Source: Clostridia bacterium (GTDB taxonomy: Bacteria > Bacillota > Clostridia > Lachnospirales > Cellulosilyticaceae). Taken from it: a stretch of DNA of 64,000 nucleotides. Location: assembly GCA_029239755.1 (NCBI GenBank), contig JARBUI010000007.1, forward strand, positions 82,040 through 146,039. The letters are read 5' to 3'. The first letter of the stretch is position 1. Every line of letters starts with the position of its first letter. A program made the position numbers and the translations under genes. The notes beneath the pieces are model-generated. The model did no database searches. It was not told the origin of the DNA and was given only the letters and a program-made list of their open reading frames with translations. This document shows, in pieces, positions 1-64,000 of the stretch.

Positions 1-800
1 AGCCTATGAAACAAATCAGTACTAACATCTTAAACTATCAAGAGGAACACAGAAAATATAAAAAGACCCCTATTTATGTTCCTGGGGGACAAAGTACACA
101 ACTTATTATCGGTGCTACTCCTGAAAATGACTTGGATATTCTAAGTCTTTCACAAAAACTCTATGATAAATATGATTTAAAACGTGTTTACTACTCTGCT
201 TATATACCTGTGAATACAGCAAGCAACTTGCCGGATATTAAAAACCCACCCACCTTGCGCGAACATAGACTTTACCAAGGTGACTGGCTCCTTAGAAAGT
301 ATGGCTTTAAAGCTCATGAACTTTTAAATGAGCAAAAACCTGATTTTGATATTAATTTTGATCCTAAGACAAATTGGGCACTTAATAACTTGTCGCTTTT
401 CCCAGTTGAAATTAATCAGGCTCCTTACGGGGTTCTCCTTCGGGTGCCTGGCATCGGTGTTAGAAGTGCTCAGAAAATAGCAAGTGCCAGGCGTATAGCT
501 CCGCTTAACTACCTGGATCTTAAAAAGCTAGGGGTTGTTTTAAAAAGAGCGCAGTATTTTATTACATGCAATACTAAATATTATGGATCTGTTGATTTAG
601 ATGAAGAAAAAATACGCACTGTCCTTAAGCCTCAAATTGACTTAAATGAAGCTGATAATCCCTATGAGCAGCTTAACCTTTTTGACAGACTGTCTGATTC
701 TAGTTGGAAACCTAAATTGCTTCTGCCCCTTGCACTTCAAATACCTTCTAAGCTGCTCCTTGCAGAAGATTGCTTGACATCAGTAACAGGGGAACTATAA
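1..800 (+). CDS. Putative DNA modification/repair radical SAM protein (TIGR03916-like), C-terminal part, truncated by window start
   Basis: Open frame runs in from the left edge. HhH-like motif LLRVPGIGVRSAQKIASARR; adjacent to a TIGR03915-like partner. The radical SAM CxxxCxxC region lies outside the window. Confidence 0.75.
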   Translation, partial: PMKQISTNILNYQEEHRKYKKTPIYVPGGQSTQLIIGATPENDLDILSLSQKLYDKYDLKRVYYSAYIPVNTASNLPDIKNPPTLREHRLYQGDWLLRKYGFKAHELLNEQKPDFDINFDPKTNWALNNLSLFPVEINQAPYGVLLRVPGIGVRSAQKIASARRIAPLNYLDLKKLGVVLKRAQYFITCNTKYYGSVDLDEEKIRTVLKPQIDLNEADNPYEQLNLFDRLSDSSWKPKLLLPLALQIPSKLLLAEDCLTSVTGEL

Positions 801-806
801 AGGAGG

Positions 807-1553
807 ATGACTATTATGAAGGACTATGTATACGACGGCAGCTTTGATGGCTTGCTGACTGCCATCTTTTACGCCTATCAAGATAAAGATAGAGTTAAAA
901 TAGTAAAGGCAGCAGACTATATCCCTCACTTATTAAATATAAAGATATCTGTCTCAACTGAAACGGATAAAGCTGACAGGGTTTATAACAGTATCTATTC
1001 CAAGCTTTCATATGATACCCTTTCAAACATTTATCATCTTTATTTAAGTGATATCCCAGATGTTGAAAATGTTATTCTTGACTATATTAAACTTTGTTTC
1101 AAATACTCAGATACCATTAACCTTGCAAAAAACAATGATACGATCAGAATGGTGGATAAATATAAAAGAAGAGCTTACGGAGAGGCCCATCTCTTTAAAG
1201 GGCTTGTGCGTTTTAAGGAAATCGCTCCTCTTATATTCTATTCTCAAATTGAACCAGACCACAATATTCTTCCCCTTATTATAGACCACTTTAAACGCAG
1301 ATTCTCTGACCAGCATTTCATTATCCATGATCTTAAGAGGCAGTATGCCATTATTTATAATTTAAAAGAAGCCTATCTCCGCGATTTATCCGTTGAAGAA
1401 GGAAATCAATTATCTCATTCCTCTGAAAGTGACCCTTTTGAATCACTCTTTAAAAGCTTTTATCAGTCTATTACAATTGAAGAAAGGCATAATGAAAGAC
1501 AGCAGCGCTCCTATATGCCAAAAAGATATTGGAAGCATCTTGTTGAAATGTAG
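807..1553 (+). CDS. TIGR03915-family putative DNA repair/metabolism protein (radical-SAM partner, DUF4130-like)
   Basis: Begins 6 nt after the rSAM ORF with an RBS (aggagg). C-terminal motif ERHNERQQRSYMPKRYWKHLVEM is characteristic of the family. Confidence 0.75.
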   Translation: MTIMKDYVYDGSFDGLLTAIFYAYQDKDRVKIVKAADYIPHLLNIKISVSTETDKADRVYNSIYSKLSYDTLSNIYHLYLSDIPDVENVILDYIKLCFKYSDTINLAKNNDTIRMVDKYKRRAYGEAHLFKGLVRFKEIAPLIFYSQIEPDHNILPLIIDHFKRRFSDQHFIIHDLKRQYAIIYNLKEAYLRDLSVEEGNQLSHSSESDPFESLFKSFYQSITIEERHNERQQRSYMPKRYWKHLVEM

Positions 1554-1557
1554 TATT

Positions 1558-1585
1558 AAAAAGGCAGGCCTAAGCCTGCCTTTTT
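1558..1585. terminator. Bidirectional rho-independent terminator
   Basis: aaaaaGGCAGGCctaaGCCTGCCttttt between convergent genes. Confidence 0.9.
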
Positions 1586-1595
1586 AACGGCGCTA

Positions 1596-2963
1596 TTATT
1601 CGGTATCTGCACTTACTGTATGCAGCTTATCACTTTTAACCTTTTTAAATCCCCAGTAAAATGTTCCCACTAGTAAAATAGCCGCACTAGCAATCGCTAT
1701 TACATTTCCATCAAAGCATTTAATAATCCAATATCTTAAAATATTGCCTCCATCCAAAAAGCTGGTAAATATACCATCATAGCCCTTTAAGTGATACTGA
1801 GCAGCTTTAGCCAGTTCTGTATACCGTTCTGCCATAGCTGTAGCTATAAATAATTTCCCTACTATAATAGGTACACTGATAATGAACGCTCTGATGATGT
1901 TTCCTCTTGTTGCAACAACTATCATCGCAACTGCCCCCATAATATTAGGCAAGTCTCCTATCGGTATAAAGCCGACGCCTGGCAAGAGAAAAGCTAGTAT
2001 AAAGGCTACTGGCATAAGTAGTAATCCTGTTACGACAACCGAAGGGGTTCCCATAATAACGGCTATATCAAGACCTATATATTTTCCCTTCATTTCTGGA
2101 TACTTATCACTTAGAGTCTTCTGTATGCTTTCTGAAATAGGAACTAACCCTTTTCCTAAAATACCGCACATCATCGGGAGAATATGCACAACTGCAGCAA
2201 TCTTAAATGAGACTTCTAATGTGTCTTTAAAATCATATCCAGCACCAACCCCTAAAAACACGCCTAGTATAACTCCTATAACAGGGGGCTCTCCCAATAA
2301 TCCTAGTTTTTCTTTAATAGATTCGGGATCGGCGTTTATTTTATTAATAAAAGGAATTTTATCAATTAGCTTATCTCCTAATGCTGCTACCGGGTAATAA
2401 CTTACTGCTGTAAGCGTTGTACAGCAAATCCCTGGAAGCTTGCTAAATTTTTTCATAGCCGGAGCACTCCAATCAGCAAGTTTTGTAACAAGTGCAGCTG
2501 ATAAAAGTGTGGATAAAATGGCTAGTATGATGTTATGACCTGTTTCATAAACAATAGCTCCAATAAGTATGAAATGCCAATAATTCCATATATCTACGTT
2601 AATAGTATCTGTCCATTTTAAAAAGAACATGATAACATTAATCCCTAAAACAATGAGCAGCAGCAGCGGGGTTAATTTGTAAGACCAAGTAATAGCTGCA
2701 AGCGGTGTCCAGCCTACATCTAAAATATTATAATGCAGTCCTGTTCGCGCGACTAAGCTTTCTACAACGGGAGCAATTGTCTGCACAAAAAAATCAAAAA
2801 AAGTAAAAACGCCTATAAATCCAATACCTATTGTAAGCGCTGAACTTATTCCCTTCTTGATAGGCATACGAAATCCAATAGAAAAAAGCAGCATTAAGAG
2901 CGGCAAAAGCACATACGGTTTAAAGCTTAATATATAGGTAATGACTTCTTTTACGTGGTTCAT
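1596..2963 (-). CDS. PTS galactitol-family transporter subunit IIC (GatC/SgcC-like)
   Basis: 455 aa, multi-TM, N-terminal GatC-like sequence (YVLLPLLMLLFSIGFRMPIKKGISSALTIGIGFIG). Confidence 0.85.
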   Translation of the reverse strand: MNHVKEVITYILSFKPYVLLPLLMLLFSIGFRMPIKKGISSALTIGIGFIGVFTFFDFFVQTIAPVVESLVARTGLHYNILDVGWTPLAAITWSYKLTPLLLLIVLGINVIMFFLKWTDTINVDIWNYWHFILIGAIVYETGHNIILAILSTLLSAALVTKLADWSAPAMKKFSKLPGICCTTLTAVSYYPVAALGDKLIDKIPFINKINADPESIKEKLGLLGEPPVIGVILGVFLGVGAGYDFKDTLEVSFKIAAVVHILPMMCGILGKGLVPISESIQKTLSDKYPEMKGKYIGLDIAVIMGTPSVVVTGLLLMPVAFILAFLLPGVGFIPIGDLPNIMGAVAMIVVATRGNIIRAFIISVPIIVGKLFIATAMAERYTELAKAAQYHLKGYDGIFTSFLDGGNILRYWIIKCFDGNVIAIASAAILLVGTFYWGFKKVKSDKLHTVSADTE

Positions 2964-3100
2964 GGTGTTCCCTCCAATTTCTTGTTTGCAGCTTTACACA
3001 TCAGTCTCTATTTTACTGTATGCCTCATAGAATGTAAACTTAAGTAAATTGCAGAATATAGGATAATAGTGAACTCCTCTTTATCCTGCAGAAATGAGTA

Positions 3101-3136
3101 AGGGGTACACGAAAAGCTGTTTCGTGTACCCCTTTT
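3101..3136 (-). terminator. Rho-independent terminator of the arabinan operon
   Basis: aggggtacacgaaa-agct-gtttcgtgtacccctttt hairpin just downstream of the GH43 stop. Confidence 0.85.
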
Positions 3137-3166
3137 GATATAAATATGACTATAAAAACTCTGCTA

Positions 3167-4642
3167 TCATTCTTCTAAATTAATTTTACTTCCCCATACA
3201 GATATCCCCTCTTTAGAAACAGCAGTAAAACTCATAACATAAACTCCTGCATCTTCATCCCAAGAGTAAATAAAGTAACCCTTATAAATAGTACCGTCTA
3301 GTGTGAGTTCAATTTTATTATCATTTATTTTTTTCCACTTACCGCCTACTGCTCCTGTAACCTTTCCTTTTTTATCCAGCACAATGTCTTTAGATTGTTT
3401 CATATTAGGATCAATATCTTTTCCATGATTAATCATTTTGTAGGTCCCTATGATGTCTTTGTTTTTATATGTGCCAATTTCCTCTCCTGCATAGCGATGC
3501 GGAACGACAACTGGCCATCCTTCATCGTTAAAGAGCATTTGGTGTACACGGACTTCATAGGCTCCGCCTCTGCCTTCAAATCGTGTATGAAAGAAAAGAA
3601 AATATTTATTACTTTCCTCATCATAATATGCTGAATTATGACCTGGTGAGCGGTAGCCTGTTGTCTTTTTATCCGGTTCTCCATCGCTTTTAACAAATTC
3701 ATAGCTGCCCATAAGTTTTACCCCATAAGGCTCAATCGATTGATCATCAAAGAAAGACCCGTCCGCTCCTTTACATGCCATCATATCCTTATCTTCCGAA
3801 TCAAAATAAGGTCCATCTGGTGACTTTGAGCGTACAACTCTTATATTATAGCCATCTTGGGCTCCCAGCCCCCCAAAGGATAAAAACATATAATAATAAT
3901 CAGTTTCCTTATTATAAAGGATATAAGCTCCTTCTATCCGGCTATGATTACCCCCAAGGAGTTTTTTTCCATAACCCTGACCTTCATACGGAAATCCTGT
4001 CTCTGGATTCATTTTCAAGATAAAAATACCACCGGAATAAGAGCCATAGACCATCCATAGATTTCCTTCTTTATCAAAAAAGGTATCCGGATCTACTGCA
4101 TTGGGGTGCATTGTCGCATCATATGGCGATCCATCATTACTTAATTCATCTTCCATGCCTGATTTTAAAATTTCTCCTAAATCCTTATAGGGTCCTTCTA
4201 TGTTATCCGCTGCTGCAAGGCCTAAATAAGATCTTGGTGAATCCCCTTTACATGCACAATAATACATATAGAATTTGCCATCTGGAAGCTCTATAATATC
4301 TCCTGCCCAAAAGGTTGATGTCTTTGACCATTTTAACGCCTCTCCTAACTCTTCACGGGCATTAGGAACCAATTTATTTCCTCTTTGAGGAGCTGTAGAA
4401 ATTTGAGTCCATTGCATTAAGTCCTTGGTCTTTGCGGACTGCAGATGTGAGCCAATGACATAATAAGTATCTTTAACTTTTATGACAGAAGGGTCATGTA
4501 CGGATACGTCAGCAAATATTGGAGGGACTAATTTCTTCTCACTGCTTACTTCGTTGCTTCTCATGCAGCCTGATACAAATACTAGACTGACTATTATCAT
4601 AGCAACAATTTTTTCAACTCTTACTATTCCTTTTATTCTCAT
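3167..4642 (-). CDS. GH43 family lipoprotein, arabinan endo-1,5-alpha-L-arabinosidase-like, with C-terminal domain
   Basis: Lipobox-like VFVSGC; VHDPSVIKVKDTYYVIGSH, DPDTFFDKEGNLWMVYGS, SRIEGAYILY motifs of GH43 arabinanases. Confidence 0.85.
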   Translation of the reverse strand: MRIKGIVRVEKIVAMIIVSLVFVSGCMRSNEVSSEKKLVPPIFADVSVHDPSVIKVKDTYYVIGSHLQSAKTKDLMQWTQISTAPQRGNKLVPNAREELGEALKWSKTSTFWAGDIIELPDGKFYMYYCACKGDSPRSYLGLAAADNIEGPYKDLGEILKSGMEDELSNDGSPYDATMHPNAVDPDTFFDKEGNLWMVYGSYSGGIFILKMNPETGFPYEGQGYGKKLLGGNHSRIEGAYILYNKETDYYYMFLSFGGLGAQDGYNIRVVRSKSPDGPYFDSEDKDMMACKGADGSFFDDQSIEPYGVKLMGSYEFVKSDGEPDKKTTGYRSPGHNSAYYDEESNKYFLFFHTRFEGRGGAYEVRVHQMLFNDEGWPVVVPHRYAGEEIGTYKNKDIIGTYKMINHGKDIDPNMKQSKDIVLDKKGKVTGAVGGKWKKINDNKIELTLDGTIYKGYFIYSWDEDAGVYVMSFTAVSKEGISVWGSKINLEE

Positions 4643-4677
4643 TTACTGACCCCCATTTTGCTTTTTAGTTTTCCTTT

Positions 4678-6714
4678 TTAGTTTGTCTTTAAACGTAGTA
4701 TAACAAAGGATTGTGCTGGCATTTCATATGAAAACTCAGGAGCTGCATCTTCAAAAACTGATACTTGTTCAATTACTTTTCTCGGTTCTTCTAATGTATT
4801 CTTATCCATTTTGTTTTCTGATGTCAGAGAGGTAACGCAGGCTTTACTATTTATATATTCAGCATTTTGAAGCTGGATATTAACAGCATGAGACTTCTCA
4901 TCTATATTAACCATTTTGATGATAATATCCCCTGTTTTTTCATCTTTACTTGCAATACTATAAATAGGTAATCTCTTATGCTGTGGCAATGCAGATAAAC
5001 TTGCAATGTCTGTTTTCAATGTATAGGTCCCCATGTTATTGCCAAACATCTTTTGTACATAGTAGCTTACCGAGCCATAAACTCTTGTATTATCAAACCA
5101 AATAAGATCTGGCTGCCACTGAATATTAGTTGTCTTTGCAAATAGCGGCGCATAGGCAGTCATTCCTACAACATCTGAGTTCCTTTCAAGCCCTGTCATA
5201 AATGCTGCTTCGCAAAGTGCTGAATATAGATTATTTTCTCCCTGTTTTGAAGGACCTCCGTTTGTATGACAGGCATATTCTCCTGCAAAAACTTTACTGC
5301 TTATGCCATCTTCATATCTTGGATAATTATCATAACGACTATCATTGTCTAAAAACCAATCTGGAGACATGTAATAATGTTCATCTACTAATTCTGCATA
5401 AACCTTACCCTGACCAATATACTCTTTTGTTTTTTCTGTAATAATATCCCATGCAATATCAAATTCCTTACCATTCGGGAAGGGCCCGCTGGTTGTAATC
5501 AGCTGAATGTCAGGATACTTTTCTTTAATGCGGTTTCTAAAAACTTCATAGGTCTCGAAATATTTATCTTGATTTGGCGTATCATAATCTATCCACTGTT
5601 CATTGCCTATGCCTAAGTAAACAAGATTAAAAGGTTCCGTGTGCCCATCTGCAATTCTTTTTGCTCCCCATTCGGTTGTCTCATCACCATTTGCATACTC
5701 GATAAGATCCAGTGCATCCTGCACAAAAGGCTCAATATTATCGGCAACTTCCTTGCCTTGGAACTGACAGCTCATGCCACAGTTTATAATTGGCAGAGGC
5801 GCTGCCCCTATATCTTCTGAAAGCTGGAAGTACTCATAGAAACCTAGCCCATAGGTTTGGTTATAGGGCGCGTCTTGCCACTCCTCCCATCTATTCCAGT
5901 TGGTTTTTCTGTGCTCTACAGGTCCTATAGTATCCTTCCAATTATAGGCATTTGCTAAATATTTTCCCTCTACTATACATCCCCCTGGAAAACGCATAAA
6001 CTTAGGCTGAAGATCCTTGAGTATTTGAACAAGATCCTCTCTTAAACCATTTTTTCTGTTTGCCCAAGTATTTCCCGGGAATAAAGATACCATATCTAAA
6101 CTTAAAGTTCCTTCATTATCGAATCTTATGCTTAGCTTAGCATTTGCATCGCTTCTCTTGCTGATTAATACGGCTTCATATTTATGCCATGTATGACTTA
6201 GTTCATGATTACTTATCGTATGTTCAGCATAGAGTTCGCCTGTTTTGCTCTCTAATAAAACATGTATATTCCCTTTGTAATCATTATTTTTAAGAAACAC
6301 TGAAAGGTTATAGCTCTGGCTTTCATTAAGTGCAATTCCCCCAAAGCCTGTATTGCTTATGCCTACTCCTTCTCCAGTTTCTTCTATGGTTACTTCTAGG
6401 TAATGAGGATTGTTTTGATGAATAGGCTCCTCATTTTCTCTAGCTATTTTAAACTTACCGTTTCCTTTTATGAATTTTTCCCATGCATAGAAATAGTCAT
6501 CAAATTTAGAGAACCTGTCCTTAAAGACTCCAAATTCAAATGATCTATTTTGAATAAGTTCTGCGTATAGCCCTCCGTCTGCGCCGTAGTTAATATCTTC
6601 AAAGAAAACCCCTATGAAAGTAGGACTAATGTCCACTCCTTTTGAGCCTGCATCTATCTTTATGCTATAATTTTCTTGTGGATGTAAAAAGTCTAGCTTG
6701 TGTGTTTTTATCAT
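4678..6714 (-). CDS. Alpha-L-arabinofuranosidase, GH51 type, with N-terminal carbohydrate-binding region
   Basis: ISPTFIGVFFEDINYGADGGLYAELIQNRSFE; FMRFPGGCIVEG; YLGIGNEQWIDYDT; DEHYY motifs. Confidence 0.9.
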   Translation of the reverse strand: MIKTHKLDFLHPQENYSIKIDAGSKGVDISPTFIGVFFEDINYGADGGLYAELIQNRSFEFGVFKDRFSKFDDYFYAWEKFIKGNGKFKIARENEEPIHQNNPHYLEVTIEETGEGVGISNTGFGGIALNESQSYNLSVFLKNNDYKGNIHVLLESKTGELYAEHTISNHELSHTWHKYEAVLISKRSDANAKLSIRFDNEGTLSLDMVSLFPGNTWANRKNGLREDLVQILKDLQPKFMRFPGGCIVEGKYLANAYNWKDTIGPVEHRKTNWNRWEEWQDAPYNQTYGLGFYEYFQLSEDIGAAPLPIINCGMSCQFQGKEVADNIEPFVQDALDLIEYANGDETTEWGAKRIADGHTEPFNLVYLGIGNEQWIDYDTPNQDKYFETYEVFRNRIKEKYPDIQLITTSGPFPNGKEFDIAWDIITEKTKEYIGQGKVYAELVDEHYYMSPDWFLDNDSRYDNYPRYEDGISSKVFAGEYACHTNGGPSKQGENNLYSALCEAAFMTGLERNSDVVGMTAYAPLFAKTTNIQWQPDLIWFDNTRVYGSVSYYVQKMFGNNMGTYTLKTDIASLSALPQHKRLPIYSIASKDEKTGDIIIKMVNIDEKSHAVNIQLQNAEYINSKACVTSLTSENKMDKNTLEEPRKVIEQVSVFEDAAPEFSYEMPAQSFVILRLKTN

Positions 6715-6782
6715 TTTCTATTCTCCATTCTAAGTGTCGTTTATTTTTATGCTGTTATGATTGGTGCTTCTACACTCTTCAT

Positions 6783-8903
6783 TTATTTAAACTTAGAGTA
6801 GGTAACTTTTAAAGCGTTCATACTCTCTAATAACTTATTCGCCATAGTACTTATTTTTTGCGCATAGTGTGTTTGCTGCACACTTTCTGCTGTTACCTCT
6901 TCACTTGCGCTTGCCGATTGATTAACGATCTGAGATACCTCAGCCATTTTTGTAACCACTTCTTCTTTCCGCCGTGCCACTTCTTTAAGAATATAATTTA
7001 CATGATCAACTTGCCTATTAATAGTTCCCATTTGCTCGTCTATATGAGAGAAGGTGTCCGCTGCAGAATTTACTATTGGAACCTGATTATAAAATACACA
7101 AGTAGCTTTTTGAAGTTCTTCAAGCGTAGATTCTTTTTTGTCATGAATAGTCCTTATCGTTTGATCTATAGTGGATATAGCTGCTTGTGTTTGGTAAGAC
7201 AGCTTTCTAACTTCATCAGCCACCACCGCAAAGCCTCGCCCCGCTTCCCCTGCTCTTGCAGCTTCAATAGCTGCATTAAGAGACAAAAGATTAGTCTGAT
7301 CATTAACTCCTTTTATAAGACTAAGAATATGACTAATTTTACTTACCTCATTTCCAAGCTCTTCAACTTTAACGCGTACAGCTCCGCTTATAGCAATAGT
7401 ATCTTTTGTTTGATCTGATAACTGCCCTAACTGACTCTTTGCTCTTAGGCTCATCCCCATTGTTTTTTTCGAAGAGTGCTGAACTTCGCTTATCGTATCC
7501 GTTAACCTATTGATATGCGAAGACAGTTCCTCAACGATTACAAGTGAACTATCTATTTCCTTACTTTGACTTTGGGCTCCCTCGGCAATGCTTTCAATAG
7601 CCGCCTCAACATCTTTAGCAGATACAGAAGTATCCATAGCTAGCTGCAAAAGCAGAGCAGTATTTTCTTCAACTGTTCCTGTGACCTCTTTAGCATTTGC
7701 AATAAGCATTTTAAGGGAAGCAATCATATCAGTAAAACCTATTATAAGAAGCTTTATTTCTAAACTTGTTACATGAACATCTTTTTTAAGGGCTTCCTCT
7801 ATGTCTAAGTTACCCTCCTGTATTTGACTCATAAACATTGTCAGTTTTGAAAGAGGTATAGCAATTCTGCGTCCTATCCCTATACTGACGATAACTATAA
7901 TGATAAGACATATGATAATAATGCCTGTAACCTGCCCCCAAACATTAGATAAATCTTTCATGAGTATATGACTTGGTGCCTGGCTAACGACTCTCCAGCC
8001 ATTTGTAAGCTTAGAAAAACTGAGCAATCCACCTGGCAGCATAACCGTATCAGATTCTTTTTGAGAAGAGTTTATCGTATCCAACCATTTTGCATTTGCC
8101 TGGCTGACCTGTTTTCCTATTAAGTCTGCATTGTTAGCTAATATAATAGTGTTATCTCTGTCCAGCACCATAATCGGTATACTTTTATTAACACTGGCTA
8201 AATCTAAGAAGTTTTGATAATAACTGGCATTTAAGTTAAATATTCCTATGGTATTATTATTATCCGAAATTTTACGAGCTACATAAATGCCATTGGCACT
8301 CACTTTTTCATTTGTATCCTTATCGATATTTAGTGAGAACCAAGTACTTGCCGCAGATTCACCTTTCATCACACGCTTGTATGTATCTGAACTTCTGAAT
8401 GCGTCACTTTCTAAATAGGTAATGAGTTTACTTGAATGAAACTCTGTCCCTATAAGTTTTCTTTTGAATATTACCTTATCATCACTGAGAATATATAGCC
8501 CTTCTATTGAATTATCTTTAGAGGTTATCCCTGCAAGCAAAGCAGGAAGTGTATCTTTTTCAAATACCTTCTTTTCAATTCCCTTTATTTCATTAAACCT
8601 TACTGTATAGTTCTGAAATTCATTATGATTCGTTAAGCTTGCAATCGATAGACTTGTTACATCTAAGTAATAATTCATATTATATGTAAGCTGATCTATA
8701 ATTTTTTGAGAATAGCCTGTTAAAGATGCTTCAACAGAAGAATTAGCTTTGGACTTAGTAAGTGACGTTACTATAAGACAGGGAGTCATGCTTAGAATAA
8801 GAAATAGTCCTATTAACTGATAAAGCAGCCTGCTATTTGCGAGTACTCTCTTTATTTTTATTCCTTCAACCTTGCGAGATCGTCTATAAATATTTTTTTT
8901 CAT
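6783..8903 (-). CDS. Methyl-accepting chemotaxis protein with extracellular (dCache-like) domain
   Basis: Two TM regions, HAMP-like segment and conserved signalling tip [38 protein letters not shown]. Confidence 0.93.
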
Positions 8904-8955
8904 CTGAATACCTCCCTATCTAATGAGTTTCTCACTTTATACTAACAGTACCTTC

Positions 8956-10074
8956 CTATTTGATTTCATTTAGCTCTCTGCTGCTCTTCATTTTTAGATT
9001 AGGCGTGCCATCTTCATTCCAATAAATAGGTTTAATTCTTGTATGCCTATTCGGATCTGCGAGTGCGTCATTTCCAATGAGTTCTTTATAAGGACGTGCA
9101 TGATAAACTAATAAGTCCTCACCCTTTTCTGATACTGTAAAAGAATTATGCCCTGGGCCAAACTCACCTTCTAGATCTGAAGTTGTCAGAATAGGAACTG
9201 CTGACTTTTGCCACGATGACTTATTTAATAGATCACTTGTATCATCTGCTGTTAATAGACCAATACAGTATTCTTCTCCCGTACCTGCAGCTGAGTAGGT
9301 TAAAAATATTTTATTATTCTTCTTAATGACAGCAGGCCCTTCGTTGACAGCATATCTTACTTTTTCCCAGTCGTATTCAGGCTTTGAAAGCATAACTGGA
9401 GTGCCTTCTATCGTCCATGGATTTTTAAGCTTTGCAATATAAAGATTGGAGTTAGCCCGGCCTGACTTTTGTGCCCAAACCAGATAATTTACGCCTTGAT
9501 GTTCAAATGTCGTAGCATCCAGCGAAAAACTATCCAGTCCAAAATCTATTTTCCCCTTTTCAATCCATTTTCCTTCTAATGGGTTTGCTTCATCGCATTC
9601 TAATACATACTGGCGTATAGCCCAAATATCCTCTGCCGCTCCAGCTGCAAAATAGATATACCATTTATTATCTATAAAGTGAATTTCTGGTGCCCATATA
9701 TGTGCGCCCATTTCTCCAACTGCGTGTTTTTTCCATATTACCTTTTCTTCTGCAGCTGCAAGCCCCTCTATTGTCTTTGACCTTCTTAGAACAATCTGAT
9801 CGAAGGCTGGCACAGAAGCGGTAAAATAGTAGTATCCATCCGTATGTTTATAAATTTGAGGGTCTGCACGCTGCTCTATAAAAGGATTTGGATACGCACT
9901 TAGTTCTTTATGTTTTGTTTTGTTTTTTATAAATATAATACTTATCACTCCAATCATGATTACCCCTGTAATCAAAAAAATCTTGTTTATTCTTTTTATT
10001 TTCATAACTATAACTTCCTTTTCTAAGCTAAATAAATAAAGATTTATAAGCTTTATTACTATATATACAGTCAT
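8956..10074 (-). CDS. GH43 family secreted glycosidase (exo-arabinosidase/arabinofuranosidase-like)
   Basis: ADPQIYKHTDGYYYFTASVPAFDQIVLRRS, GAHIWAPEIHFIDNKWYIYFAAG, NEGPAVIKKNNKIFLTYSA motifs. Actual start likely MKIKRINK (around 10003). Confidence 0.87.
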   Translation of the reverse strand: MTVYIVIKLINLYLFSLEKEVIVMKIKRINKIFLITGVIMIGVISIIFIKNKTKHKELSAYPNPFIEQRADPQIYKHTDGYYYFTASVPAFDQIVLRRSKTIEGLAAAEEKVIWKKHAVGEMGAHIWAPEIHFIDNKWYIYFAAGAAEDIWAIRQYVLECDEANPLEGKWIEKGKIDFGLDSFSLDATTFEHQGVNYLVWAQKSGRANSNLYIAKLKNPWTIEGTPVMLSKPEYDWEKVRYAVNEGPAVIKKNNKIFLTYSAAGTGEEYCIGLLTADDTSDLLNKSSWQKSAVPILTTSDLEGEFGPGHNSFTVSEKGEDLLVYHARPYKELIGNDALADPNRHTRIKPIYWNEDGTPNLKMKSSRELNEIK

Positions 10075-10155
10075 TTTTATCGCACGAAAGGCACCCTATA
10101 AAGCGCTGCCTTATAAGATGCCTTATTTTTGTACCAATCCCTTTAATTGTTTTAA

Positions 10156-11028
10156 CTACCCTTTTACTCCACCTGCTGTCATACCCTCAATAAAGTATTG
10201 TTGGAAGAATAAAAACACAATAAGTATAGGAAGAATTGCCATAACTGAACCAGCAATAAGTACGTCGTAGTTATTACCATATGGTGTAATAAGAGTAGCA
10301 AGACCTATAGGTAATGTAAATTTCTCCTGAGATCTTAGTACGATTAACGGCCATAAAAATCCATTCCAGCTGTTCATCCCTACAAATATACCCATTGCAG
10401 CAAAAGATGGTGCCATAAGTGGCAGGATAATCCTACCAAAGATCCCATATTCTGAACATCCATCAATTCTGCCTGCTTCCATAAGCTCTCTAGGGATACC
10501 GCTTAAATACTGCCTAAAGAAGAAAATTGGAGCCGGTGCGGCCACAAATGGAAGAATAATTCCCCACATAGAGTCAATAAGCTTCATCCCTACTATTTGT
10601 TTATATAAAGGCAGCATAATGATTTCCATAGGTATCATCATAATCAAAATAACACACATAAAGATTTGGTTTTTATATTTAAAGTCATACATAGCAAAAC
10701 CATAGCCAACGATCGCACTTACTATAAGTGTGAGTGCAGCTTGAATAAATGTGATAAAGATGCTATTTTTAAACCACATAAAATAATTGTTTTCCCCTGT
10801 AAATAAGAAAATAAAATTCTTTAATGACATATTCGGGAAGTCAAGTCTAATATTAAGTCCGTATCTTAATAACTCTTTAGACGGCCTAAACGCTGCTAGT
10901 GTAATACAAAAGATCGGAAAGAGCACAATGAGCGCTAAGGCTATGAAAAAGAGAAACATAAGTATTGCTGATGGTGTTATCTGTGTTTTTTCTTTAAATT
11001 CTTTTTGTTTTTTCTTTTTGCTCATCAT
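10156..11028 (-). CDS. Carbohydrate ABC transporter permease (AraQ/MalG type)
   Basis: MalG-type EAA loop ELMEAGRIDGCSEYGIFGRIILPLMAP; C-terminal QQYFIEGMTAGGVKG. Confidence 0.95.
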   Translation of the reverse strand: MMSKKKKQKEFKEKTQITPSAILMFLFFIALALIVLFPIFCITLAAFRPSKELLRYGLNIRLDFPNMSLKNFIFLFTGENNYFMWFKNSIFITFIQAALTLIVSAIVGYGFAMYDFKYKNQIFMCVILIMMIPMEIIMLPLYKQIVGMKLIDSMWGIILPFVAAPAPIFFFRQYLSGIPRELMEAGRIDGCSEYGIFGRIILPLMAPSFAAMGIFVGMNSWNGFLWPLIVLRSQEKFTLPIGLATLITPYGNNYDVLIAGSVMAILPILIVFLFFQQYFIEGMTAGGVKG

Positions 11029-11958
11029 CTAATCCTCCCTCTTGAATAATCCAAATATATTGAGCTGTGCGAAATTAAGGATTAAGGCAAATAAGAGCAG
11101 TACAATACCAATTGCACATCCAAATCCTATGTTATTTTGTTCCCAGCCCTGTCTGTATAAATAACCTATGATAGTGAGTCCCATATCTTTAGGTGATTTA
11201 TTATTAGTAAAGATAATATAGCTTTCAGTAAACATTGCCATACCGCCATAAATACTAATTGTTAAAACATAGATTGTAATAGGTTTAAGCATTGGCATCG
11301 TTATGTGAAAGAACCTTTGCAGCGCAGTTGCCCCGTCTAGCGAAGCTGATTCATTGACTTCCTCAGGAATGTTCTGAAGACCTGATAAGAAATATAGGAT
11401 ATTTACTCCAGTCCATCTCCAGCAAGCTAAGAATAATAGTGCTGCAAAAGAAGTCTCTTGGATTCTAAGCCATTTAATTGGATGAAATCCAAACACTCCT
11501 ATCAATTGATTCATTAAAGAACCTGGTAACTCACCAAATATAAGCCTAAAAACCGTACCTGCAACAACAACAGAAGTTAATGCAGGAATGAATAATGTCG
11601 ATCTAAAGAAGTTTCTTCCTATCATTTTTTTGCTGTTTAGGAGACAGGCCAAAATCATTGGTCCTGGAATAAGTAATGCAAGTGTTAATATTGTATAAAC
11701 CACACTGTTCTTAATAGCTTTAAAAAAAGTGGGGTTAAGTAAGTTTTTATAATTCTCAAATCCTATAAATTCTATCTTTCCAGGTAAAACCGTCTGAAAA
11801 CTCATTACTCCTATAGAGATAACGGGATAAATAAAGAACACTATGAAAATAATAATAAATGGTGATATAAATACATATGGCGCTATTGTAGGTGAATATA
11901 GAAAGTCCCTTAGTCCCTTATGTTTACCTGCAGCTTTATTAGTATCACTATTCATCAT
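11029..11958 (-). CDS. Sugar ABC transporter permease (AraP/MalF type)
   Basis: EAA loop EVNESASLDGATALQRFFHITMPML; six TM segments; directly abuts the second permease. Confidence 0.95.
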   Translation of the reverse strand: MMNSDTNKAAGKHKGLRDFLYSPTIAPYVFISPFIIIFIVFFIYPVISIGVMSFQTVLPGKIEFIGFENYKNLLNPTFFKAIKNSVVYTILTLALLIPGPMILACLLNSKKMIGRNFFRSTLFIPALTSVVVAGTVFRLIFGELPGSLMNQLIGVFGFHPIKWLRIQETSFAALLFLACWRWTGVNILYFLSGLQNIPEEVNESASLDGATALQRFFHITMPMLKPITIYVLTISIYGGMAMFTESYIIFTNNKSPKDMGLTIIGYLYRQGWEQNNIGFGCAIGIVLLLFALILNFAQLNIFGLFKRED

Positions 11959-11997
11959 ATCACTCCCTCCTGCTACGCTAGTTACGCATCATATTAT

Positions 11998-12050
11998 GTA
12001 GTAATATAGCACCTTCGCAGCGTTTGCTGCCCTGGTGCTATATCTACTAC
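11998..12050 (-). promoter_or_regulatory. Long intercistronic stem-loop between SBP and permease genes (no U-run)
   Basis: gtagtaatatagcacc..gcagc-gttt-gctgc..ggtgctatatctactac; nested inverted repeat with no following T tract on the minus strand. Confidence 0.75.
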
Positions 12051-12065
12051 TTTGTTACCATTTAA

Positions 12066-13412
12066 CTATTTAAGCTTACTTTGTTCATCAGCTACAAGTG
12101 CAGCAGGATCTTCTAAATCTTCAAATGCTCTAAAGAGTGTAGTCGTTTTAAGTGCATCCATAACCTTTGGAAGGTTTTCACCTGCAGTAATCGCTGGTAT
12201 TTCCTCTTTAATTTCATTAAGAACATCAAATGGGCTGTTTAAGAAAAAGTCTGTAAATTTGTTTGGTTCTTTGAGAGCTGGGTCACTCCATACTTCTGTT
12301 CTAATTGGATCAAAGCCTAGTGTTTTCCAGATTTCAATATTTCCTTCTTTTGATAACTTAGCAAATGCTAAGAAATCTTTTGCAAGCTGTGGATCTTTTG
12401 CTTGGTTTGTAACAGCTGTACCTGTTCCGCCAAGACCTACAGAACGAGGCTGACCTTTTTCCCATACTGGGTTTGGAGCAATCATCATTTTTTGATTTAG
12501 GTCAGGCATGTAGTCTGTGAATCTTCCCATGTACCAAAGTGGCATACTTACTGAAGCAGCTCCGCCGTTATTCATGAAACCATAATATTCTTCTGCATGA
12601 TGGAATCCGCCTGGAGCCACTACAATAGAACCTTCTTTAATCATATCTTGAACAAGTGTCATGGCTTTAATAAACTCTGGTGAATCAACATTTGGAGAGC
12701 CGTCTGCCTTAAGAAGGTCACCGCCTTGTGAAGAAAGCATTGGCCAGAATGACCATGGGTCTGCTGTTTCACAAGTTGCCATTGGAACTCCTGTTTTCTC
12801 TAAAACAGTTTTTCCTGCTTTTCTAAAGTCATCCCATGTAACGATAGTTGCTGGATCAACCCCTGCCTGATCTAAAATTTCTTTATTATAGTAAGTTACA
12901 GAGGCTCCGATGTGGAAGCAAATACCATAATATTTATCATCTTTACCATAAATCTGTACACGTCCTTTTACGATGTTATCAATTTCTGGATCGACAATAT
13001 CATTTAAAGGAAGTAGTTGTGGGTCACCTTTAAGGTAATTTGCGAATTTACCAAGCTCAATATCCGCTATATCTGGTGCACCTGTGCCTGACTGAAGTGC
13101 AATGAGTAATTTACTGTGCATATCGTCATATGGAAGTACTGTGTAGTTAAGTTTAATCTGTCTGTCTGGATTTTTTTCATTCCAAACACCAGCCATTTTT
13201 TCATAGAAACCTGTATGTATTTCTTGGAATGTCCATAGCTCTAATGTTTTAGCGTCCCCTGATGCTGCTGGTGCTTCTTCAGTTTTTGCCTCTGAAGCTG
13301 TCTCTTTCGTCTCTGCTGGTGCTTCAGTAGTAGGAGCCTGCCCCCCGCCGCATCCTGCTAACATTGTCCCAGCTAACATTACACTTGCTAATTTTGCTGC
13401 AATTTTTTTCAT
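12066..13412 (-). CDS. Extracellular sugar-binding lipoprotein (ABC transporter substrate-binding protein)
   Basis: Lipobox LAGTMLAGCGGG; SBP family 1 motifs; upstream of two permeases. Confidence 0.94.
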   Translation of the reverse strand: MKKIAAKLASVMLAGTMLAGCGGGQAPTTEAPAETKETASEAKTEEAPAASGDAKTLELWTFQEIHTGFYEKMAGVWNEKNPDRQIKLNYTVLPYDDMHSKLLIALQSGTGAPDIADIELGKFANYLKGDPQLLPLNDIVDPEIDNIVKGRVQIYGKDDKYYGICFHIGASVTYYNKEILDQAGVDPATIVTWDDFRKAGKTVLEKTGVPMATCETADPWSFWPMLSSQGGDLLKADGSPNVDSPEFIKAMTLVQDMIKEGSIVVAPGGFHHAEEYYGFMNNGGAASVSMPLWYMGRFTDYMPDLNQKMMIAPNPVWEKGQPRSVGLGGTGTAVTNQAKDPQLAKDFLAFAKLSKEGNIEIWKTLGFDPIRTEVWSDPALKEPNKFTDFFLNSPFDVLNEIKEEIPAITAGENLPKVMDALKTTTLFRAFEDLEDPAALVADEQSKLK

Positions 13413-13426
13413 AATTTATACCCTCC

Positions 13427-14947
<1,521 letters not shown>

Positions 14948-15024
14948 TTACCTCTTTTCCAATTGCTTTAGTTATAAGTATAATAATCACTATTCAAGTC
15001 CAAAACCAATACAGCTTTATTTAC

Positions 15025-15040
15025 TTTACTTTTTTCTAAA
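15025..15040. promoter_or_regulatory. Candidate ArsR-type operator, TTTAC-N6-CTAAA
   Basis: tttacttttttctaaa; one mismatch from the two perfect TTTAG-N6-CTAAA sites nearby; in the abfA leader. Confidence 0.4.
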
Positions 15041-15075
15041 CTATTACATATTTTATTAAACCTTTTATAATACTT

Positions 15076-15103
15076 ATTATATACCAAACATATAATAAGT
15101 CAA
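15076..15103 (-). promoter_or_regulatory. Putative sigma-A promoter for the abfA operon
   Basis: Minus strand TTGACT-N16-TATAAT. Confidence 0.55.
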
Positions 15104-15270
15104 CAAGTATTTGTAGCTTTATTAATATTTTTTATCGGTTTTTTCAATAAAAAATTACTCACTTATTTATTTTTATTTTGTATTTACTATAACTTTCTAG
15201 ATTCATTTAGATTCTTTTCACACTTCCAAATCTATATAAAAGGCTTAAATACGCCAAAAATCAACTTTAC

Positions 15271-15286
15271 TTTAGATTTTACTAAA
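15271..15286. promoter_or_regulatory. Candidate operator TTTAG-N6-CTAAA
   Basis: tttagattttactaaa, within an extended 8-6-8 inverted repeat tactttag-attttа-ctaaagta (15268-15289). Confidence 0.5.
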
Positions 15287-15388
15287 GTATTTTTTTGTTT
15301 TATTTACCACTACCTCTTCTCTCTTCAGTCTATTACCTCGTTTTATCTCTATATTCTAGGAAAGCGTCCAAAGAACTTAAATAGAAAA

Positions 15389-15443
15389 GCAGAAGGTATT
15401 TAGAATTTAAAGACTATATCTTTAAGTTCTAAATACCTTCTGC
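15389..15443 (-). terminator. Rho-independent terminator after the ArsR-type regulator
   Basis: Long near-perfect inverted repeat gcagaaggtatttagaatttaaaga...tctttaagttctaaataccttctgc. Confidence 0.75.
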
Positions 15444-15458
15444 TTACATGTTTCTAAC

Positions 15459-16367
15459 TTACTCGTATATCATTCTAGCATTAATATGCTGATTGTAATT
15501 ACCGAAACCTTTACCAAAAATAGTAAGTCCTCCTACATTTTCAGCATCGATTGGCACCCCTACCTTTAAAGTGATCTCACTCTTATAATTTATCTCCAGT
15601 TCATCAATACACAGATCACCAATTCTCTTCCCATCCATAAATGACCCATCTTTATTAATGGAAAGCAGCTTTAATAATCCGTACTGATTCCAATTAGGTG
15701 TCCACCACGAAGGTGTATAAATGCCCCTAATAACCCCAAAGTCTCCTGGGCTAGTCCAATACCCTAAGTATTCATTATTAAGATGAAAGTGGATATCACT
15801 TGGCCAGTCTTCACAATATCCCGGTGCTTCAGAAGAAATCTCAAATGAAATTTGGATTTCTGTGAGCTTTTGATTAGATTTTAAATAATTTGGAATTCTA
15901 TATTCTACAAATCCTTTACCAAACCATATAATACTCGCATCGCTTCTTTCAGGCGCGTCAAAATACCTTGGATCATCTACTTCTCCAATAATTGAAGTCT
16001 TTGTAGATATACCGCATGTAGGAAAAATATTATAGTTAGTATAACTTCCAACAGGAATTTCAACTATATACATGCTATCTCTAGCCACATCTACAAGAAA
16101 GTCTATCATCAGTCTGTTTTCTTTGAGATGGCATATCTTTTGGGAACCACGTTTTCCAGACATGAGAACAACATCAATAATACCTGCGTCTACAAGTATT
16201 TTCATATGCTGCGTCATAGCACCATTCGTAATATTTAACTGGCTTGCTAATTCATTAAGGTTCATTTGCTTATTTTTAGAAAGAATCTTTATCAGATTCA
16301 TTCGCACGGTTGAGCCTAACGCCTTGCATACTTCTACCGTTTCTTCTGCACTTGATATTTCTCTCAT
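15459..16367 (-). CDS. ArsR-family winged-helix regulator fused to a ~200 aa C-terminal beta-rich domain
   Basis: N-terminal HTH: CKALGSTVRMNLIKILSKNKQMNLNELASQLNITNGAMTQHMKILVDAGII. The C-terminal region is not a standard ArsR domain. Confidence 0.85.
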   Translation of the reverse strand: MREISSAEETVEVCKALGSTVRMNLIKILSKNKQMNLNELASQLNITNGAMTQHMKILVDAGIIDVVLMSGKRGSQKICHLKENRLMIDFLVDVARDSMYIVEIPVGSYTNYNIFPTCGISTKTSIIGEVDDPRYFDAPERSDASIIWFGKGFVEYRIPNYLKSNQKLTEIQISFEISSEAPGYCEDWPSDIHFHLNNEYLGYWTSPGDFGVIRGIYTPSWWTPNWNQYGLLKLLSINKDGSFMDGKRIGDLCIDELEINYKSEITLKVGVPIDAENVGGLTIFGKGFGNYNQHINARMIYE

Positions 16368-16385
16368 TATTTCTCAACCTTTTCC

Positions 16386-16434
16386 TTTAGTATTTTCTAA
16401 AATAGATTATAACCTTATTATCCTTCTGTTACAA
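16386..16434 (-). promoter_or_regulatory. Promoter of the ArsR-type gene with overlapping/adjacent operator-like repeat
   Basis: Minus strand TTGTAA-N17-TATAAT (16434-16406) followed by TTTAG-N6-CTAAA at 16386-16401. Confidence 0.5.
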
Positions 16435-16510
16435 GTGTTTGACAAAATTTTTAACAGTTGACAACCTAAGTTTTATATTTTTCTAAATCAATTCAACCTT
16501 AAAACCACTT

Positions 16511-18145
16511 CTATTTCCAGAACTTTTGAGGAACAAATCCAAACAGTACAGGTGCTGATGAGCCATTGGGAAGCATATAAACAAACTGGTTAGTCTGATT
16601 AGCTTTAATCATACCTATAAGTGTAGCAATCTTCTTATTTGACAGTACTTCCTCTCTTGGACTATCAAATACTTTAGCAGATCCCCACTTAATAGCTCCT
16701 TGATAACCTCCGCCTCTAGCATTAAGAACAATTCCCATATCTCCATGATTTTTAACTTTAATAAGAACAGATACCCCATAGTTACCCATATTTTTAACCG
16801 ATTCTCCCGTTAAGGCGTCCTTGCCAGTTATCCATTCTTCCTGGCTTTTGCCTAAAACAAGCTTAGCTGGATTATCAATTTGTGCTGCATCTACAGTGTA
16901 ACTGCGTTCAACCACGCAAAAGGTGCCTCTTATGTGCTGATCTCGTTTAAGAATACTCAAATTGACTAGATTATTGAGAGATGAGCTGGTATCTAAAACT
17001 GCAACTGTAAATGTAACATCCGTATTACTTTCAAAATCCAGCAGTCCTGATATGACATCCTCTTTATTCCACGCTTTATAAAGAGAACTATCATAGATGC
17101 AAAGGGGTTTTCCTGGTTTTAAAATATAATCCTTCTTTCCTATTCCTTTGAAATAATCTCTTAAGGCTGCCTGCCCTGTCCCTAATATATCTCTGTCCGG
17201 CCCTTTAACAGCTTGATTTGAGACATATAAACGGCTGTCTTCACTTCCAGCCAAAGTCGCTGTAATCACTAACTTTTTATTTAATCCAACTGCATTTTGA
17301 TGATGTACGAGCAGCCTCCCCTTACCTTTAACTGTATCTCTATAAAGAATACCACTCGTACTAATACGTTCTGGAGAATTGCTGACAATAAGTGTGCCTG
17401 CCTTGTCTTCAATTTGTACATCTGTTACGTCTTCAAAAGTATTATAGTCTTTATCTATGTAGCCTTCTAGTAAGTCTCCTTGCTTTCCCTTCATAAATAA
17501 GTAATAGCCATTTCTTTCGATTATGCTCGTCCCGACTTTTATGCTGCAAGTTTTAGGTACTGACCAATTTCCCCACTCATCCTGCACCTGCATAGTTACC
17601 TCATAATTCCCAGCCTTTTTGAAATATTTAGGCTTTCCAGCAACCTTTATGCCAGTGGCGAGGTTCTTATAAGTCCACTTTTGACTCTTAACCTTGAGTC
17701 CATTAGGATTGTCATAAGGATAAATGAAGTCAATCTTTTCCCCTATTGCGTATAGCTTTTTTTCTGTTTTAAAACCCATTATACTAATAGGCTGGCTTTT
17801 TTTAATCCATATTTTTCTGCTCACCCAGTCACTCCATAAACCGGTCTGATCCTTCACTCGTAAAAATATCTCATACTGTCCTGGTTCTGCACTTTTTAAT
17901 AGGAGCGATAAATTAGAAGATGTTTTTCTCTTTTTGTCAATAATAGTCATCCATTCCCTGCGAGTAATTTTTTCACCTGCTGGGCTGTAACTTGTATCTA
18001 ATACCCCCATAGGTTCTCTTTGCTGATATTCTTTCTTTTCAAATTCAAAACTTGCAGCCGGCTTAATAGGCGCAGCAAGCATGATAGATGTGACTATGAA
18101 GAATGTTATCACTAGCTGCAGTATAAGTTTTATGTATCTTTTCAT
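16511..18145 (-). CDS. Secreted/membrane protein of unknown function with two PKD/Y_Y_Y-like repeats
   Basis: N-terminal signal sequence; repeated YEIFLRVKDQTGLWSDWVSRKIWIKK / YEVTMQVQDEWGNWSVPKTCSIKV segments. Confidence 0.7.
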   Translation of the reverse strand: MKRYIKLILQLVITFFIVTSIMLAAPIKPAASFEFEKKEYQQREPMGVLDTSYSPAGEKITRREWMTIIDKKRKTSSNLSLLLKSAEPGQYEIFLRVKDQTGLWSDWVSRKIWIKKSQPISIMGFKTEKKLYAIGEKIDFIYPYDNPNGLKVKSQKWTYKNLATGIKVAGKPKYFKKAGNYEVTMQVQDEWGNWSVPKTCSIKVGTSIIERNGYYLFMKGKQGDLLEGYIDKDYNTFEDVTDVQIEDKAGTLIVSNSPERISTSGILYRDTVKGKGRLLVHHQNAVGLNKKLVITATLAGSEDSRLYVSNQAVKGPDRDILGTGQAALRDYFKGIGKKDYILKPGKPLCIYDSSLYKAWNKEDVISGLLDFESNTDVTFTVAVLDTSSSLNNLVNLSILKRDQHIRGTFCVVERSYTVDAAQIDNPAKLVLGKSQEEWITGKDALTGESVKNMGNYGVSVLIKVKNHGDMGIVLNARGGGYQGAIKWGSAKVFDSPREEVLSNKKIATLIGMIKANQTNQFVYMLPNGSSAPVLFGFVPQKFWK

Positions 18146-18305
18146 AGTATATCCCTCTGTAAGTTATGATAAAATCAAATGCTTATATAGTTTATTATAC
18201 CAGAATATCTGTCTCATTGATGCTTTTTTATCATCACTGTTTGTACAGAAGAAATATACACACCTCTAAGCATACTCGTTGCAACGTTTGGTAAATATTT
18301 CCTTC

Positions 18306-19295
18306 TCATAAATTAAAAAAATTTGTTTTTTGGATGGGCTTCACCCTATCAAGTGCTGCCTTAAGCCTTTCATCACTATATATTTGTTTTACCCTTTTCA
18401 TTCTTTCTCTTATTTGTACTTTAGTTTCCTTAGCGGATCTATTTGTTTCATTGTAAATTGCACAAAATGCCATACCTATATATCTTAGGTCTAATCTATT
18501 TAGCATATATTCTCCAAGTCCAGCTTGTTCCAGCAGTTCTTCCAGAAGCTGATGCACCTGCACCTCATCTTCCCACATCTGTGGATTATAGGTATGAAGT
18601 GCAGATTTGGGATTACGTCTATAATGATACCAAGTATTGTGATCAATACACACTCCGCTGCATTTCAGCAACGCTTGTACTGTGAAAACAAGATCTTCCA
18701 TGATGGATAACCCGTTTTTAAATCTAAGTTTATACTCATCTATAAAGGTCTTCTTATACAGACACCTCCACACTGAACCCATAATATAAGTGTACTTTGG
18801 CATAATATCATCAATCCCTATCATATTGGCTATAATATCATCTATAACTTCTTGTTTATTCAGGCTATTGCTTTTAACCTTTAATAACTTAGGCGTACTT
18901 CCCAGCCTGTCATCTTTATAATAGTTGCATAAACAAATCTCATATCCTGATCTAGACAGCTTACCATACATACTCTCATACATCTTTGGCTCTATCCAAT
19001 CATCAGGATCGACAAAACCTATATAGTTTCCCTTGGCAATCCCTAGTCCTATGTTTCTGGCTGCGGCAACCCCCTGATTGATTTTATCAACAACTTTTAT
19101 TCTAGCATCTTCTTTTGCATATTGATTACATATTGCAAGACTATTATCCGGTGAACCATCATTGATGAGTATAACTTCAATATCTAACATAGTTTGTGCT
19201 AATATACTTTCTATACACTTAGGCAAATATTTTTCTACATTATATATTGGCACAATAATACTTACTAAGTCCATAGCACACATCCTTTGCTTCAT
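18306..19295 (-). CDS. Family 2 glycosyltransferase
   Basis: VSIIVPIYNVEKYLPKCIESILAQTMLDIEVILINDGSPDNS...FVDPDDW. Confidence 0.95.
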   Translation of the reverse strand: MKQRMCAMDLVSIIVPIYNVEKYLPKCIESILAQTMLDIEVILINDGSPDNSLAICNQYAKEDARIKVVDKINQGVAAARNIGLGIAKGNYIGFVDPDDWIEPKMYESMYGKLSRSGYEICLCNYYKDDRLGSTPKLLKVKSNSLNKQEVIDDIIANMIGIDDIMPKYTYIMGSVWRCLYKKTFIDEYKLRFKNGLSIMEDLVFTVQALLKCSGVCIDHNTWYHYRRNPKSALHTYNPQMWEDEVQVHQLLEELLEQAGLGEYMLNRLDLRYIGMAFCAIYNETNRSAKETKVQIRERMKRVKQIYSDERLKAALDRVKPIQKTNFFNL

Positions 19296-19373
19296 TATCC
19301 TTTTCTTTTAATAATTATAGTATTTAATTGAATCTTATCACTTCACACCTTCCTCAGAAGTGCAAGGCAAAAA

Positions 19374-19410
19374 GATGGCTATACTCTATTTATATAGAGT
19401 TATAGCCATC
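19374..19410 (-). terminator. Rho-independent terminator-like hairpin
   Basis: gatggctatactctatttatatagagttatagccatc downstream of the stalk-domain gene. Confidence 0.7.
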
Positions 19411-19446
19411 TCATTCGTGTTATATAACTTTTACTTTAAAAAATAA

Positions 19447-20751
19447 TTATTTGTTTTTTGCTTTATTTTTATTTCCATTAACTGTAGTTTCATTTTCATT
19501 AATTGTAGTTGCAGCTTTATTTTGTTTAACCACAACTTTATTTTCTTTAGCTACAGTTTTACTTTCTTTAACAATAATTTCAAGAATTGTAGATTTTCCT
19601 TCTGCCGTTTCAAATTTAATATCTGCTATTTGTCCTGCTTTTAAAGAATTTGCATTAGGCTGTTTTTTAGCCCCTTCATATTTTACTTTTGTTTTATTGC
19701 CAAATGAAATCTTAAGCTGTCCGCCTTCTTGTGCGCCACCTTGTACAACAATATATTTTCCACTGTTATTTACTTCTATTATTTTAGCATCTTTAAGAAG
19801 TGTTTCTTTTTTCTCATCGTCTTTATCTTCTTCTGTCTTTTGCCCAAGCATCTTTATTTCAAATGCAAGTGTTTGAGGCGGTACTGAAGATGATACAACA
19901 GTTGAGTGTTTTACACTAACTTCCATACCAGCTTTAAGATCTGCTAAAGTATATGCTTTTGTATCACTTTCGCTAGTTATTTTTGTAACATCAGAAATAT
20001 TTAAAATAGTGTAGTTTTCAGCTTTATCCTCAGTTCCTTCTTTGTAAATAGTAACTGTCTTACTTTCAACTTTTACTTCTTTGATAATAGCTTTAGCGAT
20101 TTCTACTTTTTGCGCAAGCATCTTTATTTCAAATGCTTCTGTTTGTGGTGGTACTGCAGATGACACAACGGTTGAGTGTTTTACACTAACTTCCATACCA
20201 GCTTTAAGATCTGCTAAAGCATATGCTTTTGTATCACTTTCGCTAGTTATCTTTGTAGCATCAGAAATATTTAAAATAGTGTAGTTTTCAGTCTTATCCT
20301 CAGTTCCTGCTTTGTAAATAGTAACTGTCTTACTTTCAACTTTTACTTCTTTGATAATAGCTTTAGCAATTTCTACTGTGCCTGTAGTTGTTGGTGTTAC
20401 CACAAATGCACCGCTTGTGGTCGTTGGATTCGTCTGAATGGTCCCACTTGTAGTTGTTGATGTTGTTATTTGCTGAGGTGATGTAGTCATAGTAACTGTG
20501 TTGTTATTAAATTGTGTCTGAAGCCCCAAAATTTTTGCTACATCAGCTAATGGTACGTAAGTTTTGTTATCATAAGCAATTGTTTTTGAATCCGCAAGTA
20601 CTTTCTCACCATTTAAAGTATAAGAAATAGCTGGGTTAACATATGCTTTGACTGATTTCATAGCTGGCTTAGCAACAAGCGTAAAACTTAATACACCTAT
20701 TGTGCCAAAAAAGGCTACAGCTTTTAATTTTTTTGCAAAATATTGATTCAT
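19447..20751 (-). CDS. Secreted copper-amine-oxidase-N (stalk) domain protein with duplicated 90-aa module
   Basis: Signal peptide; ISYTLNGEKVLADSKTIAYDNKTYVPLADVAKILG stalk motif; two near-identical VEIAKAIIKEVKVESKTVTIYK...EIKMLAQK modules. Confidence 0.8.
   Translation of the reverse strand: MNQYFAKKLKAVAFFGTIGVLSFTLVAKPAMKSVKAYVNPAISYTLNGEKVLADSKTIAYDNKTYVPLADVAKILGLQTQFNNNTVTMTTSPQQITTSTTTSGTIQTNPTTTSGAFVVTPTTTGTVEIAKAIIKEVKVESKTVTIYKAGTEDKTENYTILNISDATKITSESDTKAYALADLKAGMEVSVKHSTVVSSAVPPQTEAFEIKMLAQKVEIAKAIIKEVKVESKTVTIYKEGTEDKAENYTILNISDVTKITSESDTKAYTLADLKAGMEVSVKHSTVVSSSVPPQTLAFEIKMLGQKTEEDKDDEKKETLLKDAKIIEVNNSGKYIVVQGGAQEGGQLKISFGNKTKVKYEGAKKQPNANSLKAGQIADIKFETAEGKSTILEIIVKESKTVAKENKVVVKQNKAATTINENETTVNGNKNKAKNK
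19837..20376 (-). repeat. Tandem duplication, 2 x 270 bp (90 aa), inside the stalk-domain gene
   Basis: Translated modules at aa 126-215 and 216-305 differ at only a few residues; DNA near-identical by eye. Confidence 0.9.
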
Positions 20752-20807
20752 TGTAAATCCTCCCTTATTATTTAATTTTATATGAAGTATGGATCATACT
20801 TACTTCT

Positions 20808-21860
20808 TTATTTTTTAGAGTTATTTTTCTTTATTTTACCGCCTTGTTTGTTGTGTACTTTCTTATTCTGTTTATTGCTAGTTTTATTATCTTGAGTTTG
20901 ATTTATTTTACTATCTTTTTTTTTATCTCCATTAACCTGCTCTTTATTGTTTTGCTGATTAGCTGCTTTATTATCTTTCTTTGTTTCACTCTGATCTTTG
21001 GATAATTGATCTAGTTCAGTTTCATTATCTGTTTCATTTCTATCTTGACTATCAGAAGTTTCTGGAAGTGTGTTATCTTGTTTATCAGCTTTACTATTTT
21101 CCTTCATGTCTTTTTTAAGTTCTTTTATTGATTTCATAATTTCCTTAACAGAAGTATCCTTATATTCCTCTACTACTATTTTGTCATCTAAAGCCTGTAA
21201 CTTTTGTATAAGGTTAAGCTTTCCAGGGGTAATCCCTATTTCTTTTGCCTCAACCCTTCGCTCAAGTGCCACATTTTCTGTTATGACTTCAACCTCAATT
21301 TCTTGCACTGCAATATATTCTTCTGCGGCTTCTTTAGAAGCTTCAGTCAGCTTTTGTGCTTCCTCACTATCATCAGTGACTGAAGTAAGAGCAACTGCTC
21401 CCCCACCTTCTTTATTAAAGAATCCTTCTTTGTCAGCTTCTTCGATAATCTCTTTCACCCCTGCCTCAACCTTCTTATTGAGGACACTGGTGATTTCTAG
21501 AATTTTTTCGCCTTCTCTATTATAACCTTTGGCTTCTACAATCCTATCCCATCTATTAATTCCTAGTTCTATACTAGGATTGATATCAACATCCAGATAG
21601 GCTACTGGTTCTTTATAGTAACTGTGCCCCTTAACAATTCCTGTAAGCAGCAGCATGCACACCACCACAGATGCTACCATTACATTCTTAGAATATACAT
21701 TCCAGAAGTACCTTTTTTTAATTCCTGCTTTATGCAATACGGATGATTTAATTCTAGCTGCCGTTTGAGTATTAACTGCAAAAAGTACATTCGTATCTAA
21801 TAACTGATCAACTTCTTCTAAGCTTAATTCTTCAAGTATATTTGTTAATTCAGTTTCCAC
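20808..21860 (-). CDS. RsgI-like anti-sigma factor, single TM, low-complexity K/N/Q-rich C-terminus
   Basis: TM segment VMVASVVVCMLLLTGIV followed by AYLDVDINPSIELGINRWDRIVEAKGYNREGEKIL, typical of RsgI-type extracytoplasmic domains; overlaps the sigma-factor gene by 11 nt. Confidence 0.8.
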   Translation of the reverse strand: METELTNILEELSLEEVDQLLDTNVLFAVNTQTAARIKSSVLHKAGIKKRYFWNVYSKNVMVASVVVCMLLLTGIVKGHSYYKEPVAYLDVDINPSIELGINRWDRIVEAKGYNREGEKILEITSVLNKKVEAGVKEIIEEADKEGFFNKEGGGAVALTSVTDDSEEAQKLTEASKEAAEEYIAVQEIEVEVITENVALERRVEAKEIGITPGKLNLIQKLQALDDKIVVEEYKDTSVKEIMKSIKELKKDMKENSKADKQDNTLPETSDSQDRNETDNETELDQLSKDQSETKKDNKAANQQNNKEQVNGDKKKDSKINQTQDNKTSNKQNKKVHNKQGGKIKKNNSKK

Positions 21861-22428
21861 TTCTTTTCGCTCCTTCCCAAACCTTTTTTAATTTTATAAG
21901 TGCCCTTGAAACCCTTTTATCTATCGTATTTACTTTTATCCCCATCACTTCACTAATAGCTTTTGAAGGCTGCTGAAAAAAGTATCTGCGTATTAATATT
22001 TCACTGTCTGGTTCACCTAATGCCTTAATTTCCTCAATCAGGATACGTCTTTGCTCTTTATCACTATAGATCTTTTCATTATCCATGTTTAGGTCTGCAA
22101 ACTCTAATTCATTAACCGTTTCCAGTGAAACTACTTTACTATTTTGTTTATAATGTCTGCGATAAATATCAATTGCTTTCCTTTTTGCAATAAGAGCTAA
22201 AAAAGCTTTTAGTGATCCTTTATTAAGATCTATTTTTGTTCTGTTTTTATAAACTTCGTAAAATACATCACTAACACATTCTTCAACGTCTTCCCTACTA
22301 CAAATCGTGGCAATCTTACTATGTACAATGGTATACACAAGACCCATATAAGTATCCATCATAAGTTCCAGTCCTTTATCCTGCGCGCGATGTAAAAGAT
22401 CCAAAATCTCATCATCTGTAGCCACCAT
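21850..22428 (-). CDS. ECF-type RNA polymerase sigma-70 family factor
   Basis: Region 2 (EDVEECVSDVFYEVYKNRTKID...LIAKRKAIDIYRR) and region 4 (ISEVMGIKVNTIDKRVSRALIKLKK). Confidence 0.88.
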   Translation of the reverse strand: MVATDDEILDLLHRAQDKGLELMMDTYMGLVYTIVHSKIATICSREDVEECVSDVFYEVYKNRTKIDLNKGSLKAFLALIAKRKAIDIYRRHYKQNSKVVSLETVNELEFADLNMDNEKIYSDKEQRRILIEEIKALGEPDSEILIRRYFFQQPSKAISEVMGIKVNTIDKRVSRALIKLKKVWEGAKRSGN

Positions 22429-22573
22429 TTCACCCGCCTTCTTGTAACCTTGCCCTATCCTTCTAAATCTATATTCGTAGACTCTTTTAGGAATCTGACA
22501 TACTTTCTTATATTATATATTATTTTTTATTTTTATCTTAACTTACTTGTTTAATTTTAATACATTGACTTAA

Positions 22574-22613
22574 AAGGTGATTATAGTTTTATGAATTCAA
22601 AACTATAATCACC
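22574..22613 (-). terminator. Rho-independent terminator-like hairpin
   Basis: aggtgattatagtttt-atgaattc-aaaactataatcacct, between the sigma and MCP genes. Confidence 0.7.
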
Positions 22614-22644
22614 TCTATTTTCTTTACTATTTTATTTTGTATGT

Positions 22645-24114
22645 TTATGCTCTTAATATCTCCTCTCCTGCCTTAGACTTTATTTCAATAGCTCTAGTGA
22701 TCTTATCTATATAATCAAATATTTGCTTTGATAGTCCTTCTGCTTGCAAGTAAAGGCTATTAGCCTCTCTAGTGTTCTTCATGTTAATTGCCTTTATTAC
22801 CTTTTCACCCATATTATGTAATGCGTGATGTACTGAATCAATAGCTGACCACTCTTTAGTGATATCAGGGTGAGTTACACTAATAGAATGATAAAAATGT
22901 CCAAAAGCACATCTTTTTGAATTAGTTTGAATAGGATATGTCCTCATTTCATCTACCATTCGTTTTAAGTTTATCATCCAATTACGGTGGGCTTCTTTTG
23001 CCTTTGTAAGGTTACTTAGTAAATCATCATTTGTAATTGCATTCATCCCACCATTTAAAGCCATTATCATATCTCTTACAATGCTACTCAGTTCTTCATC
23101 GACTATAGTTATTTGCTTAGCATTCTCAGCACTTTGAGTCGCATCAGCATGAATACTCTGGGTCATATAGCTTAACTTCTCTGCATCTTGAGCTGAAGAG
23201 TTCATAGCTTCATTGATTTGTTTTGCTGATTCTTTTATGTCTCTCATTGATTCAGATATTTTATCAACATCTTTGATAGTATCTTTTAGCATGGATACAT
23301 TTTCTTTTATTGTCCCTGATATGATGTCAAGTTTTGAATTCATATTAGTAGTAGAGTGCATTGTGTTATTCAGACTCTCTCTCCCCCTATTGGCTGCTTG
23401 ATGAATATTGTTTACAAAGTTTCTCATATCACCTAGGTTAGTTTTAGTCCCATCTGCAAGTTTTCTAATTTCTTCAGCTACAACTGCAAAGCCTCTTCCA
23501 TATTCTCCTGCCCTGGCAGCTTCAATTGAGGCATTGAGCGCGAGCAAATTTGTCTGCTCTGCTATAGCTTCAACGCCACTTACTATTTCATTCACCTTAA
23601 CTGCCATGTCAACTAACTGCTTTATTTGCTCACTCATTAGGGTTGTATCTTTAACAACATTTTCTTTTAATAGGTTAATTTCATTTAATTGAATCATACT
23701 CTTATCATTCTTTTCAACTAAAGCCTTAGAAGACTTCGCAAGCCCATTCATGGTATCAGAGGTGTAATTTATTGTTTCATTGACCTGACTCATACTTGCG
23801 GTAATTTCCTCTACTATAGCTAGGTTAGATTCACTTAAAGTTGACATGTCTTTTGCAAAATCAATCAATTTATAAGAAGAATACTTCATTCTTACATCAA
23901 AGTCACTTAAAGATGATATGATGCCTAGCATTTTTCTAGCACTAACAGACATTTTCTTTTCACTTGCTAAAAGGTTATCAAAATGCCTGAGCAATGTTTT
24001 ATGAATGGGATAATCTACCTTAGGGCTATCAACAACCTTTCCGTTTAACCTATCTTCAACGCTTTTAATGATACAAACAGCTTCATCACAAGGTGCTTTT
24101 TTAAACCATTTCAT
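22645..24114 (-). CDS. Cytoplasmic methyl-accepting chemotaxis protein with C-terminal CZB (zinc-binding) domain
   Basis: [36 protein letters not shown]-terminal [10 protein letters not shown]...CAFGHFYHS...[19 protein letters not shown] matches the CZB H/C/H/H layout; no TM. Confidence 0.88.
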
Positions 24115-24328
24115 TATATCTATACCCCCTACACTATAATATTTTTTTAACTATATAAAAAAGGTTTAAAATAGTCCATTACTGTAACAGCAGGCCAAAG
24201 GGACCGTTTCTTTTAAATATGGCAACCTTGAAGGCTCGCTGCTGCCTAATATTCTACTCAATTATAAATATTACATATGTTTTATTCATATGCTTCATTC
24301 TTGATCACAAAAATTGCAAAATAAAAAT

Positions 24329-24363
24329 GTGTGGATCATACTTCCTATCTTACGATCCACACA
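24329..24363 (-). terminator. Terminator-like inverted repeat after the MFS gene
   Basis: tgtgtggatcata...tacgatccacaca. Confidence 0.6.
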
Positions 24364-24403
24364 TTAAATACATTTTAAGTTTTTATTTTATTTTTGAATA
24401 TTT

Positions 24404-25663
24404 TCATCCTCCAACAGACTCCGAAATGCCATCTTTAAGTGCAACATTACTCTTAAGAATAATACATAGAGCTGCTAAGAAAAGGCTTATATTTAGTATA
24501 AACGGATAAGCCTTGTTCATATCCGACAGCATGCCTGATATATATCCAAATGGTAATGAAAAAATAAGTATAACCGCATAAATAATAGATGTCATTCTCG
24601 ATCTTTCTTCGGGGCTTGCATTAAGTACAAGCATAGATTCACTTAATGGATCTACGAGTGCCATGGCACATGCCTCCAAAAATGTACTTACAACAAGCAG
24701 CATATACCCCCTCTCTGGGAGTGTTATGAGCAGCAATTGGCTGAATATAAAACATAGAAACCCTGTTATCATGGGTCTCTTCAGATTAAAAGCAGAAATT
24801 CTATGGGCGGTGGCAAAGAAAAATATAAGCATGATACTTGAACGGATAAATGGGAAAAAGGCTATATTTTCTACTGGGATACGTATTTTTTCTGTTACAA
24901 TGATACTCCAAAAAGTACTCGTAGTAGTTCTGCAGATCGTAATGATAAGTAAAACTACTATGGTATAATATAATTTGGGGGATCTTGAAATATGTGCTAA
25001 AACATTCCTATAATCTATAAGTATTTTACAGAGAGAAGTATTTTTAGTTTCTTCCATTCTAATTTTACCACGTTTAGTTTCCTCAGAAAAAATGTACACT
25101 ATAATGAACTTTATGGTCATCATAACAAAACTTAGTACAAATAACATTCTCATTGTTGTAACTAAAGAAAACTTGTTAATGAGAAATCCTGTAATAGGTG
25201 CTATAAAGGCCACTAAAAGACCTGAAATATAAACAAGTGACCACATATTAACAATATCCTTTTGCTCTGCATCTTCAACAAAAAGACATCCCCATGAAAT
25301 CATCGTAACACGCCACATAGCATTAATGACTGCAGCTACAATAAAATAGTAAATATTCTGAGCCGCTGCCCAAATAAGGCAAGGAACACTCCACGAAAGT
25401 ATATCAAAAATAAAGGTGGTAGCCTTTCTGCCTAACTTATCATTAACAGCACCTCCGAGAAGCGAGAAAATAATTTGAAACAACGTACTGATACTTACAA
25501 TCATACCAATCTGTGTGTCTGTTACTCCCAGCGTTATCATATATACAGAAACATAGGGCATATAAAGATTATAAGGAATACCCCATAAGGGTTCTGGATA
25601 TAAACATGCTCTCGGGTTCCCTCGAAGATTTATAAGGGTTGCTATCAGGGGATGATTTTTCAT
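24404..25663 (-). CDS. MFS transporter
   Basis: 12-TM-like protein; VSVYMITLGVTDTQIGMIVSISTLFQIIFSLLGGAVNDKLGRK MFS motif A. Confidence 0.88.
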   Translation of the reverse strand: MKNHPLIATLINLRGNPRACLYPEPLWGIPYNLYMPYVSVYMITLGVTDTQIGMIVSISTLFQIIFSLLGGAVNDKLGRKATTFIFDILSWSVPCLIWAAAQNIYYFIVAAVINAMWRVTMISWGCLFVEDAEQKDIVNMWSLVYISGLLVAFIAPITGFLINKFSLVTTMRMLFVLSFVMMTIKFIIVYIFSEETKRGKIRMEETKNTSLCKILIDYRNVLAHISRSPKLYYTIVVLLIITICRTTTSTFWSIIVTEKIRIPVENIAFFPFIRSSIMLIFFFATAHRISAFNLKRPMITGFLCFIFSQLLLITLPERGYMLLVVSTFLEACAMALVDPLSESMLVLNASPEERSRMTSIIYAVILIFSLPFGYISGMLSDMNKAYPFILNISLFLAALCIILKSNVALKDGISESVGG

Positions 25664-25774
25664 AAAAAACCTCTTCTCTATCTAATCAATAGTTATATTA
25701 TACTTGAGATAAATAGCAAACACAATTTTATTGTTCATATTAATATCTATTTAAAGTTATAACTTTTTGCTTAG

Positions 25775-27241
25775 CTAACGAAGTAATTCTTTGCCAGAAA
25801 TACCAGGTTCCGTCATAGATATAGTATCTAGAATACAAGTCAGCTCTTTTTCATTTAACAATCCTTCTTTTAAAATAAGTTCTCTAATCGATCCCCCTGT
25901 TTTAATGGCATTTTTAGCTAACGTCGCTGCCTTTTGATAGCCTACATGTGGGCATAGTGCCGTGATAATTCCCACACTATTCTCCACAAGATCTCGGCAT
26001 CTCTCTCTATTAGCGGTAATCCCGGTCACACAATTATCTACAAAAGTATTAACAGCATAGGTAAGGGTATCAATAGATTGGAAAAGACAGTAAAAAATGA
26101 TAGGCTCAAAAGCATTAAGTTCTAGTTGTCCAGCCTCTGCTGCCATTGTAATAGTAAGATCATTTCCAATAATATTGAAGGCTACTTGGTTTACTACCTC
26201 AGGTATCACAGGATTCACTTTACCAGGCATGATGGAAGATCCATTTTGCTTGGGTGGCAAATTAATTTCCCCAAAACCAGTTCTAGGCCCCGAAGACATA
26301 AGTCTTAAATCATTTGATATTTTAGATAAGGTTACAGCTGAGGCCTTAACAGCACCGGATACAGCTACAAAAGAATCTACATTTTGTGTAGCATCAATAA
26401 GATCAAAAGCCTGTACGAGTCCCATCCCTGTAATTTTATCTAGGTTAGGAACAACGCGCTTTAAATATTGTTCATCTGCATTAAGTCCTGTACCTACTGC
26501 TGTTCCGCCAAGATTAAGCGAACGCATTTCATCCTTTGCTTTTTCCATGCGATGAATATCTCTGTTAATAGCTGCCGCGTAGGCCTTAAACTCCTGCCCT
26601 AGCCGAATAGGGACAGCATCTTGCATTTGTGTTCTTCCCATCTTGATGACATCATTAAACTCTTCTGCCTTTTCACATAATGCATGATACAATCGTCTAA
26701 GTTCTACTTGAGCGTTTTCTAACAGCTTAAGTGCTGTCATCTTACCCGCTGTTGGGATTACATCGTTAGTAGACTGTCCATAATTGACATGATCATTAGG
26801 ATTGACTATAGAATAGTCCCCTTTTATGCCTCCCAAGAGTTCAATGGCACGATTAGCTATAACTTCATTTGCATTCATGTTAAGTGAAGTCCCAGCCCCC
26901 CCTTGAATGGGGTCAACAATAAAATACTGATGGAGCTTTCCACCTATAATTTCATCGCAAGCTTTTACAATAGCATCTGCAATTTTTTTATCAAGCAGTC
27001 CCACCTCATAATTTGTAATGGCTGCTGCTTTTTTAATCTGCGCTAAGCTATTTATAATTTCACTATGCATTTCAAGTCCAGTAATGCGGAAATTTTCTGC
27101 TGCTCTTAGAGACTGCACGCCATAATAGACATCTTTTAAGACATCCTTCGTACCTATTGAATCCTTCTCTAAACGATAATCTTCTTGTGAATACTCTTTT
27201 TCAAGTTTTTCCTTATTCATAGCCTCTTCACTCCCGGTCAA
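25775..27241 (-). CDS. aspA: Aspartate ammonia-lyase
   Basis: Fumarase/aspartase signature GSSIMPGKVNP; RTQMQDAVPIRLGQEF; full-length. Confidence 0.95.
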   Translation of the reverse strand: MTGSEEAMNKEKLEKEYSQEDYRLEKDSIGTKDVLKDVYYGVQSLRAAENFRITGLEMHSEIINSLAQIKKAAAITNYEVGLLDKKIADAIVKACDEIIGGKLHQYFIVDPIQGGAGTSLNMNANEVIANRAIELLGGIKGDYSIVNPNDHVNYGQSTNDVIPTAGKMTALKLLENAQVELRRLYHALCEKAEEFNDVIKMGRTQMQDAVPIRLGQEFKAYAAAINRDIHRMEKAKDEMRSLNLGGTAVGTGLNADEQYLKRVVPNLDKITGMGLVQAFDLIDATQNVDSFVAVSGAVKASAVTLSKISNDLRLMSSGPRTGFGEINLPPKQNGSSIMPGKVNPVIPEVVNQVAFNIIGNDLTITMAAEAGQLELNAFEPIIFYCLFQSIDTLTYAVNTFVDNCVTGITANRERCRDLVENSVGIITALCPHVGYQKAATLAKNAIKTGGSIRELILKEGLLNEKELTCILDTISMTEPGISGKELLR

Positions 27242-27254
27242 ATAATTTGTTACG

Positions 27255-28571
27255 CTATTTATGCGTTACACACTTTATAAACGCTGCCCGGTAAACTTCT
27301 GCAGCCTTCATCATATCATCAATTGCTACACGTTCATTAGGCTGATGCTCACTTGTAGGACTAGCAGGTAAGTTTGCGCCAAATGCCACACAGTTATCAA
27401 AAGCTCTTGCATAAGTTGCTCCTGCTGAAATATAAGGTTGTGAGATAATATCCCCTGTTATTTCACGATAAGCATTAAGCAGCTGTGTTACGAGTTCACT
27501 TCCTAACGGTACGTGAATAGGTTTTAGCCAGTCATATTCTTCTACTATGAGATGATATTTTGAGGCAACTTCTCTAATGATATTTAAAACAGTTTCTTTT
27601 TTTTGTCCTACTGGCAGCCTCAGGTCTACACTGAAAACTGTACCATCTTTATTCGCATTCATCTTACTAAGATTAACAGTTACAGGTCCTGAAAAATCCG
27701 AAAGATCCTGAGCCGTAAATCCTTCAAACTTAAATTGGTTATTTAAAATGTCACACGCAAATTGTATGGCATAATCTACATAGCCAGCTTCATAAAGCGC
27801 CTCCAAAAGATGTAGGTTAGCACTTATCCCTTTCCATGGATTTTTAGCATGAGCTGTCAAACCTGTTACTACAATCTCATCATCTTCCACATGATAAGAA
27901 AATCCCCTTTTCACCAGGGCTTCCTCAATCTTCATCTCCCTACGGCACCTTGCAAAAGCGGAAACGGCATTAAAACTATCTCCCCCATAGTAGTGATATG
28001 CTGGCGTACTAGCATCCTTTATCAAAATTTGAAGCAGTCCTTTTTCAGCATATGTAAGAGGGAACGTAGAATCTGGTGTGAATCCACTTTTAGGTGCTTC
28101 CTCTCTTTTTGTATATTCGCTCATACAACGCCATAAAGTTTCTTCATCTGTTCCAAAAATAAAACGCACACGTTTATTCAGGAGGTAGCCATCATCAATA
28201 AGTGACTTGAGTGCATAGGCTGCAAGGACAATAGGTCCCTTGTCATCCTGTACCCCTCTGCCACAAATACATCCCTCTTTAATGATAGGTACAAATGGAT
28301 TATGTTCCCATCCATCTTCTTCTCTGGCACTAACTACATCGATATGTCCAAGCACCCCAAAAAGTTCTCCCTCTCCTAGTTCAGCATAACCATAAGCTCC
28401 ATCTTCTGCCTTATAAGTATGAAATCCAAGCTTATGCATCATCCCTAAGGCCACGTCCAAACATCTGTCTATCGGCTCACCAAAAAGATATGAATTGCTT
28501 TCTTCATAAACAGAAGGAATGGCTACTAGTCTACATATATTTTCAATTATTTCATTACGATATCTCTCCAT
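27255..28571 (-). CDS. M20 family (Sapep-type) dipeptidase
   Basis: FGVLGHIDVVSA, GRGVQDDKGPIVLAAYAL, FGTDEETLW metal-site motifs. Confidence 0.9.
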   Translation of the reverse strand: MERYRNEIIENICRLVAIPSVYEESNSYLFGEPIDRCLDVALGMMHKLGFHTYKAEDGAYGYAELGEGELFGVLGHIDVVSAREEDGWEHNPFVPIIKEGCICGRGVQDDKGPIVLAAYALKSLIDDGYLLNKRVRFIFGTDEETLWRCMSEYTKREEAPKSGFTPDSTFPLTYAEKGLLQILIKDASTPAYHYYGGDSFNAVSAFARCRREMKIEEALVKRGFSYHVEDDEIVVTGLTAHAKNPWKGISANLHLLEALYEAGYVDYAIQFACDILNNQFKFEGFTAQDLSDFSGPVTVNLSKMNANKDGTVFSVDLRLPVGQKKETVLNIIREVASKYHLIVEEYDWLKPIHVPLGSELVTQLLNAYREITGDIISQPYISAGATYARAFDNCVAFGANLPASPTSEHQPNERVAIDDMMKAAEVYRAAFIKCVTHK

Positions 28572-28600
28572 TATTCAGCCTCACTTTAGAAAAATTTAAA

Positions 28601-28630
28601 ATGGCAGGCGGGTCTTAGCACGCCTGCCAT
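28601..28630 (-). terminator. Hairpin between yfcC-like and dipeptidase genes
   Basis: atggcaggcg-ggtcttagca-cgcctgccat. Confidence 0.65.
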
Positions 28631-28647
28631 CTCATTATTAAGTTATA

Positions 28648-30396
28648 TTAAATTGGAAGAAATACACCTACACTTAATAAAATCATAGTTGCCACAAATA
28701 TAATGAGTAACAACTTGGACATAAACTTCCATAACTGTCCGTAACTTATTCCAGCCAGAGCAATAGCTCCCATTACTGTTCCGCTTGTAGGTGATACTAA
28801 GTTAACTAAACCACTTGCTGATTGATAAGCTGTAATAGCTAAGGCCTGACCATGAGATCCTACCATGTTGGCATTTTCAAAAACGCCGCTGGCGAGTCCG
28901 CCAATAATCGGCATTGTCGCGTTAGCAAGGCCAGATGTAGATGGAATAAGGAAAGAAAGTGGAATATTAAATAAGTAAGCAAGGTTTGTAAAGATAACAG
29001 GACTCGTATTACGCAGTGCTATCTCTCCAGCACGAAGAATAGTGGCATCCATACCGCCTGACTCCATAACAACTTTAATTCCTCTAGATAATCCAACAAT
29101 CAACGCTACAGAAACTAAATCCTTTACACCACCCATAAAAGTTCTAACAAGCTCTTTTTCTTTCATACCAGAAACAAATCCTATTACAACAGACATAAAA
29201 AGGAACCAAACAGATAATTGACCAAAGTACCAGTCTCCGAGTGCCGCACTATGAGTAAGTGCACTGTCATAGTTATTCCAATAAGAACCTGCACCATTAG
29301 GCTGAAGACCAAAGATACGGCTCGCTTTAGCTGTTGCATTATAAATATTATCAAAAATCATAATGTCAAATTTGAAAGCCCAAGGTACAACCCCTATAAT
29401 CATAACAATAAAGGTTATTGCAAATAAAATCATTACAATTTTGCGCCTTGTTGTAAATGGAACTATTTCGTCACCATTTTTTACTAAATTATCTGGAATA
29501 GCTACTCCTCTCATGATAGAAAGATTTGGATTGGCTTTAACCTTTTTGGCATAGCTCATCACATACCATACCCCTATACCGTAGAAAACAAGCCACATAA
29601 TAAAACGGAGTACAATCCCTTCTCCTAACCCAATGCCTACAACGCCACTAGCAACGCCTGTTGCAAAAGGATTAGTTGTAGAGGCTAGAACGCCAAGCCC
29701 AGCCGACACTAATATGACACTAAAGCCGGTCATAAGGTCAAACCCTGCAGCTAAAAATACAGCAATAATAATAGGATAAAAGGCTATTGTCTCTTCACAC
29801 ATACCATAGGTTGTTCCCCCGATAGCAAAGATTGCCATCAAAATAGGAATAAGATAAATTTCTTTCCCCTTCATTCTTCTTATAAGTGCACCAATAGTAG
29901 CATCCAGCGCTCCTGTTTTCATGAGAATGCCTATAAAGCCACCTATGATTAAAATAAATAGGGCTACATCTTTAGCCTGGAAAAAGCCCTCTATAGGTGC
30001 AGCAATGATATTCCACATGCCTTGTTTAGCAGGAATATTTTTACTTGATTTGCTCACACCACTATCGCCTGTTTCAAGATAAGATACCATTCTCTCAGGA
30101 AGTGCCTCTACAAACTCAGGTTTTAAATCAGGATTTTCTGAAAGTACTACCTGGGTAAGTTCATTAGCATAAGCCTGGCGTAATTCACCCGCATTATCGC
30201 CACCCATTTCAATCTCAAACAAACGGTCCCTATCGAGAGGTACATGTACTAATGCGGACACAGCAGCATCCCCTTCACCAACCGTTACCTTAACATACTT
30301 ACTAGCCGGAATAATCCAAGTAAGTACTGCCACGATTACCGTAATCCAAACCAAAATGGTAAACGCTGACGGCATTTTCATTTTACTTTTCATCAT
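28648..30396 (-). CDS. YfcC-family (C4-dicarboxylate carrier-like) membrane transporter
   Basis: MPSAFTILVWITVIVAVLTWIIPASKY; LIPSTSGLANATMPIIGGLA; multi-TM. Confidence 0.9.
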   Translation of the reverse strand: MMKSKMKMPSAFTILVWITVIVAVLTWIIPASKYVKVTVGEGDAAVSALVHVPLDRDRLFEIEMGGDNAGELRQAYANELTQVVLSENPDLKPEFVEALPERMVSYLETGDSGVSKSSKNIPAKQGMWNIIAAPIEGFFQAKDVALFILIIGGFIGILMKTGALDATIGALIRRMKGKEIYLIPILMAIFAIGGTTYGMCEETIAFYPIIIAVFLAAGFDLMTGFSVILVSAGLGVLASTTNPFATGVASGVVGIGLGEGIVLRFIMWLVFYGIGVWYVMSYAKKVKANPNLSIMRGVAIPDNLVKNGDEIVPFTTRRKIVMILFAITFIVMIIGVVPWAFKFDIMIFDNIYNATAKASRIFGLQPNGAGSYWNNYDSALTHSAALGDWYFGQLSVWFLFMSVVIGFVSGMKEKELVRTFMGGVKDLVSVALIVGLSRGIKVVMESGGMDATILRAGEIALRNTSPVIFTNLAYLFNIPLSFLIPSTSGLANATMPIIGGLASGVFENANMVGSHGQALAITAYQSASGLVNLVSPTSGTVMGAIALAGISYGQLWKFMSKLLLIIFVATMILLSVGVFLPI

Positions 30397-30499
30397 AAAC
30401 TTTCCCCCTTGATTAATTATTTTTTCGTCACTTATATATAATTACATTTTACACTCTGAAGTGGTAAAGAACCGATACTTTCAAACTAAAAAAACACCC

Positions 30500-31297
30500 C
30501 TACAGGTGCTTTTTTAAATATTTTTTAATTTTTATAAGTGTATTTTCACCCCAAGAATACTCAAACATGTATTCTCCATGAAATCTTTTAATAAACATCT
30601 CATTGCCTTCTAACAGCTGGTAATAATCACAGATGAATTCTGCTTTATGGACATAACAACTCCCTCTGTTAGATACAAAAAAATGAATATTGTAGGCATT
30701 TAACGTTTTATTTAAATGATTAACAGCTTTACGATAGAGTTGTTTCACATTTTCATCATAGGGACGCTCCGGCCAAAGCAAATCAATAATTGTATCCATT
30801 GATACAATGCTGCCCTGACGATCAATAAGCACAGCTAGTAATTCTTTAGCCTTAGTATTACTAAAATAAATAGGCTTTTCATTTACAAAGACATCAAAAT
30901 GATCAAAGGTCTGGACAAAAACTTTTTGAGTCTCAGGGACTACATATCTTTTAGCTTTTTGCATCGCTTTAATAACTTCAGAAATTTCACTGGGTTTTAA
31001 AATATAGGAAACTGCATCCAAGCGAAATGCGTCCAAAGCATATTGTTCATATCCCGTCACAAAAACAACAGCTGTTTTTATTCCTCTACTTTGAATTTCT
31101 TTTGCAATATCAATACCACTTATTTGTGGCATTTCTACATCCAAAAATACCAAGTCTACTGGATGCTTACAAAGGTATTCTAAAGCAAACTGAGGATTCA
31201 TAAATGTTTCTACTACTTCTATTTCAGGTATTTGTTTGCATAGTCCATGCAAGTAATTCAAAGGTGCTTTTTCATCATCGACTAGAACCGTCCTCAT
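30500..31297 (-). CDS. Response regulator with SARP/winged-helix output domain
   Basis: Receiver (VDLVFLDVEMPQISGIDIAKEI) plus KAKELLAVLIDRQGSIVSMDTIIDLLWPERPYDENVKQLYRKAVNHLNKTL. Confidence 0.88.
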   Translation of the reverse strand: MRTVLVDDEKAPLNYLHGLCKQIPEIEVVETFMNPQFALEYLCKHPVDLVFLDVEMPQISGIDIAKEIQSRGIKTAVVFVTGYEQYALDAFRLDAVSYILKPSEISEVIKAMQKAKRYVVPETQKVFVQTFDHFDVFVNEKPIYFSNTKAKELLAVLIDRQGSIVSMDTIIDLLWPERPYDENVKQLYRKAVNHLNKTLNAYNIHFFVSNRGSCYVHKAEFICDYYQLLEGNEMFIKRFHGEYMFEYSWGENTLIKIKKYLKKHL

Positions 31298-33239
31298 AAT
31301 CCATTCCTTTCTCTCTATATTCCTTTAAGATCTCTACCCTCGCCATAGTTCCAATATCTTTCTCACTGCTTAAATTTACAGAAGCATTCATTACAATAGC
31401 CAGCCGCGCTTTAATGTTTTTAATCCCCATGGAGTCCATGTTTTTTTGATTCAAAATATCCACATCAAAGCCAACCCCATTATCTGAAACCTCAATGATA
31501 AATGCTTCTTCAGTTTCATAAGTTTTAATTACAATCGTTCCGCCTTCAATACGCTTGCAAACCCCATGTTTTATGGCATTCTCCACCAGCGGCTGAATCG
31601 TTAGGGGGGGTACGAGAAAACAATCGGCCTCGATATCATAGCAAACATTAAGCCTTTTTCCAAATCTTAATTTTTCAATGGCTACATAATTTTGTATATG
31701 TTTAAGTTCCTCTTGAAAAGTGATAGGTTCCTTACTTCCGATAGAGCGCATATTAACTCTTAAATATCTAGCGAATTTCAAGATAGCCTCACTTGCCTCT
31801 GCTGAATTTTCGTTGTTTAACTCATAAATAGCAATGAGTGCATTATAAAGAAAGTGTGGTCTGATTTGACTAAGCATAAGTGCCGACTCACTTTCTTTCA
31901 TTTTGAGTTTCATCTGGCTAAGTTCTAGCTCGCTCTTCTGAGACTCTTTTGCAATTCTTTGTGAGTGTGTATTTTTTTTAACATATACATAAAGCAAAAT
32001 GACAAAAAATGCCGCAAAACATGTAGGCAAAAACATGGACATATTAAAAATATATATCCCTAAAAAGCTATATTGTTCAACAAGGATCCCTGATAAAATG
32101 AATAAATAACTAATGCCCAGTGCAAGAGCATAAGAGGTATTTTTACTAATCTCCCTAAATAAAAAAGGAATACTCAAAAGCGCTGGAACAAAACCAGCTG
32201 CAATAAATAATACTTTATAATGATTGAGATCTCCTATATTAGGCGTCACTCTTCCCATGATGCCAATCCCTGTTAAAATAAGTAGCATACCAAACATTTC
32301 CACAGATACTTTTGATTCTAGCAAATCATGTACATATAAGTACATCAATAATGGTAAAAAAGATGAAACAAGAGCAATGCTGTCTATATAGGCTGAGCTA
32401 TTTATATAGGGAATAATAAGGCCTACGGTAGCCCCGATTTCCCCTCTATTAGAAATAATCAGAGACAATATAATACATACCAGCATTAAATAGATTGAAT
32501 ATAAATTCCTTCCTCCCGAAATTAGAACAAGACTATATAAAATAATAAACGTTATAAAAGCTCCTATATACATACTCGCCCAAGTAAACCGTAGGTTAGT
32601 ACGGGTATAATCCGAACCGCTTTCTACTAATAAAGGTGTATAATTGATTACAGGAAAGTATTTTGCAGATACTTCTATACTAATATCTACATTTCGCTCT
32701 CTTGGTAAGGTCAGCCTATTCTTTAACACATTTTGATTTAACTCTACTTTATTTGGCTCTTTAGATAGAGTACCACTTGATGCAATTAAGTTCCCATCCA
32801 TATAAACCCTATAAGCTGCTCTAATGTTGGGAATAAATGTCATAAGTTCAACATCTGTTGGGCAGTTTATTAGTCTTAGCCGATAGGTTCCAAATCCAAA
32901 AGTAACCTTAAAATCTGCTCCCCTTGCCCCAGTATTCCAGGAAGTTGGTATTTGAATCGTTTGTGGCCAATCTCTGCTATCCTTCCCATTAGTAATAATC
33001 CATTGATTAGGGTAAAACTCCCATTCCCCATTTAAGGGAATCTGCTTATTGGTTTTAAAATCTACCCCTTCTAGGTCGAGAACACCTTTTTGAATCCTTG
33101 GAAGTCCCTTGTGCTCCTGATAATTTGTACTGATAATAGGTAATATCATGAGAGGGTAAGCAGCTATTACAATAAAGATAATAAAAATAATTTTATTTCT
33201 TAACACACATCTATTTTTCATTCTGCACCTACTTAGCAT
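31275..33239 (-). CDS. Sensor histidine kinase with 7TMR-DISM sensor region and LytS-type kinase
   Basis: SQIRPHFLYNALIAIYEL H-box, IQPLVENAIKHGV N-box; N-terminal DISM-like beta domain and seven TM segments. Confidence 0.88.
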   Translation of the reverse strand: MLSRCRMKNRCVLRNKIIFIIFIVIAAYPLMILPIISTNYQEHKGLPRIQKGVLDLEGVDFKTNKQIPLNGEWEFYPNQWIITNGKDSRDWPQTIQIPTSWNTGARGADFKVTFGFGTYRLRLINCPTDVELMTFIPNIRAAYRVYMDGNLIASSGTLSKEPNKVELNQNVLKNRLTLPRERNVDISIEVSAKYFPVINYTPLLVESGSDYTRTNLRFTWASMYIGAFITFIILYSLVLISGGRNLYSIYLMLVCIILSLIISNRGEIGATVGLIIPYINSSAYIDSIALVSSFLPLLMYLYVHDLLESKVSVEMFGMLLILTGIGIMGRVTPNIGDLNHYKVLFIAAGFVPALLSIPFLFREISKNTSYALALGISYLFILSGILVEQYSFLGIYIFNMSMFLPTCFAAFFVILLYVYVKKNTHSQRIAKESQKSELELSQMKLKMKESESALMLSQIRPHFLYNALIAIYELNNENSAEASEAILKFARYLRVNMRSIGSKEPITFQEELKHIQNYVAIEKLRFGKRLNVCYDIEADCFLVPPLTIQPLVENAIKHGVCKRIEGGTIVIKTYETEEAFIIEVSDNGVGFDVDILNQKNMDSMGIKNIKARLAIVMNASVNLSSEKDIGTMARVEILKEYREKGMDYEDGSSR

Positions 33240-33442
33240 AAATACGTGAGTTTACTCCATTATATCACAATTTCTAAAGCAGTGACTTTTAAGCTCTTCC
33301 ACATTTATTTTTGAATGTACCATTGCTGCTTTCTTCATACAAAAAAGCAGCCGCACCCTTATCATAGATAAAGTTACAGCTGCCACCTCTTTTATGATCT
33401 TAATCTAACCTGTTAAGTCTCCACTATTTAACACAAAAAATA

Positions 33443-34177
33443 TTAATGGTTAAAAATATTTTTAAAAAATAATAGAGCCCCACTAATCATTAGTAAACCA
33501 ATGATTACTTTTCTCGTTGTTTCTTCTCCTATATGGGTATCCACCTTTAAGCCTATTTTCATTCCTAGGAAAACTGCTGGCGAGAGAAGAAGTGTTAAAA
33601 AAAGTATTTCTTTATTCAGGAGTCCTGTCACCTGGTAGAGCATAAATCTAAATAAATTATCTACTAAGAAAACACAGCAAATATTGGCACGAAACTGACT
33701 TTTATTATCCGTTGTCCTGCTAATATAGCTTACCAGCAGCGCCCCTATACCATAAAGTCCTGCTAATATACCTGAAACAACTCCGATTATTACTAGAAAA
33801 AAAGGATTATTTTTTTTGTTTATAGCCTCTTTAGCAGGTTTTCTCATCATTTCTATGGCTAACCCAATGACTACAATCCCAAGTCCTGATTTTAGAAGCC
33901 ATTCATTTCCCATCTTCAGTAAAAGTGTACCAGGAATGCTCCCAGCGAGAAGCATGAGCGATAAAGGAATGACCACTCTCAAAGAAATATTTTTCCGTTC
34001 TTTAATAACCATGAATAGGTTAGTTGGAATACTAAAAATAAGATCTATAGGGGTTGTAAGTGTATTCGGTACGATAAATGAGAACAACGACCCCATCACA
34101 AGTGTATTCCCAAATCCTGTTATAGCCTTTACAAAATAAGCTAAAAAAGTAAAAATTAAGAGAAATATGTTTTGCAT
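33443..34177 (-). CDS. TSUP (TauE/SafE) family membrane transporter
   Basis: KAITGFGNTLVMGSLFSFIVP...VSGILAGLYGIGALLVSYI. Confidence 0.87.
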   Translation of the reverse strand: MQNIFLLIFTFLAYFVKAITGFGNTLVMGSLFSFIVPNTLTTPIDLIFSIPTNLFMVIKERKNISLRVVIPLSLMLLAGSIPGTLLLKMGNEWLLKSGLGIVVIGLAIEMMRKPAKEAINKKNNPFFLVIIGVVSGILAGLYGIGALLVSYISRTTDNKSQFRANICCVFLVDNLFRFMLYQVTGLLNKEILFLTLLLSPAVFLGMKIGLKVDTHIGEETTRKVIIGLLMISGALLFFKNIFNH

Positions 34178-34329
34178 TAGCTTCTCCTTCTGATGCTTAC
34201 ACGATATATCCTTATCAATTCATATCATTTTTCATAAAAAAGTGACTATAACCTTATTTTTCATAAAGTCACAGCCACCTACATTACTTTGAAATAGCTT
34301 AGCTGATAGCAGCATAAGCCTTTTTAAGT

Positions 34330-34566
34330 TTAGTGTTCTATATCAATATAATCTGCTAATTCAGCATATAAGCTATGAGCATCTACCTCATCATCAGTTA
34401 CTAGAAATAACTCCTCATTTAAACTTAATGCAAAAATACCAAGAATTGACTTAGCATCTACCATACCACTCTTGCTATGAATCCAGATATCAAATGGATA
34501 TTTACTAACAACTTGATTAATTTTTTGGATATTTTCAATGTTTTTTACTTTTATAGGTTTTTTCAT
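34330..34566 (-). CDS. HPr-like domain protein lacking the phospho-histidine motif
   Basis: 78 aa; retains the HPr Ser46-type segment SKSGMVDAKSILGIFALSLNEEL but has no GLHARPA-type His15 motif. Confidence 0.7.
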   Translation of the reverse strand: MKKPIKVKNIENIQKINQVVSKYPFDIWIHSKSGMVDAKSILGIFALSLNEELFLVTDDEVDAHSLYAELADYIDIEH

Positions 34567-34758
34567 TTATTTTTCCTCCTAATTTCCTATTTAATTTAAT
34601 TTCAGTATATTGTAAAAATCTCCTCTTTACAATAGAAAAATCTATGATATATATTAACTTATTAATGATCTGTAATATACCCTAAAATCAAAAAGTACTA
34701 AAATTATAATAATAACTCATAAACTTCTTACAACTGCAAGAAATTCATGAGTTTCTAT

Positions 34759-35154
34759 TCATACCCCGTCAAATTCTATTTCATGTTTAAGTATTTCATC
34801 AATCCTTTTTTCCATTTTATTGATATCAAAACCTGCTTCTTTTTTTATGCTTTTCCTAAGCATTGGACCAATCTGTGACATATCATCCTTGATATCTTTT
34901 AAAAGTTCAAAGGCTGCTGCTGCTTCAAGTTCTTCTCTAGGAACCTCTACCATATTGGCTAGAATTGTATTTTCTGTCCTCGAGGCAATTATTGGCGTTT
35001 TTATATCCTCAACATATACTATTGTCCGTCTTCCTGGCCCTCTTTCATCCTCAATAGGCTCAAGACTTACAATTTTATCCGATCTTACAAATTTCCCATA
35101 TCCTAATGGAATCATGGAATTTTCCCTTACTTGCATCTCTATCACCTCAATCAA
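34759..35154 (-). CDS. Conserved protein of unknown function, possibly RemA (DUF370)-related N-terminal region
   Basis: IPLGYGKFVRSDKIVSLEPIEDERGPGRRTIVYVEDIKTPIIASRTENTIL resembles RemA-like order; family call tentative. Confidence 0.5.
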   Translation of the reverse strand: MIEVIEMQVRENSMIPLGYGKFVRSDKIVSLEPIEDERGPGRRTIVYVEDIKTPIIASRTENTILANMVEVPREELEAAAAFELLKDIKDDMSQIGPMLRKSIKKEAGFDINKMEKRIDEILKHEIEFDGV

Positions 35155-35214
35155 TCTGCAGTTTGAAACTTAAAGTTAGTTTCTCCAGTATTAGGACAAA
35201 TATACTTAGTGGCA

Positions 35215-35263
35215 AAAAACAACCCACAATACCTGATATTTCAAGGTCTTGTGGGTTGTTTTT
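35215..35263 (-). terminator. Strong terminator downstream of the guaA 3'-end fragment
   Basis: aaaaacaacccacaa...ttgtgggttgttttt, 15-bp perfect stem. Confidence 0.85.
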
Positions 35264-35264
35264 G

Positions 35265-35326
35265 TCTACTCAAATTCAATAGTTGCTGGTGGTTTCCCTG
35301 TGCGGTCATACATAACACGGTTAACC
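35265..35326 (-). repeat. Displaced duplicate of the guaA 3' end (62-bp direct repeat, distal att-like copy)
   Basis: 58/62 identical to 48331-48392; reads [19 protein letters not shown]-stop on the minus strand. Confidence 0.9.
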
Positions 35327-38300
35327 TTTAGGCATATCTATCAACTTATCTAATCTGATTAACACAATCATAAGTTCTGCTCTAGTAAGTGCTTTTTCAG
35401 GGAGCATCTCATCCTTATTGGCCCCATTTAGTAACCCAGTTGCTACGCAATAATCAATAGCTTCTTTATACTTGGTATCTTTAATATCTTTAAAGCGCAT
35501 ATTTTCTCTTACTGTCGGCAGCTTGCCTTCTGTAATATCATACAGAACCTGTGCCAGTATTTCTCTTGATAATGGCTTATTCTCAAGCTTAGCTATAGTA
35601 GCCAAAGTTGTCTCTTGTAACTTAGAACCAACAGATGCTATATTACTAAATGCCCAGTTCTCTTTATCTGTAATGTACTTCTCTACTGTGCTCCTTGGCA
35701 ATTTCATTTCTGTTACATTATTTAATAGCAATACTCTATTTAAGAATGTAAAAGTATCTGCAACTTTTAATGCTTCCTTAGGTTTAAAGGTTCCATCCGG
35801 CATACCCGTTACTAACCCTAGTTCTGCTGCCTTTTTAATTGATTCATTGCCCCAGTGTTGTTCGGGGACATCTTTAAAACTTGCATTTTTAATAGATTTT
35901 AATGTAACTTCTGTAATTATTGTTGAAATATCTATCCCTATTTGTTTTAACAGCTCTGGTTTCTCTAGCATTTCTTGTATCTGTTTATCTGTAAACTTAT
36001 TATTGGTAAGTTCTTTAATTTGTTCTACTTTTAATGTAATCTTAAGACTTGTATATGGTGTGTTTTCCTTAAAGTTATTAGCTATATCTTTTTTATCTGA
36101 ATCACTTAATTTATTAATAACTTGTTCCGTTGGCGGCAACTTTACTGTACTGTTACTGTTACTGTTACCGCTACTTCCACCTGTTGATGGTGTGTGTGAT
36201 TCTATATTGCTGATAACTTTACTTACTTCATTTGATACATGATTTTGACTATCTTTTGCTCTTGCATAGATTGTCATATTTTCAGCAACTTCAAATGCTT
36301 GATGATATGTTTTCCATATACCATTATTCCCCAACTTATACTCTAATGCACTTCCTCCATCTTTCTGTGCTGCCGTAATGGTTACTGTCACTTTATTTGT
36401 TTTGCCTTCTGGAGTTGTGCTTATTTGTGGTCCATTGATTACTACCGGTTCATTTACTTCTATATTACTAATTACTTTACTTACTTCACTTGATGTATTT
36501 CGTTGACTATCTTTTGCTCTTGCATAAATTGTCATATTTTCCGTAACATCAAATGCTGACTCATAAATTCTCCACTCACCATTAACTCCTAGTTTATACT
36601 CTAATAGACTTCCTCCGTTTGCTTGAGCTTTTGTAATTGTAACTGTCACTTTACTGGTCTGGCTTTCTGGCGAGGCACTTATTTGTGGGGCACTTACTGT
36701 CACTGGATTATTTAGCTCTTCTTTAGATACTATTAACCAGCTCAGTTGTACATCTGAGTTGCTGCCTGTATTAACTGGTTTTATGGTTACTTTTAAATCT
36801 TGATCAACTATAATGTTTGCATACTCATAAGTCTTTTCATTTCCATCAATAACAATACCACTTTGTTTTGCAACATCATTAATAAATATATTTGCTTTTC
36901 TATTTCCGTTAGCCCACTGCGCCCATGGATCATAAAGCCCAAGATAGACTGTATATTTCCCAGGTTGAAGCCCTTTAAAGAAATAGTCAATATTGCGATT
37001 TGAACTGTCGCTTTTCACATGACGCAGACTCTGGTAAATACCTTGTCCTGTTCCTGTCGTATCTGTATTACCTGTATAGCCCCAAGTACTCGTACCACTA
37101 ATAAATTCTTGATCATTAACTGTTTTATTAATTAGACTTGAACCCATAAAGTTTTTCATCTGAATATATTCTTCAGACGAGTTATCTCCGCCGTTCACAA
37201 AATAAAGTATATTACTTGGAATCACATACATATTGAATGAAATCTTTTGTCCACTCTCTAATGTCCCATTAACAGTTATTTCACCAACAGTCTTAAACGT
37301 GTTTTGAGTCGTTTGCCATGTCACTTGAGCTGATACTTGTGGAGATCCACCTTTTTGTACTGTTATTTGACTTGGAAGCTGCGGCGTTATTCCATAGGCA
37401 GTCATTTCTGGCATAGGTGTTATTATTTTTAGTTTTCCCATAGTATCGAGTAAGTCCATCGTCCATTCCTCGACCCATTCAATACCTATTCTGCTATCTG
37501 ATTCAAACTTTATAGGTAGCCAGATATATCTAGAATCTGCAAGGTTTGCATCATCTGGATATGTCCAGCGATCTGCCATAAACATAAATTTACCATTTTC
37601 AGCATCTATGGGTAATACATAAGTACTTTGTGACTGGAATGTATTTCCATAACCATCTCCAATACAAGGATCTCCCATATCTGTCCAAGGACCAAACATA
37701 CTATCTGCCATAGCATATTTTGCTTGATTTGGAGCCCAGCCTGTACAGCCTGAAGAAATGAGATAATATTTATCATCGTATTTAAATACTGCTGGTGCCT
37801 CTCTATAATCACCTTGATGCACTCTAATATAGTCTGTACCAATCACACCTTTGTAAGCTGTATCTCTTATTGAATTTCCTTGACTATCTGTCAGATTATC
37901 TTTATGCCATCCTGCCACATCTAAATAATCATCTGTTAGCTTAGAAATATAAAGCGTCCCATTTTCTTCACTTGCATAAATGATATAAGCCGTTCCATCA
38001 TCCTCCACAAAAAGGTTCATATCTCTCGCCATACCTTGATTTGTTCTAGCTGGATCAGGATCTTGGTCTAGTCTGTAGCTTCTAATGTATGTAAAGGGAC
38101 CTGTAGGACTGTCACTTATAGCAACCCCTGCATTTGCTTTCGCATAGTTTGCAGTAGACCACTCTGTAGGTCCATCTGCATGGAACCACATAACCCATTT
38201 ACCTGTGCTTTCATTGTAAATAACTTTAGGTCTTTCCATAACAGCCGTGTTAATATCTAAATCTCTAAATATATCCGTCTTATCTGTTCTTCCTGCATAT

Positions 38301-41038
38301 AAAGTTTGAAGCTGTGCATCACTCTCAAATTGATCCATAGATTCTATAGCTCTTAGGGCAAGTCCTTCGTCTGTCCAGTTATATAAATCTGTAGAAGTGT
38401 AACATCTTACTCCTCTTAACGGCCTGTAACCATTAGTTTTATCTTCACCATACCAATAATACTTGTGGTTTACTTTATCATACCATATCCCACCACCATG
38501 AGCTTGGATGCGTTCTCCTTTTGTGTCTACCCACTTTGTTCCTGGCTGAATACTTGCATTAGACTCTGGTTGTGCCCCTGATTTATATATTTTTGCATAG
38601 TCAAGTGCAATTGCTTCTCCTGATGAAGCATCATTTTTATTTCCTGTTACCTCAATGACAATAGTATGCTGTCCATTTGTAAGTATCCCTGTATCAAAAA
38701 TACTGCTGTCTTCATCTCGAAATGCACTGTAAAGGTCTACTTCAACTGGTGTCCCTCCATCTACTGTAATATTGGCTTTTCCATGATTGTTAGCTTTAAT
38801 GCCATAAATTTGTGCTTGACTACCTGTAAAATGTAAAGTCGCTGTGTCACCTACATTAGATGACCATACATTATCATTTGAGTAAGCTCCTGAATATCCA
38901 TAATAATCCCAAGTGCCATTATACACAAATCGATTAACTTCGGTTTCACCTGTTATTGTTGATTCATTGAGTTTTATTAAGCTATCATCATAAACTACAT
39001 TTTCAAGCACATAAGTTGTAATAGACTGTCTATCAATAACATCTGTTAACACGCCATTTTCAATCGTTACATCTTGTTCTTGTTCACAATTTTGATTGTT
39101 TGATGTCCTGTAAACTTTTGCAGTATTCCCTACACTATTGAATCCTGTTAAGTTAAATGCAACTTGTTTATTCTCTGTATTTGAGTCATTAATAGTAACA
39201 AAAGTTAATTTTCCATTTGCCTTATCATAAAAAGCAACAGTCTTATCATCATTCGTCTCTAACATGACAGAACCTGGTCTAATAAATTTACTATATTGCA
39301 TCATACTATAGTACTTTTTAGTTGTCCTAAACTGTTCTGCCTCTAAGCCTTTTACGCCATCTCCTTCAAAGTTAGCTAAAATAAGTCCCCAGTTACTATT
39401 TTCACCTTGTTTACCATCCATTGTAGGCATCATATTAGGCCAGTTTTCAACTGCTTGCCATATAACCCACGCTGTAGGCTGAATATTCTTTATATCATCT
39501 GTAATACGCCTTGCAAACTCAATACCAGGTACAATATTATCTGGACCATATGGCGCGGATCCACCTAAATCTACTTCCGACATCCATAAATCTTTGCTTT
39601 TCATAGCTGCTGCATTTTTAGTTTCTTTTCTCTGATTTCCACCATAAGTATGAACATTCCACTTATCCATACTATCTTTAGTTTCTTGGCTAAAACTTTT
39701 AAAGTTATTAAGCCCTGTATTTAGAATACTCTCATCCATTGCAGCTACACGTATATTAGCTAAATCTTTGTCTGCTAAGGATTGATGTGTAAGTTGAATC
39801 ATTTGTTCTTGCTTATCGACATCAAAATGACACCCTTCTTGTCCGCCATTAAGCTTCCAATAATTTGTATAAGGCTCATTAAGTGGCTCTAAATAGTCAA
39901 ATTCAATACCTTCATTTTCTTTGAAATGTTTAGCAACTTCTGTCAGATAGTCTGCAAAGTCATCATAATATTGATCTTGTAAGTTATTTGCCCATCCACC
40001 ATCACTTCCTGATGCACAGCCAGATACTGTCATGAAATATGGTGGTGTATTTGAAAAGGCTTCCGTAATATCAGCGCCTCTTGCAATAGCATCTTTAAGT
40101 ACCTGAATTTGATTAGCATCTGCCTCCCAATTATAGTTGAGGGTGCCATCTCCATTGAACCCTGTGGCAAATCCCTCCATTTCGCCGCCTGCTCTCATAT
40201 GGTCATGTCCAGGGGCATCTCCTCCACCAATATTGTATCTTACGATATTAAGACCGAGTCCTTTATCTTTATCAAAAAGCAAATCTGATATAGCTGTCCT
40301 ATTTGCTTCTGACCATCCTCCTATGACATTTGCAAACCAAACAAGGGACGTTCCCCATCCATCAAAAGTTTGATATTGATCTTCTGGTGAAATTGTAATT
40401 GTTCCTTCGCTCACCGTTTCCGCTGGCACTAATTCTATGCTAAAGTTATCTATGTAAGCTTCTGAAGTATTCCCAGGTATATACACATAAATCCTTGCTT
40501 TTCCTGCGACATTTGTTTCAAAATCCACACTTAACTCCTGATAATCTTCTGTAAGTGTTCCATTTTGATAAAACTTACTTGATCCTTCGCATCCCAGTTC
40601 AATACTGTTCCCAGCACTTCCTTTAACCATAGCTTTTAACGTATACCATGTATAGGGTTGAAGGCCTTCCAGTGGTTGTTCTATAGCTTTATTTCCGTCA
40701 GCTAACTTTGCACAAGCACTTACATTTATTCCATTTGTTGAATCAAGACTAAACATAAGGTCTCCTGATGCCCAACCAGGGTTTTCCCATCCTGTTAATC
40801 CTTCTGTAAAATCAGGATTTTTAATTATTCCCGCCTCGCTTGACGCTATTACATAAACTGGTGCTGTTTCGCTTCCTAATAATTCTAATGTCGATGGTGT
40901 AGTTTGCTCTTCTTGGCTGATAAATGTCTCTGGTGTTTCTAGAATGTTCGTTTGCACTTCATTGCCATACGTTAAAAGTGATTGAGTCAATAGTGTTACC
41001 ACACTTAGCAAAGCTACTAGCTTTTTCCTCATAATCAT
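35321..41038 (-). CDS. Giant SLH-anchored multimodular glycosidase: CBM-like, GH30, CBM, GH43 (subfamily 24-like), malectin-like, two X2/CHB-HEX-like modules, three SLH
   Basis: True start likely at 41038 or 41032 (MIMRKKLVALLSVVTLLTQSLLTYGNE, RBS aggagg), not 41215. GH30 acid/base LNEPYTNYW and nucleophile WMSEVDLGG; GH43_24-like KWVDTKGERIQAHGGGIWYDKVNHKYYWYGE; C-terminal SLH FKDVPEQHWGNESIKKAAELGLVTGMPDGTFKP. Confidence 0.87.
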   Translation of the reverse strand: MIMRKKLVALLSVVTLLTQSLLTYGNEVQTNILETPETFISQEEQTTPSTLELLGSETAPVYVIASSEAGIIKNPDFTEGLTGWENPGWASGDLMFSLDSTNGINVSACAKLADGNKAIEQPLEGLQPYTWYTLKAMVKGSAGNSIELGCEGSSKFYQNGTLTEDYQELSVDFETNVAGKARIYVYIPGNTSEAYIDNFSIELVPAETVSEGTITISPEDQYQTFDGWGTSLVWFANVIGGWSEANRTAISDLLFDKDKGLGLNIVRYNIGGGDAPGHDHMRAGGEMEGFATGFNGDGTLNYNWEADANQIQVLKDAIARGADITEAFSNTPPYFMTVSGCASGSDGGWANNLQDQYYDDFADYLTEVAKHFKENEGIEFDYLEPLNEPYTNYWKLNGGQEGCHFDVDKQEQMIQLTHQSLADKDLANIRVAAMDESILNTGLNNFKSFSQETKDSMDKWNVHTYGGNQRKETKNAAAMKSKDLWMSEVDLGGSAPYGPDNIVPGIEFARRITDDIKNIQPTAWVIWQAVENWPNMMPTMDGKQGENSNWGLILANFEGDGVKGLEAEQFRTTKKYYSMMQYSKFIRPGSVMLETNDDKTVAFYDKANGKLTFVTINDSNTENKQVAFNLTGFNSVGNTAKVYRTSNNQNCEQEQDVTIENGVLTDVIDRQSITTYVLENVVYDDSLIKLNESTITGETEVNRFVYNGTWDYYGYSGAYSNDNVWSSNVGDTATLHFTGSQAQIYGIKANNHGKANITVDGGTPVEVDLYSAFRDEDSSIFDTGILTNGQHTIVIEVTGNKNDASSGEAIALDYAKIYKSGAQPESNASIQPGTKWVDTKGERIQAHGGGIWYDKVNHKYYWYGEDKTNGYRPLRGVRCYTSTDLYNWTDEGLALRAIESMDQFESDAQLQTLYAGRTDKTDIFRDLDINTAVMERPKVIYNESTGKWVMWFHADGPTEWSTANYAKANAGVAISDSPTGPFTYIRSYRLDQDPDPARTNQGMARDMNLFVEDDGTAYIIYASEENGTLYISKLTDDYLDVAGWHKDNLTDSQGNSIRDTAYKGVIGTDYIRVHQGDYREAPAVFKYDDKYYLISSGCTGWAPNQAKYAMADSMFGPWTDMGDPCIGDGYGNTFQSQSTYVLPIDAENGKFMFMADRWTYPDDANLADSRYIWLPIKFESDSRIGIEWVEEWTMDLLDTMGKLKIITPMPEMTAYGITPQLPSQITVQKGGSPQVSAQVTWQTTQNTFKTVGEITVNGTLESGQKISFNMYVIPSNILYFVNGGDNSSEEYIQMKNFMGSSLINKTVNDQEFISGTSTWGYTGNTDTTGTGQGIYQSLRHVKSDSSNRNIDYFFKGLQPGKYTVYLGLYDPWAQWANGNRKANIFINDVAKQSGIVIDGNEKTYEYANIIVDQDLKVTIKPVNTGSNSDVQLSWLIVSKEELNNPVTVSAPQISASPESQTSKVTVTITKAQANGGSLLEYKLGVNGEWRIYESAFDVTENMTIYARAKDSQRNTSSEVSKVISNIEVNEPVVINGPQISTTPEGKTNKVTVTITAAQKDGGSALEYKLGNNGIWKTYHQAFEVAENMTIYARAKDSQNHVSNEVSKVISNIESHTPSTGGSSGNSNSNSTVKLPPTEQVINKLSDSDKKDIANNFKENTPYTSLKITLKVEQIKELTNNKFTDKQIQEMLEKPELLKQIGIDISTIITEVTLKSIKNASFKDVPEQHWGNESIKKAAELGLVTGMPDGTFKPKEALKVADTFTFLNRVLLLNNVTEMKLPRSTVEKYITDKENWAFSNIASVGSKLQETTLATIAKLENKPLSREILAQVLYDITEGKLPTVRENMRFKDIKDTKYKEAIDYCVATGLLNGANKDEMLPEKALTRAELMIVLIRLDKLIDMPKG

Positions 41039-41100
41039 TTTGCCAACCTCCTTATTGATGTCATATATAATAAATAAGCAAACCAATAAAAATTTCAAAC

Positions 41101-41982
41101 TCACTCTTTTACTGCACCGGCTACTATGCCTGCAAATATGTACTTTTGAAATACAATGTAAATAAGAATAGTTGGTACCATAACAACTACTATAGCTGCA
41201 CTTAAATATTCCCATGCACTAAATTGCGAACTGCTAAAAGACATTAATGTAGTCGTAACTGTACGCAGTTTTGCAGATGGCATGTACAGATACGGAATAT
41301 ACATATCATTCATAACTTCTACCGCCTTTATAATAGCAAGGGTAGCTGTAGCTGGTTTTAAAAGCGGGAAAATAATTTTATAAAAGATTTGGAAGTATGT
41401 TGCCCCGTCTATCATAGCGCTTTCATCAAGAGATACAGGAATTTTATCTATAAACTGCATATAAATATAAAGCTGCATTAAATCAGCTGCTGCATAAATA
41501 ATAACAGGGGCCCATATTGTGTTGTACACACCTATACGGCTCATGATAGAGAAACGTGCTATTTCACAAATTTGTCCCGGAATGACCATACCTAATGCAA
41601 ATAATGCAATAAGTGTCTTTTTAAATTTAAAGTCAAAGCGGTGCAAGCAATAAGTAGTCATCGTTCCTAATAAAGCATTTACTGCAACACTTATTACAAC
41701 TAAGAAAATGGAATTTTTAAACCCCAGTAATATTTTCCCTTTGGTAAATACAACCATATAGTTTTCTAAATTCAAATTGGTTAAAGAAGGTAATTGAAGC
41801 GGAAAATCATTGCCTATTTGCGGAGCTGTTTTAAAAGATGCAAATAAAACAACTAACATCGGTAAAAATACAATAACCGTAATGCATGCCATAATGCTAT
41901 AAATAAGCCATTGATCCAGCTTTAGTGATGCTGATTTGGATTGTTTTCTGACATCATGGTTAATGCGAAAACTTGTCTGCAT
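41101..41982 (-). CDS. Carbohydrate ABC transporter permease (MalG type)
   Basis: DESAMIDGATYFQIFYKIIFPLLKP EAA motif; C-terminal FAGIVAGAVKE. Confidence 0.94.
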   Translation of the reverse strand: MQTSFRINHDVRKQSKSASLKLDQWLIYSIMACITVIVFLPMLVVLFASFKTAPQIGNDFPLQLPSLTNLNLENYMVVFTKGKILLGFKNSIFLVVISVAVNALLGTMTTYCLHRFDFKFKKTLIALFALGMVIPGQICEIARFSIMSRIGVYNTIWAPVIIYAAADLMQLYIYMQFIDKIPVSLDESAMIDGATYFQIFYKIIFPLLKPATATLAIIKAVEVMNDMYIPYLYMPSAKLRTVTTTLMSFSSSQFSAWEYLSAAIVVVMVPTILIYIVFQKYIFAGIVAGAVKE

Positions 41983-41983
41983 A

Positions 41984-42871
41984 TTATTTCCCCTCCTTTA
42001 AACCAAAAATATTTTTTTGAACCCAGTTAAATACAACTATCATCATAATTAATGAGATCCCCATTGTGGATGCCATTCCAAAGTTTTTATACTTAAAAGC
42101 CATCTGAATTGTACTAAGAGCAAAAGTGCTGCTTGCAGTACCTGGTCCCCCTTGTGTTATAACAAAAGGTATATCAAAAACTTGCAGTGCTCCTCTTAAG
42201 TTGAGGAATAACATAAGTTCTACAACGATTTTGATACTTGGTAAGATAATAAAAATAAGACGTTTAAAAGCATTGGCTCCGTCTACTACTGCCGCTTCAA
42301 TAATATCTTCTGGAATAGATTGCAACGCTGCTAAAAACAGAACGATATGAAATCCCGAATATCTCCAAAGCGAGACACTTACCAGTGAGTAATTAACAAC
42401 ACTAGGATTACTTAACCAGTTTTGTATCCAGCCTTCTAGACTAAGCATCTTTAAAATTTCGTTTAATGCCCCATTTACAGGACTAAAGAAAAAACTAAAA
42501 GCATAGGCTACAGCTACGCCATTAATAATATAGGGCATAAAAACAACCGATTTAAAAAATTTCATTCCTCTTAATTTACTGTTAAGTATAACTGCTGCAA
42601 TAATCTCCAAAGGAATAAAGCCTAAATGGATAATAAAATACAAAAAGTTGTTTTTTAAAGACACCCATATTTCCTTAGAGTTAAAGATAAGATCTTTATA
42701 ATTCTTAAATCCTATTATTTGTTGTACCTCACTAAAACCATCCCAACTTGTAAAGCTTGTTTGTAGAAGTTTTAGAGTTGGATAAACTACAAATACTAAT
42801 AATAATAGTACTGGAATAAACAAAAAAGTGATTAGGAGTACATTTTTTTGTGTCTTCAAACTATTCATCAT
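41984..42871 (-). CDS. Carbohydrate ABC transporter permease (MalF type)
   Basis: IEAAVVDGANAFKRLIFIILPSIK EAA motif; six TM. Confidence 0.94.
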   Translation of the reverse strand: MMNSLKTQKNVLLITFLFIPVLLLLVFVVYPTLKLLQTSFTSWDGFSEVQQIIGFKNYKDLIFNSKEIWVSLKNNFLYFIIHLGFIPLEIIAAVILNSKLRGMKFFKSVVFMPYIINGVAVAYAFSFFFSPVNGALNEILKMLSLEGWIQNWLSNPSVVNYSLVSVSLWRYSGFHIVLFLAALQSIPEDIIEAAVVDGANAFKRLIFIILPSIKIVVELMLFLNLRGALQVFDIPFVITQGGPGTASSTFALSTIQMAFKYKNFGMASTMGISLIMMIVVFNWVQKNIFGLKEGK

Positions 42872-42902
42872 TCTTCCTCCTTTTCAAATATATTTATTTC
42901 AA

Positions 42903-42944
42903 AAATAAATGAGGTGACCTTTCTAGGCCATCTCATTTATTTTT
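42903..42944 (-). terminator. Hairpin between SBP and permease genes (attenuator/terminator-like)
   Basis: aaataaatgaggtgacctttctaggccatctcatttattt. Confidence 0.6.
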
Positions 42945-42952
42945 AATGGCAT

Positions 42953-44308
42953 TTACTTCGTCGTGCTTTGTGCTTCTTGCCATGATTTATTTAGATTATT
43001 CATTAACTCATCTAGATCTTTACCTGACATCATCTCTTGACCTATTTGTTTTACATCAAATTTAGTTGCTGCTTGTATAGCTTGGAATTTTTTATTGCCT
43101 CCATCATAGATAACTGGATTTACATCGACACCTTCAAATGCTTCTGCAATGCAAGGCTCAACTCCTGCTTCAATAGATTTCATAGTAGAATTAACATTCA
43201 TAGCTTTAGTGAATGCTTGATAATTGGCTGCATCTGTTAAAAACCAGTTAATAAATTCTTTAGCCGCCGCCTCATTTTTACCACCTTGAGCTGTAGATAA
43301 AAATGTATCTGCCATTGTTATTGTATTTAACTTTTCTGAAGCATCTTTTCTTACAGGTAATAAGAAAGTTCCAATTTTATCACTTTTATCGCCCATAGCC
43401 TTCTGAGCATCTGCTAAAAACCATTGTCCTGCACAAAGCATTGCCCCTTTTGTACCAAACATTGCTTTTACTTGATCAAATCCCATACCAAGTGGATCTG
43501 TTCCAAATACCTCTGCGCTATATAGCTGATCAATCATTTGATATGCCTGATAAAATGGTTTATCAGGTGTAAAGGGCTGTGGATCTTCTGCCATTTTATT
43601 CCATAGCGTTCCATCATTAGCAACTAAAGACGGCATAAATTCGTTAAAAGGATAATCTGGCCAAGCATCTTTCCCTCCCATAAGGATTGGTATGTATTTA
43701 CCACCTGCTTTAATCGTTTCTGCAGCTTTTATAAACTCATCCCATGTTTTAGGTACTTCTAGATTGTATTCTGCAAATATTTCTTTGTTGTACCATACAA
43801 ACTCATTAAAAGCTTGAGTAGGAAGTGCTACTATTTTGCCATCTACTTTAAATGTCTCTGCATAAATACTGTCTCTAGCTGCTTCTAAATCAGATAAATC
43901 AGCTGCAATAGTACCAAAATCAGCTAACATATAAGGCTTTAATGCAAAAATATCTGGCATTTGATTGGCTGTCTTTCTGATTTTCATAGCTTGTTCAAAT
44001 TCGCCTGTATCTTTGAGATTCTCAATTTCAATGGTTACGTTAGGCTTCACCTTCTTATACTCGGCTACGACATCATAATTGTTTTTGGTAAAAATATTAT
44101 CCCACTGCAATAAAGTTAAAGTGATTTCTTCTTCCGTTTCAACCTTTGATTCAGCGCCAGCTGCTACTTCTTTAGTATCCGGAGTTGCTTCAGTTGTTTC
44201 TGCATTCTTCCCGCAACCCACAAAGCTAGATATTAACATTGTAATCGAGCAAAAAATTGTTAATCCTTTAAATAATTTTGTTCTTTTCATACTAACTCCT
44301 CCACTCAT
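42953..44308 (-). CDS. Extracellular sugar-binding lipoprotein
   Basis: SSFVGCGKN lipobox; SBP family 1 layout; start may be MKRTKLFKG. Confidence 0.92.
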   Translation of the reverse strand: MSGGVSMKRTKLFKGLTIFCSITMLISSFVGCGKNAETTEATPDTKEVAAGAESKVETEEEITLTLLQWDNIFTKNNYDVVAEYKKVKPNVTIEIENLKDTGEFEQAMKIRKTANQMPDIFALKPYMLADFGTIAADLSDLEAARDSIYAETFKVDGKIVALPTQAFNEFVWYNKEIFAEYNLEVPKTWDEFIKAAETIKAGGKYIPILMGGKDAWPDYPFNEFMPSLVANDGTLWNKMAEDPQPFTPDKPFYQAYQMIDQLYSAEVFGTDPLGMGFDQVKAMFGTKGAMLCAGQWFLADAQKAMGDKSDKIGTFLLPVRKDASEKLNTITMADTFLSTAQGGKNEAAAKEFINWFLTDAANYQAFTKAMNVNSTMKSIEAGVEPCIAEAFEGVDVNPVIYDGGNKKFQAIQAATKFDVKQIGQEMMSGKDLDELMNNLNKSWQEAQSTTK

Positions 44309-44463
44309 AACATGATTGATATGTTAAATATTATTTAATCCCTATGTCATAAGTATACATTTTACACAAACCAAATTTAATGATATTTCTTTTGAGTTAT
44401 TGATATTCCATTAGATTTTTAATCTACAAACCTAAATAATAGACATTTTGTTAACCTCGAAAA

Positions 44464-44489
44464 AGCCCATCCCTTTACGGGGATGGGCT
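44464..44489 (-). terminator. Rho-independent terminator after the YesN-type regulator
   Basis: agcccatcc-ctttacg-ggatgggct flanked by A/T runs. Confidence 0.85.
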
Positions 44490-44512
44490 ACTTTTCTATT
44501 ACCATTTTCAGC

Positions 44513-46120
44513 TTATTTTGATTTAAAACAGTTTGGAGATGTTCCCGTTGCCTTTTTAAACACTCTGCTAAAATGTTCTACATTGGCATACCCTACTTGA
44601 TCACTTATTTCATACATTTTTAGATTTGTCTTACTTATTAGCTCTTTTGCCTTTTCTAATCGTACTCCAGTCAAATAATCTTTAAAGCTCATCTCTACTT
44701 CTTTAGTAAATAGGGTACTTAAATGACTGGCACTTAATTCCACATGCTCACTCACTTTAGCTAGACAAAGTTCCTTATCTGAATAATTTTGATTAATAAA
44801 ATTTATGGCTTTTAAGATAATTCTATTCCTTTTAGTATTCACTGTACTGCTCAACTTCTCAAATAAATTAAATACGATTTGTTTAACGTAGTCATTTATT
44901 TCTTCTAAAGTTTCAAATGTTATTATCCTTTCATAAAAGTCTGATTCATTGATATAACATCTTAGCCTTTCTTCTCCTATTTCATTAATGTATCGCCCTA
45001 AAATAAATACGATTTCCATGTAGAAGGGATAGGATTGATTAATTTGCTCCAGCTTTAAATGATACATGGATTCGAAAATTTGCTCAAGTTCTTGCGACAG
45101 CTTTTCTTTATCCATTACCCTCAATGCTCCTAATATTTTTCCTTCTTTATCTATTTTATCCAAGTTATAATTGTGACTATCAGCTGACGCATCCTCCGGA
45201 AAAATATTTCTTCCCTTGCCAAGTATAAATCTTAAATTTGCATAAGCTTTTGCCTCATCAGCACATAGCTTAGCTTGATTTATGCCTTGTCGAATCTCGC
45301 TAACTCCTATTGTTATAGTAATGTTAATATAATTCTGAATGACATAGCGGATACTCTTTAACAGCTCATTCAATTCACCCTTTATATGAGCTACACTTAC
45401 CCCTTCAAAACATAATATGATTAAGTATTCATCCGGGGACACACTTACTACCTCCCCTTTCCCTCTGTCTTTCAAGACTTCTTCTACCGAATGTACCATA
45501 GAATTCATGAACATTACTAGTGAATAGTCCGTGTATTTTTCAATAATCTTTTTGTAGTCATCTACTAATAGCTGGCAGACAACTATATTACTTTGCTTCA
45601 TCAGCCTGATGCCAAGTGTCTCAAAAGAATACTTGTATTGTTCTACTCCTCCCTTTAGGAGCATATCTTTTAAATAATGATTTTTAGTATCCTTAATCTT
45701 TTGATCTGCTGTCTCTTTTTTCTCATCTAAGTTTATAGTCTTCTGATGTTTACTTAGTACATGGATAAATGTATCCAGAAGACTATCTGGTGTCATTTCT
45801 GACTTTAAGATATAATCCTCTACCCCAAGTTTAAAGGCTTGTCTCAAAAGATTATAGTCATTATACCCACTTAAAGCTATGACTGGTATATTGTATTCCA
45901 TCTTCCTAAGTTCAGCTAAGAACTCTATGCCATCCATAATAGGCATGTTAATATCCGTTACTACAAGATCAATTTCAGGCTTCTCTACTAATAATTTTAA
46001 TGCCTGCTTACCATTAGAGGCTTCGAAGCCTACATCAAAATTGTGTTTTCCCCAATCGACAAGGGATCTTATAGCAATCCTTACTAAGGGTTCATCATCA
46101 ATAATCATTACTCTATACAT
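44513..46120 (-). CDS. AraC-type response regulator (YesN-like)
   Basis: Receiver VDLVVTDINMPIMDGIEFLAELR; C-terminal AraC HTH CLAKVSEHVELSASHLSTLFTKEVEMSFKDYLTGVRLEKAKELI...VGYANVEHFSRVFKKATGTSP. Confidence 0.94.
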   Translation of the reverse strand: MYRVMIIDDEPLVRIAIRSLVDWGKHNFDVGFEASNGKQALKLLVEKPEIDLVVTDINMPIMDGIEFLAELRKMEYNIPVIALSGYNDYNLLRQAFKLGVEDYILKSEMTPDSLLDTFIHVLSKHQKTINLDEKKETADQKIKDTKNHYLKDMLLKGGVEQYKYSFETLGIRLMKQSNIVVCQLLVDDYKKIIEKYTDYSLVMFMNSMVHSVEEVLKDRGKGEVVSVSPDEYLIILCFEGVSVAHIKGELNELLKSIRYVIQNYINITITIGVSEIRQGINQAKLCADEAKAYANLRFILGKGRNIFPEDASADSHNYNLDKIDKEGKILGALRVMDKEKLSQELEQIFESMYHLKLEQINQSYPFYMEIVFILGRYINEIGEERLRCYINESDFYERIITFETLEEINDYVKQIVFNLFEKLSSTVNTKRNRIILKAINFINQNYSDKELCLAKVSEHVELSASHLSTLFTKEVEMSFKDYLTGVRLEKAKELISKTNLKMYEISDQVGYANVEHFSRVFKKATGTSPNCFKSK

Positions 46121-47883
46121 ACTTCATCCTCCCTGTCATTTAGTAATATAGGTAGTCTCAAAGAAACCTTTGTGTATGCATCCAATTCACTTTCTATCGT
46201 TATGCCATATATCTTGCCATGATTAAGCTGAATACGCTTATTTACATTTCCAACCCCCATACTTGTAAAACCCTTCTCATTTTTACAGTTTTCACTTAGT
46301 ACTCTACTGATTTGTTCAGATGACATACCAACACCAATATCTTTTATCTCAAAAATAACATTTTGATTGCACAGATACCCTGTAACACTTATAGATCCTT
46401 TTTCTTCACTATTGCATACACCATGTAGTACTGCGTTTTCAATGATAGGCTGTAATAATAAACGTAAAATATAGAACTCTTCGAGCTGCTCGTCTACCTC
46501 AAAGATTACATCAAATTTATCTGCATACCTAATTTTCATGATATCAATATAGCTTTTTAGATTCTCCAACTCATCTTTGATTTGAATATACTTACCCTTT
46601 TTACCAAATGATGCGTTTAGCAATTTGATAAGCGACTCTGTCATATGCCCTATATTATCTGCTTTAGCAATCATAGCCATAAAACGAATAGCATTTAAAG
46701 TATTGGATAAAAAATGCGGATTAATCTGAGATTGTAATACTTCAATTTCTGCTTTGTTTCTTTCTCTCTCTTTTTTATCTTTTTCATTAATCAGATTATT
46801 GATTTCATACACCATTCTGTTAAAAGCTTTTCCTAAATTATTAATTTCTTTATTAGCATGCAGCACTATAGTTGCTGTAAAATCGCCCTTCTCAACTTCA
46901 CCCATCTTTTCAGTTAATTTTCTAATAGGATTTAAAATATCTTTGAAATAAAATATTGAAAAGGATACAAACAAAAGAATCAAAATTAAAAACATAAAAT
47001 TGAGATAGGTATTAATGATTTTTACATCTTCCGTTATATAACTATGGTCTACTAGACTTACTACCTTCCATTGTACTTTTTCAACTGCTGCAGTTGTAAC
47101 AAGCATATTAGTATTAGTATCTACTTTTTCACTTATCATCGTCTTATCCCTAGCCATTAATATTACATTATCTTCATTAACTATAAATAAATTCCCTTTA
47201 CTTTTAAAGGGCTCCTTAGCGTAGTAAATGTCAGGTATATGACTCTTAAATACAACATAAATAACCTCTATTTTATTTTTTTCAGAAAGTTTCTGTGGAG
47301 TCACTGCCACAGAAATAGTATTCTTATCATTTTTGGTATTTAAAAATGAGGGTGAAAGCTCTGGAATAAATACTTTGTTTGGGTGTTTTTGTATATCACT
47401 GTACCAATCCATATTACGTATTATTTCTTGCCTTACCGATAAAGTATTTTTATAAGTGTAAGTACGTCCATCCTTCAGAAAAAATGCTACCGAAACAACT
47501 TCATTGTTATAATTAAATAGATAATTAAGATTACGATCTATCTGTTTAGAAATTTTAAATTTTAGATTTATAGCTTGTTCATAAGCCCATTCATTAACTA
47601 AGTCATTGATTACATTATCATTGGATAAGGTCGATGCAGCAAGAGAAGCTCGTTTAATATCATTACTTAAGTTATCAGCTACCTGAAGTACAAGTTGATT
47701 TAAATTATACGATGCATTTCTTAATAATGTATCCGTAACAACTGTACTCATTATTAGGTTAATACTGATAATAGGTACAACCAGTATCAATATAAATGCT
47801 CTGAAATACTTAAATCTCATACTGTATATCTTATTTTTCATACTCTTCATCCTCCTACTTGATCTTTTAAAATCATCCAACAA
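46108..47883 (-). CDS. Sensor histidine kinase (YesM-like)
   Basis: Two TM, HAMP, SQINPHFLSNTLNAIRFMA, LLQPIIENAVLHGV; overlaps the regulator gene by 13 nt. Confidence 0.94.
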   Translation of the reverse strand: MLDDFKRSSRRMKSMKNKIYSMRFKYFRAFILILVVPIISINLIMSTVVTDTLLRNASYNLNQLVLQVADNLSNDIKRASLAASTLSNDNVINDLVNEWAYEQAINLKFKISKQIDRNLNYLFNYNNEVVSVAFFLKDGRTYTYKNTLSVRQEIIRNMDWYSDIQKHPNKVFIPELSPSFLNTKNDKNTISVAVTPQKLSEKNKIEVIYVVFKSHIPDIYYAKEPFKSKGNLFIVNEDNVILMARDKTMISEKVDTNTNMLVTTAAVEKVQWKVVSLVDHSYITEDVKIINTYLNFMFLILILLFVSFSIFYFKDILNPIRKLTEKMGEVEKGDFTATIVLHANKEINNLGKAFNRMVYEINNLINEKDKKERERNKAEIEVLQSQINPHFLSNTLNAIRFMAMIAKADNIGHMTESLIKLLNASFGKKGKYIQIKDELENLKSYIDIMKIRYADKFDVIFEVDEQLEEFYILRLLLQPIIENAVLHGVCNSEEKGSISVTGYLCNQNVIFEIKDIGVGMSSEQISRVLSENCKNEKGFTSMGVGNVNKRIQLNHGKIYGITIESELDAYTKVSLRLPILLNDREDEVCIE

Positions 47884-48060
47884 AAATGTTCAAATCATCT
47901 GAAGGGTTATATATTAGTACCTATTAATTTATTGAAAGTGATTTAAAATTTTGTCGATTATTAGTATAGCATAACAAATTAGGGAATTGTACTATTAAAT
48001 GTAAAGTAATATTATCTTTTCATATGCAAAGATGATCCAATCTCTTCTTATCTTGTGTGT

Positions 48061-48189
48061 CTAATAAACTAAATGCCCAAAAGGTTTTCCATTCTTAATC
48101 GTCTCATCATCTAAGACAAATCCTTTTCGAATATACCCTTTTAGTGTCTTGGCTACCAACTGGTGAAATCTAGCCGCCTTCTTTTCGAA
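48061..48189 (-). pseudogene. Degenerate RhuM-family-like remnant
   Basis: Minus-strand translation FEKKAARFHQLVAKTLKGYIRKGFVLDDETIKNGKPFGHLVY* resembles the conserved (Q)FR.WAT..LKEYI.KGF.LDDERLK.G..FG block of RhuM proteins; stop just upstream, no intact ORF. Confidence 0.5.
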
Positions 48190-48286
48190 CTATTTCCATT
48201 TGGGAAACGGTTGAACTACGCTAGTTGTAAATGTATTAAACAAACACCCTTATCTTTAAAAACCCTTAGAATCATTCACAAAAAAT

Positions 48287-48323
48287 AACACTACAACCCG
48301 CATAAAAACTGGGCTGTAGTGTT
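48287..48323 (-). terminator. Rho-independent terminator of guaA
   Basis: aacactacaaccc-gcataaaaact-gggctgtagtgtttt. Confidence 0.85.
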
Positions 48324-48330
48324 TTCACTA

Positions 48331-48392
48331 TCTATTCAAACTCAATAGTTGCTGGTGGTTTCCCTGTGCAGTCATACATGACACGGTTAACC
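48331..48392 (-). repeat. guaA 3'-end copy (62-bp direct repeat, guaA-proximal att-like copy)
   Basis: 58/62 identical to 35265-35326; includes the guaA stop codon. Confidence 0.9.
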
Positions 48393-49873
48393 CCTTTTAC
48401 TTCATTTACAATTCTAGTTGTTACTTTTCCAAGTACTTCCCATGGAAGCTCTGCTGATTCTGCTGTCATAAAGTCACTTGTAGTTACTGCACGAAGTGCA
48501 ATGGCATAATCATAAGTTCTTTCGTCTCCCATTACGCCTACTGAACGCATATTGGTAAGGGCAGCAAAGTACTGACCAATTTCTTTTGCAATGCCTGCTT
48601 TTGCAATTTCTTCACGATAGATAAAGTCTGCATCCTGTACAATTTTTACTTTTTCTGGGGTAACATCCCCAATAATTCTAATGCCAAGACCTGGTCCTGG
48701 GAAAGGTTGTCTAAATACAAGGTATTCCGGAATACCTAATTCTAAACCTGCCCTGCGTACTTCATCTTTAAATAGCAGGCGTAATGGCTCAATAATTTCT
48801 TTAAAGTCTACACAATCAGGTAATCCCCCTACATTGTGGTGCGACTTAATTACTGCTGATTTACCAAGCCCACTTTCGATCACATCTGGATAAATGGTTC
48901 CTTGAACTAAGAAATCAACAGAACCAATTTTCTTAGCTTCTTCTTCGAATACACGAATAAATTCTTCACCAATAATTTTTCTTTTAGCCTCTGGCTCTTC
49001 AACACCTTTTAATTTTTCATAAAATCTATCTTGTGCATTGACACGGATAAAGTTAAGGTCATAGTGTCCTTCTGGACCAAATACCGCTTCTACTTCATCC
49101 CCTTCATCTTTTCTAAGAAGCCCATGATCTACAAATACACATGTAAGCTGTTTACCAATAGCTTTAGAGAGCATAACAGCTGCTACTGAAGAGTCTACCC
49201 CACCTGATAGAGCACATAATACTTTCCCGTTACCTATTTTCTCACGAAGTGCTTCGATACTTGTTTCTACGAAAGAATCCATTTTCCAGTCACCACTGCA
49301 TTCACAAATGTTGTGAACAAAGTTTGAAATCATCTTCATTCCTTCTTGTGTATGCATAACTTCTGGATGGAACTGAACTGCGTAAAGTCCTTTATCCACA
49401 TTTTCCATTCCAGCTACTGGACATACTGGTGTGTGAGCTGTTACTGCAAAGTTTGCTGGTGCTGTTTCAATATAATCTGTATGACTCATCCAACAAATTG
49501 TTGAAGGCGATATCCCTTCGAATAATGTTGACCCAGTGTTGACATTAACCTCGGTTTTACCATACTCACTTACTGGTGCGGTTACTACTTTTCCACCTAA
49601 AAGGTGTGACATAAGCTGAGAACCATAGCAAATACCTAGTATTGGAATACCTAATTCAAAAATAGCTTTATCACAAAGAGGTGATTCCACGCCATATACA
49701 CTATTAGGCCCTCCAGTAAAAATAATACCTTTTGGATTCATTTCTTTAATTTTATCTAAACCGATATTGTAAGGATGTACTTCACAATATACATTACTTT
49801 CTCTAACACGTCTTGCAATAAGCTGATTGTATTGTCCACCAAAGTCAAGAACTATAACCAGTTCATGTTCCAT
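48332..49873 (-). CDS. guaA: GMP synthase (glutamine-hydrolysing)
   Basis: GATase [32 protein letters not shown]-loop; [15 protein letters not shown]-terminus. Confidence 0.97.
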
Positions 49874-49904
49874 GCCGATAAGCCTCCTTAATTTTCTACA
49901 AAAT

Positions 49905-49924
49905 GGCAGGTACCAAGACCTGCC
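49905..49924 (-). terminator. Small hairpin between guaB and guaA
   Basis: ggcaggt-accaag-acctgcc. Confidence 0.5.
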
Positions 49925-49935
49925 GCTACGTGAAT

Positions 49936-51444
<1,509 letters not shown>

Positions 51445-51572
51445 TTAAAACAATACTATAAGTTTTTGTACACTTTAACACATCCATTTAGGGGTTGTCA
51501 AGATATCTGTTAAATCCTTAAAATTATTGTTTATTTTGTATTTTTCTTATAGCTTTTACAATAAAAAGCTGT

Positions 51573-51614
51573 AAAAAAATATAAGCTATAAAAACTTATA
51601 GCTTATATTTTTTT
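51573..51614 (-). terminator. 18-bp perfect-stem terminator overlapping the stop of the preceding CDS
   Basis: aaaaaaatataagctata-aaaact-tatagcttatattttttt. Confidence 0.8.
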
Positions 51615-52112
51615 AAATACTTTATGAGGCGCTTGTTTATACATTTCATTTAAAAAAGCTTCATTGGGCGTAACAAGTATCTTATACATAACACTGTCTT
51701 TAGACACCATAATGACATACGTATTAGCTCCATTTTTCCCATCACTTGCATTAATAACCTTACTGGCTTTTTCTAATAAATGCTTTCTTGTTTCATCTTG
51801 AATACTTGCCATGACTTCTATGGTTTTCATGTTAATTGTAATAACTCTTTTACGCTTAGATCTATTAAAGATTACATCGATATCTAATTCATTATTCGTT
51901 AAGATATATTCATACTCTCTATTAAATTTATTAAAAAAAGTTGCGGCTCCAAATAAAACAGCTAAAATAACAATTGGGCCTATTAATTGCCCTCCTAAAA
52001 AAAGTGCAATAGCTGCTATAAGTATTGCTCCAGCTACAACTCCTGTTTGGGCTAAGTTATCCGAAGCTGATTTTTTTTGCTTAACAAGATATTCTTTAAA
52101 AATTTCTGCCAT
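51603..52112 (-). CDS. Two-TM membrane protein of unknown function (DUF6106-like)
   Basis: TM pair near the N-terminus followed by EYEYILTNNELDIDVIFNRSKRKRVITINMKTIEVMA. Confidence 0.6.
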   Translation of the reverse strand: MAEIFKEYLVKQKKSASDNLAQTGVVAGAILIAAIALFLGGQLIGPIVILAVLFGAATFFNKFNREYEYILTNNELDIDVIFNRSKRKRVITINMKTIEVMASIQDETRKHLLEKASKVINASDGKNGANTYVIMVSKDSVMYKILVTPNEAFLNEMYKQAPHKVFKKI

Positions 52113-52315
52113 AATCTGTGTCCTCCTTCTCCTTGATTCTATTAAATCATTTATATTAAAAATACTATAAAACTACGTATTTTTCAACATTTATTGAATT
52201 ATATTTTATATTTATCATAGATTTCCATAATAAAGTAATAATTCGATAGCTTGTTCTCATAAGATAGTAATAAACTACTTATGAGTAATACTTATTAGAG
52301 CTAGGGGGAATCAAG

Positions 52316-53170
52316 TTGGATCTATTATTTGCTTTAAAAGCTGCTCTTCTTGGTGTCATCGAGGGCATTACCGAGTTTTTGCCAGTCTCTTCTACGGGAC
52401 ATCTTATTATTTTTGCTAATCTCTTTAAATTTTATAGTAACACAAATAAAGCCTATGTAGATATGTTCAACATGGTTATTCAGCTTGGGGCTATTCTAGC
52501 TGTTGTAGTACTCTATCGCCATAAAATCATTGAAACAGTCATTCATTTATTTCCCAGCAAAAAAACTCCTATTCTAAAAAGCGGCCTTTACTTTTGGTGT
52601 ATGATTCTTATTTCTTGTATTCCAGCAGGAGTCATTGGAATAAAGTACCATAGTATCATTAAAGAAAAGCTTTTTAATCCGCTTACAGTAGCATGTGCAC
52701 TATTTGTCGGCGGCGTATGGATGTTATATGCTGAAAGCAAGCTTCGAACTAAATCTAATGACTCCCTATCTGATCTATCCATTAATCCATGGCAGGCGCT
52801 GATCGTAGGACTTTTTCAGGTTTTGTCTGTAATCCCTGGCATGTCGCGCTCCGCTTCTACTATTATAGGCGGCTGGGTGGCAGGCTTTTCTACAGTAGCT
52901 GCAGCTGAATATTCATTTTTCCTTGCCATTCCTGTTATGCTTGGTGAAAGCCTTCTTAATGTATTAGAAATGAAAGCAAACCTCTCAAACATGGAATGGA
53001 TTTCTCTTGGCATTGGTTTTATGGTTTCTTTTATTGTGGCACTCCTTGTTATTGATTCGTTTATTGCATTTTTAAAGAAGAAACCCATGAAAACTTTTGC
53101 TGCTTATAGAATTATCTTTGCCTTTATAGTACTCACTATGGGTGCATTCGGATTATTTATTCAAACTTAG
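52316..53170 (+). CDS. uppP: Undecaprenyl-diphosphatase
   Basis: [20 protein letters not shown] and [15 protein letters not shown] signatures; TTG start with upstream aggggg. Confidence 0.96.
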
Positions 53171-55043
53171 AATAAGTCTTTTTGAGCTCAATTACACTAA
53201 CTGATAATTTTGCAGTCATTTCACTAATCTCCAATGCATACTGCGTCTGCTCTTCACTTTCCGCACTAACTTCTTCTACAATACTTACCGCTTGTTCTAC
53301 AATAACAATTAATTCTTTCATCTTTTGCAGGATATTTTCCTTTTGATTAAACACTTCATTAAGTGTATGATGCGCCTCATCAATTTCTCCATCTATATTC
53401 TGCATCTTATTATTAATATCATTAAATATATCTACAATGTCACTAACTACCGGTACTTGTCCATCAAATACTTCTATAGCTTTTTTAACTTGTAATAGAG
53501 TAGATTCTTTTTGAGTATTGATATTTCTTAAGATTCCTTCTATCCCTCCTATAGCTTGTTCTGTTTGAGATGATAACTTCCTTACCTCATCTGCTACAAC
53601 TGCGAAGCCTTTTCCTGATTCTCCTGCTCTTGCAGCCTCAATTGCTGCATTTAGCGCAAGTAAATTAGTTTGGCTATTGATTGCTTTTATCATGCTAACA
53701 ATATTATCGATATGTCCAGCTTCTGTTCCAAGTACCTCAACTTGCTTACTAATCTCATTGCTAATATCTAGTGTAGATTGAGATTGTCTAAAAAGCATAT
53801 CTAGTCTAGACTGACTACTTTTACTAATATTCATCGTAGCTTTAGAGGCTGTTCTAATGCGATTCATTTTATCAATAACATGGTTAACCCCTTCTGATAG
53901 CCCTCCAATAATGGCAACAGAATCTTGGATTTGTTCACTTTGCTCCTGTGCTCCTGCTGCTATAACTTGTATAACCTTTTCTACCTCAGCCGAGGATGTC
54001 GAAGTTTTTCTTGCTGCTTGTTCCAGCTTGCTTGTATTTTGCTCAACTACAAGTGTTACACCTTTTGCATTATTTATGATTCCCTTAAGCGTATTTATCA
54101 TATTAATAAATCCTGAAGAAAGGACTGCAGTTTCTGCATTCGTAATATGTACTTGTTTTTTAAATGAATCTTCTATATTCAGATGCCCTTTTTCTATTTC
54201 TTCTATATGAGAAGCAATTCTCTTAATGGGAGTTGTAATTTTTCTTGCTAATATAATACTTATTAAAACGCTTATAATAGCACACACAACAAGAATAAAC
54301 ATAATATAGTTTATTGTATTATTATAATCTTTCTTTAAAAGACTAAGAGGTGCATTAATAATAACATGCCATCCATTTTTTAAACTGCCAATACTTATTA
54401 ATCCTTTTCGGGTAAATTTAGTATAAGCCATTTCTCCTTTTACACTAAGCTGCTCGATAGATCGTGTGTCATCTTGAGTAATCTGAGTGCCAAGCAGCTG
54501 TTCATTATTAGACAGAATAATGTTTTTACTATGATCTGCTATCGTAAGAGGAATCCCCTTCTCTATTGTAGCTAGATTAATTATTTCTTTAAATACATCA
54601 CTATCTAGCGTACATATAAGCACTGCATCCTGATTATCTCTAAGCTTACTTGCTAAATAAATATGTGTTTCTCCATTTTCAAGGATACATAACCATTTTT
54701 TATCTGAATCAGTGATAGTATTAAGCTCATTATAAAACATTTCATCAGAAAGAGTTTTTTCAAACGTTGTTGCATCTATTAAGGATGTATATTTAATCTC
54801 TTTATTTACAATAATTGTTATATCTTTGATAGTATCATAGGTGGTCTGGACAGATAACGTCTTGTCATTCATAGCCTTCTTAAGCAGCGATTTTTCATCT
54901 TGCGTTAATGAATCATACTCTTTAGTATACTTTGCAAATGACTGGTCTACTGTTAACCCAGCTATGACAATATCAGCATTTCCAATAAAGTAATTCATGT
55001 TATATAGGAGCTGATCCATAATTTTTTGCGAGTATATTCCCAA
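53157..55043 (-). CDS. Methyl-accepting chemotaxis protein; called ORF starts at TTG and lacks TM1, open frame extends to 55274
   Basis: [35 protein letters not shown]. Upstream in-frame sequence encodes [47 protein letters not shown], a TM1 homologous to the MCP at 6783-8903. Confidence 0.88.
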
Positions 55044-55169
55044 AGTATTCTCTATAGACTTATTAGTCCCTTTAATATTGAAAGCGGTTATAATAATGCA
55101 CGGAATAATACTGATTACAAGAAATATTTGTATCAGTTGATTAAGCAGCTTTTTGCTCTTATTACTCTT

Positions 55170-55265
55170 ATTGCTTTTATTGCTTTTATTGCTTTTATTG
55201 CTTTTATTGCTTTTATTGCTTTTATTGCTTTTATTGCTTTTATTGCTTTTATTGCTTTTATTGCT
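55170..55265. repeat. Minisatellite: 9-bp unit attgctttt x ~10.7 copies
   Basis: Ten perfect tandem units plus attgct; on the minus strand in-frame (K-S-N)n. Confidence 0.97.
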
Positions 55266-55500
55266 TAAACTATATCATAAATTTATTAAATTAAAAATAT
55301 AGTTTTGATTAAATTTAATAAATATTTAATAAAATTTTACTTATTATGACTTTTTTATAAAGTTATAGTTTTAATTGCTGTCAAAAGAAGAAGTTATATC
55401 CTGAAGTTAACAAAAATCAAGGTTTATTACTCTTCCCCCTATAAGATGCACTAAAATATCTATTAAAATATTTATTAAAACTTTAACAAATACTATAAAT

Positions 55501-55560
55501 AAAACCTCCTTATTAAAAAATGTGTCTGGAGAGTACATGTTTTTTAATAAGGAGGTTTTT
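55501..55560 (-). terminator. Rho-independent terminator of the efflux operon/TetR gene
   Basis: aaaacctccttattaaaaaa...ttttttaataaggaggtttt. Confidence 0.85.
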
Positions 55561-55572
55561 CGCAATTGCCTA

Positions 55573-56181
55573 TTATTCCAATAATTTTCGTATTGCTTGA
55601 TATAAATAAGGTTTGTATTCTTCAATAGGCAGGGGCTCATTAAATAAAATAGAATGATAACAAGTTGAGCCAACAAGTTCTATAATCATAAAAAAAGTAA
55701 CTTTGGGATTCTGAAGTCTTAATCCATCTTCAGATGCTCTTTTCATAAACATCTCAAAAATAGCTTTTGATACATTCCCTTTTAATTCCTCTTTTAAATC
55801 TTCTTTAAAGTAATTAGAATTAATCCCTGCTGATAAATTTTTATAGATAAATTTTAAGAGCTGCTGATTTTTAGTCAGTTCATTAATAATATAATCAATT
55901 ATAAATAAAAACTGTTCAATAAAGTTTGTGTAATTCATTTTACGGCTGGCGTTTATGGCATCATTAAACAATTTTACAGTTTTTATCGAAATAATAGCCT
56001 CTACTATTTCAAATCTATCTTTAAAATACAAATAAAAAGTTCCTTTTGCAACACCTGCTTCGTCTACTATGTCTTGTATGGTTGTTTCGTTTATGCCTTT
56101 TGAAATAAATAAATTAAAAGCTGTATCTAAAAGCTTTTGCTCTTTTTCCTGCTTTTTTTTGTTTATTTTACTCATTTGCAT
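55573..56181 (-). CDS. TetR/AcrR-family transcriptional regulator
   Basis: LLDTAFNLFISKGINETTIQDIVDEAGVAKGTFYLYFKDRFEI HTH. Confidence 0.95.
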   Translation of the reverse strand: MQMSKINKKKQEKEQKLLDTAFNLFISKGINETTIQDIVDEAGVAKGTFYLYFKDRFEIVEAIISIKTVKLFNDAINASRKMNYTNFIEQFLFIIDYIINELTKNQQLLKFIYKNLSAGINSNYFKEDLKEELKGNVSKAIFEMFMKRASEDGLRLQNPKVTFFMIIELVGSTCYHSILFNEPLPIEEYKPYLYQAIRKLLE

Positions 56182-56191
56182 CAGTTCCTTT

Positions 56192-57382
56192 TTATAAATT
56201 AATTTGACCCTTTGTATAAGCCTTTTGAGATACTATATTATTTGGGCTTTGATTAGTCCCGAATCTCTTTTTAAATACCAATAGAGACAAGGGCATAAAG
56301 ACTATAATATATAATACAAGATTTATAACATTTTGTCTAACCGTTACAAAAGTAAGCCCTTTTATCATAATCTCATCAAAAGGTCTGGCAAAATATATTA
56401 AAGGCCACAGAAGCTTTACCCCTCTCATCAAAAGTTCTGGCATTTGGTCAGCTGGCCAGACATAACCACAGGTTAAAAATGTAGGCAATGAAAGCATATA
56501 AGATACCTGACTAAATTTAGTTTTGTTTTTTGTTATGGCACATAAAAGTATTGCCGCACAGCTTATAGCAATGCTAAATAGAATACTCATAAGAAGAGCT
56601 AATTTTACATTTCCCGAAAAAATAACATTAAATTTTTTATGAATATAGCCTATAACAAGACCTCCTGTTGCCATTAATAGCGTACTTGCCAAAACTACCT
56701 TTGCTGCCAATTTTATAACTGTATGTTCTTTTGCAGTACTTTCTGGATTTCTTAAGATCATGGTTGCTAGTGCTGACAACATGAATTGCTGAAAAAACAC
56801 TGCAATAAATCCATAAATAAGATAATTGATATAAGCAAGTTTTGAATCATACAGCATTCTGTCTGTAAAATTAAATGATAGTGCCATATTACGTGCCGTG
56901 CTTTCTGACAAGGAGCCTTTGCCCGCTATCATTTTCATCTCTATGCCAGCTGATACTGTTTGGATAATTTCAGCTGCTCCTGCGTAAGCATTGTTACCTA
57001 TGATAACATTCGCTCCATTTGTAAGGATTAATATTTGCGATGCATTTCCTGACATGATGTCATCATTTAAATGAGGTGGTATATAAAGTCCCATATAAAC
57101 CTTTCTTTGGTCTATAAGATTTTGAAGCTCTGCTCTGTTTGCAGCATAGTATTTTACATTAAATCGTTCACTGTCATCAAAATATTGGATTACATTTCTG
57201 CTTAGACTGGTATTATCTTCATCTAAAACAGCGATACCAACATCATTAACATACTCATGATAATAAGCTCCTCCAAACCATATGGTTAAAACAGGGATAG
57301 CTAAAAATAGCAAAATAATAAGACCAGGCTTTTTGCACATAAACTCTATTTCTTCCTGAAGGCTTCTAAGGAATAGTTCCAT
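56192..57382 (-). CDS. ABC-2 type permease (YbhS/YbhR-like)
   Basis: N-terminal TM, ~150 aa extracytoplasmic domain, C-terminal TM cluster; VLDEDNTSLSRNVIQYFDDSERF. Confidence 0.88.
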   Translation of the reverse strand: MELFLRSLQEEIEFMCKKPGLIILLFLAIPVLTIWFGGAYYHEYVNDVGIAVLDEDNTSLSRNVIQYFDDSERFNVKYYAANRAELQNLIDQRKVYMGLYIPPHLNDDIMSGNASQILILTNGANVIIGNNAYAGAAEIIQTVSAGIEMKMIAGKGSLSESTARNMALSFNFTDRMLYDSKLAYINYLIYGFIAVFFQQFMLSALATMILRNPESTAKEHTVIKLAAKVVLASTLLMATGGLVIGYIHKKFNVIFSGNVKLALLMSILFSIAISCAAILLCAITKNKTKFSQVSYMLSLPTFLTCGYVWPADQMPELLMRGVKLLWPLIYFARPFDEIMIKGLTFVTVRQNVINLVLYIIVFMPLSLLVFKKRFGTNQSPNNIVSQKAYTKGQINL

Positions 57383-58539
57383 TTCTTGAATACCTCCCTT
57401 GGCTTAATATTGGGCCCTGCATAGATACCCATAATGGCTATAAACAGCATACTTAGCGTAAATAAAATCAAAAACCCTATATCTCCTCCTAGGTTTGTGA
57501 CATTTCCCTTTAAAAATAAGTTTCTTATGTTATCTCCATAATAATAATAAGGTATCGTTTTGGCATATATTTTATAAAAAGGGACCATTGACATAATGGG
57601 CCATGTATAGCCTATCATCACTGAATTAGGAATAATCATAAGCCCAATAACAGCCATAGCTGTCACTCTATTCTTTATCCACGAAGAAACGGCGATGCTT
57701 AAACTTGAAACGGCAAAAGCAAGTGCTATACTTAAAATAATGGCTATAATAAATGAACCTCTAAAAGGTAACTTAAATAAAACTATTTGAGCAAGAATAT
57801 TGGTTATGATAGCAATACTTCCCATTGTGCCATAAAAAATTATTTTCCCTATAGTATATCCTAGAACATCTCTTTTTTGATTTGTTCCTATGATGAGATT
57901 GATACAAAGAACAGCTGTAAGTGCTATTCCGGTCTGACACACCATTGTTCCATATCCTGGAAGCATGAAATAAGCAAAGTTCCTAGCAGGGTTATATAAT
58001 GTTCTGCTTTCAAAGCTTATTGGCATCCCAGTATGATAGGCTTCCTCTTCAGTCATATTAAGTCTTCCCTCAAGCTGTTTGATAGCTGCCCCAGTTCTTA
58101 TAGTCATAAGAATCTCACTCGCTTTAGCTTTTGCAACACTTGTGATACTCATATGGCTGCCATCATAAAGCATCAGAATTGAAGGAGATTGCAAGCTTGT
58201 TACTTCTTCCGAAAAGCGTTCAGGGATAACCATCCCTACTTTGACTTTACTTTCATCAATAAGACTTTGTAATGCTTCTTGATTATCTGCATAATACGCT
58301 AAATCAAAAGAATCATTGTCTGAAAAATATTGTATGATTTGCCTGCTAAGCTGAGAATCATCATAATCTACAACTGCCATAGGAATATGGTCAATGACAC
58401 CTTTTGAAAGCTCCCAGCTTATTAATAAGTTTATTAAAATAGGCATGATTAGCCCTATAATGATAATCAGTTTATCTATTTTCATCTTCTGAATTTCTTC
58501 TTTTATGCTTTCATATATACTTATACATGACTCATCCAT
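57346..58539 (-). CDS. ABC-2 type permease (YbhS/YbhR-like)
   Basis: Homologous to the adjacent permease: VVDYDDSQLSRQIIQYFSDNDSFDLAYYADN; overlaps it by 37 nt. Confidence 0.88.
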   Translation of the reverse strand: MDESCISIYESIKEEIQKMKIDKLIIIIGLIMPILINLLISWELSKGVIDHIPMAVVDYDDSQLSRQIIQYFSDNDSFDLAYYADNQEALQSLIDESKVKVGMVIPERFSEEVTSLQSPSILMLYDGSHMSITSVAKAKASEILMTIRTGAAIKQLEGRLNMTEEEAYHTGMPISFESRTLYNPARNFAYFMLPGYGTMVCQTGIALTAVLCINLIIGTNQKRDVLGYTIGKIIFYGTMGSIAIITNILAQIVLFKLPFRGSFIIAIILSIALAFAVSSLSIAVSSWIKNRVTAMAVIGLMIIPNSVMIGYTWPIMSMVPFYKIYAKTIPYYYYGDNIRNLFLKGNVTNLGGDIGFLILFTLSMLFIAIMGIYAGPNIKPREVFKKWNYSLEAFRKK

Positions 58540-58576
58540 TTGATCACTGCCTTTCCTGACTTAAAGCTAAATCACT

Positions 58577-59983
58577 TTACTTTTTATTTTCAAACTGAAT
58601 GAAGGAACTCATGCCTGGCCTTAATACTTCTTCATTATTATCTAATTTTATTTTTACTCCAAAAGACACAATGTCAAATCCCCCGTTATCATTTGTAGCT
58701 CGCTTGACTGCAAAGTTAGGCTGTTTATTGATTGTTTTAACTTCCCCTGTAAACATTTTATCTGGATATGAAGGCACTTTAACCTTTACCTTTTGATTTT
58801 CAGTTATCTTACCTAAATCAGTCTCTTTCACACTAACTTGTGTCCATGCACCTTGCAAGTTACTAACTATTGCAATTTGTGTCCCTGTAGATACCAGTTC
58901 CCCTTCTTCTGAATGAATAGCCGTAACAGTTCCATCCATTGGAGCAGTTAAAATAACGTTATCTAAATAGGCCTGAACTTCTGCAAGTGTCCCTTTAGCC
59001 TGAGCAACCAGCCCTTCTTTGGCCTCAACTCCTGCTTGTGCCTGATACAATAAGGCATTTGAGGATTGCACTGCTGCCATAGCCTGTGTGAGTTGCGCCT
59101 CTGCTGCCTGAATGCCTGCCTCTGCCTGCATAACTCTCGTCTTGCTCGCTTCTACACCTGCCATAGCCTGCTCGCTAACTGCAGCAGCTGCCATTTTATC
59201 TTCTGCTCTAGCACCTTCTTTGGCCATACTGAGTGTTTGTTCTACTAAATCCAGCTGCGCTTTTACCTCATCTAACTTTTGTTTAGAAACCGCTCCTTTT
59301 TCTTCTAGCAAGACCACTCTGTCATAAGATGTTTTCATCACATTATACGCCACTTGTGCTTGAGCTATCTCTTGATCTCTTGCTCCCTTATCAGCCTTAG
59401 CTTTTATTGCTGCTGCAGCCTCCTGCTGCTTCTGTGAAGCTTTTACTCCGGCTCTAGCTTCATTCGCCTTTTCCTTGGCAGCCTTTACCCCAGCTTTAGC
59501 CTGCTCAACAAGTCCATTTGATGCTTTAACGCCCGCCTTAGCCTGTTCAAGTTGTTGTTTTGAAGCCTTTAGAGCAGCTTCTGCCTGAGTAACACCAGCA
59601 GCTGCCTGTGATTTTTTTGCTTGCAGCTCTTCACTTGATATTTCTACCAGCCTATCCCCTTCTTTTACCTTTTGGCCTTCTTGAACATATATTTTTATGA
59701 CTTTCCCTGGAATTTTTGTATTGATGTTGACTTCCTTTGCCTCTATAACCCCTTGTGCTATAAGACCATCCCTTTTATTAAAAAGATCTTTTACCTTTAT
59801 GGCTCCTTCTTTACCACTTAAGTTTTCAGGCACAAGTGCTCCTACTGTTAAGATCATAGCAAGGAGAATACCTCCTCCAATATAATAAGTCTTTTTCTCT
59901 TTAAAAAGTTTTTTAAACTTTTCTTTATGTAAGTTAGATTGGATAGGTTTCTTTTCTAATTTATTTTTTATATATTTAAGCAT
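58577..59983 (-). CDS. HlyD-family periplasmic-adaptor/membrane fusion protein with long Ala-rich coiled coil
   Basis: VNINTKIPGKVIKIYVQEGQKVKEGDRLVEI lipoyl half, ILTAPMDGTVTAIHSEEGELVSTG second half. Start likely MLKYIKNK at 59983. Confidence 0.92.
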   Translation of the reverse strand: MLKYIKNKLEKKPIQSNLHKEKFKKLFKEKKTYYIGGGILLAMILTVGALVPENLSGKEGAIKVKDLFNKRDGLIAQGVIEAKEVNINTKIPGKVIKIYVQEGQKVKEGDRLVEISSEELQAKKSQAAAGVTQAEAALKASKQQLEQAKAGVKASNGLVEQAKAGVKAAKEKANEARAGVKASQKQQEAAAAIKAKADKGARDQEIAQAQVAYNVMKTSYDRVVLLEEKGAVSKQKLDEVKAQLDLVEQTLSMAKEGARAEDKMAAAAVSEQAMAGVEASKTRVMQAEAGIQAAEAQLTQAMAAVQSSNALLYQAQAGVEAKEGLVAQAKGTLAEVQAYLDNVILTAPMDGTVTAIHSEEGELVSTGTQIAIVSNLQGAWTQVSVKETDLGKITENQKVKVKVPSYPDKMFTGEVKTINKQPNFAVKRATNDNGGFDIVSFGVKIKLDNNEEVLRPGMSSFIQFENKK

Positions 59984-59996
59984 GATAATGTCCCCT

Positions 59997-61580
59997 TTAT
60001 TTATATGGTAATACCCCAATATCGTTTAAGTATTTAGCTTTTGCAAGATTATAGCCGTTAGTAGCTTCAATCACTTTCCCTTCAACTACCTGAAGGTTTT
60101 CTTCAGCTGCTATCACCTCTACCATTGTTCCTGATAGATCTTCAAGATTTAGATTTTTAAGTAATGAACTGCTGGCTCCAAATCCTACCTCATACTTTAA
60201 CCTTGCAATTTCAACAGCCTCCTCCGCATTTTTCTTAAGTTCAGCTGATGCCGCAAGTACCTTTTGCATCGTAATCAGTGTTTCATAGGAAGTACGAATA
60301 CTGCTTTCCACTTGCAGCTTTGCATCTGCTGCTTCTATCTCAGCTTTATCAAGAAGTAATTGAGCTTCTTTATACTGATTGTCATCTTCATCATAATAAG
60401 AACCTACTACAGCAGCTCTTAAATCTTTATAAAGCTCAACCTGTGCATCTGCCATCTTCATTTCAAGTCTTGTTCTCATGCCATTGTTAATCCCTTGAAT
60501 TAAATTAAGCGTACTGGTATAGTTTGCTTCCTTTTCCACAAGAATAATTTGCTTATCAAGAGGGATATTCATATTCTTCCTAAGCTCTATTAGTGCATTA
60601 TTATAATCCTTTACTTGAAGCTCGTATGTCATAACTGCTCCATCATAATAAAGCTTTGCAAAGTTCCTATCATCCTTTGATTTTGCTCCAACCTCATAGG
60701 CGAATTGTGCATATTCATACTGCTCTTTTGCTCTTTGCATTGTCTTTTCTTTGGCTGCCAATAGCTTCTGTTGTTTTAATGCTTCGTAGTAACTATTTTG
60801 TATCAAGAGTGCTATTTTATTTTTATAAATACTTACAGAATAGCTTGTAACCCTATCTTGTATATCAGCCATCTGATCAATTAAATCTGCAAGATGTTTT
60901 TCTTCTAAAGATGAAATGGTACTGGTCGAAAGCTTGCTCGCAACATTCGTCATTGCAAACTGCATGGCTAAGTCAAATTTTGACTTGCTTGCAACATATT
61001 CCTCGGTTCCTGCATTAAAGTCTTCCAATCCATCCTCTAGCTTCGCTCTGCTAGCATTAAGCTCATTTTGAATACCTTCTTTTACCGCTGGAGGTAAACC
61101 ACTTAGAGGTGTGTGGGCTGGAATTGCTCCTATTCCCGGAACGACTATCTCTTTAGGTGTATAGCCTCTGTCAAACCATGACTGAGCATCATCAAGTTCA
61201 GTCATAGAACTATAAACAGCTGTTCTGGCAGCACTTATGTCACTTTGTGCAATATCAAGCTTAAGCTGATTATTGTAAATATCATTTTTATTTTTTTCTG
61301 CATTATTATTAATAAGTTTAGCTAGGTCTGACTGATTTTTTACTTTACTCAGTGCAATATTATTCTTAAGCCCTTGTTCTACAGCCTCATCAATCGTTAG
61401 AGTCAGTCCAGCTGGTGTAGTTGTTAAAGTGAGCTCAGCTGGCGCAGTGGATATGATAAGATTCGATGGTGTAGTTGATGCAGTGACTGTGTTAACATTA
61501 TTTCCCACACTTTCCGCATACACATTAAGATTGAATGATATGGCTAATATACACATCCCGGTTATTATTTCTTTCTTCAT
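59997..61580 (-). CDS. TolC/outer-membrane-efflux-protein-like secreted protein
   Basis: Signal peptide; LTIDEAVEQGLKNNIALSKVKNQSDLAKL and second coiled-coil repeat; adjacent to hlyD-like gene. Confidence 0.8.
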   Translation of the reverse strand: MKKEIITGMCILAISFNLNVYAESVGNNVNTVTASTTPSNLIISTAPAELTLTTTPAGLTLTIDEAVEQGLKNNIALSKVKNQSDLAKLINNNAEKNKNDIYNNQLKLDIAQSDISAARTAVYSSMTELDDAQSWFDRGYTPKEIVVPGIGAIPAHTPLSGLPPAVKEGIQNELNASRAKLEDGLEDFNAGTEEYVASKSKFDLAMQFAMTNVASKLSTSTISSLEEKHLADLIDQMADIQDRVTSYSVSIYKNKIALLIQNSYYEALKQQKLLAAKEKTMQRAKEQYEYAQFAYEVGAKSKDDRNFAKLYYDGAVMTYELQVKDYNNALIELRKNMNIPLDKQIILVEKEANYTSTLNLIQGINNGMRTRLEMKMADAQVELYKDLRAAVVGSYYDEDDNQYKEAQLLLDKAEIEAADAKLQVESSIRTSYETLITMQKVLAASAELKKNAEEAVEIARLKYEVGFGASSSLLKNLNLEDLSGTMVEVIAAEENLQVVEGKVIEATNGYNLAKAKYLNDIGVLPYK

Positions 61581-61645
61581 TTTGAGTCCCCTTCCAGCAC
61601 TTAAAAGAATTTATACTTCACATCACATTTAAGAAAGCAAAATAT

Positions 61646-61693
61646 TGACCATTGGTCATTTATAGTTATATATCAAAAATGACTAATAGTCAA
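61646..61693 (-). promoter_or_regulatory. Efflux operon promoter with two TetR-type palindromes
   Basis: Minus strand TTGACT-N17-TATAAC (61693-61665). Palindromes TGACCATTGGTCA (61646-61658) and TGACTAATAGTCA (61680-61692). Confidence 0.7.
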
Positions 61694-61739
61694 TATCTAA
61701 TTTTGAATCTTATTATTTCTCTGTGAAGTTTTTGGGAAA

Positions 61740-61783
61740 AAAAGAATCCCGCCTTTAACTCATACGTTAAGGTGAGATTCTTT
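61740..61783 (-). terminator. Rho-independent terminator after the MCP
   Basis: aaagaatcccgcctttaactcatacgttaaggtgagattcttttt. Confidence 0.75.
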
Positions 61784-61805
61784 TTATATAGGCTATACTT
61801 TAAGT

Positions 61806-63536
61806 TTACATTGTAAAGCGTTTTAAGTCTTGATTCATCTTCTCTACTATACTATTTAGATCAACAACCAATTCTCTTATATCCTGCAGAGATTCGTCCT
61901 GATTTTTAATGCTGGCTGCCACTTCTTCAGTAGATGCAGTGTTTTCTTCTGAGATAGCAGCCAGTTTCTCGGTCATGATAATGATTTTATTTTTATTTTC
62001 ATTCATTCGAACTTGATTGTCTCTAACTAGTTCTAAAATATTCTTTGTCGTATCTACCGCTTGTGAAATACCGTTAAACTTATCTTCTGCTATATAAATA
62101 CTTTCAGTTTGTCCCTTCATTATATTAAAGCTGCTTTTGATCATATCTACTGCAGCATTACTTTGCGTGGTAAGTTCATCAATGACTTGTTTGATTTGAT
62201 TTGTAATTTTATTAGACTCTTCTGCCAGCTTAGCTACTTCTTCTGATACAACGGCAAAACCTTTTCCATTTTCTCCAGCTCTTGCAGCCTCTATTGAGGC
62301 ATTTAGCGCAAGCAAATTAGTCTGCCTGGAAATACCTTCTATTAACATACTAGCATCTTTAATATTTTTTACTTTATTATTGGTATCTATTATAATTTCT
62401 TCAATGGATTTCGCAATCTCATTACTTTTATCATTGTGCTTAATAATATCTTCAATAGCACTATATCCAGCTTGTTTAAGTTCAATAATGTCACTGACAG
62501 ATGTGTAGAGATGAGTAACATCTTGCTTACTTGTTTCAATTAAATCTCCTAAACTTGATATCTCAATAGCCCCTTCTCCTAAATTCTGACTCTGCGTTGT
62601 ATCTGCTACGGCTATGCTTTCTATAACATTTGCAATTTGTGAAAATGAATGGCTAAAATTAGCAGTAACCTTACTTAAAAACTCTGAATTTTTTTGGACT
62701 TTCCCAGCTGTTTTTTCACATCCAGTAATATATGTTCTAAGTTCAGTAGATATTTTTTGCAGGGCTTTTCCTAATGTTCCTATTTCGTCTTGCCTCTTTC
62801 GAATGACAGAGGGAACCTCTGAGGTCAAATCTAGTTCTGCAATACTTAAACAATACTTTGTTGCCTTTATGATAGGTTTTACTATATTATGAGCCATTAA
62901 AGAAGCGACTGCTGTCCCTATCGTTAAAAATATAATTCCAAGTAAAATTAACCCATTTCTTTGTCTATCAATGACTTTATTTAAAAACTCAAGATTCTTC
63001 TCTGACTCACCTAAAAACAATATCCCTATAATGTCTCCTTCAGCACTCTTAAACGGCTTATAAATAGATAAATAATCTTTACCTAAAATAGTAGCTACGC
63101 CAGTATAAGTCTCTCCTTTTAAAACTGCCTCATAGGACAAAGAAGCAGTATCGAGCTTAGTTCCAACGGCACTTGTTCCGTCTTCATTTAGGATAGTAGT
63201 AAGCAATCTTGTGAAATCGTTACCATCTTTTACAAATAATGTTACTTCTGCGTTCGTAAATTCATGTAGTTTTTCTACTATACTTGTATTTTCTTCTATT
63301 CTATTATTATTTTGATCATACAAAGTTTGATCCTTATATTCAATTTGACCTAACTCCTTTTGAATATACTGTTCTGCTAAAATGACTTGTGCCTCTAAAG
63401 AATGCCTAACTAAATCTTCCTTAATTATTTTCAAATGATTCACTGATTGATTGTAGGAAAAAAAAGACAAGCTGATTATAGCTGCTGCTAATAAAATAGA
63501 AATACTTAATATAACTCTTAGACTAAGTTTTTTCAT
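61806..63536 (-). CDS. Methyl-accepting chemotaxis protein with sCache-type extracellular domain
   Basis: [44 protein letters not shown]1, Cache-like region [21 protein letters not shown]2. Confidence 0.94.
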
Positions 63537-63811
63537 AGATACTCCCTTACCCCCTCTATTATGCTATGATGTTTCTGATAAGTTCGACTTTCACAGCAAT
63601 TAATACTATTCTAATATAATTTTGTTAAATATAAAACATACTTTTGGTTTATTTTACAGATTTATGCACATTTGTTTCTTTTATTACAATTTTATAGTCA
63701 TATTGCATCTTTAAGCACAAATTGACAAGTATACAAATTTTTATCTATCGTACACTTTTTACACAATCATGCATTTATATGGGGAGGTGTTCAGGCATTC
63801 TCTCTGCATAT

Positions 63812-63851
63812 AAAAAGAGCATTTACTCTTATGGAAGCAAATGCTCTTTTT
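63812..63851 (-). terminator. Rho-independent terminator of groL
   Basis: aaaaagagcattt...aaatgctcttttt. Confidence 0.85.
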
Positions 63852-63902
63852 ATAATTTTATTAAATTCTTATTAGTTTGATACAAAAGTAATTGGGATTA
63901 GA

Positions 63903-64000
63903 TTACATCATACCCATGCCACCCATGCCGCCCATTCCTCCTGCTGGCATAGCTGGTTCATTTGATTTAATATCTGCTACAATACACTCTGTTGTTAAGA
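63903..64000 (-). CDS. groL: Chaperonin GroEL, C-terminal end only (truncated by window end)
   Basis: Minus-strand translation LTTECIVADIKSNEPAMPAGGMGGMGGMGMM*, canonical GroEL tail. Confidence 0.97.
   Translation of the reverse strand, partial: LTTECIVADIKSNEPAMPAGGMGGMGGMGMM

Follow-up and report, generated by a model that had tools for sequence, protein, structure and literature searches.

Our window, a 64,000-nucleotide stretch of Clostridia bacterium DNA, encodes on its minus strand a protein of 1,905 amino acids in a single open reading frame (41038..35321; open reading frame list and translation). Pfam matches within it have E values of 6e-34 for GH30_2, 4e-16 for GH43 and 9e-17 for SLH; the modules and the neighbouring genes are collected in Table 1. 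A ribosome-binding site, AAGGAGGT, lies at 41053-41046, ahead of the ATG at 41038. We take this ATG as the start because the ribosome-binding site and the signal peptide are found there and because the in-frame ATG at 41215, which would give 1,964 residues and was rejected, falls within the permease gene. Without its signal peptide the protein has a computed mass of about 208 kDa and a pI of 4.7. The first-pass annotation had described one polypeptide of about 1,900 residues with a signal peptide, and the reading frame was found where it had been placed, on the minus strand, which had not been specified. The motifs that had been quoted, LNEPYTNYW, WMSEVDLGG and WVDTKGERIQAHGGG...YYWYGEDK, all occur in the translation.

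Table 1. Modules of the enzyme and features of the surrounding locus, in window coordinates.
Feature	Residues	Coordinates	Strand	Basis
GH30-GH43-SLH protein	1,905 aa	35321..41038	-	ORF, translation, RBS
Signal peptide, MIMRKKLVALLSVVTLLTQSLLTYG	~1-27	40958..41038	-	direct reading of sequence
N-terminal beta-sandwich, possible CBM	62-205	40424..40855	-	weak match to 8xmz; strands with pLDDT 50-66 in model
GH30_5-type catalytic barrel and side beta-sandwich	212-680	38999..40405	-	Pfam, PDB alignment, model
Module between catalytic domains, weak CE2_N-like beta-sandwich	700-825	38564..38941	-	Pfam E 0.014, below cut-off
GH43_24-type beta-propeller	826-1215	37394..38563	-	Pfam, PDB alignment, model fold ranking
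Big_4-like and malectin-like modules	1215-1441	36716..37396	-	weak Pfam; one block with GH43 common to L163
Two tandem chitobiase-C/Fn3-associated-like repeats	1445-1600	36239..36706	-	weak Pfam and visible repeat
SLH repeats	1718-1900	35339..35887	-	Pfam, PDB alignment, relatives
Sensor histidine kinase with dCache and HAMP		46108..47883	-	domain search
Response regulator with AraC-type DNA-binding domain		44513..46120	-	domain search
Extracellular sugar-binding protein (SBP_bac_1)		42953..44308	-	domain search, PDB, NCBIfam
Sugar ABC permease (UgpA/MalF-like)		41984..42871	-	domain search, NCBIfam
Sugar ABC permease (MalG-like)		41101..41982	-	domain search, NCBIfam
Possible terminator downstream of enzyme gene		34714..34753	-	pattern match only

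The enzyme gene is likely the last of an apparent operon with genes for a histidine kinase, a regulator, a sugar-binding protein and two permeases; 62 bases separate it from the last permease gene. An adjoining transporter and sensor had been claimed, and the permeases, sugar-binding protein and histidine kinase are indeed encoded upstream, with no transporter ATPase in the operon. Such an absence is common where several importers rely on a shared ATPase. The operon itself also has no gene for a side-chain debranching enzyme. The nearest solved relatives of the sugar-binding protein are general sugar binders, and its NCBIfam matches, GanS among them, fall below cut-off. Across the genome there are three matches to GH2 and two to GH42, while the one GH30_2 match and the one GH43_24 match both lie within this protein.

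Other minus-strand regions of the window were also noted. A second sugar cluster (3167-14944) encodes two GH43 proteins, one with a GH43_C lipocalin-like domain, a GH51 enzyme, a GH51-type C-terminal-domain protein, a sugar-binding protein, two permeases and a chemoreceptor; it looks like a system for arabinan or arabinoside use and could supply side-chain arabinosidases. An ECF-like sigma factor is encoded beside an RsgI-type anti-sigma factor at 20811-22428, and such pairs sense polysaccharide in some clostridia. The region 55576-61580 carries a TetR regulator, two ABC-2 membrane proteins, an HlyD-type protein and a match to OEP (PF02321, outer-membrane efflux), the last in an apparent Clostridia genome without an outer membrane.

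Among solved GH30 structures, the GH30 domain is nearest to GH30_5 and is predicted to be an endo-beta-1,6-galactanase. Its top PDB match is 24td (Sa16Gal30A, a GH30_5 endo-beta-1,6-galactanase) at 170 bits, followed by 7n6h (GH30_10) at 84 bits and 3clw (GH30_4) at 79 bits; the beta-1,6-glucanase 5ngk scores far lower than 24td. Streptomyces GH30_5 proteins that best match 24td form the clade adjoining the window's GH30 (SH-aLRT 89). Alignment identifies Glu388 as the predicted acid/base and Glu488 as the predicted nucleophile, and comparison with the residue list for Sa16Gal30A (PMC13431644) shows that Asn216, Glu217, Gln229, Tyr294, Glu320, Trp350 and Trp359 are kept as Asn387, Glu388, Gln400, Tyr465, Glu488, Trp527 and Trp550, respectively. 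Gln229 reads the axial O4 of galactose in Sa16Gal30A (PMC13431644). An earlier proposal of a GH30 beta-1,6-galactanase with intact catalytic motifs is thus consistent with the nearest structure and with the retention of both catalytic glutamates. There are also differences. Asp354 is replaced by Glu531, Lys114 by glycine and Trp222 by tyrosine, loop 8 is longer, and the secondary galactan-binding site is lost (Trp341 to asparagine, Arg301 to lysine and Asp302 to glutamate). This site is reported to be conserved in several GH30_5 members but is not presented as a requirement (PMC13431644). Since it is not kept and Lys114 is a glycine, the product pattern may differ from that of Sa16Gal30A.

The GH43 domain is, among solved GH43 structures, nearest to GH43_24, and we predict that it is an exo-beta-1,3-galactanase. 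The top PDB matches are 6eug/6euf (BT3683/BT0265), 3vsf (Ct1,3Gal43A) and 7bys (Pc1,3Gal43A), with other GH43 structures far below. In GH43_24 the usual catalytic aspartate is absent and a glutamine is thought to serve; the alignment predicts Glu1080 as the acid and Gln1137 as the base. We compared the eight residues of subsite -1 in Pc1,3Gal43A (7bys; PMC7939473), namely Glu57, Glu102, Arg103, Tyr126, Asp158, Glu208, Trp229 and Gln263. All eight are kept, as Glu865, Glu935, Arg936, Tyr965, Asp1006, Glu1080, Trp1101 and Gln1137. The resemblance to exo-beta-1,3-galactanases of GH43_24 noted in the first-pass annotation is therefore borne out by sequence, by fold and by the intact subsite -1. 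Two placements had been named in advance as speaking against the assignments, a xylanase GH30 and a non-galactanase GH43, and comparison with the PDB gave neither. A xylanase placement of the GH30 domain is rejected since 24td is the best PDB match and the NCBIfam XynC score, 55 bits, lies below its cut-off of 650.

An AlphaFold model was of uneven quality. The GH30 domain is confident, with pLDDT above 90 over most of its length, and matches GH30 folds in a library that predates 24td, but the GH43 half has a pLDDT of 56. Because of this low confidence we used the GH43 model for fold ranking only, and GH43_24 structures still rank first. The modules described earlier as CBM-like have weak matches (CE2_N, Big_4 and chitobiase-C/Fn3-associated), none of which reaches the Pfam cut-off; a Malectin match is seen in the homologous block of L163, a protein from another genome of the class. 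Of the three SLH repeats claimed, two are clear in Pfam and the middle one is divergent, while the full stretch aligns end to end with the Sap SLH structures 3pyw/6bt4. Of 24 genomes from the window's taxonomic family, 21 encode PF04230, the CsaB-type wall-polymer pyruvyltransferase, among them other genomes of the genus. PF04230 has no match in the window's own assembly, which is 73% complete, though SLH proteins are present; an assembly gap is the probable cause.

Relatives were searched domain by domain because a whole-length search gave mostly SLH proteins. A single-sequence scan of genome contigs gave no match; an alignment-based scan did. None of the other genomes among 391 sampled of the window's class combines GH30_5 and GH43_24 in one reading frame, and none of the approximately 20 other close GH30_5 reading frames in these genomes carries GH43_24. 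Among the best 79 loci from one genome per GTDB species, one, from Paenibacillus sp. FSL A5-0031 (L087), has GH30_5, GH43_24 and three SLH repeats in one reading frame. GH30_5 is present in 107 of 400 Paenibacillaceae genomes. We inspected all nine GH30_5 reading frames there that exceed 1,500 residues: seven, from seven species, contain both domains, six of these with three SLH repeats, and the other two (L201 and L202) have GH30 and SLH without GH43_24. Permease genes lie close to four of the fused genes (L196-L199). The combination of both domains in one protein, pointed out previously, is therefore uncommon but not unique.

Two observations were made on other proteins in these searches. 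In a Paenibacillus strain that has a fused protein, a further GH43_24 protein with an SLH anchor (L192) lacks GH30 and has a GH43 domain of the same type as that of the window. Separately, three GH30_5 proteins of the window's class (L041, L054 and L061) end in a segment weakly similar to the GH32N propeller. We considered whether this part of L041 could be a GH43, and it gave no PDB match; another fused partner of an unfamiliar kind may exist.

The fused Paenibacillaceae proteins (L087, L195 and L197-L200) share the order GH30_5, GH43_24 and C-terminal SLH with the window protein, L087 being 42% identical to it in GH30 and 44-48% in pieces of GH43. They differ in their linkers (F5/8 C, Flg_new and Big_2), in a longer GH43 insert and in forming separate GH30 and GH43 clades. 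Sa16Gal30A from Streptomyces avermitilis has the same fold, catalytic pair and galactose-reading glutamine but is a free secreted enzyme with a single catalytic domain and a secondary galactan site (24td; PMC13431644). Similarly, Ct1,3Gal43A, BT3683/BT0265 and Pc1,3Gal43A share the subsite -1 residues and the glutamine base, but these solved GH43_24 enzymes have no GH30-type second catalytic domain and use other anchors or CBMs. A. clariflavus has a GH43_24-CBM13-dockerin enzyme (PMC12037645). The overall strategy, a large acidic SLH-anchored hydrolase coupled to ABC import, is that of Paenibacillus sp. JDR-2, and the size and pI of the window protein are near the averages for the SLH-anchored carbohydrate enzymes of that strain (PMC4765114). 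In JDR-2, however, GH30 and GH43 are listed in separate SLH proteins, and the characterized systems act on xylan, beta-glucan and starch. In the open-access papers searched, we found none that joins GH43_24 and GH30_5 in one protein and none with an SLH-anchored GH43_24. The SLH-anchored multimodular hydrolase is a known strategy, within which the pairing of GH30_5 and GH43_24 appears new among the papers covered.

We consider it probable that the protein is exported, held at the wall and acts on type II arabinogalactan as a bifunctional glycoside hydrolase; the substrate proposed in the first-pass annotation is probably right. We infer the activities, synergy, anchoring, transported ligand and sensing from sequence and gene context. 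The GH30 beta-1,6-galactanase would cut the side chains and the GH43_24 beta-1,3-galactanase the backbone, with the SLH repeats holding both at the cell wall beside the sugar ABC importer. The adjoining two-component system would probably switch the unit on, and imported galacto-oligosaccharides could be finished inside the cell by GH42 and GH2 beta-galactosidases encoded elsewhere in the genome. That the whole is a unit dedicated to arabinogalactan proteins, as had been suggested, we likewise infer.

The origin of the fusion bears on this proposal. A single origin of the fused domains is rejected by the GH30 tree (AU p=0.002), and in the GH43 tree the window domain pairs with L163 (G165, 924 aa; 99/97), in which GH30 and SLH were not found, with the fused domains from Paenibacillaceae in a separate clade (100/100). 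The window protein and L163 are 55% identical over 677 residues of the GH43-Big_4-malectin block. In the window, L163, L136 and L192, 47-50 residues precede the ERPK motif of GH43, compared with 108-127 in the Paenibacillaceae fused set where measured, and the insert lengths are 48/145 against 108-127/127-131. A single ancestral fusion, or a single transfer from Paenibacillaceae, with later exchange of individual modules could account for the distribution, and one clade of fused domains is compatible with the GH43 tree (AU p=0.23). We regard such a history as improbable given the GH30 test, the block shared with a GH30-free protein, the unequal inserts and the dissimilar linker modules. Since the GH30 test rejects one origin and the GH43 topology and insert lengths agree, the better reading, within a limited sampling, is that the fusion was probably assembled at least twice, in the lineage of the window and separately in Paenibacillaceae. 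As the same pairing was apparently put together separately in Paenibacillus relatives, there is probably an advantage in joining both enzymes at the cell surface.

Both domains might nevertheless be galactanases that do not cooperate, the polypeptide serving for display and giving no more synergy than separate enzymes. Most sampled GH30_5 proteins indeed have no GH43_24 in the same reading frame, and the surface enzymes of Bifidobacterium longum for arabinogalactan are separate proteins (PMC8939339). On the GH30 tree the pairing with SLH arises two or more times, which points to an advantage of coupling, and we think the absence of cooperation unlikely, if a serious contender. Far less probable, in our judgement, is a GH30 domain with exo action or with a different target linkage, for example in beta-1,6-glucan or some other galactoside, so that there is no arabinogalactan enzyme pair. 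The glycine at Lys114, the lost secondary site and the longer loop 8 could be read in this way, and the one GH30_5 enzyme with a structure is only distantly related. Against it stand the retained galactose-reading glutamine and aromatic residues of subsites -1 and -2, the poor score of 5ngk and the nature of the partner domain, GH43_24. Our preferred reading, a bifunctional enzyme for arabinogalactan, extends to a more tentative suggestion: the protein may represent an unreported wall-anchored class, with backbone and side-chain galactanases in one chain, assembled independently since tethering works better.

To the first-pass annotation the present analysis adds residue-level support, the strand and a module map, the recurrence in Paenibacillaceae and evidence for more than one origin. 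In the known degraders of arabinogalactan proteins (Bifidobacterium, Bacteroides, Streptomyces and cellulosomal clostridia) the backbone and side-chain enzymes are separate. The fused protein could serve as a tool to trim arabinogalactan proteins and, with both enzymes on one surface protein that probably evolved more than once, the benefit of tethering on a branched polymer becomes directly testable.
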